A DNA stretch of 64,000 nt from Cohaesibacter sp. ES.047 (GTDB taxonomy: Bacteria; Pseudomonadota; Alphaproteobacteria; Rhizobiales; Cohaesibacteraceae), in assembly GCF_900215505.1 (NCBI RefSeq), contig NZ_LT907844.1, positions 2,080,501-2,144,500 on the forward strand. The letters are read 5' to 3'. This document shows positions 1 through 64,000 of this stretch, one piece after another. The translations under genes were made by a program, and so were the position numbers. Every line of letters begins with the position of its first letter. Within the stretch, counting starts at the first letter, position 1. The notes beneath the pieces are model-generated. The model did not search any database. It worked only from the letters and a program-made list of their open reading frames with translations, and was not told the origin of the DNA.

Positions 1-2
1 CC

Positions 3-233
3 GGCACGATCCTGAGTTTTGCTCACACGGTGGGAGAGTTCGGTGTCGTTTTGATGATCGGGGGGAACATTCCCGGCGAGACCAAGGTCCTGTCGGTCGC
101 GATTTATGACTATGTCGAGACCCTGCAGTGGAGCAAGGCGCATATATTGGCTGCCGGTATGTTGGTCTTCTCGTTCCTTGTCATTTTCACCACGACCACC
201 ATCGAAAAACGCTTGCGGAGCAAGATGCAATGA
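3..233 (+). CDS. modB: Molybdate ABC transporter permease ModB, C-terminal part
   Basis: This is the last 76 codons of an inner-membrane permease; its 5' part lies before the window. The reading frame is open from base 3, and the residues [20 protein letters not shown] match the conserved EAA-like cytoplasmic loop and following segment of ModB, which contacts the ModC ATPase. A final hydrophobic helix ([15 protein letters not shown]) and a basic tail precede the TGA. The stop overlaps the start of modC (ATGA), so the two are translationally coupled. CysW/sulfate permeases look similar, but the downstream ModC with a C-terminal Mop-like domain supports molybdate as the substrate. Confidence 0.85.
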
Positions 234-1357
234 GGGATGGAAACGAAAGCCCGGATCAGGAGATGACCGCCGCATTTCGGGGGGCGTTGGGGACGTTCGA
301 TCTGGATGTCTCCTTTTCTTTGCCAGCGCGGGGCGTTACCGCTCTTTTTGGTCCATCCGGTTGCGGCAAGACGAGCATTCTTCGATGTGTTGCCGGGCTG
401 AACCGTTTGGCGGATGGCTTCTTTTCTCTCAAGGGTCAGGTCTGGCAGGATGCGGACCGGTTCGTTGCCACACACAAGCGGCCCATCGGATATGTCTTTC
501 AGGAGGCAAGCCTGTTTCCCCATCTGTCGGTTGAGGACAATCTGCTCTTTGGCCACAAGCGGATGGCGGCGCGTGTTGACAACGGGAGGGCGGTGCTCAA
601 TCAGAAAGACGTGGTTGAGTTGCTGGGTATCGGGCCATTGCTCAAGCGGTCGCCGCTCAAACTGTCCGGAGGCGAGCGGCAGCGCGTTGCCATTGGGCGG
701 GCGCTTCTGTCGTGTCCCGAGATCCTCTTGATGGATGAGCCGATGGCGGCGCTCGACCGTTTCAGCAAGAACGAGATCCTGCCTTATCTGGAGCGGCTGC
801 ATGACGAGTTGGCCATCCCTGTCCTCTATGTCAGCCACGATCTTGCAGAAGTGGAGCGGTTGGCGGACCAGATGGTCCTGATGGAACGGGGGCATGTGCG
901 GGCTGTGGGTCCGCTGCAGGCGCTCCTGTCCGATCCCTCGTTGTCCTTGGCGAGCATGCCCGATGCGGCTTCGGTGCTGTCCGGAACGCTGCATGCGTAT
1001 GATGAGCGCTATGGCATCGGCACCATTGATGTGTCTGGAACCTTCTTTCAGATCCCCGGCGTTGCGGGGACAATCGGGCGGCCGGTGCGCCTGCGCATTG
1101 AGGCAAGCGATGTGTCGCTGGCTCGCAATATGCCTGAGGGCAGTTCCTCAATCCTGAACACGCCATCGGTGCGGATCGAGACCATTCAGCCATTCGGTGA
1201 GCATATGGCGAACGTCTTTCTAACCTTCGAAGGCGAGGGGGAGACACAGTCGCTTCTGGCCCGCATTTCGCGCAAGAGTCTGCATCTGTTGGATCTCAAG
1301 CCGGGCGAACCTGTGCAGGCGATGGTCAAATCGGTGTCTCTGGTCAGGGAAGCCTAG
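230..1357 (+). CDS. modC: Molybdate ABC transporter ATP-binding protein ModC
   Basis: The ATPase subunit of molybdate import, about 375 residues, a normal length for ModC. It has a Walker A (GPSGCGKT), the ABC signature ([16 protein letters not shown]), a Walker B (ILLMDEP) and the switch histidine (YVSHD). The C-terminal third (from about residue 275) has the look of a Mop/TOBE oxyanion-binding domain ([12 protein letters not shown]). An upstream in-frame extension to base 128 exists, but I chose the ATG at 230 because it overlaps the modB stop and gives the expected N-terminus. The gene ends the mod operon; the next gene is convergent. Confidence 0.88.
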
Positions 1358-1372
1358 GAAGGCAGGGCAGCT

Positions 1373-1627
1373 CTACTCGACTGCTTCATCCGCATCAGGC
1401 GCTGCAGGGCTTGCGATGACAATCCCCTGTCCGCGGCGCGAGATCAGTCTGCCTTCTGCAACGAAGGGGGAGAGGGCTGCTTCAATGACGCGTTGAGAGG
1501 TCGAGAATTTCAGCATCATGGCGCGCATCGAGGGTAGTTTGGCACCGGGACCGAGGCGTTTGATCTCCGCTGCGATCCAGTCGGCCACTTCTTCGCGGCG
1601 GTTGGTACGGGCGGAGGGGGAGTTCAT
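1373..1627 (-). CDS. Short stand-alone GntR-type winged-helix protein
   Basis: An 84-residue protein that consists almost only of a GntR-like DNA-binding domain: a first helix (REEVADWIAAEIKRLG), the motif PGAKLPSMRAMMLKFSTSQRVIEAAL for helices 2 and 3, and a wing (GRLISRRGQGIVI). GntR regulators normally carry a 130-250 residue effector domain after this, which is absent; an ordinary stop follows at once. The ATG at 1627 is preferred over a longer in-frame start at 1840 because homology begins just after it. It is convergent with modC. It may be a genuine mini-regulator or the remnant of a larger LacI/GntR hybrid. Its target is unknown. Confidence 0.6.
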   Translation of the reverse strand: MNSPSARTNRREEVADWIAAEIKRLGPGAKLPSMRAMMLKFSTSQRVIEAALSPFVAEGRLISRRGQGIVIASPAAPDADEAVE

Positions 1628-1984
1628 GACGGATGCCTCAAGTCTGATATGTCTGGGTCCAAGGTGCCTGCTTTGGATGGCAGAGGATGTCTTTTTCGGA
1701 CAACCCGCCTGACTGTTTTGGGAGAGGCTGGCTGCTCGTCTTCTCTGTGTGAGGTGAGGGAGAAGAGTGGAGATCATGACAGGAGAAGGCCATGATCTCC
1801 CTTGGAGCCGTCCCAGACGATTGGTGCCATCGGAATGCATGGACGGGTGCTATGCATTCGTCAAAAGGGCTTTTGAAGTTCGCTAGGTACGCTCGACAAG
1901 CCCAACCAACCCCAGACAGCAACTCTGTGCTTCACCATGGGCAAAGCCGGGCTGAATGGCCCGGTCGTTGCCTCAGTTTTTGCC
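1628..1984. other. Intergenic region between winged-helix gene and iolB
   Basis: About 350 bases with no convincing gene. It holds the upstream region of the minus-strand winged-helix gene and the 3' end of the inositol operon. The only structure I see is a short GC hairpin near 1947-1964. Confidence 0.5.
1947..1964 (-). terminator. Weak hairpin downstream of iolB
   Basis: Arms CCGGGC and GCCCGG with a six-base loop lie about 20 bases past the iolB stop, followed on the minus strand by CTTTGCC. There is no good T-run, so termination here would be weak. Confidence 0.3.
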
Positions 1985-2794
1985 TCAGTCGGCGTCGCGT
2001 TCCATGATCCACTTGACCTCGGGGGCTGCCTCGAAACGCCATTTGCGCAAGGGGCCTGCCATGACATTGAGATAATACATCTCGAAGCCATAGGGGGCAC
2101 CACAAGGATGGTGGCCTTTTGGCACCAGAACCACATCGCCGTCCTTGACTGCCATCACTTCATCAAGAGAGCCATCGTCGGTGTAGACCCGCTGGATGCC
2201 GAACCCGTCACCCGGATTGAGCCGGTGATAATAGGTCTCCTCTAGGTAGGTCATGTGAGGGAAGTTGTCCTCGTCGTGACGGTGGCTGGGATAGGACGAC
2301 CAGTTTCCATTCGGCGTGAAGACCTCGGTCACCAGAAGACTGTCGGCGACGTCGCGACCTTCCATGGCAATGTTGTTGATGAAGCGGGTGTTGCTGCCCT
2401 TGCCCCGCGGGGTCAGTTCGATGCCGTCGGGGCCGAGGCGCTGGGCCTCATAAGTGCCCTTGCCGGGGGCTGAACAGATGGCGATCTTGCAGGGCGTGGT
2501 TGCTTTCGCGGACCAGTCGGAGCCATTGGGGACATAAAGGCAGTGGGGCGGGGTGCGTTCGAAAACGCTCATGCGTTCGCCCATTTCGCCCCAGTCTTTT
2601 CCAGCAGCCGTGACGGTCGCCTTGCCTTCCACCATGACGAGGATGACTTCCCGGTCACCGGTTGCTTCGGCTGCGGTCTCGCCGGGCTGCAGATCATAAA
2701 GGGCAAAGCCGACATAGCCCCAATTGGCGGATTCGGGCGTGATGTCATGCACCTTGCCGGATTGGGCCGTTGGCTTTCTTTGTAGGTTGGTCAC
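1985..2794 (-). CDS. iolB: 5-deoxy-glucuronate isomerase IolB
   Basis: Converts 5-deoxy-D-glucuronate to 2-deoxy-5-keto-D-gluconate, the step after IolD in myo-inositol breakdown. The 269-residue protein has the expected double-cupin layout. The metal-binding cluster SYPSHRHDEDN followed by YLEETYYHRL is clear near residues 165-190, and a second histidine follows in VPKGHHP. The start is GTG at 2794, with GGAGGA upstream and a GTGA overlap with the stop of the preceding membrane-protein gene. It is the last gene of the inositol operon. Confidence 0.93.
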   Translation of the reverse strand: MTNLQRKPTAQSGKVHDITPESANWGYVGFALYDLQPGETAAEATGDREVILVMVEGKATVTAAGKDWGEMGERMSVFERTPPHCLYVPNGSDWSAKATTPCKIAICSAPGKGTYEAQRLGPDGIELTPRGKGSNTRFINNIAMEGRDVADSLLVTEVFTPNGNWSSYPSHRHDEDNFPHMTYLEETYYHRLNPGDGFGIQRVYTDDGSLDEVMAVKDGDVVLVPKGHHPCGAPYGFEMYYLNVMAGPLRKWRFEAAPEVKWIMERDAD

Positions 2795-2994
2795 GATTGT
2801 TCCTCCGCATTGTCATCGGGGTCTTTGTAGGTGAGGAGAAGCGCATAGATGCACCAGACGCCGGCCGCTCCGAACAGGAGCGCCCAGACGTAGGCACGAT
2901 CATATGCTTCGACCCCAGCCCACCCGCAGGCAACGAGTGTTACTGCGATACGGACCCAGAGAGGCCGGAAGGAAGGGTGGGAGGCGTCAAGCAT
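2791..2994 (-). CDS. Small two-helix membrane protein in the inositol operon
   Basis: A 67-residue protein with two predicted membrane helices (about residues 13-29, VRIAVTLVACGWAGVEA, and 35-54, YVWALLFGAAGVWCIYALLL) and a short acidic C-terminus (KDPDDNAEEQS). It sits between iolE and iolB and overlaps iolB by four bases, which argues that it is translated. I do not recognise a functional family. Position suggests a link to inositol use, for example an accessory to transport, but nothing in the sequence proves it. Confidence 0.65.
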   Translation of the reverse strand: MLDASHPSFRPLWVRIAVTLVACGWAGVEAYDRAYVWALLFGAAGVWCIYALLLTYKDPDDNAEEQS

Positions 2995-3020
2995 GAAGTC
3001 TTCTCTCTTTTACGTGTTGA

Positions 3021-3914
3021 TCAGATCAGGCCAGCATCTTTTGACATGGCCTTGAGGGCCTTGAGGCCCATGGTCTGATACTCAAGCGGGTTGCGGACAT
3101 CGGGATCCTGTTCGGCCTCGATGACGATCCAGCCATCATATTTATGCTCTGCGGCGATTGTCAGAACCGGCTCGAACGCAACAATGCCCTCCGGGTCGCC
3201 CGGTACGGTGAAGACACCACGACGCACGCCTTCAAGGAAGGACAGATCGTCGGCTCTGACCTGTTTCATGATGTCGGGCCGGATGTTCTTGGCATGGATA
3301 TGGCCAACCCGGTCCATGTATTTCTTGGCAACCTGTTCGGGTTTGCCGCCACCAAAAAAGCAGTGACCGGTGTCGAGCAACAGATGGGTGGCCGGGCCGG
3401 TGTGCTTCATAAAGAGGTCGATTTCCTCGGGGCTTTCCACCACTGTGCCCATGTGATGATGATAGACCAGCGTGATGCCTTGATCAGCCGCAAACTGGGC
3501 TAGCTCCTCAACACCTTTGCCGAACGCTTCCCAGTCGCTGTCAGACAGGACCGGTTTGTTGTTGACCGGCGTGTCATCCGCGCCGTGGATGGCGTTGGAG
3601 GTTTCACAGGTGATGATCACCTTGGAGCCAACCGCCTTGAGCAGATCAAGATAGCTCTGCATGGCGGCCTTTTCGTCCTCGATGCTGTTGGTCAGTACGT
3701 TGAGAGAATGCCAGCCGGAGACATATTTGAGGCCCCGTCCGCCGAGTTCCTTCTCGATCCCTTCCGGGGTCGTTGGCAGTTTGTGGCCTTTCTCGATGCC
3801 GTCGAAGCCGATCTTGGCTGTTTCATCAAGGCATTGCTCTAGGGTGATGTGAGCGCCCAGCGACTGATCGTCATCATTGGACCAGGCAATTGGATTTGTA
3901 CCGAACAGGATCAT
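3021..3914 (-). CDS. iolE: Myo-inosose-2 dehydratase IolE
   Basis: Dehydrates 2-keto-myo-inositol (scyllo-inosose) to the diketone substrate of IolD. The 297-residue protein is a xylose-isomerase-like TIM barrel: N-terminus [15 protein letters not shown], then [30 protein letters not shown] and HIHAKNIRP supply the acidic and histidine metal ligands expected of the family. It starts with ATG four bases after the iolD stop, so the two are probably coupled. Confidence 0.93.
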
Positions 3915-3918
3915 GGCC

Positions 3919-5748
3919 TTAGTTCCGATATGCTAGTTGTTTGAGATAGTTGGCACGTGCCTCGTTGACTTCTGGACGTTCGCTGACTTCGGGCACCGCG
4001 ACATCCCACCAGTGTCCGCCATCCGGCGTGCTGGGGTAGGGGTCGGTGTCGATCACGACGACGAAGGGGCCTGTGGCTTGCTTGGCTTTTGCGAGCGCGT
4101 CTTCCAGTTCAGCAACCGTGGCCGCCTTGACGGATGTGGCTCCCATTGAGGCCGTGTGCTGGACAAAGTCGATTTCGGCCGGTTTGACATGATAGGCATG
4201 GTCGAGAAGGTTGTTGAATTCCGCTCCTCCTGTGCTCATCTGCAACCGGTTGATGCAGCCAAAGCCGCGGTTGTCGGTGATCACGATGGTGATCTTGACG
4301 CCCATCGTGACCGCTGTCGCCAGCTCCGAGTTCATCATCATGTAGGAGCCATCCCCCAACATGCAGACAACATCGCGCTCGGGCTCTGCCATCTTGATGC
4401 CTATTGCACCGGCAATTTCGTAGCCCATGCAGGAATAGCCATATTCCATATGGTAGGCCCCCGGACGGGGAGACTTCCAGAGCTTGTGCAATTCACCGGG
4501 CATGGTGCCGGCCGCGCACATGACGACGGTGTCCTCGGTTGAGGCCCGCTGAACCGCGCCAATGACCTGCTGGTCCGTCGGCAGGGCGTTGACATCGTCT
4601 TTGGGGGCTGCGGTGAGGGGATCAACGGCAGCGAACCAGTCCGCCTTGAGTTGATCGGATGGGGCTGTGAAGGCGAAGTCGGCAAGGGCTGCCGTCAGGA
4701 CTTCAAGGCCGACCATGGCGTCGCTTTGCAGCGGCATCGCACCATGTTTCATGGCGTCATAGGCCGCGACGTTGATGCTGACGAGCTGGCGATCCGGGTT
4801 TTTGAACAGAGCCCATGAACCGGTTGTGAAATCCTGAAAGCGGGTGCCAACACCGAGCACCAGATCCGCATCTTCGCAGACGGTGTTGGCGCTTGCCGAC
4901 CCGGTGACGCCGACTGGACCCATGTTGAGGGGATGATCCCACGGCAGGGCGGATTTGCCAGCCTGTGTTTCAACAACAGGGATGCCGTGTTTTTCGGCAA
5001 AGCTTTGCAGAGTGTCGCAGGCGCCCGAATAATGCACGCCGCCACCGGCCACGATGACCGGTTTCTTGGCCGCACGGATTGCGTCAAGCACACGGGAGAG
5101 CTCGCCTGAATCGGGCCGGATGCGGCGCTGATACCAGACTTTTTCTTCAAAGAAACTTTCCGGCCAGTCGTAGGCTTCGGATTGCACGTCCTGACAGAAG
5201 GCGAGGGTGACGGGCCCGCAATCGGCCGGGTCGGTCATGGTCGCCATGGCTCTGGGCAAAGCGAGCAGCAGTTGTTCGGGCCGCTGGATGCGATCGAAAT
5301 ACCGCGAAACCGGTTTGAAGCAGTCATTGACGCTGATGGTGCCGTCGTTGAAATCCTCAACCTGCTGCAGCACCGGGTCGGGGCCGCGCGTTGAGAAGAT
5401 ATCGCCGGGAATGATCAGCAGGGGAAGCCTGTTGATATGAGCGAGCGCGGCTGCGGTGACCAGGTTGGTTGCCCCCGGTCCGATGGACGAGGTGACGGCC
5501 ATGGCCCGTCTGCGAGCTTGCTGTTTGGTGTAGGCAAGGGCGGCATGAGCCATGCTCTGCTCGTTGTGGCCACGATAGGTCGGCAGGGTGTCTTGTGCGT
5601 GGTAGAGAGCTTCCCCCAGACCAGAGACGTTGCCATGTCCGAAGATGGCCCAGATGCCAGCGAGGAAAGGGACGCCGTCCTCGGTCATCTGTTTGCCAAG
5701 GTAGCGCACCATTGCCTGAGCCGCTGTTAATCGGATCGTTTTCATCAT
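3919..5748 (-). CDS. iolD: 3D-trihydroxycyclohexane-1,2-dione hydrolase IolD
   Basis: A thiamine-diphosphate enzyme that hydrolyses the cyclic diketone to 5-deoxy-glucuronate. About 609 residues, with the N-terminal Pyr domain, a central domain and a C-terminal PP domain that carries the ThDP/Mg motif [16 protein letters not shown] followed by [12 protein letters not shown] chose the ATG at 5748, which has AAGGAG just upstream and lies two bases after the iolC stop; a longer frame to 5802 would overlap iolC. The next in-frame ATG at 5745 is equally possible. Confidence 0.93.
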
Positions 5749-5750
5749 TC

Positions 5751-7661
5751 TTACTCCTTGCCAAGTCCTGCCTGCGCCCGGACGTCGTCCCAGATAGCGC
5801 ACAGGCTGGCATATTTTTCGGTCATTTGCGCGACGGCGTCGACGCCGGACATTTCATCGCGCATATAGGCACGGGCTGCGTCACCGAAGATCGTCCGGCC
5901 AATGGCAAAGCCGCGTACCAGTTCGAACTTGGCTGCCTGCGCGAAGGATGCTTTGAGCTCGTCCATTTTTGCATCAAGGCCCAGCACGACGATGCCGCGC
6001 GTATGCTTGTCATTCTTCTTAATGGTCTCAACCACGGCTGCCCATTCCTTGTCGGTCTGGAATGGCTCAAGTTTCCACCAATCGGGGCAAACGCCAATAT
6101 CGTAGAAACGCTGAATGATCTTTGGCGCGGTTGTTTCATCCATCGCCCCGACTTTCGAGGGGATGATCTCAAGCAAGAATTCAAGGCGATTGCGGCGAGA
6201 GGCAGCAAACAGGCGTTTGACAACGGCTTCCTGCTCAGCCTTCATTTCGTCCGTATCGTCCGGATGATAGAAGCACAGGCATTTGATGACATGCTCAAGG
6301 GGCCATTCCATGAGGCCGCCAAAATCTTCACCAAGCTGAGGCTCAACGGTCAGCGGGCGGGAGGTTGGCCATTCGACCGGGCGGCCGATCCAGAGACCCT
6401 TGCCGGTGGCAATGTCGAGGGCGTCGCGGCCAAGGCGGCCATCGCAGAGCAGGCCGTAGCCGGTTTTGCCATCGGCCACACGGTCGACGACTTCGACGCA
6501 GAGCTTCTTGAAGTCACCGATCTTCTCGTTGGTTGCGCCGTCCATCTCTTCGAGCTGGATGCGGTGGTCAAAGGCGAAGACCCGCATGGTCGACCAGTCG
6601 CCACTGCGGTTGGTGGACCAATGGATTTGTTCGAGATCCTTGTCCTTGCGCAGGGCCTTGTTGACGACCCCGCGTTCGAGGAAATATTGCAGCTCCTTCC
6701 AACTCGGATAGGCCGGGGTGCAGCCATGGCGGGAAACGGCGAAAGCACCGCAGGCGTTGGCATATTTAAGCGCGGTTGGCCAATCCTCGCCATCGAGCCA
6801 GCCCTTGAGCAGCCCGGACATGAAGCCGTCGCCCGCGCCAAGCACGTTGAAGACCTCAATGGGGAAGCCGGGGCCGCATTGGCCATCGTCAAGGCTGTCG
6901 GGGATGTCACCGGTGAAGGCAACGGCTCCCTTGGCGCCGCGTTTGCAAACGAGTGTGGCGCCGGAGACCTTGCGAACAGCGCGAAGGGCCTCGACGGGAT
7001 CGGTTGAGCCTCCGGCGATGAAGAATTCTTCCTCGGTGCCGACGATCAGATCGAAATGATGCAGGGTCGACTGCAGCTTGGCGGTCACTTTTTCCGAAGC
7101 GATAAAGCGGTTTTCTCCATCCCCATGGCCCGACAGGCCCCACAGGTTGGGGCGATAATCGATGTCGAGCGCGGTGAGAGCACCGTTCTCCTTGGCCAGC
7201 CGCAAGGCCTTGAGAACAGCACTCTCCGTCTTGGGATGGGAGAGGTGAGTACCGGTGACCGTGACACACCGACTTTCGGCAATGAAAGCGGGATCAATGT
7301 CGTCTTCGCACAGCGCCATGTCGGCGCAGTTTTCGCGGTAGAAGATCAGGGGGAACTGTTCGCGGTCACGAATGCCCAGCAGCACAAGAGCGGTGAGGCG
7401 CTCGGGGTCCGTGACAATGCCGCGGGTGTTGACGCCTTCGCGTTCGAGCTGCTCGCGGATGAAACGGCCCATATGTTCGTCGCCAACCCGGGTGATCAGT
7501 GCGGATTTCAGACCCAGGCGCGCGGTGCCCGCCGCCATGTTGGTCGGGGAACCGCCCAGATACTTGCTGAAGGACCCCATGTCTTCCAGACGACCGCCAA
7601 TCTGTGTGCCATACAAATCAACCGAGGACCGACCTATGGTGATGACATCAAGGCTTGTCAT
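5751..7661 (-). CDS. iolC: Fused 5-dehydro-2-deoxygluconokinase / DUF2090 aldolase-like protein (IolC-IolJ)
   Basis: A 636-residue two-domain protein. Residues 1-330 are a PfkB-family sugar kinase: GGSPTNMAAGTARLG near the substrate site and the anion-hole motif FNVLGAGDGFMSGLL with the catalytic Asp. Residues about 350-630 are the DUF2090 domain (MRVFAFDHRIQLEEM, FLLEIIPSK, RGIVVLGLDAK), an aldolase-like barrel thought to cleave the phosphorylated product to DHAP and malonate semialdehyde. This would let one polypeptide do two consecutive steps, and no separate iolJ is present. The kinase call is firm; the aldolase role is by family. Confidence 0.9.
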   Translation of the reverse strand: MTSLDVITIGRSSVDLYGTQIGGRLEDMGSFSKYLGGSPTNMAAGTARLGLKSALITRVGDEHMGRFIREQLEREGVNTRGIVTDPERLTALVLLGIRDREQFPLIFYRENCADMALCEDDIDPAFIAESRCVTVTGTHLSHPKTESAVLKALRLAKENGALTALDIDYRPNLWGLSGHGDGENRFIASEKVTAKLQSTLHHFDLIVGTEEEFFIAGGSTDPVEALRAVRKVSGATLVCKRGAKGAVAFTGDIPDSLDDGQCGPGFPIEVFNVLGAGDGFMSGLLKGWLDGEDWPTALKYANACGAFAVSRHGCTPAYPSWKELQYFLERGVVNKALRKDKDLEQIHWSTNRSGDWSTMRVFAFDHRIQLEEMDGATNEKIGDFKKLCVEVVDRVADGKTGYGLLCDGRLGRDALDIATGKGLWIGRPVEWPTSRPLTVEPQLGEDFGGLMEWPLEHVIKCLCFYHPDDTDEMKAEQEAVVKRLFAASRRNRLEFLLEIIPSKVGAMDETTAPKIIQRFYDIGVCPDWWKLEPFQTDKEWAAVVETIKKNDKHTRGIVVLGLDAKMDELKASFAQAAKFELVRGFAIGRTIFGDAARAYMRDEMSGVDAVAQMTEKYASLCAIWDDVRAQAGLGKE

Positions 7662-7680
7662 GTCTTATTCCTTGTTTGTG

Positions 7681-7712
7681 GCTCCCCGATCTTTTTTTGC
7701 AGATCAGGGAGC
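7681..7712 (-). other. Intercistronic hairpin between idhA and iolC
   Basis: Arms GCTCCCCGATC and GATCAGGGAGC (one mismatch) flank a loop rich in T on the plus strand. It lies in the 80-base gap inside the operon, so it may stabilise the upstream mRNA or partly attenuate transcription. Confidence 0.5.
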
Positions 7713-7741
7713 AGTACCTTTTTGAGGGTCTAATGAAGACC

Positions 7742-8731
7742 TCAGGACAGGGCTTTGAGAGAGCCGTCTTTAACGGACTCGGTTGCTGCATCGGCCAATA
7801 GCTGGGCTTTCAGGCCATCTTCGCCGGTGGGGATGGACACGGCTTCGCCTTCACAGAGCTTGACGAAAGCCTCAAGTTCCTTGCGGAAGGCCTCGCCGTA
7901 GCGTTCAAGGAAGAAATCGAGGGACGGGTCGATCTGATAGCCATTCGAATTGGCCAATGTCACTGTCGTCGCGCGGCAGTTGCCTGCACTCAGCATGCCT
8001 TTGGAGCCATGCACCTCGATGCGCTGGTCGTAGCCATAGGTCGCGCGGCGGGAGTTGGAGATCTGGCAGATCTTGCCGCTGGCGGTTTCGAGAACTGCGA
8101 CAGCGGTGTCGACATCGCCTGCTTCGCCAATGCCTGCATCAACGAGGCTGGAGCCACGTGCGAACAGGGTGACCGGCTCTTCGCCGAGCAGGAACCGTGC
8201 CATGTCTAGATCGTGGATCATCATGTCGCGGAAGAGGCCGCCGGAGCGTTTGACATATTCGACCGGGGGAGCAGACGGGTCGCGGGAGGTGATGGTGACG
8301 AGTTCGACGTCGCCGATTTCACCCGCTTCGATGCGGGCGCGAACCGCTGCAAAGTTGGGATCGAAGCGGCGATTGAAGCCGATCATCAGTTTCTTGCCGG
8401 ATGCTTCGACAACCTTGAGGCAGGCACGTATGCGATCCGAGGACATATCGACCGGCTTTTCGCAGAAGACATGCTTGCCAGCCTTGACCGCCATTTCGGT
8501 GTAGTCGGCATGGGTGTCCGTTGACGAGCAGACAAAGATGGCGTCAATGGCCGGGTCGGCCATGAGGTCTTCGGCTGACACAGCCTTGATACCGTAGTCC
8601 CCGGCAAGGGCTTCTGCGGCCTCGGGCGCGAAGTCAGTCACGGCGACGAGTTCGGTGTTTGCGGATTGGGCAATGTTGGCAGCATGCAGCTTGCCGATGC
8701 GTCCGGCTCCAATCAGTCCGATGGAGATCAT
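7742..8731 (-). CDS. idhA: Inositol 2-dehydrogenase
   Basis: NAD-dependent oxidation of myo-inositol to 2-keto-myo-inositol, the first catabolic step. The 329-residue protein is a Gfo/Idh/MocA dehydrogenase: Rossmann motif IGLIGAGRIGKLHAAN, the catalytic-region motif GKHVFCEKPVDM, and the downstream SGGLFRDMMIHDLDMARFL with the conserved Asp/His pair. The ATG at 8731 has AAGGA upstream; an earlier in-frame TTG at 8749 is less likely. It stands directly upstream of iolC in the operon. Confidence 0.9.
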   Translation of the reverse strand: MISIGLIGAGRIGKLHAANIAQSANTELVAVTDFAPEAAEALAGDYGIKAVSAEDLMADPAIDAIFVCSSTDTHADYTEMAVKAGKHVFCEKPVDMSSDRIRACLKVVEASGKKLMIGFNRRFDPNFAAVRARIEAGEIGDVELVTITSRDPSAPPVEYVKRSGGLFRDMMIHDLDMARFLLGEEPVTLFARGSSLVDAGIGEAGDVDTAVAVLETASGKICQISNSRRATYGYDQRIEVHGSKGMLSAGNCRATTVTLANSNGYQIDPSLDFFLERYGEAFRKELEAFVKLCEGEAVSIPTGEDGLKAQLLADAATESVKDGSLKALS

Positions 8732-8879
8732 GATAGTCGTCCTTTTCAAGGAATAGACAGCTTCAATACACCCCCATCCGTGTCCTGTCAGCCGAACGGG
8801 AAGAGCGTCATCTTGGCTTCGGGTGCACGGGGGAGCAGGGATGTCTTGGGCGGGTCCTACTTGCTCTTTTTTCTAAGGT

Positions 8880-8922
8880 GCACCCTCCCCGTATGATGCA
8901 CGGAACGATAAGGGGAGAGTGC
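8880..8922 (-). other. Hairpin between iatP and idhA
   Basis: Near-perfect 11-base arms GCACCCTCCCC and GGGGAGAGTGC separated by 21 bases, in the 208-base gap between the transporter genes and the catabolic genes. No T-run follows on the minus strand. It may mark an mRNA-processing or attenuation point that separates expression of the transporter and enzyme parts of the operon. Confidence 0.5.
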
Positions 8923-8939
8923 GGGGCTTTTCGGTTCCT

Positions 8940-9971
8940 TTAGCTCTTTTTCGAGCGTTTGCGCTGGCGATACTGGTCGGCAACCACGGCTGCGACAATG
9001 ATCATACCTTTGACGATGTCCTGAATGTAGGCATCAATCCCAAGGAATGTGAAACCCGAGATCATCGTACCAAGGATGATCGTGCCGATCACGGTTCCGG
9101 TGATGCGCCCGACGCCGCCCGAAAGGCTGGTGCCGCCGATAACGGAGGCAGCAATCGCATCGAGCTCATAGGCAAGGCCCATGCCTGCCTGACCGGACCC
9201 GGCGCGGGCAGAGGCGACGACACCGGCAACACCGGACAGCATGCCCGCGATCAGATAGACCTTGATCAGGTGATGCTTGACGTTGATGCCCGAGACTTTC
9301 GCGGCTTGCAGGTTGGCCCCGATGGCGTAGGTGAATTTGCCATATCGGGTGTATCGCAATGCTATGTGGAAGATGGCGGCAACCACAAGGAATATGATAA
9401 CGGGCGTGGTGCCAGAGCCGATCCAGGTATAGTCATCCGACAGAAGACTGATGGGCTGACCCTTGGTGTAGAAGCGGGCAAGACCACGGGCTGTCACCAT
9501 CATGCCGAGGGTCGAGATGAATGGGGGAATGCCCGTATAGGCTATGAGCGATCCGTTGATCGTCCCCGCTATGATACCGACCACAATACCGGCCATGACC
9601 GGAATAATGAACGGCAGGTCAGTGAGGGCAGGGAAGACAGCGCGTGCGTAGTCTGACGTCTGGGCAAAACTGGCTGCCACCATCGCTGACAGGGCCAGAA
9701 CCGAACCGGACGAAAGATCGATCCCTTCGGTGATGATGACTTGCGTCACGCCGATGGCCAGAAGGCCAATGATCGAGACCTGCAGGATCATGATCAGAAG
9801 GCGCTGGGGGTTGAACAGGAAGGTGTCACCCTTGATGATCCAGCCCAGGACTTCAAAGAAGAAGGCAATCCCGATCAAAATCAGCAGAATGTTGACTTCG
9901 CTTGGCAGCTTTTTCTTTCTCTGCCTTTGGGTTTCCGGAGCGTTCGACGCGGTTTGTGTTGTTGTGGACAT
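8940..9971 (-). CDS. iatP: Inositol ABC transporter permease (IatP-type)
   Basis: A 343-residue permease of the ribose/xylose/inositol (RbsC/BPD_transp_2) family. After a polar N-terminal tail (PETQRQRKKKLPS) come eight or more hydrophobic segments; the typical EGIDLSSGSVLAL, TGIPPFISTLGMM and IGGTSLSGGVGRITGT motifs are present. It sits between the ATPase gene and idhA in a catabolic inositol operon, so the substrate is inferred to be inositol. Start at ATG 9971. Confidence 0.88.
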   Translation of the reverse strand: MSTTTQTASNAPETQRQRKKKLPSEVNILLILIGIAFFFEVLGWIIKGDTFLFNPQRLLIMILQVSIIGLLAIGVTQVIITEGIDLSSGSVLALSAMVAASFAQTSDYARAVFPALTDLPFIIPVMAGIVVGIIAGTINGSLIAYTGIPPFISTLGMMVTARGLARFYTKGQPISLLSDDYTWIGSGTTPVIIFLVVAAIFHIALRYTRYGKFTYAIGANLQAAKVSGINVKHHLIKVYLIAGMLSGVAGVVASARAGSGQAGMGLAYELDAIAASVIGGTSLSGGVGRITGTVIGTIILGTMISGFTFLGIDAYIQDIVKGMIIVAAVVADQYRQRKRSKKS

Positions 9972-10034
9972 GGAACAAATCCTTTAGTCGCTTTGCATCG
10001 TTGGGTGCCCGGCGGGGAGCACCACTTATGTCTG

Positions 10035-11573
10035 TTAATCGGATGCCAGGTTCATGATGCTCACTTGATCGGCTTCCGAACGGTCCAGAATGCCGGTGAG
10101 CTTGCCTTCGTGCATGACCATGATGCGGTCGCTCATTCCCAGAACTTCGGGCATTTCCGAAGAAATCATGAGAACGGCAACGCCTTCCTTGGCCAATTGC
10201 GTGATCAGGCGATGAATTTCTGACTTGGCACCCACATCGATGCCGCGTGTCGGTTCATCGAGAATGAGAATGCGTGGCTTGTTGAGCAGCCAGCGGCCGA
10301 TCAGGACCTTCTGCTGGTTGCCGCCCGACAGGTTTTCGATCCGTTCCTGCATATCGGGTGTCTTGACGCGCAAGGTGTCACTCATGTCTTCGCAGAGTTT
10401 GGTGACCGTCCTTTCGTCAACAAAGCCGGCTTTGACGTATTTCTGGTTGATGACCGCCATCTGCATGTTCTCAAGGACATCAAGCACGAGGAACAGGCCG
10501 GTATCGCGTCTGTCTTCGGTCAACAGGGCCATGCCTTGTCGCATTGCCTGTTGTGTCGAGGAGATGGGAGCCTTTTTGCCAAAGACCTCGATGGTGCCGG
10601 ATGTGGCAGGTGTGACGCCAAAGACGGTTTCGGCAACGTTGGTGCGCCCAGCACCGACAAGGCCTGCAAGACCGAGAATTTCTCCTTCATGCAGGTCGAA
10701 GCTGACGTCCTCGAAAACCCCTTTGAGAGACAGATTGCGCACGGAAAGGGCGACCTTGCCGATGGGCACATCCTCTTTGGGGAACATCTGGGTGATCTCA
10801 CGACCAACCATCATCTGAATGAGCTTGTCGCGGTTCAGATTGTCGGCAAGATCGGTTCCGATGTATTTGCCATCCCGGAATACGGAAACGTCATCGGCGA
10901 TTTCGAACACTTCATCCATTTTATGGGTGATGTAGATGATCCCTTTGCCCTGTGCCTTGAGATCCGCGATGAGCTGGAACAGGTGGCGGACTTCGTTGTC
11001 CGTCAGGGCCGAAGTCGGCTCGTCCATGATCAGGACGTCGGATTCGTATGAGATCGCCTTGGCAATCTCGATCATCTGACGGCTGGCGATGGTCAGGTTG
11101 CGCACTTCCTCGTCCGGATCCAGATCCAGATTGAGGTCATCGAACAATTTCTGGGTCTGGTCGCGCAGGGCGCGGTGATCGACAAAGCCGAACCGGTTCT
11201 TCGGTTCACGCCGGATCCAGATGTTTTCCGCAACGGTCATGAAAGGCATCAGGTTGAGTTCCTGATGGATCATGGCGACGCCCGCGGAGAGCGCGTCAAG
11301 CGGGGTATTCATGATGACAGGCTGGCCGCGAAGCTTCACCGAGCCGTGGTCCGGGTGATAGATGCCGGCAACGATCTTCATCAAGGTCGATTTGCCTGCA
11401 CCATTCTCACCCATGAGGGCGTGAACTGTGCCCGGGCGTACGTTCAAGGATACGTCATCCAGAGCGACAACACCCGGAAATGCCTTGCGGACGTCCGTCA
11501 CTTCGAGCAGATATTCCGCGTGGGGTTCCGCGCCACTTTCTCTGATCACTTGCAGAGTATTGGGGCTAATCAT
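10035..11573 (-). CDS. iatA: Inositol ABC transporter ATP-binding protein (IatA-type)
   Basis: A 512-residue tandem ATPase of the sugar-import type. The first nucleotide-binding domain has [16 protein letters not shown], Walker [11 protein letters not shown] and switch His in YITHKMDE. The second has the degenerate Walker A region typical of this class ([14 protein letters not shown]), the signature [16 protein letters not shown] and [13 protein letters not shown]. It pairs with the downstream permease and the upstream binding protein. Start at ATG 11573. Confidence 0.9.
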
Positions 11574-11759
11574 AACGAGCGTTTCCCTTCTCTATACCAA
11601 TTCTCGCCAACACCGTTTCTTTTGCCAGCCGGATCGCCGGTAGAGCGAGCAAGGGATTGGGGATCCCAACGATGGACGCTCTTTTGGGGTTTCAGAAGGA
11701 GGCAGCAAAGCTGAATTGGATTCCAATAGCATGACAGATGAAGAAAAAACGGGGATCGT

Positions 11760-11809
11760 CTGCATGCTCTTGCTGATTGACTGCATGCATCCAGCAAGGA
11801 CGCATGCAG
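11760..11809 (-). other. Imperfect hairpin between ibpA and iatA
   Basis: Outer arms CTGCATGC/GCATGCAG and inner arms TTGCTG/CAGCAA form a long imperfect stem in the 253-base gap after the binding-protein gene. Such hairpins in binding-protein operons commonly protect the abundant first cistron from decay; that role is inferred. Confidence 0.55.
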
Positions 11810-11826
11810 CTATTGGTTCGAAAGGG

Positions 11827-12747
11827 TTATTTCATGAACTCGTCAAGGTTATCCTGACTGACGAGTTTGAACGGGATCCAGACGAACTGGTCGACTTTTT
11901 CGCCTTTGGCAAGCTGCATGGCTGCTTTCACAGAGCCTGCACCCTGACCTTCAGCATCCTGGAAGATGGAGATGAAGAGTTCGCCAGCTTTCATGGAAGC
12001 CAGAGCATCCGGGGTTGCGTCAACACCGGCAACAGCGATTTCGTCCGGAGAGATACCAGCCTGTTTCATGGCAAGCAGAGCGCCAAGAGCCATTTCGTCG
12101 TTGTTGGCAGCAACCGCGTCGATTTGGGTGCCCGATACGATCCAGTTGTTCATCAGGTCGATGGCTTCGGACCGTTGCCATTCAGCGGTCTGTTCTTCGA
12201 CGATCTTGATGTCCGGGTATTTTTCCAGCACTTCCTTGACGCCCCGCGTCCGACCATGGGTGCCGTCAGAGGACAGTTCGCCGAGCATGATGGCAACGTT
12301 GCCTTTGCCGCCCATTTTCTTGGCGAGTTCTTCCATCTGCAAACGACCGGCGACAACTTCTTCAGATCCCACAAAAACAACGCCTTCAGGCAGATCTTTG
12401 TCGGACGGTTTGCGGTTTACGTAAACCAGCGGAATGCCAGCTTCCTTGACCATTTTGGTGATGCGCGGCGTTGCGGACATGTCAACCGGATGAACGATGA
12501 TGGCATCAAGGCCCTGAGCGACGAAGTTCTGAACCTGATCGATCTGTTTGCCGATATCGGTACGAGCGTCTTCGAACTGGATTTCGATGCTGTCATCCTT
12601 GGCGGCTTCGGTGGCCATGGCTTCACGCACGATGGTCATGAAGTTGTCATCGAAGCTTGCCATGGCAACGCCGATGTTTTCTGCGTAGGCAGATGTAGAC
12701 AGCATGGCTGATGCTGCAGCTGCCATGGCAATGAGTGTTTTCTTCAT
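11827..12747 (-). CDS. ibpA: Inositol ABC transporter periplasmic binding protein
   Basis: A 306-residue secreted substrate-binding protein of the ribose-binding (Peripla_BP_4) family. The N-terminus MKKTLIAMAAAASAMLSTSAYA is a good signal peptide with cleavage after the last Ala. Mature motifs fit a sugar or polyol binder: GLDAIIVHPVDM, IPLVYVNRKPSD, VAANNDEMALGALLAM, VAGVDATPDALASM. It is the first gene of the inositol operon, with a long leader upstream. The C-terminus KLVSQDNLDEFMK is intact. Confidence 0.9.
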   Translation of the reverse strand: MKKTLIAMAAAASAMLSTSAYAENIGVAMASFDDNFMTIVREAMATEAAKDDSIEIQFEDARTDIGKQIDQVQNFVAQGLDAIIVHPVDMSATPRITKMVKEAGIPLVYVNRKPSDKDLPEGVVFVGSEEVVAGRLQMEELAKKMGGKGNVAIMLGELSSDGTHGRTRGVKEVLEKYPDIKIVEEQTAEWQRSEAIDLMNNWIVSGTQIDAVAANNDEMALGALLAMKQAGISPDEIAVAGVDATPDALASMKAGELFISIFQDAEGQGAGSVKAAMQLAKGEKVDQFVWIPFKLVSQDNLDEFMK

Positions 12748-12801
12748 ACTTTCCTCCCGAAAATCAAGGCCTGCCTATCAGGCCCTTTGGTGAGATAGTC
12801 C

Positions 12802-12839
12802 TGTCTTTGATGTGTGTAGTCCTCCGAACATCAAAGACA
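12802..12839 (-). promoter_or_regulatory. Inverted repeat in the ibpA leader
   Basis: Perfect 12-base arms TGTCTTTGATGT and ACATCAAAGACA with a 14-base loop lie 55-92 bases upstream of the ibpA start. It could be an operator or a 5'-UTR hairpin. Confidence 0.55.
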
Positions 12840-13356
12840 CGAATACGAGGTGTTGGGATCCGGTGGGATCCCGCTAAGGTCAGGCAAGCCCGACAAGTTG
12901 CTGGCTGGAATCGATATGGGTGCTGCTGCCAAGAGCGCGCGCCTGATCGTCCTGTGTTTGAATTTTCTTCGTGACGGGCTGGGGGGCGTTGATTGAAACG
13001 ATGTCAATTGGAGCGTTTTGAGCCATATTATCTGCATCAGCCGCTGTGTTGCAGGCGGTCAAGGGCTTGTTTTCTATGCCATTATGGATTTGTGCGTAGG
13101 TCGTGCCCTGCGCTTTTGCGGGCGCAAAAAAAGCAACAAACGACATCCTCGGCACAGCCGTATGGCCGAGCGCGCAGTCAATTCTGTCAGACACGCAAAC
13201 CTCCCAGTTCGGTCCGGCCTTCATCCTCCACAAATCGGGCCGGTTTCTTGTATTATCAATCATATGATGGAGGCGATTTCAGTCAACGATGTTGCTCACT
13301 TGCCGTTGCATTTGGACAGTTATGCAGCTAACGATCTGATCTGACTGCAAAAATTA

Positions 13357-13372
13357 TGAAATTAATATTTCA
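13357..13372. promoter_or_regulatory. Candidate operator TGAAA-N6-TTTCA (site 1)
   Basis: Inverted repeat with arms TGAAAT/ATTTCA around TAAT, about 90 bases before the LacI-type gene. The same arms and spacing recur twice on the other side of that gene, upstream of mmsA. RpiR-type IolR regulators bind short palindromes near their iol genes, so IolR or the LacI-type protein are candidate binders. Confidence 0.55.
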
Positions 13373-13461
13373 CTCTTGTGGAATATTGAAATTATTTCTC
13401 CAAATTTTGATTGAAAAGACATCAAATTAATGCTCTTATTTGACCGTTGATGGAGGAAAAA

Positions 13462-14487
13462 ATGTCCCGAGCTCCCTGGCAGAGTCCAACACTTGCTAAA
13501 ATTGCTGAGGTATCTGGCGTTTCATCTGCCACGGTTGATCGGGTTCTTCACAATCGCGGTGGCGTGTCCCAGAAAAAGACCGTGGCGGTGCAACGAGCCA
13601 TGGCCGAGTTGCAGGCGATGCAGATCCGAGCCGATCCAGAGAGTTCGGTGCTCTCGTTCGGTTTGCTGATCGATTCTGATGCTTCTTTCACCGTCGCGCT
13701 CAAGGATCTCATCTCCGATATCAATGACCGGGATCCGGGCGTCGAGATCAAGGTCTTCTCCAGTCTGCCGGTCCAGTTCGATCCCGGAGCCTTTTCCGAC
13801 AAGATCATCGAGTGGGGAGAGAAATATGATGGCCTGATCCTGTCGTGTCGGGAGCATCCCGCAATTGCCCGCGCCATTGAAACAACCTCTGAGAATGGCA
13901 CCGGCGTTTTTTGTATTTCCACCGATCAACCACATACCCGACGGATCGGCTATGCCGGGCTGGATCAGGTCGCCTCTGGCAGTTGTGCAGCGCATCTGAT
14001 TGGCCGATTTTCGCGAAAAATGCAGGGGCAGGTGGTGTTGTTGGGCAGTGCTGCCTACCGCTGTCAGGAGCAGAGAGGGATCGGATTCCGGCGCGTCATT
14101 CGCTCCCATTATCCTGACTTGTCCATCGTTGAATATTTCAATCAGAAGGACAATTCCTATACCGCTTACGAATATCTGACACAGTATCTGCATTCAGGCA
14201 ACCCGCCGATTGCTATCTATAATGTGGCTGGTGGCAATGCGGGAATCACCAGAGCGCTGGTTGATGCGGGCCTGAATGCCGATGTGCTTTTCGTTGGTCA
14301 CGAATTGACGCGCGTATCATCCGAGTTGCTGGAAGAAGACGGTATTGACTTCATTCTGACGCATGACATTTCAACCGAGCTCGAACGTGCCACGGAAAGC
14401 TTGCGCGCCCATTGCGAAGGCAAGAATGTACCCTCTGGATTTGCGCCTTTGCAGCCGGTCATCAAGTGCAAATACAATCTTGGTTAG
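13462..14487 (+). CDS. LacI-family transcriptional regulator
   Basis: A 341-residue regulator with an N-terminal LacI helix-turn-helix (PTLAKIAEVSGVSSATVDRVLHNRGGVSQ, residues 8-36) and a periplasmic-binding-protein-like effector domain (FGLLIDSDASFTVAL onward), the class that often senses sugars imported by ribose-type ABC systems. Start: ATG at 13462 has GGAGG five bases upstream; earlier in-frame TTG/ATG at 13447/13450 lack such a site. Divergent from the inositol transporter operon and flanked by the palindromes at 13357 and 14601. It probably responds to inositol or a derivative; this is inferred from context only. Confidence 0.85.
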   Translation: MSRAPWQSPTLAKIAEVSGVSSATVDRVLHNRGGVSQKKTVAVQRAMAELQAMQIRADPESSVLSFGLLIDSDASFTVALKDLISDINDRDPGVEIKVFSSLPVQFDPGAFSDKIIEWGEKYDGLILSCREHPAIARAIETTSENGTGVFCISTDQPHTRRIGYAGLDQVASGSCAAHLIGRFSRKMQGQVVLLGSAAYRCQEQRGIGFRRVIRSHYPDLSIVEYFNQKDNSYTAYEYLTQYLHSGNPPIAIYNVAGGNAGITRALVDAGLNADVLFVGHELTRVSSELLEEDGIDFILTHDISTELERATESLRAHCEGKNVPSGFAPLQPVIKCKYNLG

Positions 14488-14600
14488 GGCTGGTTTTAAG
14501 GGTGCCTAAATTTTGGTCGCGGCGCATTTTTGGTCAATTTTGCCGCACGGAGCCAACAGCAGTTTTGTTCTGATATTTGCTTTTGATGGCATCAATCAGT

Positions 14601-14622
14601 TTTTGAAATCAAAATTTCAAAA
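14601..14622. promoter_or_regulatory. Candidate operator TGAAA-N6-TTTCA (site 2)
   Basis: A perfect inverted repeat with nine-base arms TTTTGAAAT and ATTTCAAAA around CAAA. Its core equals that of the site at 13357. It lies about 460 bases upstream of mmsA. Confidence 0.6.
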
Positions 14623-14628
14623 TAGTGC

Positions 14629-14652
14629 AAAATGAAATATATTTTTCATTTT
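14629..14652. promoter_or_regulatory. Candidate operator TGAAA-N6-TTTCA (site 3)
   Basis: Perfect nine-base arms AAAATGAAA and TTTCATTTT around TATATT, only six bases from the preceding site, giving a tandem pair. Confidence 0.6.
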
Positions 14653-15083
14653 TGATCTGTCTCATGGTTCTCTTGGGGCTCTCTGACTACCCCTAATGCT
14701 CAAGAAACAACGGTCCGGATGACCAATCCGGGATAATTGCTGGTTTGGAGGAGCCGGTCGCATCGTTTTCCCGCCATTTGCTCGCTGTTGGCATGCCATC
14801 AGACTGAGCAAACGGGGCTCGTGCGACGGGGCCAAAGTGAAGGCTTTTGTGTGTCATGGCTGACGTCACAGTTGGTGCGCGCGCGAGGCAAGCAAGTGCA
14901 ATGCGAAACCCGGTTGTTCGCAATGGGCGCATTCTTCTCGCCATCCGCGCATGGGAACGCTCTGACATAGCGGTCAGTGCCTGTGCCCCCCCCATCCCTC
15001 CTTTTTGCCAGCCCTTACCCATAACAATCTGCTGACATTCTCTTTGCAATGCCAGCATTCCAATCCAAGCGGAGGAAACCAGA

Positions 15084-16598
15084 ATGAGAATCAAGCGTTT
15101 GAAATTTTGCGTCGACAATGAATGGCGCGAATCCAAGACAGAAAAATTTATGCCGGTGATGGACCCGTCCACCGGTAAGCAGACCGCAGAAGCACCTTGC
15201 TGTACGCAGGATGAAGTCGACGGAGCAGTGGAGACTGCCGCGGCTGCATTCCCCGTTTGGTCCAATACCCCGATCCCTGTCCGCATTCAGCTGATGTTCC
15301 GGTTCAAGCAGCTTCTTGATGCCCATCTTGATGAATTGACCGAGCTTCTGGCTACGGAAAACGGCAAATGCCTTGGTGAGGCGCGTGGCGATGTCCTGAA
15401 GGCCATTGAAGTGGTCGAATGCGCTTGCGCCAGCCATTATCTGATGCAGGGTGATACCTGCATGAATGTGTCCACCGGCTATGACACGGTTTCTTTCCGC
15501 GAGCCGCTGGGCGTCTTTGCTGCCATCGCTCCTTATAACTTCCCTGCGATGATCCCGATGGGTTGGATGATCCCGTTTGCGATCACCACAGGCAACACGG
15601 TGGTTCTGAAGGCGGCGTCCATGGTGCCCCAGACTGCGTCGCGCATGCTCGAGCTTCTGATCGAAGCGGGCCTGCCCAAGGGCGTTGTCAACCTTGTCAC
15701 CTGTTCCCGTGTGGAAGCAGACACGCTGCTCAAGCATCCCTCTATCAAGGGCGTTACCTTCGTTGGGTCAACCTCTGTCGGCATGCATATCTATGAAACC
15801 GCAGCAGGTGCTGGCAAACGCGTTCAGGCGCTCACTGAAGCGAAAAACCATGCTTTGGTCATGGAAGACTGTGTGCTTGAACGCACGGTGCGCGGCGTGA
15901 TCAACTCGACCTATGGCTGCGCCGGTCAGCGCTGCATGGCTCTGCCGGTTGTCTGCGTGCAGGAATCCATTGCCGATGAGTTCGTTGCCAAACTGATCGA
16001 ACTTGCCAAGGAATTGAAAATCGGTCCGGCCTACGATCCAACCTCCCAGCTTGGTCCGCTCGTCTCCAAGGGCCAGCTGAACTTTGTCGAGAAATGCATC
16101 CAGCGCGGTGTTGATGAAGGGGCCGATCTGGTTCTGGACGGTCGTGGTGCCAAGGTTGAAGGCCATGAAGATGGCTATTATGTCGGCCCGACCATCTTTG
16201 ACAATGTCAAGGAAGGCATGTGGATCGGCGACGAGGAAATCTTTGGTCCTGTCACCTGCATCAAGCGCGTGAAGGACTTCGAGGAAGGCCTCGCCATCAT
16301 GAATGCCAACCGTTTTGCCAACGGCTCTTGCATCTACACCCAGTCCGGCCTGCTCGCGCGTGAATTCGCCAGACGGACCGACGGCGGCATGGTCGGGATC
16401 AACGTTGGCATTCCGGTGCCCTTCTCGATCTTCCCCTTCTCGGGCCACAAGCAGTCCTTCTTTGGCGATCTGCATGCCATGGGCAAGGACGGCGTTGCCT
16501 TCTTCACCGAAACCAAATCGGTTACCTCGGTCTGGTTCTCTGAAGAAGATGCCACCAAGAAGGTTAGCACCTGGGATGGCACTTTGACCCGTAACTGA
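15084..16598 (+). CDS. iolA: Methylmalonate-semialdehyde / malonate-semialdehyde dehydrogenase (CoA-acylating)
   Basis: A 504-residue aldehyde dehydrogenase that makes acetyl-CoA (or propionyl-CoA) and CO2 from the semialdehyde, the last step of inositol breakdown; also named mmsA. Motifs: APYNFPAMIPMGWMIPFAIT, the NAD-binding VTFVGSTSVG, the catalytic Cys in YGCAGQRCMAL and the C-terminal PFSIFPFSGHKQSFFGDLH typical of MmsA. ATG at 15084 follows GGAGGAAACCAGA. It lies between two inositol-linked regulators. Confidence 0.93.
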   Translation: MRIKRLKFCVDNEWRESKTEKFMPVMDPSTGKQTAEAPCCTQDEVDGAVETAAAAFPVWSNTPIPVRIQLMFRFKQLLDAHLDELTELLATENGKCLGEARGDVLKAIEVVECACASHYLMQGDTCMNVSTGYDTVSFREPLGVFAAIAPYNFPAMIPMGWMIPFAITTGNTVVLKAASMVPQTASRMLELLIEAGLPKGVVNLVTCSRVEADTLLKHPSIKGVTFVGSTSVGMHIYETAAGAGKRVQALTEAKNHALVMEDCVLERTVRGVINSTYGCAGQRCMALPVVCVQESIADEFVAKLIELAKELKIGPAYDPTSQLGPLVSKGQLNFVEKCIQRGVDEGADLVLDGRGAKVEGHEDGYYVGPTIFDNVKEGMWIGDEEIFGPVTCIKRVKDFEEGLAIMNANRFANGSCIYTQSGLLAREFARRTDGGMVGINVGIPVPFSIFPFSGHKQSFFGDLHAMGKDGVAFFTETKSVTSVWFSEEDATKKVSTWDGTLTRN

Positions 16599-16623
16599 TA
16601 ATGCGATCCTGCTAATCGGGAGT

Positions 16624-16654
16624 GGGAGGAGGTGCATATTGCCTCCTCCTTGTT
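16624..16654 (+). terminator. Hairpin after iolA
   Basis: GGAGGAGG and CCTCCTCC with a nine-base loop, then TTGTT, 27 bases past the stop. The T-run is weak. Confidence 0.5.
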
Positions 16655-16960
16655 CGGAAAAAGCCCTGGAGCGCGAGAGCGTCCACTCCCTTGCTCAATA
16701 AAGGTTCATTTTTTGGACCTGATCAAAGGCTTTTCCCTTCCCGGCATGAGCGGCAATTTCCAGCAATTGTCGCTCATGACTTGATGGTTTGTCCGCAGAC
16801 GTCTAGAGACATTTGGTGGCAGGCCCGTAAAACTGTTGAGCCAAGGCGCATGTGCTTAGTATAAGTGACTAAGCTTTTGCCGATAATCAGGCTTTTAAGG
16901 CCTATGGATGTTGCCTCTGCGCATAGGAGGCAACGACGAACAGCAATCATTGAGGTCCGG
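16655..16960. promoter_or_regulatory. Intergenic region upstream of iolR
   Basis: About 300 bases with no supported gene. A reading frame continuous with iolR starts at 16865 but has no ribosome site; the promoter of iolR is expected here. No clear operator was seen. Confidence 0.4.
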
Positions 16961-17794
16961 ATGACGCCTGCCAACACCCTTACCGAACTACAGGACCAGA
17001 TCCGAGCCGAATATGGCGGGTTGAGCAAACGCCTGCAGCAGGTCGCACAGTTTGTGATCGACAATCACAACAGCGTTGCCTTCGATACGATTGCGGTCAT
17101 TGCTGAAAAAGCCGATGTCCCGCCCTCCACCATGATCCGGTTCGCCAATACCTTCGGTTTTGGTGGCTTCAATGAAATGAAGCAGCTTTTCCGCGACAAG
17201 TTGATCAAGGAAACCACGAGCTACACCGAGCGTGCCAAGCTCGCCAGCGCCTATCCGCAAGAAGAAACCGCATCCTTGCGGTCCATGAAGATCCTCAAGG
17301 AATTCTCGCAGGCCAATGCGCAGGCGCTCAAGCAGCTTGCGCTGCGCACACCGCCCGAGGATCTGCACCAGTCGGTCGAGCTGCTGGCGCATGCCGATAC
17401 CATTTATGTCGCCGGGATGGGACGCTCTTTCAGCATTGCCTCTTATCTGACCTATGCGCTGCATCACCTTGATCGCAAGGTTGTTCTCATCGATGGCATC
17501 GGTGGCATGTACCGCGAGCAGTGCAATCGGATGTCCGACAAGGATGTGCTGGTCTCGATCAGTTTTGCCCCCTATGCAGAAGAGACCCAGATCGCGGTCG
17601 AGGCGGCCAGCAACGCGGGCACCGCACAGATCGTGGTGACGGACAGCCAGATCAGCCCGATTGCGACCCTGAGTGACTTGTGTTTCGTGGTCAACGAGAC
17701 GCAAATCGATGCCTTCCGCTCGCAGTGCGTTACCAACTGTCTGGTGCAGTCCATCATCGTTGCGCTGGCCTACAAGATCAGCGAGTCCGAGTGA
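16961..17794 (+). CDS. iolR: RpiR-family transcriptional regulator, probable IolR
   Basis: A 277-residue protein with an N-terminal RpiR helix-turn-helix (GGLSKRLQQVAQFVIDN, FDTIAVIAEKADVPPSTMIRFANTFGFGGFNEMKQLFR) and a C-terminal SIS phosphosugar-binding domain (ADTIYVAGMGRSFSIASYL, DKDVLVSISFAPYAEET). RpiR-type IolR proteins repress inositol genes in rhizobia. The ATG at 16961 has GAGG five bases upstream and matches the usual N-terminus. Position between iolA and another inositol-type dehydrogenase supports the name. The effector is probably a phosphorylated inositol intermediate, by analogy. Confidence 0.85.
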   Translation: MTPANTLTELQDQIRAEYGGLSKRLQQVAQFVIDNHNSVAFDTIAVIAEKADVPPSTMIRFANTFGFGGFNEMKQLFRDKLIKETTSYTERAKLASAYPQEETASLRSMKILKEFSQANAQALKQLALRTPPEDLHQSVELLAHADTIYVAGMGRSFSIASYLTYALHHLDRKVVLIDGIGGMYREQCNRMSDKDVLVSISFAPYAEETQIAVEAASNAGTAQIVVTDSQISPIATLSDLCFVVNETQIDAFRSQCVTNCLVQSIIVALAYKISESE

Positions 17795-17826
17795 AGGCGC
17801 ATTTGCTGCCATGCAATCAGGTAGTC

Positions 17827-17858
17827 AAGGCCCGCATCGTGCTTGAGCGGGCCTTTTC
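17827..17858 (+). terminator. Rho-independent terminator after iolR
   Basis: Nine-base arms AAGGCCCGC and GCGGGCCTT, loop of 11, ending in TTTT; it sits between two convergent genes. Confidence 0.75.
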
Positions 17859-17867
17859 ATTGATACC

Positions 17868-18986
17868 CTAGAGCGAGATCCAGCTCTTCTCTTCAGCGGA
17901 TTGTGCCATGGCGTGGATGACCTTCTCGAAAGCTAGTGCTGCGTCAAAGTCCGGATAGGGGCGGGTGCCCTGATCGATTGCCCGGAGGAACTCGGCGAGT
18001 TCAATCACCTTCAGTTCATTGAAGCCCAGACCGTGTCCCGCCGACGGGCAGAAATGGGCGTAATGGGGATGGGTCGGGCCGGATAGGATGGTTTTGAAGC
18101 CCTGCTCGGAAACAGGGCCTTCATTCTGATAGAGGCGCAGCTCGTTCATGCGTTCCTGATCATAGATCAGCATGCCCTTGTCGCCGTGGAGTTCCCATGC
18201 GAGGTGGTTCTTGCGTCCCCATGCCGACCGCGAGGAGGAGAGCGTACCGAGTATGCCAGAACCAAAGCGGCAGATGGCTGTGGCGACATCTTCGTTTTCC
18301 ACCTTGCCCATGCCATCTCCCTCGGGCATCGGCCGTTCCGGGTAGACCGTGGCCATATCAGCTGTGAGGCTTTCGATCGGCCCGGCCAACTCATGAGCAA
18401 TGCTGACGAGATGGCATCCCAGATCGCCCAGTGCGCCGAGACCCGCTTCGGACTTGGTGGCACGCCATGTCCATGCCAGAGAAGGATCTGCCTGATAGTC
18501 CTCATCAACCCATCCACGAAAATGCAGCAGGCGACCAATGGCGCCATCCTCAACGAGCTGCTTGGCGTGGGCGATGATCGGGTTCTTGAGATAATTGTAG
18601 CCGACCATGGTCTTCACCCCGGCTTTGCGGGCTGCTTCGGCCATCTCTGTGGCGTCATTCGTCGTCAGAGCGAGTGGCTTTTCGCACCAGACATGCTTGC
18701 CGTGCTCAATGGCGGAGAGGGCCATCTCCTTGTGAAACTTGTTCGGCGTTGTGATGGAGATGATGTCAATGTTCGGATCGGACACAAGCTCTTGCCAAGA
18801 GTCTGTCGAGCGGGCAAAGCCGAACTGATCGGCCAGGTCCTCAGCCTTCTGGGCGGGAACGTCGCACAACATGTCTTTCTCGACGGGGGGCACGTCGCCA
18901 AACACGGCTCTAACGTTGCCATATGCAAGGGCATGGCACTTTCCCATGTAGCCAGTGCCGATAAGGCCTACTTTCAGTCTTCTCAT
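17868..18986 (-). CDS. Gfo/Idh/MocA-family oxidoreductase, probable inositol-related dehydrogenase
   Basis: A 372-residue NAD(P)-dependent dehydrogenase with Rossmann motif VGLIGTGYMGKCHALAY, catalytic-region motif GKHVWCEKPLAL, and later GLGALGDLGCHLVSIAHEL. It is longer than the operon's IdhA and belongs to a different branch, so it could act on another inositol isomer (scyllo- or chiro-) or an oxidised intermediate. The ATG at 18986 has GGGAGGAAAGCAC directly upstream; the open frame runs on to 19268 but without homology. The substrate is inferred from the iol neighbourhood only. Confidence 0.8.
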   Translation of the reverse strand: MRRLKVGLIGTGYMGKCHALAYGNVRAVFGDVPPVEKDMLCDVPAQKAEDLADQFGFARSTDSWQELVSDPNIDIISITTPNKFHKEMALSAIEHGKHVWCEKPLALTTNDATEMAEAARKAGVKTMVGYNYLKNPIIAHAKQLVEDGAIGRLLHFRGWVDEDYQADPSLAWTWRATKSEAGLGALGDLGCHLVSIAHELAGPIESLTADMATVYPERPMPEGDGMGKVENEDVATAICRFGSGILGTLSSSRSAWGRKNHLAWELHGDKGMLIYDQERMNELRLYQNEGPVSEQGFKTILSGPTHPHYAHFCPSAGHGLGFNELKVIELAEFLRAIDQGTRPYPDFDAALAFEKVIHAMAQSAEEKSWISL

Positions 18987-19505
18987 GTGCTTTCCTCCCA
19001 GAAAGACGAATGAAATGCAGTTTCTGTTGTCTGATGTTGGCGATGCGGGGGGCGCTCGGTATCGCGCCAGTCCAAACGCCATCGCGGGTGGGCTCATCTT
19101 GCGGGTCGAACGGTCTGAGCGATGGATTTGCGAAGTGGTCAGGCGTATTCTCCATTGGATCGGATATGAAATAAACCCGTGGAATTGTTTCATTTTAGCA
19201 AGCTCAACAGGTTTGCTACCCGAACGGGGAAACTGCACTCTGGCCGCGTGGTGCGGTCTTTTGCACAACTTTTCTTTAAAAATTGGGCACGGGGAGCAAA
19301 CGGATTCTGGTCAAATTTGTACAAGTTCTGCAGCTATTGGTAGTAAAAGACCAGTAAAGCGAGCATTTCCTCGATTTGGTTGCGCGGTTTTGTTCCCGCC
19401 TCCGTAATACTCCAAGTACGCGATTTTATGAGTTTTTTACCTTTGGGGTAAAGGCTTTCTGCCGATTGTGCATGAATGGCTGGTGGGCCGTTTTGGGAGG
19501 ACGAG
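18987..19505. promoter_or_regulatory. Divergent intergenic region, dehydrogenase / chemoreceptor
   Basis: About 500 bases between divergent genes without a supported ORF. A TGGAATTG-TTTCA-like sequence near 19180-19192 partly resembles the candidate operators but has the wrong spacing. A small TTTACC/GGTAAA hairpin lies near 19437. Confidence 0.35.
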
Positions 19506-21902
19506 ATGGTAGTTAGATTTTTTCAAAACCGATCGACGGGGATGAAGATTGCTGTCGGCATGGCGCTTGTCACGCTGTTGGCGATCATGGTCGGTGGGGT
19601 TGGCGTGTTTGGCACGTTCCGTTTGGGGCAGACGATCAAGGTTTCCGAGAAGAGCACCGCTGTCGTGATCAAGGTTCACGAAGCCTCTGCATCGGTGGAC
19701 AATTTCAATGTGAGCGGTGATCAGAAGGATCTTGTGAAAGCCAAAGGTTTCTTGCAGGAGGCTACTCAGGCCCTAGCTTCTATCGGCAATGACGATCCCG
19801 TGCTTACCGGCGCGCAAAAGGCGATCGCGAGCTTTGATGGTGCGATTGATGATCTGGCCAACGCAGCACAGGTGATCGGGAGAACGCGTGTCAGCCAGCA
19901 ATCTGCCCTGAATTCGCTCTCTCAGGAAGCGTCCCAGACCCTTGCTGCGGCTCAGAAAAGCTTTGATGAAGCCAACCAGGAAGCCTCTGATGCCACCGCG
20001 AGTGTCAAGAAAATCCAGGATCTGATGACCGCGACCGATACGATTCAAGCCGGAGCCAACCGTGCGGGCTTGCGGATTCTGCAGTCCAAGCAGACGGGGA
20101 ACGTCAAATTGCTCGCGCAGAGCGCTATGAGCGTCAGGATGATGGACAAAACCCTGAAGATGGTGCTGAAAGCGAAAGAATCCGGGCTTGAGAAAAGGCA
20201 GAAGGATCTGGCTCAGAATTACGAAACGATCCAGAAGCTGCTTCCCTCGCTGGCCAAAGTGGTTAAGGATCCCAAGGCGAATCCGGTCTCTTCCATCTAT
20301 TTCGAGACGTCCAAGCTGGTGAAGCAGCTCGATGAGCTGGCAAACAATGCGATGCGCGGTCGGATTGATCTCAATCGCACTATGAGCGAAGCGGTGATGG
20401 TCAAGGATCGTGCCAGCTTCGCCAAGGGTGAAGCTGCGCTTGCAATGGAAACCGGGCGTTCGGTTGCATCATTGATGTCGCGGATCGATCTGGCAACGCT
20501 GAACTATCAGCGCGAACCCAGCGATAGGAATCATGCAGCGGTAAAGGCTGCGTTGGTGGATGCAGATGCACTCGGTGCAAATCTGGCTCGTACTGGCGCA
20601 AAGAAAGTCGGCGAGCTGTTCGCAAGTTATGGCAAGAGTTTCTCGCAATTTGCTGATGCCACCAAAGACATGCAAACGGCTGGGCAGAATGCACGGCAGG
20701 GGTCTCTGGCCGCCACCCAGTCTTTGGGGCAGATGATCACGCAGCTTGCAGAGGTCGCCAAACAGGATGAGACCAGATCGACCATGACGGTCATCATCAC
20801 GCTTCTGATTGCCGCGATTGCTGCTGCCGCCATATCTTATGGCCTCATTCGCATCATCGGGCACCCGATCGCCAAGGTGACTGAGTCCATGTTGCAACTG
20901 GCAGAGGGCAAGACCGATATTGAATTGGCATCAAGCGAGCGCAAGGATGAAATCGGCAAGATGCTCCGGGCGGTTGTGGTCTTCCGCGACAATGCCGTCG
21001 AGCGCCGCAGACTGGCGGGCCTGCAATCGGAGGAAGAGGAAGCACAACGTCGTCGTGCCGAGGCCATCTCTGAATTGATCTCCCAGTTCCGCGTTGATGT
21101 CTCCAACCAGTTGTCCGCTATGGACAAGAATGCGACACAGATGGAAGACGTGGCATCCGATCTTGCGGAAATCTCGGACACCAACACAGAAAATGCGACC
21201 GAAACCAACAAGGCAACCGGTGAGACGCTGCAAAGTGCAACGGCGGTTGCGTCTGCGGCCGAAGAGTTGACGGCCTCCATTTCCGAGATCAGCCAACAGA
21301 CCGACAAGGCCAACGCGGTGGTGACCGAAGCCTCCCATTCTGCCGTTGCCATGAGCAGCCGGATTTCGCACCTGCTTCAGTCTGCAAACCGGATCGGCGA
21401 TGTTGTCGACCTGATCAAGGCCATTGCCGAGCAGACCAATCTGCTTGCCCTGAACGCCACCATCGAGGCGGCAAGAGCCGGTGAAGCGGGCAGGGGCTTT
21501 GCTGTCGTCGCAGCCGAGGTCAAGGAACTGGCCAACCAGACATCCAAGGCAACTGAAGATATTGTTGAACAGGTCTCTGAAATCCAGTCCGCGACCGAGC
21601 AAGCAGTGACGGCGGTGAAGGAAATTACCGAGAAGATGGATCAGGCCAATGCGGTCACCTCGAGCATCGCTTCGGCTGTCGTTCAGCAGGAAACAGCGAC
21701 ATCGGAGATTTCGTCGAGCGCACAATCGGCTGCAAACGGCTCCAATATTTCCGTGATGGGCACAACCAAGCTGCTTGAAACGGTTCAATCCACGGCAGAT
21801 GCGGCCAATCTGGTTCTTTCTTCCTCAAGGGAAGTCAATGAGAACTCTCAGCGGTTGCAGAAGAATATTGATGAGTTTGTCAACAAGGTCTCGTCCTGCT
21901 AA
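19506..21902 (+). CDS. Methyl-accepting chemotaxis protein with long helical periplasmic sensor
   Basis: A 798-residue transmembrane chemoreceptor. TM1 is [24 protein letters not shown] (residues about 13-36), followed by a long all-helical periplasmic region of about 390 residues, then TM2 ([21 protein letters not shown]), a HAMP domain ([24 protein letters not shown]) and a cytoplasmic signalling domain with the hairpin-tip core [37 protein letters not shown]. The periplasmic size suggests a helical bimodular (HBM-like) sensor for small organic acids or similar, but the ligand is unknown. Start ATG 19506 has GGGAGG upstream. It sits next to the inositol genes; a role in inositol taxis would be speculation. 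Confidence 0.9.
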
Positions 21903-21937
21903 AGCGGGTCTTGCGACTTCGTCTTAAATGACAAATC

Positions 21938-21973
21938 CAATCGGGGCGTCCGCATAGCCGGGCGCCCCGATTG
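21938..21973 (+). terminator. Hairpin after the first chemoreceptor
   Basis: Eleven-base arms CAATCGGGGCG and CGCCCCGATTG with a 14-base loop, 36 bases past the stop; the following GTCTATTC is a poor T-run. Confidence 0.5.
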
Positions 21974-22188
21974 TCTATTCAAGACCTCATCAAAGCAAAT
22001 CGGTTGACCTTCGACTGTCCTCGCATCGCCCCAGCAAGCGGCTATTTGAGAGACTTTGCGGTGCGCATATGAACAAATTTTAGTCATTGATGGAGTTTTT
22101 TCCAAAGAAGAGCCGCTTGCCGGTTGGCGTTAATGTCTTGCTAACCATCAGGCCTAATCCTTGGTTCGAAGCAACCTTTGGATAGACC

Positions 22189-22890
22189 ATGACACAATCC
22201 GGGACCGAACTTGTCAATTTATATCCTGAACTGATCAATCACGCCGGCCGGCAACGTATGCTGTCCCAGCGGATTGGCTTCTTTTTGCTCAAATTGCAGC
22301 TTGGCGGCTGCAACAGGGACGTCGATGATCCTGGCGATGCGCATGACCTCTCCTGTCTGGAAGAAGCCATCAGAGAGTTTGCTGCAACCCACAATATTTT
22401 GAAGTCTGGCCGATTTGCGGCAAGCAAGGGCGTTTTGTTCTTTAGCCCTCTTGCCCAGCAGGTCAGTTCGAACGAAGTGTCTGGCATCGACATGATGCTG
22501 GAAAAGGCCCGGCGGATCCTGAAAGGCGTCAAGGCGGGGGAGGCGCCGGATGCGGCGCTCATGGAGCATGTCGCGGGTGTAATACAGCAAGATGCCCTCG
22601 CCACCCTGCAGCGGGTTGTGGAGGCGTTGGAGGCTGAATTTTCTGCAAGATCACAGGAGCAGGCAGACACGCTGTCTGTTTCGGTTTCAGATGCACAGAA
22701 AGCAATCGAGCGCATCGATCGCGTCGCGCGTCACTCCAAGCTGGTTTCCCTCAATGCGCGTGTGGCCGCGGGCAGGGCGGGGCCGTTTGGAGAAGAGTTC
22801 AGCGCCCTGTCGCGCGAGATCAAGCATTTGGCCGATCGAATGCTGGATGCGGCAGACGATGTGCAGAATTGTCTGAAAGATATTGCCTGA
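22189..22890 (+). CDS. Soluble PilJ-type receptor-like protein with a short MCP segment
   Basis: A 233-residue protein with no membrane helix. The N-terminal half resembles the type IV pili methyl-accepting N-terminal (PilJ) domain: LINHAGRQRMLSQRIGFFLLKL, with a second helix pair around LLEKARRILKGVK. The C-terminal 60 residues resemble a shortened chemoreceptor hairpin (IERIDRVARHSKLVSLNARVAAGRAGPFGEEFSALSREIKHLAD), close to the [10 protein letters not shown] core but diverged. It probably feeds a cytoplasmic signal to CheA/CheW or acts as a decoy. It lies between two MCP genes. Confidence 0.75.
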   Translation: MTQSGTELVNLYPELINHAGRQRMLSQRIGFFLLKLQLGGCNRDVDDPGDAHDLSCLEEAIREFAATHNILKSGRFAASKGVLFFSPLAQQVSSNEVSGIDMMLEKARRILKGVKAGEAPDAALMEHVAGVIQQDALATLQRVVEALEAEFSARSQEQADTLSVSVSDAQKAIERIDRVARHSKLVSLNARVAAGRAGPFGEEFSALSREIKHLADRMLDAADDVQNCLKDIA

Positions 22891-22920
22891 GAGAACCTGA
22901 TGCGCGGATTGTGCGTCTTA

Positions 22921-23127
22921 CTAACTCTGCCCGGTCGTCATGGTGCTTTGCTCCAGCAGATGCCTGGACCCGTCAGAGAACTGATATCCGTGCCGGTTGC
23001 CATGATCGACTATGATCGCAAGACACTGGTCCAGATTGCCCTCGAACAGCGCCGTGCTGAGGCTGTGGCCCAACTTGGCCAATTCGCGCGCATCGGTGTC
23101 GAGCTGTGTGCTGTCCTGTTTGTTCAT
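22921..23127 (-). CDS. Hypothetical 68-residue protein
   Basis: Small polar protein (starts MNKQDSTQLDTDARELAKLG) with two likely helices and no recognised family. An AGGGGA sequence lies directly before the ATG, closer than ideal. A plus-strand frame overlaps it fully and one of the two is a shadow; I favour the minus frame because its composition is more protein-like. Confidence 0.35.
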   Translation of the reverse strand: MNKQDSTQLDTDARELAKLGHSLSTALFEGNLDQCLAIIVDHGNRHGYQFSDGSRHLLEQSTMTTGQS

Positions 23128-23330
23128 TCCCCTGCCATCCGTTTCATCTGTTCGGCAAGCCGACTGATTGGTTTGCTATTTTTGATGGGTTTGTTCAGAA
23201 ATATCAACCCTTGCGCGATGTGGGTTGCAAGAAAAAGCGTATGGAATTGCAATCAATCACCATGAATGATGATCGAGCGTCGTGTTGCGTTTTCGCGATG
23301 TCTGGGCCGTGTTTTGCCGCGGGTGCCCGA

Positions 23331-23645
23331 TCAGGCCACGATTTCCCATTTGACGCTACCAGCAGCATTGGGATTGCTGGTGTCAATCCGTCCGACAAGC
23401 TGCTCCTCATGATCGAGGCTGACCAGTATATGGGCCGTTGCGCGACCGGACACAATAAGGATATCTTCCTTCTTTGAAGGGGAGCGCCTTGTCAGGATGA
23501 TCGAAGGGTCAATGCCCTGATGCTTGTTTTCTTCAAACTGTTTCATCTCGACATGAAGGACCATAGTTTTCTTCACCCACCTCAGATCCAGAACCACCAC
23601 TTCCTTGTGATGCCAGTTCAGATCCACAGTTCCCCCGAATGTCAT
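23331..23645 (-). CDS. Hypothetical 104-residue protein
   Basis: A mixed-charge soluble protein with alternating strands (EVVVLDLRWVKKTMVLHVEM, DILIVSGRATAHILVSLDH) that suggest a small beta-rich domain; no family recognised. GGAGAAGG precedes the ATG. There is no signal peptide or membrane segment. Codon use looks like the surrounding chromosome. Confidence 0.5.
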   Translation of the reverse strand: MTFGGTVDLNWHHKEVVVLDLRWVKKTMVLHVEMKQFEENKHQGIDPSIILTRRSPSKKEDILIVSGRATAHILVSLDHEEQLVGRIDTSNPNAAGSVKWEIVA

Positions 23646-23957
23646 GCGCCTTCTCCATTGCCTGCTTCATGTCCGTTGCCAGTCTTTTTGCGTGTTACAA
23701 AGTAGCGAGAGTTGCGTCTCAAGTCGAGAAAATAGGGTCACTCTGTCGCGCTATCCAAGGTTCCAGGGCTACGACACTGTGGAATTTGAAGTGGAAATGG
23801 AGCTTGTTGGGCGCTAAATAGGCTATCAGTGCCGTCAAACTCCAAAGGGCTGGAATTTGACAGTTGACATCGGGCATAAGGAATCGTAGGTTCCGCAACG
23901 AATTTGCGCGCCTCGGCGCGCTTTTTGTTTCGCAAGATTTGGCCGAGGCTTGGAACA
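23646..23957. other. Intergenic region before the L36 gene
   Basis: About 310 bases with no supported gene. A strong GC hairpin with a T-run (23906-23930) stands just upstream of the ribosomal protein gene. Confidence 0.45.
23906..23930 (+). terminator. Terminator-like hairpin upstream of the L36 gene
   Basis: GCGCGC-CTCG-GCGCGC followed by TTTTTGTTT. With the ribosomal gene starting only 27 bases later it may be a leader attenuator rather than the end of another gene, since no plus-strand gene precedes it closely. Confidence 0.6.
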
Positions 23958-24083
23958 ATGAAAATCAAGAATTCTCTGAAAGCACTTGCCAAGCGTCACC
24001 GTGATAACCGCATGGTTCGCCGCAAGGGTCGCATTTACATCATCAACAAGAAGAACCCTCGCTTCAAGGCCCGTCAGGGCTAA
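23958..24083 (+). CDS. rpmJ: 50S ribosomal protein L36, zinc-free paralogue
   Basis: A 41-residue basic protein ([20 protein letters not shown] at its start, ending [11 protein letters not shown]). It is the C-minus, YkgO-like form of L36 common in alphaproteobacteria: the Cys/His zinc ligands of standard L36 are absent. In many bacteria this form replaces the zinc-containing one under zinc limitation; in alphaproteobacteria it is often the only copy. Terminators lie immediately before and after, so it is probably transcribed alone. Confidence 0.92.
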
Positions 24084-24110
24084 GTGACTTTTTCCTGTTT
24101 GTTGAATAAG

Positions 24111-24142
24111 AAACGCGCTGGATATTTCCAGCGCGTTTTTTG
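24111..24142 (+). terminator. Rho-independent terminator after rpmJ
   Basis: Arms AAACGCGCTGG and CCAGCGCGTTT with a six-base loop, then a T-rich tail. Confidence 0.85.
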
Positions 24143-24388
24143 TTGTTGGTTGTGTCATCGAGCCAATCTGTCCCGCTCTGGCGACAGTCAAATCTTATCT
24201 ATTCTTATGTTTGTTAATGTATAAAATTATTTTCTGATGTATTTTTGTGTTCACTTGTTTTCAAAATGGAAAATTATCGGAATTTATTTAAATATACCTT
24301 TGAGTAATGTTTAAATAACATTTTTTTGTAAGGCTAGGTTCCATCATTGTTGCCGACTCGGTTGGTGATACGTGCTTACTCTTAAACA

Positions 24389-26341
24389 ATGGGGCCTAGT
24401 GTGACGCTTAAACACCGTATTTGGGGCGTATTGCTGCTTGGATTGGTCGGACTGGTGGTGCTTTCTGGCACGTTTTACTGGGGAGACGTGCAGAATCAGG
24501 AAGTTGCGAAGGCAACGACCCTTGCTGATCAGGATGTAGCCTCTATCAGTCACGCTGCTGTCGCGATAGGCAATCTGGCGTCTGTGACAGAACAGTTTTT
24601 ACAAAGTGGCGATCTGGCCGTTGTTGCCAAGTTGGAAGATATTGCTTCCAGCAGAAAGGCCGATATCAGCAAGCTGGGCACACGGCAAGCGAGGCTGGCC
24701 GGGTTTGTTGATGATTCTCTTTTGAAGGCCAAACAGATTGTTGATGCCCGTACGGTCGCGGGCCTTTCCGAGAAAGAGGGGCTGAAAGGCGAACTGCGCA
24801 AGGCGGTCAAGACTGTGGAGGCCAACTTGACGGCGGTTGGCAAGGAAAGCCGGAGCGCCAACATCGACGCGATCATGGTCAAGATGCTGATGCTTCGTCG
24901 GCACGAAAAGGACTATATGCTGCGGCAGCAGGAAAAATATGTTCAAACCTTCGAAACCCGGATTGAAGAGTTTTATGATGTCCTTGAACAGTCCCGTCTT
25001 CCTGAGAGCGTAAAGGCGGAAGCTGTTCCCCTTATGCAGGATTATCACAACAAGTTTCTCAGTTGGGTGGATGCAAATCAGGCCGTTCTGGCGCTGGTGG
25101 ATGCCTATCGGGCTCAGTCTGAAAGCTTTTCGAGTGAACTGCAGGCGCTCAAACATTCGGCTGAAATGAAACTGGCAAAAGCTCAGAATGACCGCCGCAC
25201 CATTGCAGCTTGGGTCGACACCATGGCGCTCAGCATCCTGATCGCAACGGCGCTGATGCTTCTTGGCTTTGGATTGCTCGTCATCCGTTCGATCACGAAG
25301 CCCATCCATGACGTAACAGATGCGATGAGCGAGATTGCGAAGGGCAATCTGGAAACGGATATTCCGGTCAGAAAGCATGATGATGAGATTGGCGACTTGT
25401 GCAAAATCGCCGCCATCCTGCATCAAAACGTCAAGACCCAGAAGGAAATGGAGGCCGACGAAGCGGCCAAGAAACAAAGGGCCGAGCAGGAAAAGCGGGC
25501 CATGATGATGCAATTGGCCGATGAGTTCGATACGCATATCAGCGGGATTGTCGAATCCGTTTCCCTGTCCGCCTACCAACTCACGGCCTCCGCGCAGGCG
25601 ATGGCCGCTGTTGCCGAGCAAACGTCGGGACAGGCGACCTCCGCCTCGACCGCGTCAGCGGAGACACTGGCGAGCGTGCAGACAATTGCTTCGGCGACAG
25701 AAGAGATGACCTCGTCCATTTCGGATATCAGCCAGCAGATCGGCCTTGCCTCGACGGCGGCACAGGAAGCGGTCGGCAAGGTCGGCAGCACCAATGCGCT
25801 GATGCAGACCCTCTCGGCTACGGCGAGCCGGATCGGGGAGGTCGTCGCGATGATCTCCTCCATCGCCGAGCAGACCAACCTTTTGGCCCTCAATGCAACG
25901 ATCGAGTCCGCGAGAGCGGGGGAGGCGGGCAAGGGCTTTTCTGTTGTCGCCGGTGAAGTGAAGGCCCTCGCCGAGCAAACCTCCAAGGCAACCGAGCAGA
26001 TTTCCAGTCAGATTACCGAGATCCAATCGGCAACGAATCTCGCCTCCGAGTCGATCGAGGATGTCTCGCAAGTCATCCAGCAGGTTGAGCAGATCTCAAC
26101 CTCCATTGCCAGTGCCATCGAACAGCAAAATGCAACAGCGCAAGAGATTGCTGGCAGCCTCAATCATGCTGCCCGTGGAAGCGAGATCGTGAACAAGAGC
26201 GTTCAGGAGGTCACGACCGCCTCAAGGGATGCAGGTTCGGCATCGGATGAAGTCGTGGGAGAGGTGGCAACGCTGGGCAGCCAATCAAGCATGCTCAAGG
26301 AAAAAGTTGCCAGTTTCATAGAGCGCGTGCGCGCAGCCTAG
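24389..26341 (+). CDS. Methyl-accepting chemotaxis protein
   Basis: A 650-residue chemoreceptor: TM1 ([19 protein letters not shown], about residues 14-32), a helical periplasmic domain of about 240 residues, TM2 ([21 protein letters not shown]), HAMP ([26 protein letters not shown]) and an MA signalling domain with the tip [37 protein letters not shown]. The start at ATG 24389 has no clear ribosome site; GTG at 24401 is an alternative. The 240 bases upstream are very AT-rich, fitting a promoter. Ligand unknown. Confidence 0.88.
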
Positions 26342-26371
26342 CCTCACCTCACAAGGATCCGTTCTGGAACG

Positions 26372-26404
26372 AAAAAGGGCCGGTCTCAGACCGGCCCTTT
26401 TGTT
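26372..26404. terminator. Bidirectional terminator between chemoreceptor and pyk
   Basis: A perfect GC stem, arms AAAGGGCCGGTCT and AGACCGGCCCTTT, flanked by A-run and T-run, between two convergent genes. Confidence 0.9.
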
Positions 26405-26426
26405 GTTCGCGATGATCGCCAATCGA

Positions 26427-27869
26427 TCAGATGCCACCAAGACCGTCGCTGCCGACAAAGGCAATGCGCAACATGTTGGTCGCGCCGGGCGTGCCAAGGG
26501 GAACACCGGCGGTGATGATGACGCGCTGGCCGGGTTTGGCGAAGCCTTCGGAGAAGGCGGTGCTGCAAGCCCGGTCGACCATCTGGTCAAGGGTGCCAGC
26601 ATCTTCGGAGACGATGCAGTGCAGACCCCACACAATGGACAGACGACGCGCTGTGGCGTTGATCGGGCTCATGGTGATGATCGGGGTCTGAGGACGCTCG
26701 CGAGCGGCTCTGAGGCCTGTGGTGCCCGATGAGGTGTAGCAGATGATGCTGGCAAGGTTCAGCGTCTCGGCAATCTGGCGGGATGCGGCAGAAATGGCGT
26801 CGGCACCGGTTGCTTCGGGTTCGGCGCGCTGAGCATAGATGATGTTCTCGTAGTAGGGATCCTGCTCAACTTCTTCTGCGATGCGGTTCATCATCGAAAC
26901 GGATTCGAGCGGGAACTGACCGGCTGCGGATTCGGCCGAGAGCATGACAGCGTCGGCACCTTCGAACACGGCGGTTGCCACGTCAGAGGCCTCGGCACGG
27001 GTCGGCATCGGTGAGGTGATCATCGATTCGAGCATCTGGGTCGCGACGACCACGGGCTTGCCGGCCTGACGCGCCGCACGGGTGATCTGTTTCTGAGCGC
27101 CGGGAACTTTTTCGAGCGGCATTTCAACGCCAAGGTCACCACGCGCCACCATGATGGCGTCGCTGAGTTCGATGATCTCGTTGAGGCAGGCGACCGCCTG
27201 CGGCTTTTCGATCTTGGACAGGATGCCGGTGCGACCGCGGGACAGCTTGCGTACTTCGGCGACGTCTTCGGGGCGCTGTACGAAAGACAGGGCGATCCAG
27301 TCGACATCGGCTTCAACCGCTGCATCAAGGTCCGAGCGGTCTTTAGGGGTCAAGGCCGAGAAGGACAGGGTCGAATCGGGGAAGCTGATGCCCTTGCGGT
27401 TGGAGATCGTACCGCCGGTAACCACTTCGGTGTGGATGGCGTCGGCTGCAGTGCCGATGGTTCTGAGGCGGACCTTGCCATCGTCAAGCAACAGCATGTC
27501 ACCCTCTTTCACAGAGCCGAAAATTTCGGGATGCGGCAGCTGGACGCGAGAAACGTCGCCTTCCTTGTCAGACATGTCGAGGGTGAAGTTGGAGCCGTTC
27601 TCCAGAGTGACCTTGGTGTCCTTGAAGATGCCCAGACGAAGCTTGGGGCCCTGAAGGTCGGCCAGAATGCCGATTGGACGGCCAACTTCTTTTTCGACTT
27701 CACGGATTTTGGCAACACGACTGCGCAAGGTCGGATGGTCGGAATGGCTCATATTGATGCGGAAAACATCAGCGCCAGCAAGAAACAATTGTTTGATCTG
27801 TTCCTTGGTTTCCGAAGCCGGCCCGAGCGTGGCCAGAATTTTCACTTTTCGGTTTCTTCTAACAGTCAC
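26427..27869 (-). CDS. pyk: Pyruvate kinase
   Basis: Makes pyruvate and ATP from phosphoenolpyruvate and ADP. 480 residues, normal length. Motifs: VKILATLGPAS, FRINMSHSDH, ADLQGPKLRLG, the active-site block IMVARGDLGVEMPLEKVPGAQKQI and TQMLESMITSPMPTRAEASDVA. The start is GTG at 27869 with AGGAAAG upstream. It lies ten bases after the stop of the DUF1036 gene, an arrangement common in related bacteria, and probably shares its transcript. Confidence 0.95.
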   Translation of the reverse strand: MTVRRNRKVKILATLGPASETKEQIKQLFLAGADVFRINMSHSDHPTLRSRVAKIREVEKEVGRPIGILADLQGPKLRLGIFKDTKVTLENGSNFTLDMSDKEGDVSRVQLPHPEIFGSVKEGDMLLLDDGKVRLRTIGTAADAIHTEVVTGGTISNRKGISFPDSTLSFSALTPKDRSDLDAAVEADVDWIALSFVQRPEDVAEVRKLSRGRTGILSKIEKPQAVACLNEIIELSDAIMVARGDLGVEMPLEKVPGAQKQITRAARQAGKPVVVATQMLESMITSPMPTRAEASDVATAVFEGADAVMLSAESAAGQFPLESVSMMNRIAEEVEQDPYYENIIYAQRAEPEATGADAISAASRQIAETLNLASIICYTSSGTTGLRAARERPQTPIITMSPINATARRLSIVWGLHCIVSEDAGTLDQMVDRACSTAFSEGFAKPGQRVIITAGVPLGTPGATNMLRIAFVGSDGLGGI

Positions 27870-27879
27870 GACAGCTTTC

Positions 27880-28326
27880 CTATTCTTGATCGGTCAATTG
27901 AACCGTATAATCCTGTTTGCCGGCCGTATCGATTTCGAAGAAGCCGGTCCGTTCAAATCCCCTTGCGACGCATTCTTCGGTGCCCTTGATCTTGAACTCA
28001 AGATCCTGTGTGCACATGAAAGCTTCGCCGTTCCACTGCCCACCCTTGTCATAGTCGATTGCATGGATGAGGTAGCGGGTTTTGACGAGAATGCCCATCA
28101 GGACGGTCTCGCATTTGTCTTTCTCAAGGTTCCACCAGCCTTCGCTGTACCAGTCGCCTTTCAGCTCGTAGCCGATCGCAAGTCCGATCGTGCTGCTTGT
28201 CTTGTTGCAGACACGCAGGTCAGCTGAGGCGTCCATGCTGCTTGCGGCCATCATCAGACAGGTCAAGGTGAGGGCTTGGGCAAAACGTGATGCAGAAAGT
28301 CGCTTTTTAATTTCACAAACAATCAT
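27880..28326 (-). CDS. DUF1036 family exported protein
   Basis: A 148-residue protein with a signal peptide (KKRLSASRFAQALTLTCLMMAASSMDASA) and the DUF1036 domain: LRVCNKTSSTIGLAIGY, GWWNLEKDKCETVL and four cysteines that could form disulphides. Function is unknown; the family is often encoded next to pyk in alphaproteobacteria, as here. I chose ATG 28326 over the GTG at 28338. Confidence 0.8.
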   Translation of the reverse strand: MIVCEIKKRLSASRFAQALTLTCLMMAASSMDASADLRVCNKTSSTIGLAIGYELKGDWYSEGWWNLEKDKCETVLMGILVKTRYLIHAIDYDKGGQWNGEAFMCTQDLEFKIKGTEECVARGFERTGFFEIDTAGKQDYTVQLTDQE

Positions 28327-28338
28327 TGGGCTATGCAC

Positions 28339-28829
28339 TATTGTGTTCGAGTGTCGGGTAGCCGCCTTTTGTTTCGCGTTTCAGGCCCGCAAAGTCAATG
28401 AATATTCCTACATTAGTAGAGCTTGTTTTTTGTTTCAGGGTGTTTTTTGCCCTGACAAAGTCGCTTTGCATTGCTTGATCTCGGCTCCCTATTGTTCGGC
28501 TTGCATCTCATTTTGTAATGGGCCGGTCAAGTTTGATGGTCCAGCGGGAAGACCTTTTCGTCTCTTGCTGGAGGCCTTCTTAGCGGCATTCAATGACGGC
28601 TGTGTGATCAGCTGTTGCGCATGACTTGGGCGGAATGACGACCACGGTCACGGCTGTTGGTCTATCCTGTGCATAGCGCGGAAATCTCACATGCCAAAAA
28701 GCAGAGCGCCGATTCTGGCTTGTTCTTGGAGGCCAAAGGACTATTATCGGCGCCTGTTGCCCGGGGCAGGGCGCAGCGGGAATCACCCAAACAAGTCGAT
28801 AATCTGGAATGTCTTGGACGAGGGCAAAC
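28339..28829. other. Intergenic region
   Basis: About 490 bases between divergent genes; no gene or strong structure seen beyond a weak CAGGG/CCCTG hairpin near 28436-28454. Confidence 0.4.
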
Positions 28830-29120
28830 ATGGATCATAAAGAAACGGAACAGCTCGAGGCGGCTGCCTTCCGGCGACTGGTCGCCCATTTGCGCGAGCG
28901 CAGTGATGTGCAGAATATCGACATGATGAACTTGGCCGGTTTTTGCCGCAATTGTCTGTCTCGTTGGTATATGGAAGCGGCTGAGGATGCCGGTTTTGAG
29001 ATGTCTCAGCAAGAGGCGCGTGAAATCGTCTATGGCATGCCTTATGACGACTGGAAGCGTGCGCATCAGCGTGAAGCATCCAGGGAACAACTCGCGGCAT
29101 TCACAGCCGATCACAAATAG
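28830..29120 (+). CDS. DUF1244 family protein
   Basis: A 96-residue soluble protein with the DUF1244 pattern: AAFRRLVAHLRERSDVQNIDMMNLAGFCRNCLSRWY, with a conserved cysteine pair region, and YGMPYDDWKRAHQ. Members are small helical proteins of unknown function in proteobacteria. Start ATG 28830 has GAGGG upstream. It precedes gapR by 100 bases in the same direction. Confidence 0.82.
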   Translation: MDHKETEQLEAAAFRRLVAHLRERSDVQNIDMMNLAGFCRNCLSRWYMEAAEDAGFEMSQQEAREIVYGMPYDDWKRAHQREASREQLAAFTADHK

Positions 29121-29220
29121 GGTTGATCCCGTCGCAAGAAAAATGGTTAGAGAGCGGTCAATACACGCCAGACGAAAACATGTGCTCTGGTGGGTCATGG
29201 ATCGAGATGTGGAGTAGAGA

Positions 29221-29478
29221 ATGTCAAATGCCGGTGGTGTAGCCGCAGATCAGCTGCGCGCCTTCGTCGAGCGGATCGAACGCCTCGAAGAAGAGAAAAA
29301 AGCAATCGCTGACGATATCAAGGATGTCTATGCCGAAGCCAAGGGCAACGGCTATGACGTCAAAGTCATGCGTCAGGTCGTGCGCATGCGCAAACAGGAC
29401 AGCAACGAAAGGCAGGAAATGGAGGCGCTTCTGGACCTCTATCTTCATGCTCTGGGAATGGCTGAAAGCGTCGAATAG
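29221..29478 (+). CDS. gapR: DUF2312 nucleoid-associated protein, GapR homologue
   Basis: An 85-residue helical protein matching GapR of Caulobacter: [49 protein letters not shown], followed by [12 protein letters not shown]. GapR forms coiled-coil clamps on overtwisted AT-rich DNA and helps topoisomerases during replication. The length and the [11 protein letters not shown] core are characteristic. The name rests on homology; no function was tested here. Confidence 0.88.
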
Positions 29479-29512
29479 CCAACGGCTCGTCGCAAACAAT
29501 CCTGATTATCGC

Positions 29513-29545
29513 AAAACCCTGCCATACTGTGGCGGGGTTTTGTTT
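29513..29545 (+). terminator. Rho-independent terminator after gapR
   Basis: Arms AAAACCCTGCC and GGCGGGGTTTT with a seven-base loop; one G-T pair; T-rich tail. Confidence 0.75.
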
Positions 29546-29646
29546 TATCTGGAGAGTGATTGACTGACGGGCAATGGCTCTGCGAGAAAAGCAGGCGATC
29601 CGCGAGGTCAGTCACAGTGCGCGATTGGCTGGAGCATGATGCAAAG

Positions 29647-29675
29647 CTGCCCGCATGGCGGGGCCATGCGGGCAG
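29647..29675 (-). terminator. Hairpin after the third chemoreceptor gene
   Basis: Perfect 12-base arms CTGCCCGCATGG and CCATGCGGGCAG with a five-base loop, about 40 bases past the minus-strand stop at 29716; only a short T stretch follows. Confidence 0.6.
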
Positions 29676-29715
29676 AAAAGCAACTCGATTTGTTCGTCAG
29701 CTTGCGGCCTTGGCC

Positions 29716-31839
29716 TTAGGCTGCCCGAACTTCCGCAAGAAACCTCTCAACTTGAGCTCTGAGCTGCTCTGACTTGTTGCTCAGCTCTCCGGCGGTGCTT
29801 GTAACCTGGCTTGCCGCTGTTCCTGTTTCGCCTGCTGACTGCGACACGAATCGAATGTTTTCAGTCACTTCCTGAGTGCCGCGGGCGGCCTGTTCTACAT
29901 TTTGGGCAATTTCTCCAGTGGCCGAAGATTGCTGTTCAACGGCAGAAGCAATACTCGAAGCGATCGCATTCATATCGCCGATCGTTGTTCCAATCTCTTG
30001 GATTGCTCTCACCGCCTCATCGGTTTCAAGCTGAACGGTGCTGATCTGCTGGCTGATTTCCTCTGTTGCCTTGGTGGTTTGGCTTGCGAGCTCCTTCACT
30101 TCGCTGGCGACAACCGCAAATCCCTTGCCAGCATCGCCAGCGCGGGCGGCTTCGATCGTCGCATTGAGGGCCAAAAGATTGGTTTGCTCGGCAATGGCAG
30201 AAATCAGATTAACCACATCGCCGATCTTCTGGGAGGCGGTCGCAAGACCCTGGATCTGCCGATCCGTCTGTTCAGCCTGAGACACGGCACCCCCCGCTAT
30301 CTGGGATGACTGGGTTACCTGCCTGCTGATTTCCGCAATGGAGCTCGTCAGTTCTTCCGTCGCGCTGGCGACTGTTTGTACGTTTGCCGCAGCCTGTTCT
30401 GCGGCGCTCGCAACCGAGGAGGCCCTTTGATTGGTGTCGTTGGCAATGCCTGTGACTGCATCTGCCGTGCTTTCCATTTCTTTCGAAGTCGTGGAAGTGG
30501 CGGCCAGCAATTCACTGGCATCGACATCAAAACGTTGCGTCAACGTCGCGATGCGCTGTGCCCGTTCTTCCCTACGCCTTGTTTCCTCGGCAGCTCCAAG
30601 GCTCAGCTCATCGGCCTTGATCATATTGTCTTTAAAGACTTGTACGGCCACAGCCATGTCGCCGACTTCGTCGGTTCTTTCCTGGTAGGGTATCTCGGCC
30701 GACGTATCATGCCCGGCCAGCTTCTTCATGGAGCTGGTAATGTTGACAATCGGCTTTGCGATGCCGCGTGCAGCAAGAACCATGACGAAAGTTGCAGCCA
30801 CGCCTACGGTGATGCCCAGAATGATCATCCACATGGTCGCTGAGTGGGCGCGCTCAGTGAGCTTGCTCTCCAATTGATTGACATTTGCGAGCGCCACTGC
30901 CTTGGGCACCGAGATCGCAACTGTCCACGGCGTGTTATCTTCACTAAGGACGATAGGGGCAAAGATGTCGACTGCTTCGAACTTGCCATCGTCAATGACA
31001 GTGGACTTATCCTGGTCCATTGAATCGATGCGCTGCGACCAGCTTGTTCCGGCTTCGGCGACCTTTTTGCCAATGAGATTGGCATCTTCACTATAGGCAA
31101 CGATCAGTCCGTTGTCGTTGATGATGCTCACGCTTCCCTGACCCTCAAACAGGTCGGCATCAACGTTCGTGACGAGTTTTTGCACGAAGTTCAGATTGAA
31201 ATTGGCGCCGGTAATACCGCGAAACTTGCCATCAATCATGACGGGAACGGAGAAAGTAGCAAGGGAAACCAACTTTCCTTGATCGAGATAGGTCAGTGGG
31301 CCGATAACACGTTCTTTGCCGGTTGAGCGCGGATCAAGATACCACGCTCCCTTTTGCAAACCGTATGAAGCCATTGTGGTCTCTTCGTACTCCACAAGGG
31401 CCTGCACCACCGCTTTGCCTGATGCATCTCTGGTCCAGTAAGGAAGGAAACGACCCGTGTCATCGGAGCCGATGTCGGTGCGGTTCTGGTAGGTCGCGTC
31501 ATCGCCATCAAGAGCGTTGGGTTCCCAGGCCGAGTATGTGCCGTTGATCGTGCTGTTTTGCTCGACGGTATGACGCAGGATACCATTGAATTTCTCGCGC
31601 CGGATCTCGGCAGGCAAGCCATCGCTCGTCGATGCGAGTTCCGAAAACGTCGTCGCCATGTTGCGTGCGGTCTCGATCCCTACGCTCAGCCTTGACTTGA
31701 TGGCACCCGCTTGAAGGCTGGCTTCATTCAATAGGCGTTCTTTGATTTGACTGTCGATGATGCTTGTGGCGGTTTTCCCGATATACTCGTTCGTGTCACG
31801 AGAGAAGAACAGTGAAGTTACCACCAATGAAACCACAGT
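29716..31839 (-). pseudogene. Methyl-accepting chemotaxis protein, 5' end replaced by IS630
   Basis: A Cache-type chemoreceptor. Native sequence begins inside TM1 (TVVSLVVTSLFFSRD), then a large periplasmic double-Cache-like sensor (about residues 50-350: FNGILRHTVEQNSTINGTYSAWEPN, GVWYLDPRSTG-like YLDPRSTGKERVIGPL), TM2 (TMWMIILGITVGVAATFVMVL), HAMP and an MA domain with [37 protein letters not shown]. The native start and roughly 15-20 residues are missing where the IS ends at 31840. The frame nevertheless stays open into the IS, where ATGs at 31878 or 31941 could supply a new N-terminus (741 residues from 31941), so it may still be made. Confidence 0.75.
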
Positions 31840-31853
31840 AATACCAACGGCAT

Positions 31854-32414
31854 TTAATTCTGACCTTCTTGAGCCCATTTTCTCATACCTATTGAATGGA
31901 TGATGGTTGGGTTGGCGGAGAGGCTCTTCCATGCTTGGCAACCAGCATCAAGAATGGCGGCATAGTCTTCGAAGACCCGATTGGACAGGAAGGTACCGCG
32001 CAGATACTGCCAAATATTCTCAACTGGGTTCAGTTCCGGTGATTTGGAAGGCAACAGGAGGATGGTGATATTCTTGGGCACGTTGAGTCTGCTTGTCGTA
32101 TGCCATCCGGCACGATCCATCAGCACCACGGCATGAGCGCCGCGCGCCACTGTCCTTGAGACTTCTTCGAGGTGCATTTGCATGGCCTGTGTATTTGCAA
32201 AAGGCATCATCAATCCCGCGCCAACGCCACGCGCTGGACATATTGCACCGAACAGATAGGCATTTTTATATCGCTGATCGGCTGGCAGACGTGGTCTGGT
32301 TCCCTTTTTTGCCCATAGTCGGGCCAGTCCATTCTTCTGACCAAGCCTAGCCTCATCTTGCCACCAAATCTCGATGGGCTTGTTCTTTGGCAAATGGCCT
32401 ACATGCGCTGCCAA
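31854..32414 (-). CDS. IS630 transposase, OrfB (DDE catalytic part)
   Basis: About 186 residues carrying the catalytic DDE core: EIWWQDEARLGQK (first Asp), AVVLMDRAGWHTT (second Asp) and LPSKSPELNPVENIWQYLR (Glu). It has no good start of its own and is reached by minus-one frameshifting from orfA. The stop is only 13 bases from the IS end. Confidence 0.85.
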   Translation of the reverse strand: MAAHVGHLPKNKPIEIWWQDEARLGQKNGLARLWAKKGTRPRLPADQRYKNAYLFGAICPARGVGAGLMMPFANTQAMQMHLEEVSRTVARGAHAVVLMDRAGWHTTSRLNVPKNITILLLPSKSPELNPVENIWQYLRGTFLSNRVFEDYAAILDAGCQAWKSLSANPTIIHSIGMRKWAQEGQN

Positions 32415-32920
32415 CGTTGCGGAGAAGTTTTTTTGAAAGCATCAATGACTTCAGGCTTTTGTTCTGGATGTTGAGGTCGACCAGATATGCGCACATACCC
32501 CATGCGGCGCAAAAGATCCCGTACTCCACGTTCCTTGTAGGAGACCCCAAACCGCTCTTGGATCACACGCACCAGATCCTGGCTACGCCAGACAGAGACG
32601 CCGTCCTTCTCAGGATCAGGACCGGTTTCAACGATAGCAACAAACTCTTCGAGCTGTTCTGGGCTCAAGCGCATGGGAGCGCCGGTTGCTTTGATGTCGA
32701 CAAGACCATCGGTGCCTTGCTCATTGAAGCGAAGAACCCAATCTCGCAAAGTCTGGCGGTCCATACCGCCGACTTTGGCGGCATCAGCACGGTTCATGCC
32801 GTCATAGACAGCCGCAATGGCCAGTAGGCGGCGGCTCTGTTTGGCATTGCGGCATCCTTTGGCAAGACGGCGCAAACTATCGGCGTCAAAAGCATCGCTA
32901 AGAATCAAAGCGGCAGACAT
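32399..32920 (-). CDS. IS630 transposase, OrfA (helix-turn-helix part)
   Basis: About 173 residues with the DNA-binding half: SRRLLAIAAVYDGMNRADAAKVGGMDRQTLRDWVLRFN, then a second HTH (WRSQDLVRVIQERFGVSYKERGVRDLLRRMGY). The A-AAA-AAC heptamer (minus strand, 32427-32433) near its end is a classic minus-one slippery site that joins it to OrfB, giving the usual fused IS630 transposase. Start: ATG 32920. Confidence 0.85.
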   Translation of the reverse strand: MSAALILSDAFDADSLRRLAKGCRNAKQSRRLLAIAAVYDGMNRADAAKVGGMDRQTLRDWVLRFNEQGTDGLVDIKATGAPMRLSPEQLEEFVAIVETGPDPEKDGVSVWRSQDLVRVIQERFGVSYKERGVRDLLRRMGYVRISGRPQHPEQKPEVIDAFKKTSPQRWQRM

Positions 32921-33018
32921 GGCAAAATCTCCTTTGCCATGTTGAATCACGCCAGTGCTAAAAATGGAATCCCTAAAGAGTCAGAACTTCACGCCCTTGG
33001 TATTACTGGCCAATATCG

Positions 33019-33315
33019 CTAGGCGCGTTCAATGCAAAGAGCAATGCCCATGCCGCCGCCGATGCAAAGGGTGGCAAGGCCCTTCTTGGCGTCGCGGCGA
33101 CGCATTTCATGCAGCAAGGTCACCAGAATGCGAGCGCCTGAGGCACCAATCGGGTGGCCAAGGGCGATGGCACCGCCATTGACATTCACCTTGTCGGTGT
33201 CCCATGCCAGTTCCTTGTTGACCGCAATGGCTTGAGCGGCAAAGGCTTCGTTCGCTTCGACCAGATCGAGATCATCGATTGACCAACCAGCGCGTTCCAG
33301 CGCCTTGCGTGAGGC
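33019..33315 (-). pseudogene. Acetyl-CoA acetyltransferase (thiolase), C-terminal fragment
   Basis: The last 98 codons of a thiolase II of the PhaA/AtoB type: [29 protein letters not shown], the His active-site block [19 protein letters not shown] and the second Cys block [11 protein letters not shown]. The N-terminal three quarters, including the acylated Cys, are missing. On the right the coding sequence passes directly into a piece of IS5-type transposase gene at 33316; on the left its stop lies 17 bases from IS630. A stranded gene fragment, either host or imported. Confidence 0.85.
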
Positions 33316-33785
33316 CACCTTTTGAACGGCCAAAACCTTCTTTTGGAGTCCCCGTTTTGCGCCCGCTGCCCCCTCTCTCGGGACATTGCTAACGCAATGC
33401 CCTGCCGGGCAGTGGATGATGGGCGCGGATGACGGTGCTGTCGATCATTTGAACCTGATTTGGTGCGGCGCCACTCTCGTTCAGCGCCTCAAGAACCATT
33501 TCCCAGAGACCCGCCAAAGTCCAGCGTCGGAATTGGCGATAGACCGACGACCATTTGCCGAACTCCTCAGGCAAGTCACGCCACTGTGCTCCAGTACGAG
33601 CAATCCAGAAGACCCCGTCAAGAACCAAGCGATGATCTCCCGCCGGGCGACCGCACGACCACGAATCGAGTGCATGAAAGGTTCGAAAAATGCCCATTCC
33701 GCATCGCTCATAGTCAATCGCGCCAACATAGCCTCCTTGAAAGCTATCTTGAATCATATCTCAGCTGATTTGGGAAACCAGTTTG
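33316..33785 (-). pseudogene. IS5-family transposase fragment
   Basis: N-terminal half of an IS5-type transposase on the minus strand, in two frames: MLARLTMSDAEWAFFEPF from 33729, then after a frameshift SGVFWIARTGAQWRDLPEEFGKWSSVYRQFRRW-like sequence ending [14 protein letters not shown]. At that point a 45-base hairpin element interrupts it; beyond the element the frame AAGAKRG...[12 protein letters not shown] resumes for about 15 residues before the junction to the thiolase. The C-terminal DDE half is lost. Confidence 0.75.
33370..33415 (-). repeat. Short hairpin element, copy A
   Basis: On the minus strand: CTGCCCGGCAGG, then stem GGGCATTGC / GCAATGTCCC around GTTA, then CGAGAGAGGGG. 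It interrupts the IS5-type transposase frame. Flanking segments match copies B and C, while the stem sequence differs but still pairs. Confidence 0.65.
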
Positions 33786-33789
33786 TCAA

Positions 33790-34172
33790 CAGATCCTAGA
33801 GCATGCTCTGATCAGTCGATTTGGAACACTTGGTCGTGTCGATCGGGAATTCCAGCTCCGCTCTGACAATGGATTGGTTTTTACCAGCAGGCACTTCACA
33901 GCCATGGTTCGAAGTTATGGTCTCAAACAGGAGTTCATAACTCCGCATTACCCGCAACAGAATGGAATGGTCGAACGTGTTATCAGAACAATGAAAGAAC
34001 AATGCTTTCACAGACACCGCTTCGAAACCATTAAACATGCAAATCGGGTTATAAGCGATTGGATTGCCTTTTACAATAATTACCGCCCGCACCAAGCACT
34101 CGCCATGCGGACACCCGCTGAGGCATTCAAATTAGCAGCATAAACTGTGCAGATTCCGATGGGTCAATACAG
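33790..34172 (+). pseudogene. IS3-family element, right-hand part (OrfB C-terminus)
   Basis: The last 115 or so codons of an IS3-type integrase-like transposase: LEHALISRFGTLGRV, LRSDNGLVFTSR (second Asp), ITPHYPQQNGMVERVIRTMKEQC (Glu), YRPHQALAMRTPAEAF, stop at 34143. The element's right end ATGGGTCAATACA follows to 34172. The left part is missing. A matching left end of the same type lies at 52020, on the far side of the polysaccharide locus and in the same orientation. Confidence 0.8.
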
Positions 34173-34446
34173 CCGTCCCTTGTGGTCGACAACCGCTTGA
34201 ACAGGCAGTTCGAAGTCGAGGCGGTGGAGCTTATGTCGAGTCTGGTGTTTGAAGATTTTTCAAGCAGCGGCTTTTTGTTGGGGTGATGCCATTGACGCCC
34301 TCAGTGGCGTCGGCGAGGTGAGCGAAGCTGCGAAGCTGCGAAGCTTGTGAGGTGGTCTTAGGCTGTAAATGCATAAAAGTTGTTTGTTTTTTTGTTTTGT
34401 TTGTGATTTAAGGACTTTAGGTGGTTGATCCCATACGAATTTATCT
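34173..34446. other. Non-coding remnant between IS3 and IS256
   Basis: About 270 bases with no supported gene. It contains a small tandem repeat of GCGAAGCT (three units, near 34323-34346). Its last eight bases, ATTTATCT (34439-34446), are the target copy of the IS256 insertion. Confidence 0.5.
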
Positions 34447-35763
34447 GGGACTATGGAGAATTTTGTGCCCTGGCGTGGTAACTCTAATATGAGGAGACCC
34501 ACGTATGAGCATCGACAAAGCCCTTTTGGATCATCTGATGGAAGGCCGCAAAGCGGGCGATCTGTTCGGAGAGGACGGGATTCTGCAAGAACTGACCAAG
34601 GCGCTGGCCGAACGAGCCCTGAGCGCCGAACTGGACGAGCATCTGACCGAAGAACGCGCCGATGCGCCGCCTGAAGGCGCGAACCAGGCGCCAAATCGTC
34701 GCAATGGCCGCAGCCAGAAGACGGTGACCACCGACAGCGGGAAGGTCATTCTCGACATTCCCCGTGACCGCAACGGCAGCTTTGATCCTCTGCTGATCGC
34801 CAAGTATCAGCGCCGCTTTCCCGAGTTCGACACCAAGATCATCAGCATGTACGCGCGCGGGATGACGACCCGCGAGATCCAGGGGCATATCGAGGATATC
34901 TATGGTATAGAGGCGTCCCCGAGCCTGATTTCGGCGATCACCGATGCCGTGATGGAGGAAGTGACCGCCTGGCAGAACCGCCCGCTGGAACCGTGTTATC
35001 CGATTGTGTTCATGGACGCGATCCGGGTCAAGATCCGCACCGACGGCGTGGTTCTGAACAAGGCGGTTTTTGTGGCCCTGGCTGTTCTCCCGGACGGCAC
35101 CCGCGACGTTCTGGGGCTTTGGTTCCAGGCCAATGAGGGTGCCAAGTTCTGGGCTAAAGTTCTCAGCGATCTGCGCAACCGTGGCGTTCAGGACATTCTC
35201 ATCGCCGTCGTGGACGGTCTGAAGGGCTTCCCCCAGGCCATCGAGGCAGCCTTTCCTCAGACCCAGGTCCAGACCTGTATCGTGCATCTGCTGCGCCATT
35301 CCATGAGCTTTGCCAGCTACAAGGATCGCAAGGCCGTCGCAGCGGCTCTTAAGGCTGTCTACACCGCTGTGGACGCAGCAGCCGCGGAGACTGCGCTGGC
35401 GGAGTTCGAAAACAGCGACCTTGCCGCCAAATACCCGGCAATCGCGCCGAGTTGGCGCCGGACTTGGAACGAGGTGATCCCGTTCCTTGACTATCCGCCC
35501 CAAGTGCGCAGGCTGATCTACACCACGAACGCCATTGAAGCACTGAACTCGAAAATCCGCCGGGCCGTTCGCTCCCGCGGGCATTTCCCCAGTGACGAGG
35601 CAGCTGCGAAATTGATTTATCTCGCCCTGAATGCTACTTCTGTGGAATGGAAACGCTCCGTGCGCGAATGGCACTCAGTGAAAAGCCAGTTCGCAATAAT
35701 GTTCGAAGATCGTTTCCAAATGGCGTAATCAAAGCGCCAGGGCACAAAATTCTGCATAGTCCC
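34447..35763 (+). mobile_element. IS256-family element, copy 1 (complete, with target duplication)
   Basis: 1,317 bases with 29-base terminal inverted repeats that differ at one position (they begin GGGACTATG and end next to CCCTGGCG). ATTTATCT occurs immediately before (34439-34446) and after (35764-35771), a perfect eight-base target duplication. This shows simple insertion without later rearrangement, unlike copy 2. Confidence 0.93.
34505..35728 (+). CDS. IS256-family transposase (copy 1)
   Basis: A 407-residue mutator-type transposase: DEHLTEERADA, SGKVILDIPRDRNGSFDP, YARGMTTREIQGHIEDIYG, the first catalytic Asp in IVFMDAIRVKIR, VVDGLKGFPQAIEAAFPQT (second Asp), and the Glu in YTTNAIEALNSKIRR. 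ATG 34505 follows GAGGAG. Apparently intact. It differs from copy 2 by a few substitutions only (Pro/Leu near residue 62, three near residue 295-300). Confidence 0.93.
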   Translation: MSIDKALLDHLMEGRKAGDLFGEDGILQELTKALAERALSAELDEHLTEERADAPPEGANQAPNRRNGRSQKTVTTDSGKVILDIPRDRNGSFDPLLIAKYQRRFPEFDTKIISMYARGMTTREIQGHIEDIYGIEASPSLISAITDAVMEEVTAWQNRPLEPCYPIVFMDAIRVKIRTDGVVLNKAVFVALAVLPDGTRDVLGLWFQANEGAKFWAKVLSDLRNRGVQDILIAVVDGLKGFPQAIEAAFPQTQVQTCIVHLLRHSMSFASYKDRKAVAAALKAVYTAVDAAAAETALAEFENSDLAAKYPAIAPSWRRTWNEVIPFLDYPPQVRRLIYTTNAIEALNSKIRRAVRSRGHFPSDEAAAKLIYLALNATSVEWKRSVREWHSVKSQFAIMFEDRFQMA

Positions 35764-35771
35764 ATTTATCT

Positions 35772-35889
35772 TCAAAAAGTGGACAGAGGATCCGGAAAGA
35801 TTCAAAATGAATCCGATCCATCAAATCCCGGGACCGAACACCTAAATTAAACAGCCTCAGGTAAACCCAGCGCAGTTCAACCTAAAGAA
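35772..35889. other. Short remnant between IS256 and glycosyltransferase gene
   Basis: No gene or clear structure; AT-rich. The 3' end of the minus-strand polysaccharide operon lies here, without an obvious terminator. Confidence 0.4.
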
Positions 35890-36807
35890 TTATATTCTCC
35901 TAAAAAGGGCTGCAGCATATAGCGCAATAGAGGAAATCAGTGTCTGGCGCCTAAATCCTCTACGCATCAATTCTAATGCGAACCCGACACTTCCCCCTTC
36001 GCGAGCACGAACAAAGCGATCAAGTTTGGCGGCATTTTCAACTGTAAGGTAACAAGAATTCTTCTGAAGTGCGCTCAGGTGAAGATCGGTCCAAGTTTTG
36101 AAGCGACCATTAAGTAGCATCTTAAAACGTATTATATTTTCACTCAATCCGGAGTTGTTACCAACCAAATTTGCTTCATGTTGGCGATATTCCACAAAAA
36201 CTTCTTTATCGTAAAATACGTTGCCACCTGCTCCAGAAACCCAGATATATGCCCACCAATCATGAGATACAATTCTTGAGTCGGCACTAACTTTTTGCAA
36301 GAGAGCTAATGTCGGAAAATTGAACACCATGGTGTTCCCACCCACGATAGATTGAACTAAAGCATTGCCAAAACACGGCTTATTGCTCATCAAAGGCGAC
36401 TGACCATACGGTATTCCCTTTGAATCAACTATTCTAGTACGTCCTCCATAAAGGCAAATCTTTCCAGACCCCATCAAAGCAATTTTCTCTTGAGCTTGCA
36501 ACAGCTTGTTAGGTAACCAGACATCATCTTGATCAGAGAAGGCATAATAATCGTAACCATCAGGAGCACAAAGCAGCAAACGCCTAAAATTTTCCGCAAA
36601 TCCTAGCTTTGGACCTTCAATGATTTTTACGTGTCCCTTGCTCCACCTCGAAGCCCATTTTTCTAGGTGTACCCACGTCCCATCTGTGGAGCCATCATCC
36701 GAAATCAGAAGGTCAATATTATCCACATTTTGATCAAGAATGCTTTCGAGTTGTTCATCTAAAAACTCGAGCCCATTGTAGGTGGCTAAAAGGATCAAAA
36801 AACGCAT
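35890..36807 (-). CDS. Glycosyltransferase family 2, rhamnosyltransferase-like
   Basis: A 305-residue GT-A enzyme: ILLATYNGLEFLDEQLESIL at the N-terminus, nucleotide-binding ISDDGSTDGT, and the DXD-like block YYAFSDQDDVWLPNKL, a pattern frequent in rhamnosyltransferases of O-antigen loci. Later SHDWWAYIWVSGAGG and EYRQHEANLVGNN are also family features. It follows rfbA (68-base gap) in the dTDP-rhamnose operon, so a rhamnosyl donor is likely. It is more AT-rich than rfbCBDA, closer in composition to the right-hand half of the locus. Confidence 0.82.
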   Translation of the reverse strand: MRFLILLATYNGLEFLDEQLESILDQNVDNIDLLISDDGSTDGTWVHLEKWASRWSKGHVKIIEGPKLGFAENFRRLLLCAPDGYDYYAFSDQDDVWLPNKLLQAQEKIALMGSGKICLYGGRTRIVDSKGIPYGQSPLMSNKPCFGNALVQSIVGGNTMVFNFPTLALLQKVSADSRIVSHDWWAYIWVSGAGGNVFYDKEVFVEYRQHEANLVGNNSGLSENIIRFKMLLNGRFKTWTDLHLSALQKNSCYLTVENAAKLDRFVRAREGGSVGFALELMRRGFRRQTLISSIALYAAALFRRI

Positions 36808-36875
36808 ATTTTTACGATATCAGATGAAACAATATTTTCGAGTTGTTATCCAGAATTCGAACCAACATTAAAATT

Positions 36876-37742
36876 CTACTGAGTGATTAGCATCCGCAAA
36901 TAAGTACCATAATCGCCCCTGCCTGCATTTTCGGCGAGTTTGGCTAGATCGTCAGCGTTAATAAAGCCCTTGGTGAAGGCGATTTCTTCCGGGCAGGCGA
37001 TCTTGAAACCCTGTCGTTTTTCAAGCGTGCGGACGAACAGGCCGGCTTCGAGAAGGCTTTCCGGCGTGCCCGTATCCAGCCATGCATAGCCGCGCCCCAT
37101 GATGGAGACGTTCAGCTTGCCGCGGTCGAGATAGATCTGGTTGACGTCGGTGATTTCATATTCGCCGCGCTTCGATGGCTTCAGGTCGGCGACGATATCG
37201 ACGACCGCGCTGTCGTAGAAATAAAGTCCGGTAACGGCCCAGTTGGATTTCGGCCTAGCGGGTTTTTCCTCAATCGAAATCGCCTTCATACTGGTATCGA
37301 AATCGACGACGCCGTAACGCTCTGGATCGTGGACGCGATAAGCAAAGACGGTCGCGCCATCGGTGATTGCCTTTGCGTCATCGAGAAGCTCGGGCAGGCC
37401 GTGGCCGTAATAAATGTTGTCACCAAGGATCAGGCAGGAGGGCGAGCCCCCCACGAAATCCGCCCCGATCATATAGGCTTGCGCTAGACCGTCCGGGCTT
37501 GGCTGTTCGGCATAGGTGAGCGAAAGCCCCCATTGCGCGCCGTCTCCCAGAAGCTTCTGGAAGAGCGGCATATCATGCGGCGTGGAAATGATCAGGATTT
37601 CGCGGATATCCGCCAGCATCAAAACGCTAAGCGGGTAATAGATCATCGGCTTGTCATAAATCGGGATGATCTGCTTGCTGATCACAAGCGTCATCGGGTG
37701 GAGGCGCGTGCCACTACCGCCTGCGAGAATGATGCCCTTCAT
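36876..37742 (-). CDS. rfbA: Glucose-1-phosphate thymidylyltransferase RfbA
   Basis: First step of dTDP-L-rhamnose synthesis. 288 residues, family length. The N-terminus [17 protein letters not shown] is the nucleotide-binding loop; [34 protein letters not shown] and [22 protein letters not shown] are hallmark RmlA blocks. It overlaps rfbD by four bases (ATGA). Confidence 0.95.
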
Positions 37743-38638
37743 GATGCTCCTCCAGTGTCGCTGATCAGCGCGCGAACAACCTCGCGCGTCGATGCCTGCC
37801 AGTTTGGCATGCGGATACCGAATTCCGCCTCAAGCTTTCCGCAATCAAGCCGCGAATTGGCAGGCCGCTTGGCAGGGGTCGGATAATCCGCGGTGGTGAT
37901 CGCCGTCACCATCACGCGCTTGCCCGTCTCATCGTAAAGCGCGTCGAAGATTTCCGCTGCAAAGTCGGCCCAGCTCGTCTCACCATGGCCGCTCATATGG
38001 AATATGCCGCGCAATCCTTGCGATGAATTGGCAAGCATCTGCCGCGCGGCGGAAACCAGCGCTTCTGCAATATCCCGCGCGGAGGTGGGGCAGCCGAACT
38101 GATCGCCAACCACGCCCACGCTGTCGCGCGTTTCTGCAAGCCGTAGCATGGTCTTCACGAAATTCTTGCCATAGGGCGAATAGACCCAGGCGGTTCGAAA
38201 GATTGCATGATTGTCCGTTGCCCGCGCCACGGCCTCTTCGCCGTCCAGTTTCGAGCGGCCGTAAATGGTGGCAGGCCCGGTTGGATCGCTTTCGATATAG
38301 GCGCGGTTAAGCGTGCCATCGAAGACATAATCGGTCGAAAGGTGAAGCACCGGGATATTCAGGCTTGCTGCGGCCGCAGCCACAGCACCAGCCCCATCGC
38401 GGTTGTTGGCAAAGGCCAGATCGGGCTCGCTTTCCGCCGCATCCACCGCAGTATAGGCTGCCGCCGAAACCACCGTATCGGCCTTTGCCGCATCAATAGC
38501 TGCCCGCACGCTTTCTGCATCCGTCAGATCCATCTCGGGCCGCCCGATGGCAACCACTTCGAGATCGTCAAGGTTCAGCCCCTGCAAAGCCTGGCTCACC
38601 TGTCCATTTTTGCCCGTCACCGCAAGTCGCATGGTCAT
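37739..38638 (-). CDS. rfbD: dTDP-4-dehydrorhamnose reductase RfbD
   Basis: Last step of dTDP-L-rhamnose synthesis. About 299 residues of a short-chain dehydrogenase: [39 protein letters not shown], and the catalytic [10 protein letters not shown] placed the start at ATG 38638, which overlaps the rfbB stop (ATGA); a longer frame reaches 38701 inside rfbB. Confidence 0.94.
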
Positions 38639-39690
38639 GCCTTCTTCAACATGCCAAGCCGCTTGCCGGAATAAACACCCTTGCGCAGCGGCTCCCACCA
38701 CCAGTCATTGTCGAGATACCACTCGACCGTCTTGGCAATGCCGGTGTCGAAGGTCTCTTCGGCATTCCAGCCAAGCTCGGTTTCGAGTTTGGTGGCGTCG
38801 ATGGCATAGCGCGCATCGTGGCCGGGCCGGTCGATGACGTAAGTTATAAGCTGGCTATGTGGTTTGCTGGAGGGGCGCAGTTGATCCATGATCTCGCAAA
38901 CGCGGGTGACGACATCGATATTGCGCCGCTCATTGCGCCCGCCGACATTGTATTTCTCGCCGGGACGCCCTTTTCTCGTAACAAGCCAAAGGGCGCGCGC
39001 ATGATCCTCCACGTAAAGCCAGTCGCGAATATTCGCGCCATTGCCATAAACGGGCAGCGGTTTGCCTTCCAGTGCATTCAGAATGATGAGCGGGATGAGC
39101 TTTTCGGGGAAATGGAAGGGCCCGTAATTGTTCGAGCAATTGGAGATTACCGCCGGGAAACCGTAAGTTCGCTGCCATGCAGAGACCAGATGGTCGCTTG
39201 CCGCCTTGGATGCCGAATAAGGCGATGAGGGATCGTAAGGCGTTGTTTCTTCAAATAGCCCCTCTTCGCCAAGCGAGCCGTAAACCTCGTCGGTCGACAC
39301 ATGTAGCATGCGGAAGGCCGCCTTCTTGTCATCCTTAAGGCTGTTCCAGTATTTGCGGCCTGCCTCCAGCATGTTGAACGTGCCGTTCACATTGGTTTGC
39401 ACGAAATCGGCAGCCCCGGTGATTGAGCGGTCGACATGGCTTTCCGCTGCCAGATGCATGACATAATCCGGCTGGAAGCTTTCAAAAGCTTCGGCAATCG
39501 CTGATTCGTCGCAAATATCTGCCTGTAGAAAGCGATAGTTTGGACGCTCCGCGATCGGCTTCAGCGAGGCGAGATTGCCCGCATAGGTGAGCTTGTCGAC
39601 ATTGAGAACCTCAGCTCCGATATCGCTGACGAGGTAACGCACGAGTGCCGAGCCGATAAATCCCGCCCCGCCAGTGATGAGAACCCGCAT
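38635..39690 (-). CDS. rfbB: dTDP-glucose 4,6-dehydratase RfbB
   Basis: Second step of dTDP-L-rhamnose synthesis. 351 residues: Rossmann motif [41 protein letters not shown] and the catalytic [12 protein letters not shown]. It overlaps rfbC by one base and rfbD by four, so the four genes are one translationally coupled unit. Confidence 0.95.
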
Positions 39691-40277
39691 TAATTCGCCT
39701 CCCGCGCGTGACAGTGGAAATAGGCTGGCATATCGGCGAGCATCGGCTGCTTTTTGTCCTTGTCAGAAAGAATGCAATCAACGCTTTGCGGCCAGGATAT
39801 GCCGATCGCCGGATCGTTCCAGCGCAGTCCGCGATCGTTTTCCGCGCTATATGGTGCCGTGACCTTATAAGCGATCATCGTGTCGGGTTTAAGCGTCATG
39901 AAACCGTGCGCCATGCCGGGCGGGACCCATAATTGCTGGCCGTTTTCCGCCGAAAGCTCAACGCCAACCCACTGACCAAACGTTGGCGAGCCATGCCGGA
40001 TATCAACCGCGACATCGAAAAGCGCGCCCTTGATGCAGCGCACCAGCTTGCCTTGCGCAAACGGATCAAGCTGAAAATGCAGCCCCCGCATCGTGCCGAC
40101 ATCGGCGGACAGCGATTCATTGTCCTGCACGAAAGTTACATCGGCAACATTCTCCCGAAACCAGCCATCCTTGAAGACCTCGCAGAAATACCCTCGGTGA
40201 TCGCCATGGTGCACCGGCGAAATAGAAACGAGGCCCGGAATTTTGGTAGGCGTGACGTGCAAAGAGTGACCTCTCAT
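39690..40277 (-). CDS. rfbC: dTDP-4-dehydrorhamnose 3,5-epimerase RfbC
   Basis: Third step of dTDP-L-rhamnose synthesis. 195 residues of the RmlC cupin: [33 protein letters not shown] with the catalytic His, [12 protein letters not shown]. First gene of the rfbCBDA-glycosyltransferase operon. Composition is GC-rich like the backbone, unlike the plus-strand half of the locus, so the two halves likely have different origins. Confidence 0.95.
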
Positions 40278-40387
40278 CGCTTAACAATTGGAACATGTAA
40301 ATTTTGCATATTGTGTCTTTGTGATAACCGAAAATTCCGGTGTGACAAATAGATTAATTATATTGCTTCATTTTACTCGCCACTATC

Positions 40388-40546
40388 ATCAGGCAATCCG
40401 ACCTGAAACGCGCAAAATCGGAAGGCAAAACCCTCGGTGTCCCCGCAACGCTCAGCAAAAAATAGAAGCAGGATGTGCGAGACGAGCTCGCAAAGGGCAT
40501 GAGTGCTTCGGCAATCGCCAGGAAATTTGTCACTATTTGCCACTAG
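40388..40546 (+). pseudogene. Serine recombinase (resolvase/invertase) C-terminal relic
   Basis: The frame reads SDLKRAKSEGKTLGVPATLSKK, an in-frame TAG, then KQDVRDELAKGMSASAIARKF. This is the linker and DNA-binding helix-turn-helix of a Hin/Tn3-resolvase-type enzyme (compare the usual LKRAKAEGKTLGRP pattern). The catalytic domain is absent. It lies in the 750-base gap between the two divergent polysaccharide operons. Confidence 0.65.
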
Positions 40547-41023
40547 TAGGCAGACCATCATGCGGGTTCGCGGAAATAAATCTTGTTCTGACCCCTTATA
40601 AGGTACTATCCAACTCTATCGCTTCAAAACATCTTTCACATTTTGAAATTTCTTCAGCGCGTGCAGACCTTCCAAAATGCCGATGTAAGCACTGAGATTG
40701 TCCGGATCGACAGAAATGCACCGATTAAATTTATCAAGTGCCTCTTCTTGGTGGTTCTGCCCCAGAGCCTCCCACCCTAAAAACAAGAGCTCAGTTTGAC
40801 CGTCCGCCAGACCAGTCGAGTCGTGCCTTGAAGTCAATTTTCTAAATGCCACTTCAGCCCTTCCGGCAAACATTCTAACCTTCTTAGCATTGGCAATCCT
40901 ACTCCCTTACTTTCGAACAAAGCGAAAATCGACCGACCCAAACCCCATCTAAATATTGTATTGTCTTTGAAAGATGCTAGTAGTACGTCCGGCATTTGGC
41001 TGTCAAATAAATAGGGGGATAAG
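40547..41023. promoter_or_regulatory. Gap before the right-hand operon
   Basis: Contains the small TPR-like frame below and presumably the promoter of the plus-strand operon. No terminator or operator recognised. Confidence 0.35.
40616..40873 (-). CDS. TPR-like 85-residue fragment
   Basis: A short ORF whose second half looks like one and a half tetratricopeptide repeats (ELLFLGWEALGQNHQEEALDKFNRCISVDPDNLSAYIGILEGLHALKKF). Proteins in such loci often carry TPR tails, so this may be the stranded end of a larger glycosyltransferase gene; the frame is closed by a stop not far upstream. Expression is uncertain. Confidence 0.45.
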   Translation of the reverse strand: MFAGRAEVAFRKLTSRHDSTGLADGQTELLFLGWEALGQNHQEEALDKFNRCISVDPDNLSAYIGILEGLHALKKFQNVKDVLKR

Positions 41024-41779
41024 ATGCTCAATATTGTTATACCAATGGCTGGCGCGGGAAGCCGGTTCGCGGCAGCCGGGTACAAACTGCCCAAACCACT
41101 TATCGAAGTGCAAGGCGTCCCAATGATCAAGCTGGTCATCAAAAACCTGCGCACGACCACGCCACATCGCTTTGTGTTCATCTGTCAGCAGGAGCACCTG
41201 GAAAAGTTTGACTTGGCTGCAAAACTTGAAAAATGGGCACCAGGCTGCGAGATTGTTGCGGTCAAGGGCTTAACTGAAGGCGCGGCCTGTACGGTCTTGG
41301 CGGCGAAAAGCTTCATCAATAACGCCGATCCGTTGATGATCGCCAATTCGGACCAATATGTCGATGTCAAGATCGACGATTACGTCGGCGCTATGGCGGA
41401 AGGGAATTTGGACGGCTTGATAATGACAATGAAGGCCGACGATCCAAAGTGGTCTTTTGTTGGTTTCGATGCGGCAGGGAATGTCAACTGTGTCGTCGAG
41501 AAACAGGTCATTTCCGACGAAGCGACCGTTGGGATTTACAACTTCAAGCATGGCTGCGACTTCGTGTCGGCCGCTGAGGAAATGATTGAAGCAGATCTGC
41601 GCGTAAACGGCGAATTTTATGTCGCGCCTGCGTATAATTTGCTGATCGCAAAGTCGGAAAAAATCGGCGTCTATAATATCGGGTCTGAGGCCGATGGGAT
41701 GTATGGGCTTGGCATTCCGGCTGATTTGAACTTGTTTTTGGAACTTCCTCTTTCAAAGAAAATTGCAGTACAAGAATGA
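41024..41779 (+). CDS. Nucleotidyltransferase (sugar- or phospho-compound-activating)
   Basis: A 251-residue GT-A-fold nucleotidyltransferase. Active-site features are intact: IVIPMAGAGSRF with the Arg, LPKPLIEVQGVPMI with the Lys, and MIANSDQYVDV with the metal-binding Asp. The EGAACTVLAAKSFINNADPLMIANSDQ pattern recalls capsule nucleotidyltransferases such as Campylobacter Cj1416, which activates a phospho-amino-acid with CTP; that comparison is from memory. First gene of a 12-gene operon, with GGGGATA before the ATG. It probably makes an NDP-linked donor of an unusual substituent; substrate unknown. Confidence 0.75.
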   Translation: MLNIVIPMAGAGSRFAAAGYKLPKPLIEVQGVPMIKLVIKNLRTTTPHRFVFICQQEHLEKFDLAAKLEKWAPGCEIVAVKGLTEGAACTVLAAKSFINNADPLMIANSDQYVDVKIDDYVGAMAEGNLDGLIMTMKADDPKWSFVGFDAAGNVNCVVEKQVISDEATVGIYNFKHGCDFVSAAEEMIEADLRVNGEFYVAPAYNLLIAKSEKIGVYNIGSEADGMYGLGIPADLNLFLELPLSKKIAVQE

Positions 41780-42387
41780 AGATTATTTCCCACCGCGGTT
41801 ATTGGAAAGAGCCTCTGGAAAAGAACAGGGATGTGGCCTTTAACCGTTCTTTCTCTCTGGAGTTCGGCACCGAAACAGACGTTCGTGACCGCAAAGGCCA
41901 ATTAGCGGTCGCGCATGATCCAGCAACTGCGTATGACATGAGCTTGCCCTCACTTTTGGCGATGGCTCCCAAACACTTGCTCTTGGCTTTGAACATCAAA
42001 GCCGACGGATTGGCGGGGCTCCTGAAGGAACAACTGGAGGCAGCAAATATTACGGAGTATTTCGTCTTCGACATGGCCGTCCCTGATATGCGGGATTACT
42101 TTCGTCTCGAAATGCCAGTATATACGCGCCTCAGTGAGGTCGAAAAAGTACCCGCTTATCTCGACCAAGCAACCGGCATTTGGCTAGATAGTTTTGGAGC
42201 GGAATGGTACGGCGAAGCCGAGCTTGAGGAATTGTTGAAGCTTGGCAAACCAATTTGTGTAGTTTCCGCAGATCTGCACAGGCGTTCAAACCACGCTCAA
42301 TGGCGCCTACTTGCCAAATTCAACCATTGGAAAAACATCACCCTTTGCACCGATTTTCCGGAACAAGCGCGCGAGTATTTCACATGA
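41776..42387 (+). CDS. Glycerophosphodiester phosphodiesterase-like protein
   Basis: A 203-residue PI-PLC-like TIM-barrel protein. The catalytic signature of GDPD enzymes is present: ISHRGYW (His-Arg), GTETDVRDRKGQLAVAHDP (Glu-x-Asp and second His). It is shorter than typical GDPDs (about 240 residues or more) and has no signal peptide, so it is cytoplasmic. It overlaps the preceding nucleotidyltransferase by ATGA. It may release or transfer a glycerophosphoryl-type group for the glycan decoration; this is inference from position. Confidence 0.7.
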   Translation: MKIISHRGYWKEPLEKNRDVAFNRSFSLEFGTETDVRDRKGQLAVAHDPATAYDMSLPSLLAMAPKHLLLALNIKADGLAGLLKEQLEAANITEYFVFDMAVPDMRDYFRLEMPVYTRLSEVEKVPAYLDQATGIWLDSFGAEWYGEAELEELLKLGKPICVVSADLHRRSNHAQWRLLAKFNHWKNITLCTDFPEQAREYFT

Positions 42388-43022
42388 GAATCAAAGCCAT
42401 AATTTTCGATATGGATGGCGTTCTAATCGAGGCCAAGGATTGGCACTATGAAGCACTTAACCGAGCGCTTCTGTTGTTTGGATATGAAATAAGCCGTTTT
42501 GATCATCTGACAACATATGACGGATTGCCGACGCGCAAGAAATTGGAGATGCTCAGCGCTGAACGCAACCTGCCGCGGTCTTTGCACAGCTTCATCAATG
42601 AAATGAAGCAGATTTACACAACGGAGATCATTCACCAACGCTGTCGCCCTCTCTTTGTTCATGAATACGCGTTGTCCACACTCAAGGCGAAAGGCTACAA
42701 GCTTGGTCTTGCCAGTAATTCAATTCGAAGCACAATTGAGTTGATGATGGAAAAGGCTAGCCTGAAACAATATCTTGACGTGATCCGCTCCAATGAGGAT
42801 GTCACGGAAGGCAAACCCAATCCCGCAATTTACACCAGTGCTATCGAGGCGTTGAACCTCATGCCGGAAGAGTGCTTGGTCGTCGAAGACAACGAGAATG
42901 GAATACGTGCTGCGCGTGCGGCCGGTGCGCATGTCCTTGTTGTTCATGAAGTCACTGACGTTACATTGGACAGGATCACCAACTTTATAGAACATGCTGA
43001 AGGGAAGGCTGTATCCTTATGA
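42384..43022 (+). CDS. HAD-family phosphatase / phosphomutase-like hydrolase
   Basis: A 212-residue HAD protein of the beta-phosphoglucomutase-like branch: motif I IIFDMDGVLIEAKDWHYEAL, motif II LGLASNS, motif III lysine in TEGKPNPAIY and motif IV CLVVEDNENGIRAARAAG. The start at ATG 42384 overlaps the preceding stop (ATGA). It probably dephosphorylates or isomerises a phosphorylated precursor in the same pathway as the flanking nucleotidyltransferases. Confidence 0.82.
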   Translation: MRIKAIIFDMDGVLIEAKDWHYEALNRALLLFGYEISRFDHLTTYDGLPTRKKLEMLSAERNLPRSLHSFINEMKQIYTTEIIHQRCRPLFVHEYALSTLKAKGYKLGLASNSIRSTIELMMEKASLKQYLDVIRSNEDVTEGKPNPAIYTSAIEALNLMPEECLVVEDNENGIRAARAAGAHVLVVHEVTDVTLDRITNFIEHAEGKAVSL

Positions 43023-43741
43023 ACGTATTGCTTTTAGCGGCTGGAGAAGCCGCCGACCACGATTCATATCCCCTCTGCCTAAGTGAGTTTGATGGCGAGC
43101 CCCTAATCGCGAAACAACTTAGTGCTTGCGCCGGTCTGGAAGCTGAAAAAATAATTGTGGCGATGCCCAAAACGGACGTCGAAAAATTTCACCTTGATAA
43201 TGTTGTTAGATTGCTGGAACCGAAAAGCGTAGTTGTCAAAATTGAAAATCCGACCAGCGGTGCAGCTTGCACTGCTTTACTTGCCGCTGGCTTCATCGAC
43301 AACGATAAGGAATTGCTGATCATAAACGCAAATGAGTTGATTGATGTCAATTTCGCGGACATTGTTGGTGGGTTTCGAGAACGCTCCCTTGCTGCAGGCG
43401 TTCTGACCTTCAAATCTGTCCACCCGCGATATTCCTATGTGAAGCTGGACGATAGCGGCTTTGTCATGGAAGCTGCTGAAAAGCGCCCCATCAGCCAAAA
43501 CGCCACCGTTGGCTTTTACTGGTATCGACACGGGCATGACTTCGTAAACGCCGCAAAAAATATGATTCGTAAAGGGGCAAGCGTTCAGGGTGGATTCTAT
43601 ATTTGCCCCGTGTTCAACGAATTCATACTAGAGCAAAAGCAGGTAGGCTCATCCGTTTTGGATATTAAAAAATATCATCCCCTCAAATCCGAACGGGAAA
43701 TCGATCGCTACGAAGCTGTATCTCAGAGGAGCAATACCTAG
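43019..43741 (+). CDS. Degenerate nucleotidyltransferase paralogue
   Basis: A 240-residue protein that aligns end to end with the nucleotidyltransferase at 41024 (TSGAACTALLAAGFIDNDKELLIINANELIDV against EGAACTVLAAKSFINNADPLMIANSDQYVDV), but key residues are gone. The GAGSRF loop is AAGEAADHDS, the PKPL lysine region is PLCLSEFDGEPL, and the metal-binding Asp of NSDQ is replaced in NANE. It is therefore likely inactive as an enzyme and could be a regulatory partner or bind a different ligand. ATGA overlap with the HAD gene. Confidence 0.65.
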   Translation: MNVLLLAAGEAADHDSYPLCLSEFDGEPLIAKQLSACAGLEAEKIIVAMPKTDVEKFHLDNVVRLLEPKSVVVKIENPTSGAACTALLAAGFIDNDKELLIINANELIDVNFADIVGGFRERSLAAGVLTFKSVHPRYSYVKLDDSGFVMEAAEKRPISQNATVGFYWYRHGHDFVNAAKNMIRKGASVQGGFYICPVFNEFILEQKQVGSSVLDIKKYHPLKSEREIDRYEAVSQRSNT

Positions 43742-44073
43742 TGAAAACAATGCGTTTGGAAGATATGGTAAAAGGCTGGTTTGTTGGTAATTTTAAACCA
43801 GCCGCCTATCAAACCACTGACTGCGAAGTTGCAGTCAAGACTTATCGCAAAGGCGATAAGGAGAAAGAACACTATCATAAAATGGCTACGGAAATCACAT
43901 TGATTTTAAATGGCCGGGTGCGTATGTGTGATGCCGAATGGGGCGATGGAGACATATTAGTCCTCGAGCCAAGGGACGCAACCTCATTTGAGGCGCTGAC
44001 AGACGTAACTACTGTGGTTGTGAAACACCCCGGTGCCAACGACGACAAGTATTTGGGAAGGCCTGAAGGTTGA
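43741..44073 (+). CDS. Small cupin-domain protein
   Basis: A 110-residue single-domain cupin: GDKEKEHYHKMATEITLILNGRVRM (motif 1 with two His and a Glu) and GDILVLEPRDATSFEAL (motif 2). Starts with GTG overlapping the previous stop by one base, with GAGGAG upstream; ATG at 43750 is an alternative. Isomerase, epimerase or sensor functions are all possible. Its fixed place between the paralogous nucleotidyltransferase and a methyltransferase suggests that it works on the same intermediate. Confidence 0.7.
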   Translation: MKTMRLEDMVKGWFVGNFKPAAYQTTDCEVAVKTYRKGDKEKEHYHKMATEITLILNGRVRMCDAEWGDGDILVLEPRDATSFEALTDVTTVVVKHPGANDDKYLGRPEG

Positions 44074-44912
44074 AGAACATTATCAAAACACCCTACAGTT
44101 TGCGGTTTGATCCAGCAAGGCTTACTCAAGCGATAGATTGGCATGGGCACTTGGCATTTGCTGCTTGGTTAATTGAAACGTTACGCCCCCACATACTTGT
44201 AGAACTTGGTGTTTTTCGCGGAGACAGCTTCGCGGCGTTCGCTCAAGCTGTCAGGGAGCAGGATGTTGATTGCAAATTGTTTGGGGTGGACACGTGGCAA
44301 GGTGATGCGACCACCGGAACCTATGACGATGTCTATCCTGAGTTAAAGGATTACTTTGATATTCATCACCCGAGTGCACGCCTAATGCGGATGCTGTTTG
44401 ATTCAGCTATTAGTGAGTTTGCCGATGGTAGCATTGACCTTTTGCACGTCGATGGTTGCCACGAATACGCAGCTGTGAAGCAAGACTACGAAATGTGGAA
44501 GCCAAAAATTTCTGACCGCGGTGTTATACTCTTTCATGATATTGAAGTATTGGCTGATGGCTTTGGAGTATATCAGTATTGGCGTGAAGTCAGGGATCAG
44601 TACCCAAGTTTCAGCTTTAAGCACGGCAATGGGCTTGGCATACTCCTGGTCGGGAAGGATGTCCCCGAGGAATTGTTGATATTAAGCAGGGATGCCGTCG
44701 AATGCGAGAAATTCAAGGCGATACATGAAGCCCTTGGGGGGCGTTTCTTCTACCGAGCCAAGGCCAAGTACTGGCAAACAGAGCACAAGAATCTCGGATC
44801 GAGACTTTGCAACGCCCAGCTTGAGATTGAGCGTTTAAATGATACCCACGCTCCTGCAGTCCAAATGGGTCAGCCTAGCTGGACTAGACGTCTGATAGAC
44901 AAAATCACTTAG
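44070..44912 (+). CDS. SAM-dependent methyltransferase (class I)
   Basis: A 280-residue protein with a Methyltransf_24-like core: ILVELGVFRGDSFAAFAQAV (SAM-binding motif I), KLFGVDTWQGD, and SIDLLHVDGCHEYAAVKQDYEMW, then GVILFHDIEVLADGFGV. This branch is common in polysaccharide clusters and methylates sugars or phosphates. A C-terminal helix may be coiled coil (YWQTEHKNLGSRLCNAQLEIERLN). The start appears to be TTG at 44070 in a TTGA overlap with the cupin stop. Confidence 0.75.
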   Translation: MKNIIKTPYSLRFDPARLTQAIDWHGHLAFAAWLIETLRPHILVELGVFRGDSFAAFAQAVREQDVDCKLFGVDTWQGDATTGTYDDVYPELKDYFDIHHPSARLMRMLFDSAISEFADGSIDLLHVDGCHEYAAVKQDYEMWKPKISDRGVILFHDIEVLADGFGVYQYWREVRDQYPSFSFKHGNGLGILLVGKDVPEELLILSRDAVECEKFKAIHEALGGRFFYRAKAKYWQTEHKNLGSRLCNAQLEIERLNDTHAPAVQMGQPSWTRRLIDKIT

Positions 44913-44949
44913 CACTTTTGGTGACAGGAACTGGTTAGCGGATAGTCAA

Positions 44950-45708
44950 ATGAAAAGTATTTCTAATATTGGATCAAACATATTCCGGTTGGCCGTGTTT
45001 GAGATACGCAAGCGCTCTCTAAATACGTTCATTGGCGTGATGTGGAGCGTCGCTGCGCCGTTGATGCAGATGTTGATCATCTGGTTCGTGATGGAGTTCG
45101 TGTTCAAAAGCACCCAACCGCATAAGTTTTTGTGGCTGGTCAGCGGCATTGGGACGTGGATAGTAATTTCGGCTTCAATTACTAAAACTTGCAACAGTCT
45201 TGTCGGTCGGCGGGCCCTTATTCAGCACAACAATGTTGACTTCAAAGGGCTTATTATGGCTGATATCTTAGGGGAGCTGTTTTTGTTGCTTCCTTTTTTT
45301 GGTTTGGCCATAGTAGGCTTGCTGGCTTCGGGGACAGTAAGTCTCAGCCTTCTTCTTATTCCGTATATGCTTGTTGTGCTTGTATCATTCATATATGGCC
45401 TCGGCTTGGTATTAGCAGTGCTAACTCCCTTCTTGCGGGACATTCCCTATCTTGTTGGATTGGCACTTCAGGTTTTGTTCTGGTTGACCCCTATTGCATA
45501 TGCAAAATCGATGATCGACGACAGGGTGCGCCTGATTATAGAGCTTAATCCGCTCACCTATTACGTCCAACTATCACAGAAGATCTTTCTAGGCGATCTA
45601 TTCACAATGGTGGATTTGGTCTTGCCTGCTGTTCTCTCGCTAGCATTCGTTGTTGTTGGCACTTTCGTGTACAACGCCTTTGCGAGAAAAGTTGTTATCT
45701 ATCTTTGA
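44950..45708 (+). CDS. Polysaccharide ABC exporter permease (Wzm/KpsM type)
   Basis: A 252-residue ABC-2 permease with six predicted membrane helices; NTFIGVMWSVAAPLMQMLIIWFVMEFVFKS and the LQVLFWLTPIAYAKSMIDDR loop are typical of Wzm/KpsM/TagG. It pairs with the next gene's ATPase to export a lipid-linked glycan across the inner membrane. Its presence, with no Wzy/Wzx seen, implies an ABC-transporter-dependent pathway. Confidence 0.87.
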   Translation: MKSISNIGSNIFRLAVFEIRKRSLNTFIGVMWSVAAPLMQMLIIWFVMEFVFKSTQPHKFLWLVSGIGTWIVISASITKTCNSLVGRRALIQHNNVDFKGLIMADILGELFLLLPFFGLAIVGLLASGTVSLSLLLIPYMLVVLVSFIYGLGLVLAVLTPFLRDIPYLVGLALQVLFWLTPIAYAKSMIDDRVRLIIELNPLTYYVQLSQKIFLGDLFTMVDLVLPAVLSLAFVVVGTFVYNAFARKVVIYL

Positions 45709-46481
45709 TCTGTCCGCAAGAGTGCAGAAATACTGACAAATTGGGATTGCATGTGGAAGAAAATTTAACAGTAGAAATTTCAAATGTTGAACTCTCCGTT
45801 TCGGTTGGTAGCCGGCCAAGCTCACTGAAGAGTCTTCTGGTGAATCGTAAACATCCAACCGTTCGCAAGTTGATATTGAATGTGCCGCATTTTATCGCGC
45901 GGGAGGGGGATCGCATTTGTGTAATTGGTAAAAACGGCAATGGTAAAACCACTTTTATGAAGGTGCTTGCGGGCATTTTCACCCCAACCCGAGGACAGGT
46001 TTGGACGCGCAGTAAACCAACGGCGGTTCTTGCCGCTGGTATCGGAATGGAAGACGAGTTGACAGTTGAGGAAAACATCGATGTCTCGCTTCTCTTGCGG
46101 AATCTTACTTCTGGTCAAATCCGCGAACTCAAAAGGGGAATTTTGGAATTTTGCGAATTGACAACAGATGCCAATAAACAATTCAAGCACCTCTCTACTG
46201 GTTACAGGAGCCGGCTCGCGTTCGCGACCGCGATATGCGAGACTCCACGTATATTATTGCTGGATGAAGTGCTCGGAGGTGGCGATGAGTTTTTCATGAA
46301 AAAGGCGAATTCTAAGTTACATGAAACCATTGCGGTGTCTCAAACCGCATTTATCGCGACGCACGGACCTGACGAGTTCGATGGTGTTTGCAATCGCGTA
46401 CTTGTCATAGAGGAAGGCCGCATTACCTTTGACGGGGAATTTTCAAAAGGTGTAGATTTCTACCGCAAGAGCAATTCTTGA
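45705..46481 (+). CDS. Polysaccharide ABC exporter ATPase (Wzt/KpsT type)
   Basis: An ATPase of about 245-258 residues: Walker A IGKNGNGKTTFMKVLAG, signature FKHLSTGYRSRLAFATAI, Walker B ILLLDEVLGGGD. It ends soon after the D- and H-loops (FIATHGPDEF) and lacks the extra C-terminal glycan-binding domain found in many O-antigen Wzt proteins, so it resembles KpsT/TagH-core types. The start could be the TTG at 45705 (TTGA overlap with the permease) or GTG 45750; homology begins after both. Confidence 0.85.
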   Translation: MICPQECRNTDKLGLHVEENLTVEISNVELSVSVGSRPSSLKSLLVNRKHPTVRKLILNVPHFIAREGDRICVIGKNGNGKTTFMKVLAGIFTPTRGQVWTRSKPTAVLAAGIGMEDELTVEENIDVSLLLRNLTSGQIRELKRGILEFCELTTDANKQFKHLSTGYRSRLAFATAICETPRILLLDEVLGGGDEFFMKKANSKLHETIAVSQTAFIATHGPDEFDGVCNRVLVIEEGRITFDGEFSKGVDFYRKSNS

Positions 46482-46512
46482 TTTGCGCTAGGCTACACAA
46501 GAGAACAGAAAA

Positions 46513-47808
46513 ATGGCAATATCGGTTCTAATTTGTGGTTTGGTTCGTGAACAGAATCGGCTCACAAGAAAGCTTACGCACTACGTTAATTGGCGTAATT
46601 CAGGTTACGTAGATAAGATAGTCTACGCCACTTGGATTGGAGAAGTTGATCGGTATAATGGGCTACGCCGCTCGTTGGAAGAGGCCGGTGTTCTGATCGT
46701 GGAGGTAGAAGAGCCCCGGCTTATCTTGAAAGGTGGGCATCAACTCCATCAGATGCTGGCTTATTACTACGGCCTGAGTGTGATCGACGATGGACAATTC
46801 GTTCTTAAGACACGTGTGGATCTTGCAGATAACACCGATGATATGATCCATGAATTCGTCAATGGCACTACTGAAGCTGATGATTTCATGGGAGTTGGCA
46901 TTGGCAATCGAATATTAATTGAAAATAGCCAAATGTTATTTCCCTTTCTAAACGGAGATGCGCAATTTTTTGGACGCAAGCGTGATTTGCAAAAGATGGT
47001 TAACTTGTCGGCTGAAATGGAACTTGTTTACAACAGGCTTGCTGTGGAGCAGACATTTTTCTTTGAGCCTTTCAAAGAAAGTAAAGTGTTTCAGGAGCAC
47101 TTCTACTGGAATCTTCCACATATTAGCGAAATCGCGAATGAGCGCTCCGAGCAGGTTCTATATATTTTGAACAACAAACAGATTGCGCGAGCTATCAAGG
47201 GTTGGTGGTTGGTTCTCGACGCCTATTTCAAGGTGGGGTGGGGGCCGGAACGTGATTTTTCCGGTAGCCCGTTTCGCTCCATAGAAGAAGCAATCGAGCA
47301 CAATGGAAGTGACAAGTTTCTCGGAACAGAAAAGAGCGATGTAATTGCGCATGATTCCTTTGTCAAAGAACTAATTAAGGTACTTCCGTCAGACGAGATA
47401 GCTGCGCTCAAAAAAGACCTTGCAGTGAGTTCCTCTGGACGCCCGCTCGAAGTGTCTTCGGATGTCTATGATTGTTATGAGGAATTCCGGAAGAAATTCA
47501 GCGGGCTCCCAGAAGCAAAATCTAGCAAGGTTGACAACTTTCCAGTGTCTATTTCCGGTGCACCACAGCACTTTTTTGTTAAAGACGGGATCGATAGTGC
47601 GACGACACGTTACCATGAGCAGATCACGCACCTAAGACGCGAAAACGACTACTTGAAAAAGCAGTTGAATATTACGCTGACGCCTAGCTCATTGCATCGT
47701 TGGATCAGCAGAGTGCTTTCTCCCAGATTGGTACTTTTCCTGCGCTATCGCTTTCCGCGCCTAACGTCTTTCTATGTACGCTATTTCATGCGTAAACAGG
47801 CAAAATAA
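46513..47808 (+). CDS. WavE-like polysaccharide biosynthesis protein
   Basis: A 431-residue cytoplasmic protein. The first 280 residues resemble the WavE lipopolysaccharide-synthesis family: ISVLICGLVREQNRLTRKL, IVYATWIGEVDRY, FVLKTRVDLADN and NGDAQFFGRKRDL, a fold thought to be a GT-A-like glycosyltransferase. The C-terminal part contains a helix-rich stretch (YHEQITHLRRENDYLKKQLN, likely coiled coil) and a basic end. Exact activity unknown. A related protein is encoded two genes downstream. Confidence 0.65.
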   Translation: MAISVLICGLVREQNRLTRKLTHYVNWRNSGYVDKIVYATWIGEVDRYNGLRRSLEEAGVLIVEVEEPRLILKGGHQLHQMLAYYYGLSVIDDGQFVLKTRVDLADNTDDMIHEFVNGTTEADDFMGVGIGNRILIENSQMLFPFLNGDAQFFGRKRDLQKMVNLSAEMELVYNRLAVEQTFFFEPFKESKVFQEHFYWNLPHISEIANERSEQVLYILNNKQIARAIKGWWLVLDAYFKVGWGPERDFSGSPFRSIEEAIEHNGSDKFLGTEKSDVIAHDSFVKELIKVLPSDEIAALKKDLAVSSSGRPLEVSSDVYDCYEEFRKKFSGLPEAKSSKVDNFPVSISGAPQHFFVKDGIDSATTRYHEQITHLRRENDYLKKQLNITLTPSSLHRWISRVLSPRLVLFLRYRFPRLTSFYVRYFMRKQAK

Positions 47809-48854
47809 TGGTAAGAATAGAACTTCAGAATTACCTCGAACTCGTTCAATTGAAGACTGAATTGTTTAGAACCCAGGCGAAATTGGAGTGGACGCGAAAT
47901 TTTCCGTTTCGGTCATTTGTTCGTGCCCAATTGCTTCCTATATTACCGCGACTTCAAGAATACAGGCTATACCGGCTGGCAATGCGTATTGAGGCTCAGA
48001 AGCCAACAGAATCTCAGATATCTCCAAGTGATATTATAGTTTCTCAATCCACTGAAGACGAACGTATATATTCTGTGGATGTGCCGGCCTATTTAGACGG
48101 TTCGTGCGGCGGTAAGGACGAATTTGCGCGGCTTTCTGAAAATTTTAAAGTTGCAGCTCGACGGCCTCATCTGTTAATAATACATGGATTCTATGAAGAA
48201 GAAGCAAAAATTATATTTGAAAAAGCAAAGAATTTGCGCGATACAGACGTTGTATTGACAACGCCGAATGAAAATATTTGCAATTACTTCATTTCTCACG
48301 TTCCTTGTGCAATTGCCTGTTTTGTTGTTCCCAATGTTGGTCGTGACATTTTTCCTTTTTTGCTTGCTTTACGCAACCTGGATATAGACCATTATAAAAC
48401 GTTCATCAAACTTCATACGAAGCGTTCTCTCCATGTTGCAGATGCTGGTGCCTGGTTTCTCGTAAATCTTCTGTCGTTCATCGGTAGCAACGAGGTAACG
48501 AAACAGCTTTATGAATTGGCTGATCAGAATGTTACTTCGCTGTACGGATTAGAAACGTTCAAGATTACAGATCACTATATAAATAACCAACCTTGGCTTT
48601 CGTGGCTCATAGGATCTGATTACAGCTCAAGCGACGTAAAGTTCATACCCGGTAGTATGTTTTTAGGAACTGGCTTTTTTTTGAGATCAGTTGCGAGCCG
48701 AGAATTGTGGCGTTATCGCTTTGATGGTGAGAATGGGCAGCTTGATGGGACGCTTGCACATGCCATGGAGCGTTACTTTGGCGTTATAGCAGAAGAGGGT
48801 GGCGGCTCTTGTGAAACATTAATGGAGCTGATTGCGGCTAAGGATGAACGATGA
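47808..48854 (+). CDS. Rhamnan-synthesis-F-like glycosyltransferase
   Basis: A 348-residue protein; residues about 118-345 resemble the RgpF domain of rhamnan synthesis: LLIIHGFYEEEAKIIFEKA, CFVVPNVGRDIFPFLLALRNLD, FIKLHTKRSLH and PGSMFLGTGFFLRSV. RgpF-type proteins make rhamnose polymers in streptococci, which fits the dTDP-rhamnose genes nearby. Starts in a TAATG overlap and ends in an ATGA overlap, so it is coupled to both neighbours. Confidence 0.75.
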   Translation: MVRIELQNYLELVQLKTELFRTQAKLEWTRNFPFRSFVRAQLLPILPRLQEYRLYRLAMRIEAQKPTESQISPSDIIVSQSTEDERIYSVDVPAYLDGSCGGKDEFARLSENFKVAARRPHLLIIHGFYEEEAKIIFEKAKNLRDTDVVLTTPNENICNYFISHVPCAIACFVVPNVGRDIFPFLLALRNLDIDHYKTFIKLHTKRSLHVADAGAWFLVNLLSFIGSNEVTKQLYELADQNVTSLYGLETFKITDHYINNQPWLSWLIGSDYSSSDVKFIPGSMFLGTGFFLRSVASRELWRYRFDGENGQLDGTLAHAMERYFGVIAEEGGGSCETLMELIAAKDER

Positions 48855-50488
48855 AAAGAACAATCCTTCTAAATGGGGCAATTCGAGATGTTGAAGAGTT
48901 TGTTCTGATTGCTGATTCGATACTGCATAAAAGAGAGCAAGTCGACGCGGACATTTCCGTTGTTATTTCGACATGGCACGAAGACATCGCAGCCAATACC
49001 GAAATTTTTAGGTGGCTTGCCAGCGAAGGTGCTGCAATTATAGGCTCTCCAAACATTCAAGAGGGTGGCCCTGCGAACATATACCGGCAATGGAGGACCC
49101 TGAATGCGGGGCTTAACGCCTGTGACGATGATGCTCTGATATTGAAGGGGCGTACGGATAAATTTCTGCTGCGCAAGGATGTTCTAAGCGCATTTATAAG
49201 CAGAGAATTCAACGAAGAGCCTTATCAGAGGATGATATCGGAAAACCGGTTGGCTGTCGAACATCTTTCGTTGAGCTTGCCGTTTATGGCCAAAGATATG
49301 ATCTATCTCGGCGGCATGAAGGCACTTAGAAATGTTACCCATTTTTCGCTTAGAACACGCTATGTCGCCGACCACATATTTAACGGAATTGGTCCCGAAT
49401 GCTTCTTATGGCTGGAGTATGCGCGAAGCGATTCAAATCTTCTTCGTCTGGTCGAGAAACTCGATTTTCGTCAGATTTCGGTCCACATGCTGCAATACGG
49501 CAGTGTATTCGACTATAAGTTTGATGAAGTCCCTCCACATATAGGATATCTGTACAAGCGTTGGGTTGAGACATTTGATAAGGAATTCCTCTTTTTGAGC
49601 GATGTTTTAAAATGCGGCTTCGCTCCGTCGTGGCTGGTTGACGAAGGCAGCTGGCGTTATCTGATTGGTGATCGGCCGGAATACGAAAAGCTCAAAAATG
49701 CTCTTAAAGCAATACCACCGATGATCGAAAATCCAATACCGAGCACTTCGTATTTGAACTCGGCTTCGGCACATCGCTTTGAAGACGCGGAAATAGTGGC
49801 TCCTCAGTATCCATTTCCTCTGCAAATTGAACAAATCCGCAACAGCAACAAGCGGGAATACTCCGATATTGTACTGTTGCGCCAATCGATCATAAAGGAA
49901 GAGATCGAAAAGGACGAACCTAATGAGGCTCGTCTGAGGAAAGCACTTTACTGGAATATAAGACAGCGCGACAGGGGAACCTTGGAACAATCCTACCTCT
50001 GGCTTATGGAGGGCAAGCCTCAAAAGCGCTATATGAGCACTGCTGACCAGATTTTTGTATTGGAGCGAATGATAGACTTTTTTACGTTCCAGCAAGATTT
50101 TGACAATATAGGCAAGACAATTGACAATTTTTTGCCCCTCATCAAAAAGGATCCCAAGCTTACGGTCAGATTGGGTGAGCACTATTTCAGAAACGACAAG
50201 AAATACAAAGCTCTTTATTGGTTTCTACGCGCTTATATGCATAACAAGACAGATTTAGGGGTCGCACATGGACTAGGCTGCACTCTTCTTGATTTACGCT
50301 TCCCCAAACTAGCAATCTATTTTCTGGAAAAAGCCCATAAAATAAGCCCTAATGACCAGACGGCTGCATTTACGCTTTTGCGTGCATATCACGCCACCGG
50401 GAAACAGCAGGAAGCCATGAAAATACTCGATATATTGAGTAACAATTTGCGGCTGGAAGCGGAAAGGATTCTAAATGTTCGCGACTAG
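48851..50488 (+). CDS. WavE-like protein with C-terminal TPR region
   Basis: A 545-residue protein. The N-terminal 270 residues look WavE-like (TILLNGAIRDVEEFVLIADSIL, ISVVISTWHED, ALILKGRTDKFLLRKD) and the C-terminal 150 residues form TPR-type helix pairs (FRNDKKYKALYWFLRAYMHN, LDLRFPKLAIYFLEKAHKISPNDQTAAFTLLRAYHATGKQQEAMKIL). It may be a glycosyltransferase held in a complex by its TPRs. The small TPR fragment at 40616 resembles this tail in type but is not a copy. Confidence 0.65.
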   Translation: MKRTILLNGAIRDVEEFVLIADSILHKREQVDADISVVISTWHEDIAANTEIFRWLASEGAAIIGSPNIQEGGPANIYRQWRTLNAGLNACDDDALILKGRTDKFLLRKDVLSAFISREFNEEPYQRMISENRLAVEHLSLSLPFMAKDMIYLGGMKALRNVTHFSLRTRYVADHIFNGIGPECFLWLEYARSDSNLLRLVEKLDFRQISVHMLQYGSVFDYKFDEVPPHIGYLYKRWVETFDKEFLFLSDVLKCGFAPSWLVDEGSWRYLIGDRPEYEKLKNALKAIPPMIENPIPSTSYLNSASAHRFEDAEIVAPQYPFPLQIEQIRNSNKREYSDIVLLRQSIIKEEIEKDEPNEARLRKALYWNIRQRDRGTLEQSYLWLMEGKPQKRYMSTADQIFVLERMIDFFTFQQDFDNIGKTIDNFLPLIKKDPKLTVRLGEHYFRNDKKYKALYWFLRAYMHNKTDLGVAHGLGCTLLDLRFPKLAIYFLEKAHKISPNDQTAAFTLLRAYHATGKQQEAMKILDILSNNLRLEAERILNVRD

Positions 50489-51887
50489 GAAACAAAGGCA
50501 AAGGCGACACGAGCAGTTGGCTCAAGCACATTGTTTATCGCCGATGTTCGACCGGCCACTCGTTGAGTTCAAGAACGAAATCGACCGCCTAAAATCTGGC
50601 ACAAATAGAATAATAAACTTCGACGAAGATTTTTACTGCAATGCATATCCTGATATAAAAAAAGCCGTCGAACGCGGTGAATTTGAATGCGGCTATATGC
50701 ATTACTTGCTATTTGGTCAGCATGAAGTTCGCGTCACCAGCACGATCGATTTCAGAAAACGGTTTGGAATAGCGCCAAGTTACCCCTCAACCAGCTCTCT
50801 ATTTTATCCTATAAATGCTCATGCTCCACGTCACTACGAAACAAACCTCATGAGGCTGCCGCAGCCCGACAAACGTGAACTGACGATTTTTATTCCCTAT
50901 TTAGATGCCTCCCTTTTCTATGCAGGTTACTCAATCTTTTTCAAAGACATCGCAAAAATCTTCGGCGATTTTGAAAAAATCAACGTCCTTGTACTGGAGA
51001 GTGCGCGCAATCCTGAATTGCTTACAGAATTTGGGAGCCAGCTGAATATACTTCATTATCGGGAAGCTTTGAAGATAACCCACGCCCCCACAATGGCAAT
51101 TTGTTTCGACACGGAGACATTTTTCATGGCACTGGAAATGTTGGGGGGGGATGCATCAAAAATAGTCTACTACTGTCAAGATTATGAAGCAGGATTTTTT
51201 CCATTCGGAACCCAGTATATAAGGTGCGAGAAGGCACTTCTAAAATCAGAAAACATAATTATTTCAACGCCTTTTTTGCGAGATTTTCTTGAAAGGCAGG
51301 GGCTTCTCAACGCAAAGCGCATATATGTTAAATCCCCTGAGATATCTCCATTTCCAGTGAAAATGGAGAAATCAAAAAAGATATTTTGCTATTTTCGCCC
51401 GGAGTTTTTCAATTCCAGAAATCTTCCAGAAATCATTTTGGAGGCAATTAATGCTTTTTCAGCAAGACACAATGGATATGAATTCTATCTAGTAGGTACG
51501 GTTGAAGTGTCTTATTCCTTTGAGGCAAATGGTTCTAAAGTATATGTACTAAACAAACTTCCAAAAGATGAGTATATAAATTTGATCGGGAGCTGCGATG
51601 CCGTTGTTTCAATGATTTATTCTGCACACCCAGGCGTTATTGCTTGGCAATCCGCCGCCTCCGGTATTCCAACCGTGACAAATTGTTTTTTACAGCGTGA
51701 CAAAGACACTATAGAAAAAATCTCCAAGAACATCGTAGTTTATGATCCTCATCGCGATGAACTTGCGGATAAAATGGAATTGGCGTTGCAAATGGATAAG
51801 GGGGATGCCGATTTTAATCGAGAATTTTACGAAAATAAAGAGCCTAAAGATATTCGATCGTTCTTGTTGGACATTACTTCGGAGTAA
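50475..51887 (+). CDS. GT-B glycosyltransferase, WsaF-like (rhamnosyltransferase)
   Basis: A 470-residue GT-B enzyme. Residues 50-90 contain a small domain often fused to surface glycan enzymes (FDEDFYCNAYPDIKKAVERGEFECGYMHYLLFGQHEVR). The rest resembles WsaF, a beta-1,2-rhamnosyltransferase of S-layer glycans: YYCQDYEAGFFPFGTQY, IIISTPFLRDFL, FCYFRPEFFNSRNLPEII and the donor-site block YSAHPGVIAWQSAASGIPTVTN. The start overlaps the preceding gene by 14 bases. It ends the operon. Confidence 0.78.
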   Translation: MFATRKQRQRRHEQLAQAHCLSPMFDRPLVEFKNEIDRLKSGTNRIINFDEDFYCNAYPDIKKAVERGEFECGYMHYLLFGQHEVRVTSTIDFRKRFGIAPSYPSTSSLFYPINAHAPRHYETNLMRLPQPDKRELTIFIPYLDASLFYAGYSIFFKDIAKIFGDFEKINVLVLESARNPELLTEFGSQLNILHYREALKITHAPTMAICFDTETFFMALEMLGGDASKIVYYCQDYEAGFFPFGTQYIRCEKALLKSENIIISTPFLRDFLERQGLLNAKRIYVKSPEISPFPVKMEKSKKIFCYFRPEFFNSRNLPEIILEAINAFSARHNGYEFYLVGTVEVSYSFEANGSKVYVLNKLPKDEYINLIGSCDAVVSMIYSAHPGVIAWQSAASGIPTVTNCFLQRDKDTIEKISKNIVVYDPHRDELADKMELALQMDKGDADFNREFYENKEPKDIRSFLLDITSE

Positions 51888-52019
51888 TCCTCCTCACGAA
51901 TAAGGAACTTCAAAAGTCTATAAGACATAACAATATGTTGCCGAGCGTCGGAACATAACCTTGATGTTTGCAATTGTGACCTATGTTTCTGAACTGGCGA
52001 TAGCAGCCTTCCAGTCCTT
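51888..52019. other. End of polysaccharide locus
   Basis: About 130 bases after the last gene, without a clear terminator, up to the left end of an IS3 element. Confidence 0.4.
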
Positions 52020-52270
52020 TGTATTGACCCATTGAAATTCTGCTCATGCTATAGGTAAGGAAAATAGTGATGAGTACGACTATGGACGATAAGATCAAAC
52101 GCTGGACAGCGAAGCGGAAATCGGCATTGGTTATTGAGATCATTCAGGGCAAGACGACGGTATCAGAAGCAAGCCGCTCTTTTGATCTGTCGCCCTCCGA
52201 GATTGAGGGATGGGTTGAAGACGCCAAGCGAGGGTTGGAGAATAGCCTGCGTGCCAATCCCCTCGACATT
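52020..52270 (+). pseudogene. IS3-family element, left-hand part (OrfA N-terminus)
   Basis: Starts with the end TGTATTGACCCATTG, complementary to the right end at 34160-34172. It encodes the OrfA helix-turn-helix beginning at about 52067-52076 (KRWTAKRKSALVIEIIQG, EASRSFDLSPSEIEGWVEDAKRG, ANPLDI) and is cut by the IS630 end at 52271. Only about 65 of roughly 90 OrfA residues remain. Confidence 0.8.
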
Positions 52271-52361
52271 ATACCAAGGGCGTGAAGTTCTGACTCTTTA
52301 GGGATTCCATTTTTAGCACTGGCGTGATTCAACATGGCAAAGGAGATTTTGCCATGTCTGC
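52271..52361 (+). mobile_element. IS630-family element, copy 3 (91-base end fragment)
   Basis: Begins ATACCAAGGGCGTG, the same end as the right terminus of copy 1, in opposite orientation, and runs to the orfA start codon ATGTCTGC, where IS256 copy 2 begins. The remaining kilobase is gone, so this is a stump left by insertion plus deletion. Confidence 0.85.
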
Positions 52362-52414
52362 GGGACTATGGAGAATTTTGTGCCCTGGCGTGGTAACTCT
52401 AATACCAACGGCAT

Positions 52415-52880
52415 TTAATTCTGACCTTCTTGAGCCCATTTTCTCATACCTATTGAATGGATGATGGTTGGGTTGGCGGAGAGGCTCTTCCATGCTTGGC
52501 AACCAGCATCAAGAATGGCGGCATAGTCTTCGAAGACCCGATTGGACAGGAAGGTACCGCGCAGATACTGCCAAATATTCTCAACTGGGTTCAGTTCCGG
52601 TGATTTGGAAGGCAACAGGAGGATGGTGATATTCTTGGGCACGTTGAGTCTGCTTGTCGTATGCCGTCCGGCACGATCCATCAGCACCACGGCATGAGCG
52701 CCGCGCGCCACTGTCCTTGAGACTTCTTCGAGGTGCATTTGCATGGCCTGTGTATTTGCAAAAGGCATCATCAATCCCGCGCCAACGCCACGCGCTGGAC
52801 ATATTGCACCGAACAGATAGGCATTTTTATATCGCTGATCGGCTGGCAGACGTGGTCTGGTTCCCTTTTTTGCCCATAGT
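52415..52880 (-). pseudogene. IS630 OrfB fragment (copy 2)
   Basis: C-terminal two thirds of the DDE half. It has AVVLMDRAGRHTT where copy 1 has Trp, and keeps LPSKSPELNPVENIW. The 5' part is cut off by the IS21-type insertion at 52881. Confidence 0.85.
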
Positions 52881-53057
52881 TGCGCATTCCGGTCTTATCC
52901 GGCCACTGATTCCGACAGCATCCGGCCACCCATTCCGATTTGATCCGGCCATTGATTCCGGAGCATTCGGCCCCCCCTTGTGAAGGGGATTTGTCGACCG
53001 TTTTGAGGTAATCACTCACCGGCTATCTTGTGTTCTTTTGGAACGTGAGAAAGCCCC

Positions 53058-54587
53058 ATGAAGAGATTACCAATGCGCAAGATCCGGGAAGCCCTTCGGC
53101 TTCGGGCAGAAGGCTTGTCAGGACGCCGAGTGGCGCAAAGCCTTTCGATAGGACGAGCAACGATATCGGACTATTTCCGTCGCGCGGATTTGGCTGGTTT
53201 GGCATGGCCTCTGCCGGTTGATTTGTCTGACAGTGATCTGGAACTTCTTCTTTACCCATCCCAACCTGGGGCGTCCTCTCGCGCGGTACCGCAGCCAGAC
53301 TGGGCTCATATGCATGCCGAGCTGCGCCGCAAAGGTGTGACGCTGGCTCTGTTGTGGCAGGAATATCGCGAGGTTCATCCTGACGGCTATGGTTACAGCC
53401 AATATTGTGCCCGCTATTCAGCGTGGGAAGGCAAGCTTTCGCCGGTAATGCGCCAGCGTCACCCCGCTGGTGAACGGTTGTTTGTCGATTATGCGGGCCA
53501 GACCGTGGATGTGATCTGTCCTCAGACCGGTGAAGTGCGCACAGCTCAGATCTTTGTGGCCACGCTTGGGGCGTCGAACTACACCTATGTGGAGGCCAGT
53601 TGGACCCAGAGCCTGCCGGATTGGATATCGAGCCATGTGCGGGCCTTCGATTTCTTCGGCGGTGTGCCTGCGATGATTGTCTCAGATAATCTGAAGTCAG
53701 CGGTAATCAAGGCCTGTTTCCATGACCCGGCGATCAACCGCACCTATGGGGATATGGCTGCACATTACGATACCGCCGTTGTGCCCGCTCGTCCGCATAA
53801 ACCCAAGGACAAAGCCAAGGTCGAGACGGCGGTTCAATTGGCCGAGCGCTGGGTATTGGCTCGACTTCGCAACCAGACCTTCTTTGGCCTGGACGAGCTG
53901 AACGCAGCAATTCGCCCTCTACAAGATCAGCTCAATGCCAAGGTCACCCGGCATCTGGGTACCAGCCGCCGGGCCTTGTTTGAGAGCCTGGACAAACCAG
54001 CCATGAAGCCAGTGCCCCGGGAGCCATACGTCTATGCCGAATGGAAGCAGTGTCGTGCTGGGATTGACTATCACATCGATGTGGACCGGCACTATTACTC
54101 GGTACCCTACCAGCTGATCAAACAAAGGCTATGGGTGCGGGTCGCCGCGCGGACCATCGAAGTCTTCCATAAAGGTCAGAGGGTTGCGTCTCACGTCCGC
54201 ATCTCTGGTAACCGCCAACATTCCACCCAGAAAGAACATATGCCGTCCAATCATCGCCATCGTGCCGACTGGACGCCGGAAAGCATCCGAAGGCAAGCCG
54301 TCCGCATCGGCCCCAATGTCGATACCTATGTTGAGGTCGTCATGCGCCGACGCAAACACCCAGAACAAGCCTATCGCAGTTGCATGGGCGTGCTCAAGCT
54401 TGCCCGATCTTTTGGCAATGCTCGCCTCGATGCTGCCTGTGAACGCGCGCTCGAGATCAACAGCTACACCTACCAATCCCTGCATTCCATTCTCAAGAAT
54501 GGTCTGGATCGACAACGCCGAGAAACGCCCACGGACGGCCCCGCGATCACCCACCCCAATATCCGTGGTGCAGATTACTTCCATTGA
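53058..54587 (+). CDS. istA: IS21-family transposase IstA
   Basis: A 509-residue integrase-type transposase: N-terminal HTH (KIREALRLRAEGLSGRRVAQSLSIGRATISDYFRRA), then the rve-type core with LFVDYAGQTVDVI (Asp), AMIVSDNLKSAVIK (Asp) and the Glu in the KPKDKAKVETAVQLAERW segment, and a C-terminal DNA-binding part. ATG 53058 is the natural start. It overlaps the istB region by a few bases at most. Confidence 0.93.
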   Translation: MKRLPMRKIREALRLRAEGLSGRRVAQSLSIGRATISDYFRRADLAGLAWPLPVDLSDSDLELLLYPSQPGASSRAVPQPDWAHMHAELRRKGVTLALLWQEYREVHPDGYGYSQYCARYSAWEGKLSPVMRQRHPAGERLFVDYAGQTVDVICPQTGEVRTAQIFVATLGASNYTYVEASWTQSLPDWISSHVRAFDFFGGVPAMIVSDNLKSAVIKACFHDPAINRTYGDMAAHYDTAVVPARPHKPKDKAKVETAVQLAERWVLARLRNQTFFGLDELNAAIRPLQDQLNAKVTRHLGTSRRALFESLDKPAMKPVPREPYVYAEWKQCRAGIDYHIDVDRHYYSVPYQLIKQRLWVRVAARTIEVFHKGQRVASHVRISGNRQHSTQKEHMPSNHRHRADWTPESIRRQAVRIGPNVDTYVEVVMRRRKHPEQAYRSCMGVLKLARSFGNARLDAACERALEINSYTYQSLHSILKNGLDRQRRETPTDGPAITHPNIRGADYFH

Positions 54588-54598
54588 AAGGACAGGAT

Positions 54599-55357
54599 AT
54601 GCTGACACATCCAACCCTGGAGCAGCTCAATAGCCTCAAGCTCGACGGCATGGCAGAGGCCTTCACCGAGCTGGCCAGCCAAGACGGAACGGCTGATCTG
54701 ACCCAGGCCGAATGGCTGGGGCTACTCATCGACAGAGAAGCTGCCAGCCGCGAGACCAAGCGGTTCGAGAGCCGAATGCGAACCGCACGTCTGCGCCATG
54801 TCGGAGCCGCCCCAGAAGATGTCGACTACAAAACCAGACGTGGGCTGGACAAGGCGCTGTTCCAGCAACTGCTGACAGGTAAATGGATACGGGACAAACG
54901 GAACTTGATGATCACCGGCTCATGTGGCGTCGGTAAAACCTGGTTAGCCTGTGCGCTCGCCCAGGCCGCTTGTCGAAGTGGTGTCACCGTGCTTTACAAA
55001 CGTGTGCCGCGTCTGTTTAGCGAATTGGAGATGGCCCATGCAGACGGGCGCTTCCCGCGCCTCTTTCGAAGCCTTACCAAAACCCAACTCCTGATCCTCG
55101 ATGACTGGGGACCCGACCGTCTGAATGCAAACCAGAGACGGGACCTCATGGAAATCGTCGAAGAACGATATGGTGCAGGGTCAATCCTGATCACCAGCCA
55201 ATTGCCGCTGAAAACCTGGCACGAGGTTATCGGCGAACCTACCTTCGCCGACGCTATCCTCGATCGGCTCGTGCACAACGCATATCGCCTCGAACTCGAA
55301 GGCCAGTCCTTCCGAAAAACCCATGTCAAAACGGGTGACGAAAACAACAAAAGCTGA
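54599..55357 (+). CDS. istB: IS21-family helper ATPase IstB
   Basis: About 252 residues, AAA+ (DnaC-like): LEQLNSLKLDGMAEAFTEL at the N-terminus, Walker A ITGSCGVGKTWLACALA, Walker B LLILDDWGPDRLN, and sensor SILITSQLPLKTWHEVIGEPTFADAILDRLVHNA. ATG 54599 has AAAGGACAGG upstream; a TTG at 54584 overlaps the istA stop. It helps IstA choose and remodel target DNA. Confidence 0.93.
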   Translation: MLTHPTLEQLNSLKLDGMAEAFTELASQDGTADLTQAEWLGLLIDREAASRETKRFESRMRTARLRHVGAAPEDVDYKTRRGLDKALFQQLLTGKWIRDKRNLMITGSCGVGKTWLACALAQAACRSGVTVLYKRVPRLFSELEMAHADGRFPRLFRSLTKTQLLILDDWGPDRLNANQRRDLMEIVEERYGAGSILITSQLPLKTWHEVIGEPTFADAILDRLVHNAYRLELEGQSFRKTHVKTGDENNKS

Positions 55358-55464
55358 TACCTAAATCTTCAGGCCTCAAGACGGCACGCCAAAGGTGGCC
55401 GGATACTCCGGATTAGGTGGCCGGATGTTATCGGAATGGCCGGCCGAATGCTCCGGAATGCGCA

Positions 55465-55708
55465 CATAGTCGGGCCAGTCCATTCTTCTGACCAAGCCTA
55501 GCCTCATCTTGCCACCAAATCTCGATGGGCTTGTTCTTTGGCAAATGGCCTACATGCGCTGCCAACGTTGCGGAGAAGTTTTTTTGAAAGCATCAATGAC
55601 TTCAGGCTTTTGTTCTGGATGTTGAGGTCGACCAGATATGCGCACATACCCCATGCGGCGCAAACTATCGGCGTCAAAAGCATCGCTAAGAATCAAAGCG
55701 GCAGACAT
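55465..55708 (-). pseudogene. IS630 OrfA fragment (copy 2, internally deleted)
   Basis: Reads MSAALILSDAFDADSLRR, then directly RMGYVRISGRPQHPEQKPE, skipping 121 codons including the main HTH. The slippery A-run is kept. No functional transposase can result. Confidence 0.85.
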
Positions 55709-55810
55709 GGCAAAATCTCCTTTGCCATGTTGAATCACGCCAGTGCTAAAAATGGAATCCCTAAAGAGTCAGAACTTCACGCCCTTGGTATAATATGAGG
55801 AGACCCACGT

Positions 55811-57034
55811 ATGAGCATCGACAAAGCCCTTTTGGATCATCTGATGGAAGGCCGCAAAGCGGGCGATCTGTTCGGAGAGGACGGGATTCTGCAAGAACTG
55901 ACCAAGGCGCTGGCCGAACGAGCCCTGAGCGCCGAACTGGACGAGCATCTGACCGAAGAACGCGCCGATGCGCCGCCTGAAGGCGCGAACCAGGCGCTAA
56001 ATCGTCGCAATGGCCGCAGCCAGAAGACGGTGACCACCGACAGCGGGAAGGTCATTCTCGACATTCCCCGTGACCGCAACGGCAGCTTTGATCCTCTGCT
56101 GATCGCCAAGTATCAGCGCCGCTTTCCCGAGTTCGACACCAAGATCATCAGCATGTACGCGCGCGGGATGACGACCCGCGAGATCCAGGGGCATATCGAG
56201 GATATCTATGGTATAGAGGCGTCCCCGAGCCTGATTTCGGCGATCACCGATGCCGTGATGGAGGAAGTGACCGCCTGGCAGAACCGCCCGCTGGAACCGT
56301 GTTATCCGATTGTGTTCATGGACGCGATCCGGGTCAAGATCCGCACCGACGGCGTGGTTCTGAACAAGGCGGTTTTTGTGGCCCTGGCTGTTCTCCCGGA
56401 CGGCACCCGCGACGTTCTGGGGCTTTGGTTCCAGGCCAATGAGGGTGCCAAGTTCTGGGCTAAAGTTCTCAGCGATCTGCGCAACCGTGGCGTTCAGGAC
56501 ATTCTCATCGCCGTCGTGGACGGTCTGAAGGGCTTCCCCCAGGCCATCGAGGCAGCCTTTCCTCAGACCCAGGTCCAGACCTGTATCGTGCATCTGCTGC
56601 GCCATTCCATGAGCTTTGCCAGCTACAAGGATCGCAAGGCCGTCGCAGCGGCTCTTAAGGCTGTCTACACCGCTGTGGACGCCACAGCCGCGGAGGCGGC
56701 GCTGGCGGAGTTCGAAAACAGCGACCTTGCCGCCAAATACCCGGCAATCGCGCCGAGTTGGCGCCGGACTTGGAACGAGGTGATCCCGTTCCTTGACTAT
56801 CCGCCCCAAGTGCGCAGGCTGATCTACACCACGAACGCCATTGAAGCACTGAACTCGAAAATCCGCCGGGCCGTTCGCTCCCGCGGGCATTTCCCCAGTG
56901 ACGAGGCAGCTGCGAAATTGATTTATCTCGCCCTGAATGCTACTTCTGTGGAATGGAAACGCTCCGTGCGCGAATGGCACTCAGTGAAAAGCCAGTTCGC
57001 AATAATGTTCGAAGATCGTTTCCAAATGGCGTAA
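55811..57034 (+). CDS. IS256-family transposase (copy 2)
   Basis: A 407-residue intact transposase, nearly identical to that at 34505 (differences at about residues 62 and 295-300). The catalytic motifs IVFMDAIRVKIR, VVDGLKGFPQ and NAIEALNSKIRR are all kept. Its own ribosome site (GAGGAG) survives, but its upstream region is now the end of IS630 copy 2, so expression would depend on a new promoter. Confidence 0.92.
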   Translation: MSIDKALLDHLMEGRKAGDLFGEDGILQELTKALAERALSAELDEHLTEERADAPPEGANQALNRRNGRSQKTVTTDSGKVILDIPRDRNGSFDPLLIAKYQRRFPEFDTKIISMYARGMTTREIQGHIEDIYGIEASPSLISAITDAVMEEVTAWQNRPLEPCYPIVFMDAIRVKIRTDGVVLNKAVFVALAVLPDGTRDVLGLWFQANEGAKFWAKVLSDLRNRGVQDILIAVVDGLKGFPQAIEAAFPQTQVQTCIVHLLRHSMSFASYKDRKAVAAALKAVYTAVDATAAEAALAEFENSDLAAKYPAIAPSWRRTWNEVIPFLDYPPQVRRLIYTTNAIEALNSKIRRAVRSRGHFPSDEAAAKLIYLALNATSVEWKRSVREWHSVKSQFAIMFEDRFQMA

Positions 57035-57420
57035 TCAAAGCGCCAGGGCACAAAATTCTGCATAGTCCCTTCCCTCAGGCTGTAGAATATCTCTCCATCT
57101 AGGAACTCGTCTCGAAACCTTGCATTGAAGCTTTCGCAGTAACCGTTCTCCCAGGGTGATCCCGGCTCAATGTAAGCAGTCTTTGCTCCAACAGCCTTGA
57201 TCCAACCACGTACGGTCTGGGCAACGAACTCTGGGCATTGTCTGATCGTATGAATGCCGGCACACCACGCGTTATGTACAGGTCACTCAAGGCATCAATG
57301 ACATCATCCGAATTCAGCTTTCGCTTCACTTTGATGGCCAGACATTCCCGACTGAACTCATCAATGATATTCAGTGTTCGAAAGACCTTGCCTTCATCGG
57401 TTCGACAATGAACGAAGTCC

Positions 57421-57460
57421 CCTCTCAGCGTTTGCAAGCAAACGCCTGCCGGGGCAACGC
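57421..57460 (+). repeat. Short hairpin element, copy C
   Basis: CCTCTCAGCG, stem GCGTTTGC / GCAAACGC around AA, then CCTGCCGGGGCAACGC. It is inserted between codons for HVWSY and DFVHC of the IS3 orfB, adding about 41 bases. Confidence 0.7.
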
Positions 57461-57589
57461 ATAGGACCAAACATGATCCCGATGTTCGGGCCTAAGCCGG
57501 ACACTAGACCCATCATTGAGCCAAAGCCGACCTCGCTTGGATTGTTTCATTGGCACTTTTAGCCCTTCTCGTAGCGATAACCGTTGGAC

Positions 57590-57628
57590 CATTGCCCGGC
57601 AGGCGATGCTTGCATCGCTGAGAGGAGG
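57590..57628 (-). repeat. Short hairpin element, copy B
   Basis: On the plus strand: CATTGCCCGGCAGG, stem GCGATGC / GCATCGC around TT, then TGAGAGGAGG. It lies in the same orfB as copy C but in opposite orientation, and seems to replace about 20 bases of the gene. Confidence 0.7.
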
Positions 57629-57849
57629 CCGGCATCTCGCAACAAAGCGGCGACTCGCCGATAACCATAGCGACCATATTGCCGGGCCAACTCGATCATG
57701 TCCGCCACCAAGCGCTCTTCATCGGAGCGTCCTTGTGGCAACCGTCTTTGCGTTGAACGATGTTGCCCCAGAACACGACAGACACGACGCTCAGAGACCT
57801 TGACCCTGACTACGAACATGATCGATGCAGGCACGACGGCGAGAAGGGC

Positions 57850-58128
57850 TTAGAAGTTTCCCTTTGCAGCTTCAGAAAGGATCAGCTTGTCCAGCGTCAG
57901 GTCAGAAACCGCCTTCCTCAAGCGCTCATTCTCCTTCTGGAGCCGCTTGAGTTCCTTGAGTTGATCTGTGCCCATTCCACCGTACTTCTTCTTACATCGG
58001 TAATAGGTTTGCTCAGTCACGCTAATTTGCCGGATCGCATCAAGACGAGGCATCCCTTGCCCCGTCAAGATCTCAACCTGCCGTAACTTCGTGACAATCT
58101 CTTCTGGTTTGGGTCGTTTGTTCGCCAT
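57850..58128 (-). CDS. IS3-family OrfA
   Basis: A 92-residue HTH protein: KPEEIVTKLRQVEILTGQGMPRLDAIRQISVTEQTYYRCKKKYGG, followed by a leucine-zipper-like helix (LKELKRLQKENERLRKAVSDLTLDKLILSEAAKGN) that joins OrfA and OrfAB subunits. Intact, but its orfB partner is broken. Confidence 0.88.
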   Translation of the reverse strand: MANKRPKPEEIVTKLRQVEILTGQGMPRLDAIRQISVTEQTYYRCKKKYGGMGTDQLKELKRLQKENERLRKAVSDLTLDKLILSEAAKGNF

Positions 58129-58185
58129 ATAGAATCCTCCGTTTGCCTAACTATAACGGTGGACCAATTCAGTGGGGGAGGATCA

Positions 58186-58314
58186 ATGCCGGATTTTACT
58201 TGCTGTAAATAAGGGTACTTTGCCATGTGTTGCATACCGAAATGCATCCAAGTTCGGTAAACGGAATGGCTGAATTCTGCGATTCTTTGAGATTATAGTT
58301 ACTTAGCAATAAAA
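58186..58314. other. Junction between IS remnants and backbone
   Basis: About 130 bases between the IS3 end and tRNA-Ala; no gene, and no repeat of the tRNA 3' end seen. Confidence 0.45.
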
Positions 58315-58390
58315 TGGTGGAGCTAAGCGGGATCGAACCGCTGACCTCGTGAATGCCATTCACGCGCTCTCCCAACTGAGCTATAGCCCC
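58315..58390 (-). tRNA. tRNA-Ala (anticodon GGC)
   Basis: A 76-base cloverleaf with encoded CCA: acceptor stem GGGGCTA/TAGCTCC, D-arm AGCTCAGTTGGGAGAGC, anticodon stem CGTGA/TCACG with loop ATGGCAT (anticodon GGC), T-arm GGTTCGATCC. It marks the right border of the accessory region, as tRNA genes often do, though no integrase or att repeat was found beside it. Confidence 0.97.
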
Positions 58391-58527
58391 ACACAATGAC
58401 GGTAGCCCGTCATGGTAGTGAGCGGAACATATTGAAGGGCCTTCGTGAAATCAATACCCTAATCCATGCATTTGTGGATTCTATCCCCAGCTTATGAAAA
58501 GCGGCTTCAAGAAGCGTTCCGGACAAG

Positions 58528-58554
58528 AAAAAGCGCGACAGAAATCTGTCGCGC
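58528..58554 (-). terminator. Rho-independent terminator after the TIGR02300 gene
   Basis: Arms GCGCGACAG and CTGTCGCGC, four-base loop, followed on the minus strand by TTTTTC, about 100 bases past the stop at 58653. Confidence 0.8.
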
Positions 58555-58652
58555 CAAACCGTGTCAGAGCTGCCAGGCTGTGGCGCTCGGGTTGATCAGG
58601 CAAGGGCGGGAAACCCTGAAGCTGCGACCCGAATGCCAGCAATGGCAGCGTC

Positions 58653-59033
58653 TTATTCTTCGTCTTCGGACGGAACCGCAACATCAAGACCGATGGCACC
58701 GAGGGCTTCCTCGTCTTCTTCCTCATCGAGGAAGACGTCGGAATCGTCGCTGTTGTCATCGTCCTCGAGATCGGGAACGTCAATTTCGGAGGCCTGCTCC
58801 GCGTCTGCATCCTCCAAGGAGATGACTTCCGCTTCTGCTTCTTCCGCTTTGGCGTCCGCTTCGACAACCACTTCCTCTTCTGCTGCGACCTCCTCGGCTT
58901 CTATCTTGGCGGATTTCGACAATTCGAAGATCGTCCCGCACTTGGGACAAGTGATCGGGTTGCGATTGAGATCGTAGTATTTGGCGCCGCATTCACCACA
59001 GACGCGCTTCGTTCCCAGTTCTGGTCGTGCCAC
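58653..59033 (-). CDS. TIGR02300 family acidic zinc-ribbon-like protein
   Basis: A 126-residue protein with an N-terminal pair of CxxC motifs (CGECGAKYYDLN and CPKCGTIF), which probably bind zinc, and a long very acidic tail (VPDLEDDDNSDDSDVFLDEEEDEEA). This is the FYDLN-acid family of alphaproteobacteria, function unknown, often next to aroA and a tRNA-Ala gene as here. Start is GTG 59033 with AAGAGG upstream. Confidence 0.88.
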   Translation of the reverse strand: MARPELGTKRVCGECGAKYYDLNRNPITCPKCGTIFELSKSAKIEAEEVAAEEEVVVEADAKAEEAEAEVISLEDADAEQASEIDVPDLEDDDNSDDSDVFLDEEEDEEALGAIGLDVAVPSEDEE

Positions 59034-60626
<1,593 letters not shown>

Positions 60627-60915
60627 TGAGTCTTCAGCTCTAACCTATGTGCTGTATGGGACGGGTTGGCGTGATGCTTCCATCATGCCAACCACTTGCC
60701 CGTGCTGTGTCGCGGCTCTGAACCTGAGCGGAACCCGATCCTTCCGACTGCTGGTTCCATCCGGCGGGAATGTGCTGCAATTCAGTTATTGTTAATCCAA
60801 GTGCCGTACTTTTAGTGCACAAAGTGCACTTACCTCTTGAAAGGTGCAAATTTTGCGCTATCTTGAAGGTAGAAGAAAAGACAACAACAAGTTTGATTCA
60901 ATAAGGAGAATCAGC
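60627..60915. promoter_or_regulatory. Region between aroA and the 41-residue ORF
   Basis: About 290 bases without a supported gene. It holds the palindrome at 60814-60830 and a third half-site-like GGTGCAAATTTTGCGC near 60843. Confidence 0.45.
60814..60830. promoter_or_regulatory. Palindrome upstream of the 41-residue ORF
   Basis: Perfect seven-base arms AGTGCAC and GTGCACT around AAA, about 85 bases before the small ORF. A likely operator for an unknown regulator. Confidence 0.5.
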
Positions 60916-61041
60916 ATGAACACATATGCGGCCAGCTGTCTTCTTACCCGTGGCAGCCTCGATTCAAACCGGCATCGCACATTGCGTTGGCTTCCGAAAA
61001 AGATGTATCGGCTTTTCTGGGAAGCTCGCCCTGCAGCCTAA
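60916..61041 (+). CDS. Hypothetical 41-residue basic protein
   Basis: Starts with ATG 60916 after AAGGAGAATCAGC, a strong ribosome site. The product is short and basic with a C-terminal amphipathic stretch (TLRWLPKKMYRLFWEARPAA). It is bounded by a possible operator upstream and a strong terminator downstream, which makes a single-gene transcript likely. No family recognised; a longer in-frame start at 60844 lacks a ribosome site. Confidence 0.5.
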   Translation: MNTYAASCLLTRGSLDSNRHRTLRWLPKKMYRLFWEARPAA

Positions 61042-61108
61042 GCGCTGACTTGAGAGGTCTGATCGCCTTGAGGTATCGGACAAGCCGGATCAAGCAAGAA
61101 TGAAATCA

Positions 61109-61140
61109 AAAGGGCTGCCACGAACTGGCAGCCCTTTTTT
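61109..61140 (+). terminator. Strong rho-independent terminator
   Basis: Arms GGGCTGCCA and TGGCAGCCC, five-base loop, then TTTTTT. It ends the small-ORF transcript. Confidence 0.93.
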
Positions 61141-61191
61141 ATGTCTGATAGAAAGGCAGTAGAAAGAACCTCCAGCCATCAGGGCCATCAA

Positions 61192-61947
61192 ATGACACGT
61201 GTCATCAGTCTTGTCCCAAGCCTCACCGAGACGTTGCTCGCCGCAGGCATCCGGCCAGTTGGGCGGACACGTTATTGTATCCATCCCGAAAGCACGGTTG
61301 CGGATATCCCGGCGGTTGCCGGGACCAAGGACTGGGACTTTGACAAAATCCGTGCCCTTCAGCCGGACCTTTTGATCATCGACCGGGAGGAAAACGCTGA
61401 GTTCATGGCTGATCAGACGGACATTCCATGCTACGTGACGCATATCACTGCGATTGCCGATATGGTCACGGTGATGCAAGAGTTGGCGAGTTTACTTCAT
61501 GCACCGGCACTGGCGGCAATGGCGGAGCGCTGGCGGGCAATGAATGCGCCCGAGTGCGAACCGTGGCACATTGACAGGGACCTGCCGGGGCTCATCGAAT
61601 GGGGCAAAAAACCGGGCATTTCTCCTGATAAAATCCTCTATCTGATCTGGCAACGACCATGGATGGCGGTGAGCCGTCAGAGTTATATCGGCAGTGTTCT
61701 TCAAAGGCTTGGCGTCAGGATCGCGGCATTTGACGAGACATATCCGCAGATTGATCTGTCGGTTTTCGATCCCGCGACAACGCTTCTGCTCTTTTCCTCG
61801 GAGCCATATCCGTTCTTGAGCAAAAAAGGACAACTGGCCTCACTTGACTTTCCCCATGCCTTCGTCGATGGAGAACAGATAGGCTGGTATGGCATCCGCT
61901 CCTTGAAATTTCTGGAACGTGAATGTGCCCGATCTGTCGATGGTTGA
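61192..61947 (+). CDS. BtuF/TroA-type binding protein without signal peptide
   Basis: About 251 residues of the helical-backbone metal/cobalamin-binding fold: [52 protein letters not shown], and YSVGDGI-like second-lobe sequence [15 protein letters not shown]. Unlike true BtuF it has no signal peptide from ATG 61192, nor from the ATG at 61141 that lies directly on the preceding terminator. It may be cytoplasmic or use another route. No btuCD genes are adjacent. Ligand unknown. Confidence 0.75.
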
Positions 61948-62057
61948 CGGCGCGAGGCCCGAAACCATCGGCCAAAGCCAGAGGCATCAGCAAAAAGCGC
62001 CTGCTTCTAGCAAGTTGGCTTTTAACAAGAATGCAGAAGACCAAAGAGGAAACCCAG

Positions 62058-62684
62058 ATGATCATCGCGATCGACGGACCGGCCGCTTCCGGCAAAGGCA
62101 CCATGGCACGCAAGTTGGCCCAGCATCTGGGTGTTCCCCACCTCGATACCGGCCTGACCTTTCGTGCCGTTGCACACGCACTGCTCGAGGCGGGCTTGCC
62201 GCTTGATGACGAGAATGTCGCCGAAGAGGTGGCACGCAAGCTGGATCTGGGCACTCTGGACCGGGATGTGCTGTCCGCCCATGCGATAGGCGAGGCAGCC
62301 TCCAAGGTTGCCGTGATGCCGCGGGTGCGCACAGCACTGCTTGAAGCCCAGCGCGGGTTTGCCAATCAGCCCGGTGGCGCTGTTTTGGATGGGCGCGATA
62401 TCGGCACGGTGGTGTGCCCAGATGCACCGGTGAAACTCTTTGTCACGGCGAGCCCGGAGGTTCGCGCCAGACGCCGGACCGACGAAATCGTATCGAGAGG
62501 CGGAACTGCGGACTATGAGCAGGTGCTGGCCGATGTCAAAAAACGTGACGAGCGCGACAGCACCCGCGCGGTTGCGCCGCTGCTTCCGGCTGAAGATGCC
62601 CACTTGCTTGACACGTCAAAATTGGATATAGAAAGCGCATTCCAGCAAGCTGTTGGCATTGTTGAGGCAGTGAAGGCTCGTTAG
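62058..62684 (+). CDS. cmk: Cytidylate kinase
   Basis: Phosphorylates CMP and dCMP. 208 residues: P-loop [57 protein letters not shown] and [16 protein letters not shown] 62058 has AGAGGAAACCCAG upstream; the open frame reaching 61923 overlaps the preceding gene and has no homology. It is followed by rpsA, as in most proteobacteria. Confidence 0.95.
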
Positions 62685-63017
62685 AAGTGGAAGGCGAGGG
62701 TGCATCGAGCGCCCTCTTTGTCGTGTCCAATTCTGGTGGTTTTTCTCTTTTTCTTTATGCTTTCAGTGCGTTGCGTAAGGTGGCGGTATGACAGGCGGGC
62801 TTTCGGGGCGTCCTTCATGCCAATGTTGCCTGTCGTCGCGGTTTGTTGGGATGCTAACAAAATTTGGCTCTTTTTCGTCCGGATGCGCGCCGGACCATTC
62901 CTTTTTACCAAAGGATGGACTTGTTCTTAAGAGGAACACGGGCGGGAAAGTGCTTTGTGAAACACGAACCAATTGGCGTGACGAAGCCCTGACATGCAGG
63001 GTTATTTAGGAGATTTT
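62685..63017. promoter_or_regulatory. Region between cmk and rpsA
   Basis: About 330 bases: a weak terminator-like hairpin at 62696-62716 (GAGGGTGC/GCGCCCTC, then TTTG), a small CCCTG/CAGGG hairpin at 62985-63000 in the rpsA leader, and an AGGAG ribosome site. The rpsA promoter should lie here. No gene supported. Confidence 0.5.
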
Positions 63018-64000
63018 ATGAGCGATCTTAATCCGTCTATGGAAGATTTTGCCGCGCTTCTCGACGAGTCCTTCAGCGCAGATGAGCCCCATGAGGGCTC
63101 CGTGATCAAAGGGACCGTTGTCGGCATCGAAAAAGACATGGCTGTCATCGATGTTGGCTTGAAAGTCGAAGGCCGCGTTGCTCTGAAGGAGTTTGGAGCC
63201 CAGGCAAAAGACGGTGGTATTGATATCGGTTCCGAGGTTGAAGTTTACCTCGAGCGTATCGAGAACGCGATGGGCGAAGCGGTTCTGTCCCGCGACAAGG
63301 CTCGCCGCGAAGAAAGCTGGGGCAAGCTGGAAAAAGCCTTCGAAGCAGAAGAAAAAGTCAATGGCGTTATCTTCAACCAGGTCAAGGGTGGCTTCACCGT
63401 CGATCTGGATGGCGCAGTTGCCTTCCTGCCTCGCTCGCAGGTTGACATCCGCCCTGTACGCGACGTGACCCCTCTGATGCACACCCCGCAGCCTTTCCAG
63501 ATTCTCAAAATGGACAAGCGCCGCGGCAACATCGTTGTTTCCCGTCGTGTCATTCTTGAAGAAACCCGCGCAGAATTGCGCACCGAGCTGGTCCAAAACC
63601 TCAAAGAAGGTCAGACCGTCGAGGGTGTCGTCAAGAACATCACCGATTACGGCGCATTCGTGGATCTGGGCGGCATCGACGGCCTGCTCCATGTCACCGA
63701 CATTGCATGGCGCCGCATCAACCATCCGAGCGAAGTGCTCTCCATCGGCCAGACCGTCAAGGTCCAGATCGTTCGTGTAAACCAGGAAACGCACCGCATT
63801 TCCCTGGGCATGAAACAGCTGGAAGTCGACCCATGGTCCGAAATCGAGCAGCGTTATCCGGTTGGCGAGAAGTTCACCGGCCGCGTGACCAACATCACCG
63901 ACTATGGTGCATTCCTTGAGCTGGAGCCGGGCATCGAAGGCCTGATCCACGTTTCTGAAATGTCCTGGACCAAGAAAAACGTCCATCCGGGCAAAATCGT
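63018..64000 (+). CDS. rpsA: 30S ribosomal protein S1, N-terminal part
   Basis: The first 327 codons of ribosomal protein S1; the gene runs off the window. It begins [18 protein letters not shown] and shows successive S1 OB-fold repeats: [60 protein letters not shown] and [21 protein letters not shown]1 binds mRNA and helps initiation on structured leaders. ATG 63018 follows TTAGGAGATTTT. Confidence 0.96.

Follow-up and report, generated by a model that had tools for sequence, protein, structure and literature searches.

The locus raises the question of what five genes, encoding two nucleotidyltransferase-like proteins (NTA and NTB), a GDPD-like phosphodiesterase, a HAD enzyme and a cupin, make together at the head of an operon that also carries a polysaccharide exporter. 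In the window, which is the whole 64-kb stretch of DNA analysed, the open reading frame (ORF) list gives, from 41024 to 51887, twelve ORFs on the same (+) strand that make up one operon (Table 1), in which successive neighbours overlap by 4, 4, 4, 1 and 4 bases and, after a 37-base gap, by 4 bases, followed by a 31-base gap and by overlaps of 1, 4 and 14 bases; the close packing described in the first-pass annotation is thus borne out. The start of the HAD gene was set at the ATG at 42384, the longest ORF reaching a TTG at 42255.

Table 1. Features of the operon and of the divergent rhamnose genes beside it.
Feature	Coordinates	Strand	Evidence
NTA, sugar-1-phosphate-type nucleotidyltransferase, intact catalytic motifs, 251 aa	41024..41779	+	PF00483 3.3e-12
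GDPD-like phosphodiesterase, 203 aa	41776..42387	+	AlphaFold2 model, conserved residues
HAD, beta-phosphoglucomutase-like subfamily, 212 aa, proposed phosphomutase	42384..43022	+	PF13419 8e-36
NTB, pseudo-nucleotidyltransferase paralogue, 240 aa	43019..43741	+	PF00483 1e-8
Cupin, 110 aa, HxH and E retained, proposed sugar-phosphate isomerase/epimerase	43741..44073	+	PF07883 1.3e-3, below cut-off
Methyltransferase, outside the conserved cassette	44070..44912	+	PF13578
ABC-2 polysaccharide export permease	44950..45708	+	PF01061 1.5e-7
ABC polysaccharide export ATPase	45705..46481	+	PF00005 1.8e-17
431-aa protein, weakly WavE-like, glycosyltransferase candidate	46513..47808	+	WavE profile 17.2 bits, E 7e-7 (hmmsearch, set of six proteins)
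RgpF-type rhamnan synthesis protein	47808..48854	+	PF05045 3.3e-13
545-aa protein, WavE-like N-terminal part, TPR C-terminal part	48851..50488	+	WavE profile 29.4 bits, E 1.4e-10 (hmmsearch, set of six proteins); TPR_19 1.4e-5
WsaF-type glycosyltransferase (WsaF_C)	50475..51887	+	PF22772 3.2e-22
Divergent dTDP-rhamnose genes rmlA, rmlD, rmlB, rmlC	36876..40277	-	names by reading translations

Recurrence of the five-gene block

The relatives examined comprise the best 80 of 437 genome relatives, 12 plasmid loci and the window; several of the 80 share one genome (e.g., L046 and L109), many are MAGs, so that contamination may explain odd phyla among them, and an E. coli plasmid locus with a distant GDPD (L040) was excluded from the count of 93 loci. 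All five genes lie within 6 kb on one strand in 73 of these 93 loci, and where at least 3.5 kb of flank is available on both sides (73 loci) the cassette is complete in 63 and incomplete in 10; no locus of the 93 has a core gene on the opposite strand. Other records carry the block too, mainly in one of three gene orders (54, 16 and 6 loci), which argues that its presence in the operon is not due to chance. One locus, L108, has the GDPD with the other four cassette genes absent, and six rhizobial, Azospirillum and Tropicibacter loci carry a third NTase-like protein and have no cupin. The transferases around the cassette differ among loci; recurrence as a unit with varied glycosyltransferases, set beforehand as the test of a pathway, is therefore what is found, and the idea of a block restricted to this genome fails across the loci examined. 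The suspicion that the five genes constitute a real, uncharacterised pathway thus holds up.

The hosts of the cassette are many unrelated bacteria, and part of it also occurs in cyanobacterial viruses. Homologues of all 12 window genes were found together in two other records; the homologue counts cover 93 other loci (L033–L125) and admit a tblastn alignment only if it alone spans half of the query. Out of 40 GDPD pattern matches in viral contigs one was confirmed, in a 22.7-kb record with homologues of all 12 window genes whose viral origin is doubtful. In a mirror-tree test the Pearson correlations among the five genes (0.43–0.71) are no higher than the values of 0.45–0.76 obtained when these genes are paired with the adjacent ABC ATPase or WavE protein, so the test speaks neither for nor against a unit. 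The view of the five genes as a self-contained and horizontally mobile cassette for one unusual nucleotide-activated sugar of cell-surface glycans is, in our estimate, as likely to be right as wrong.

Nucleotidyltransferases, phosphodiesterase and cupin

Sugar-1-phosphate nucleotidyltransferases are characterized by a GxGxR...KP loop, a metal-binding Asp and an EK substrate motif. NTA carries these motifs and NTB lacks the residues of an active nucleotidyltransferase: G12, R14, K24 and D110 are all retained in 85 of 86 NTA copies versus none of 85 NTB copies, the loop pair G12 and R14 alone is likewise absent from all 85 NTB copies, and E159-K160 is kept in 86/86 NTA and 78/85 NTB copies. The earlier impression that NTB looks inactive is confirmed at the residue level, and by its sequence NTB is a dead paralogue conserved next to a live NTA, a pairing that poses a directly testable pseudoenzyme question. 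NTA resembles RmlA/GlmU-type enzymes in its catalytic loop, metal Asp and EK motif and differs from them in being paired with a degenerate paralogue and in falling far under the model cut-offs (best NCBIfam models rmlA_long and Arch_glmU, 48–54 bits against cut-offs of 292–320); the closest solved sequence, 4evw (E 1e-14), is annotated only as a nucleoside-diphosphate-sugar pyrophosphorylase.

The GDPD-like protein reached no Pfam family; its AlphaFold2 model is a TIM barrel (mean pLDDT 96.2) that lies closest to true GDPDs in structure comparison, with 2pz0 as the best match (Z 20.7, rmsd 2.2, 191 residues aligned). H6, E33, D35 and H47 are retained in 93 of 93 aligned copies and D48 in 95%, and the predicted barrel with its His...ExD...His-Asp site place the protein in the GDPD superfamily. 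It shares this fold and the His/Glu/Asp/His core with bacterial glycerophosphodiester phosphodiesterases, from which it differs in its length of only 203 aa, in standing outside any Pfam family, in its position in a glycan cassette and in an Asn at the site of the third acidic ligand of canonical GDPDs. Its role is the least certain of the cassette. In the cupin, H44, H46 and E51 are invariant in 77 copies, a clear fourth metal ligand is not visible by eye, and the comparison with solved structures gave nothing better than E 0.05.

GDPDs usually act on glycerophosphodiesters, and polyol phosphates or phosphocholine are the substrates of some PF00483-like enzymes. With the closeness of the model to true GDPDs, this would suit an unlikely alternative, in line with the phospho-substituent of the first-pass annotation: the product would be an NDP-activated compound other than a sugar (glycerol or some other polyol, or an acid), to be attached to the glycan through a phosphate diester, the GDPD and HAD supplying or trimming the phosphate ester. 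The best NCBIfam models of NTA, which are sugar-1-phosphate NTases even if far under their cut-offs, argue against it, as do the GT-A-like model of the associated WavE family and the HAD and RpiB fusions described below, which favour sugar phosphates. The MeOPN, LicABCD and CDP-2-glycerol gene lists include kinases, a LicD transferase or a dehydrogenase, and no such domain was found by Pfam in the 12 window proteins, where the same search shows no dehydrogenase, choline-type kinase or LicD-type transferase.

The HAD enzyme, phage fusions and the proposed donor

The HAD enzyme is nearest to the beta-phosphoglucomutase/YqaB subfamily, with which it shares the domain type and the DxDGV motif, although it reaches no cut-off of a named member among the best 25 of 49 matches: its best NCBIfam score is 119 bits to TIGR02009 (cut-off 153), the beta-phosphoglucomutase equivalog TIGR01990 gives 91.6 bits (cut-off 189.4), and within those 25 no model named for a mutase or a phosphatase attains its threshold, so that the score does not decide between mutase and phosphatase.

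NTA matched 19 phage records, and the top 11 (47.7–51% identity) all have a HAD directly upstream, in frame as judged from listed coordinates; in the five phages read at the sequence level, HAD and NTA are one ORF of 457–461 aa. In phage Bellamy a distant NTA-family domain is fused to an RpiB/LacA/LacB sugar-phosphate isomerase (102 bits, cut-off 88.3), and this fusion adjoins a cupin homologue. Six phage stretches show no separate NTB and have the cupin only in Bellamy (it was also found in SynMITS9220M01), which indicates that NTB and the cupin are not always needed. The GDPD had no match in the phage collection; short GDPD-like ORFs lie close to the fused HAD-NTA genes in B23 and DSL-LC03 (18.5 and 12.4 bits). 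The phospho-substituent that had been proposed as the product loses ground here: the HAD-NTA and NTA-RpiB fusions and the GT-A fold predicted for the partner family fit an NDP-sugar better, with a glycosyltransferase as its user.

A nucleotide-sugar donor pathway, in which the HAD yields a sugar-1-phosphate that NTA activates, is therefore proposed with about equal chances of being correct or not. The cupin would isomerise a common sugar phosphate, the HAD would act as a phosphomutase to give the sugar-1-phosphate and NTA would join it to an NTP; NTB, devoid of catalytic residues with its EK motif mostly kept, may serve as partner or regulatory subunit of NTA, and the GDPD may cleave a phosphodiester, either as an input to the route or as a by-product of it. 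The donor would then be used by a GT-A glycosyltransferase, of the WavE family in many loci and distantly WavE-like in the window, where the ABC exporter would move a rhamnose-containing glycan. What has been observed is the unit that recurs, its intact and degenerate paralogues and the HAD-NTA fusions; the GDPD and WavE GT-A folds are predicted models, and the step order, the kind of sugar and nucleotide and all catalytic assignments are our inference. The fullest version of this route is improbable as a whole: a phosphomutase of the HAD type, adjacent to the NTase or joined to it in one protein, making a beta-1-phosphate or ketose-1-phosphate, a conserved dead NTase as obligate partner, a GDPD-fold enzyme acting on a sugar phosphodiester, a donor for the large and as yet unassigned WavE GT-A family and capture by cyanophages, together an unrecognised class of pathway. 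If the proposal is true, bacterial surface glycans would gain an activated sugar not yet characterised, and WavE-family transferases a likely donor; the cyanophage fusions, as ready-made enzymes, would simplify first assays.

The HAD could instead be a phosphatase, in a rather unlikely scheme where an unlinked kinase forms a sugar bisphosphate that the HAD converts to the 1-phosphate for NTA. In the heptose route a bisphosphate is dephosphorylated to the 1-phosphate before nucleotide activation, and an analogy with it, perhaps also with a BcbEFG-like module, speaks for the scheme; beside the NTA-RpiB fusion of Bellamy lie a small HAD and a protein with a PfkB-like score below the cut-off (23 bits), and a WavE-linked parallel module pairs a weakly kinase-like domain and the EcbF-BcbF phosphatase with the same NTase family. 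Kinases are nonetheless absent from the window operon by Pfam and from ten neighbour proteins scanned, and of the 45 commonest neighbour clusters in 86 loci the sole kinase-like one, by eye, is adenylylsulfate-kinase-like and occurs in 3 loci (this count takes in 86 of 94 sources, since greedy gene calling dropped the GDPD of seven and the score of L040 was insufficient).

Related modules, transferases and export

The nearest relative of the cassette is this parallel BcbE/BcbF-type capsule module, which has a kinase-like domain and consists of the EcbF-BcbF phosphatase (TIGR01689), an NTase, an NTase-like/kinase-like protein and WavE. Both have an NTase of one family (hhalign probability 99.8, E 2e-30) and a HAD enzyme, and the module too includes a degenerate-looking second NTase-like part, with a WavE protein close by; the second part as a degenerate NTase is based on two sequences with an hhalign probability of only 26 (E 7e-4). 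In contrast, the kinase-like domain and the small EcbF-BcbF HAD take the place of the beta-PGM-like HAD, GDPD and cupin. TIGR01689 (cut-off 162 bits) gives 228.5 bits in L145 and 172.9 in L147, the best NCBIfam match of the window HAD being to another model; PF02958 is over cut-off in L147 and PF01636 under cut-off in L145 and L147, whereas the 12 window proteins, searched for the APH-type kinase domain of the BcbEFG type, show no kinase family at E 0.1.

In agreement with the first-pass annotation, no described pathway with this gene set was recognised among the open-licence papers listed. It is quite unlikely that the cassette is a known pathway poorly named in databases, described, for instance, in a subscription journal: open-licence coverage and gene names such as WavE and bcb, hard to search as words, leave room for it, while Pfam, NCBIfam and PADLOC (the last without NTA) take none of the five further than a superfamily or subfamily name and PHROGs labels the families as unknown function or generic HAD hydrolase. 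The three alternatives overlap in part and their probabilities do not sum to one. PADLOC had no match for five operon proteins, NTA not among them, and thus suggests no defence role.

WavE-family proteins occur in 52 of 93 cassette loci (home-made profile, over 60 bits, loci up to ~25 kb, the window 64 kb) versus PF07507 in 4 of 398 genomes of the phylum (whole genomes), two sides that differ in profile and scope. One WavE protein, from L096, is modelled as a GT-A fold, with a best Z of 13.6 and matches spanning about half of the model (173/358 residues); against solved sequences the best hit (E 0.046) is an unrelated protein. PF07507 has no match over cut-off among the window proteins, including those at 46513 and 48851, nor any match in the window's own genome or in the control genomes, and the 431-aa protein matched nothing in Pfam or in the plasmid search.

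From the first reading, the uncharacterised recurrent cassette stands, and the phospho-substituent is less well supported. The methyltransferase is a member of the operon and not part of the conserved cassette, with a homologue over half its length in 1 of 93 other loci (L048), plus L148, and other annotated methyltransferases in two loci. The ABC ATPase scores 122 bits, below cut-off, against the galactan exporter ATPase model. A rhamnose-containing glycan is plausible from the RgpF, WsaF_C and rml genes alongside, and the divergent rml genes probably provide sugar for it; rmlD (PF04321, 338 bits) is tied with a duplicate at the contig start.

The operon and its proposed donor cassette

The operon in the window consists of twelve same-strand genes that overlap as the first-pass annotation had described, and family searches of the encoded proteins found the domains that it had listed. 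The first five genes form a cassette encoding a nucleotidyltransferase with intact catalytic residues (NTA), a GDPD, a HAD protein, a degenerate NTA paralogue (NTB) and a cupin. It is best read as a putative nucleotide-sugar donor cassette; no description of the set was recognised among the open-licence papers searched.

Gene 2, which reached no Pfam family in the Pfam search, is predicted to fold as a GDPD TIM barrel (mean pLDDT 96.2), the closest solved fold being the GDPD of T. tengcongensis (Z 20.7, 191 aligned); the GDPD residues H6, E33, D35 and H47 are kept in 93/93 aligned copies and D48 in 95%. In a joint alignment, G12, R14, K24 and D110 occur together in 85 of 86 NTA copies versus none of 85 NTB copies, in agreement with the earlier view of the second nucleotidyltransferase as inactive-looking. 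In particular, NTB never has the loop pair G12 and R14 (0/85) and has K24 in 29/85 and D110 in 38/85, while the EK motif is present in 78/85 and the TxG..C and HPRxS motifs are also kept. NTC, a third nucleotidyltransferase-like protein of fused-type loci, has the loop pair in 0/6 and the Asp and EK motif in 6/6.

The operon is AT-richer than its flanks, with a G+C of 0.485 in 41024-44073 and 0.444 in 44070-51887, against about 0.54 in the left rml/IS stretch and 0.55-0.56 farther out on both sides. Divergent dTDP-rhamnose genes, named from reading translations, adjoin it. The island between the left and right IS recurs across the contig ends at about 99.8% identity; this second copy lacks about 455 bases (window 44235-44689) at the join and has 18 and 11 gap openings in its two parts, which lead to stops. 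It is either an IS-flanked duplication or a product of low-quality contig ends. Elsewhere in the window, a sugar ABC transporter follows a set of inositol-like genes (from translations), presumably iolB, iolE, iolD, iolC and iolG of myo-inositol catabolism.

Features and their coordinates
Feature	Location	Source
Twelve-gene operon	41024-51887 (+)	window
Cassette	41024-44073	window
dTDP-rhamnose genes	36876-40277 (minus)	window
Island, left IS to right IS	33796-52361	window
Second island copy	G000:C1:1-10445 + 5102561-5110232 (L129, L130)	own genome
Inositol-like genes and sugar ABC transporter	1985-8749 (minus)	window
NTA-RpiB fusion	L152:5992-7149	phage Bellamy
Example of the ~591-aa family	L033:13013-14788	
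Fused-type cassette and preceding genes	L039:1490-11487	Rhizobium sp. K1/93
Parallel module near WavE	L145:5834-10411; L146:5982-7117; L147:3948-9993	
S-SKS1 nucleotidyltransferase set	L155:6001-8733	cyanophage S-SKS1
Third module	L040:5238-14200; L154:6004-9312; L152:8217-11519	E. coli plasmid; S-SM2; Bellamy

Recurrence and variable neighbours

Among 72,556 plasmid records searched by tblastn, 28 matched NTB and 26 GDPD, the last few being distant; 12 of the 13 plasmid loci read carry the block, complete or partial, and the remaining one, on an E. coli plasmid (L040), is a different module. When 84,980 species genomes were scanned with the GDPD alignment, 437 relatives emerged, and the 80 best of these were taken further; many of these genomes are MAGs, and from the organism names in their titles we take the relatives to belong to Pseudomonadota, Campylobacterota, cyanobacteria, Bacteroidota, Myxococcota, Planctomycetota and others. 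Profiles built on the window and plasmid copies were then applied to 94 sources, of which the 93 with GDPD were counted and L040 was left out.

The first-pass annotation had asked whether the block recurs with varied glycosyltransferases, and it does: all five genes lie on one strand within 6 kb in 73/93 loci, and the accompanying transferases vary. Where at least 3.5 kb was available on both sides (n=73), all five are present in 63/73 and HAD, NTA and NTB in 69/73. The order is NTA-GDPD-HAD-NTB-cupin in 54 of the 93 loci, GDPD-HAD-NTB-cupin-NTA in 16, and GDPD-HAD-(NTB-NTA fused)-NTC in six. The cassette is an accessory trait, since the cupin profile matches 2/398 genomes of the phylum, own genome counted, and within the genus the own genome only (1/18).

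The cassette persists in other loci and the surrounding transferases differ; the 431-aa, RgpF-like, 545-aa and WsaF-like genes each have a homologue covering half of their length in only one of the 93 other loci, namely Vibrio sonorensis. All twelve window genes have homologues there (33-65% identity), with the methyltransferase at the far end instead, and likewise in a 22.7-kb IMG/VR record of doubtful viral status (34-68% identity), with the methyltransferase upstream. Proteins of a further family, about 591 aa long and resembling GT2 enzymes below threshold at best, are encoded in 22/86 loci, in many cases directly after the cupin. In Rhizobium sp. K1/93, a fused-type cassette is preceded, with one hypothetical gene between, by genes annotated as FGGY kinase, glycerol-3-phosphate dehydrogenase, TIM barrel, triose-phosphate isomerase and RpiB, which we take to resemble erythritol catabolism.

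Cyanophage fusions and a proposed route

PHROGs profiles match all five cassette proteins, and NTA matches occur in 19 of 50,697 phage records. The best 11 of these 19 (47.7-51% identity) are all Synechococcus phages with HAD directly upstream, in frame by listed coordinates; in the five read (S-CAM9, S-8S53, S-PRM1, B23 and DSL-LC03) one ORF of 457-461 aa holds HAD and NTA. A short GDPD-like ORF lies near the fusion in B23 (18.5 bits) and DSL-LC03 (12.4 bits; GDPD-like also in the depositors' annotation). Phage Bellamy encodes a different fusion, of an NTA-family domain and an RpiB/LacA/LacB isomerase (102 bits against a cut-off of 88.3), followed by a cupin of the cassette family (91.6 bits). 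Fusions of this kind point to enzymes that act in succession on sugar phosphates; against this counts that, in the six phage stretches scanned, no separate NTB was found and no cupin outside Bellamy.

The assignment of NTA as a nucleotidyltransferase is well supported by its sequence. HAD, as mutase or phosphatase, probably supplies the sugar-1-phosphate of NTA, because it is fused to NTA in cyanophages, is of a fitting subfamily and the cassette has no recognised kinase; NTA would then activate this product. GDPD may cleave a diester to yield the sugar phosphate with which the route starts, or it may clear a by-product, and the cupin, from its fold and partial ligands, can be guessed to be an isomerase.

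WavE proteins and related modules

WavE-profile proteins, candidate transferase partners of the cassette, occur in 52/93 loci versus PF07507 in 4/398 genomes, two measures that differ in kind. In the model of one WavE protein (mean pLDDT 81), roughly half of the chain resembles the GT-A fold (best Z 13.6). No PF07507 match was found in the own genome, and the WavE profile matches the 431-aa and 545-aa window proteins weakly, at 17 and 29 bits, below Pfam's level.

Three of the four PF07507 genomes give no cupin match; each of them encodes, at most a few kb from WavE, a nucleotidyltransferase of the cassette family, which is partial in L146 and full-length in the other two. In L145 and L147 it is accompanied by an EcbF-BcbF phosphatase and by a protein of 513-527 aa that combines a degenerate-looking nucleotidyltransferase-like part with a weakly kinase-like C-terminal part. 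Cyanophage S-SKS1 has a like set, in which a protein of 320 aa and a small HAD accompany a family nucleotidyltransferase; the HAD is closest to EcbF-BcbF, with a sub-threshold score of 93 bits (cut-off 162). A third module, found on the E. coli plasmid and in cyanophages S-SM2 and Bellamy, has a double nucleotidyltransferase of the cassette family and a class II aldolase; it additionally comprises GDPD, a uridine-kinase-like protein and HAD in its plasmid version and a GT61 protein in Bellamy.
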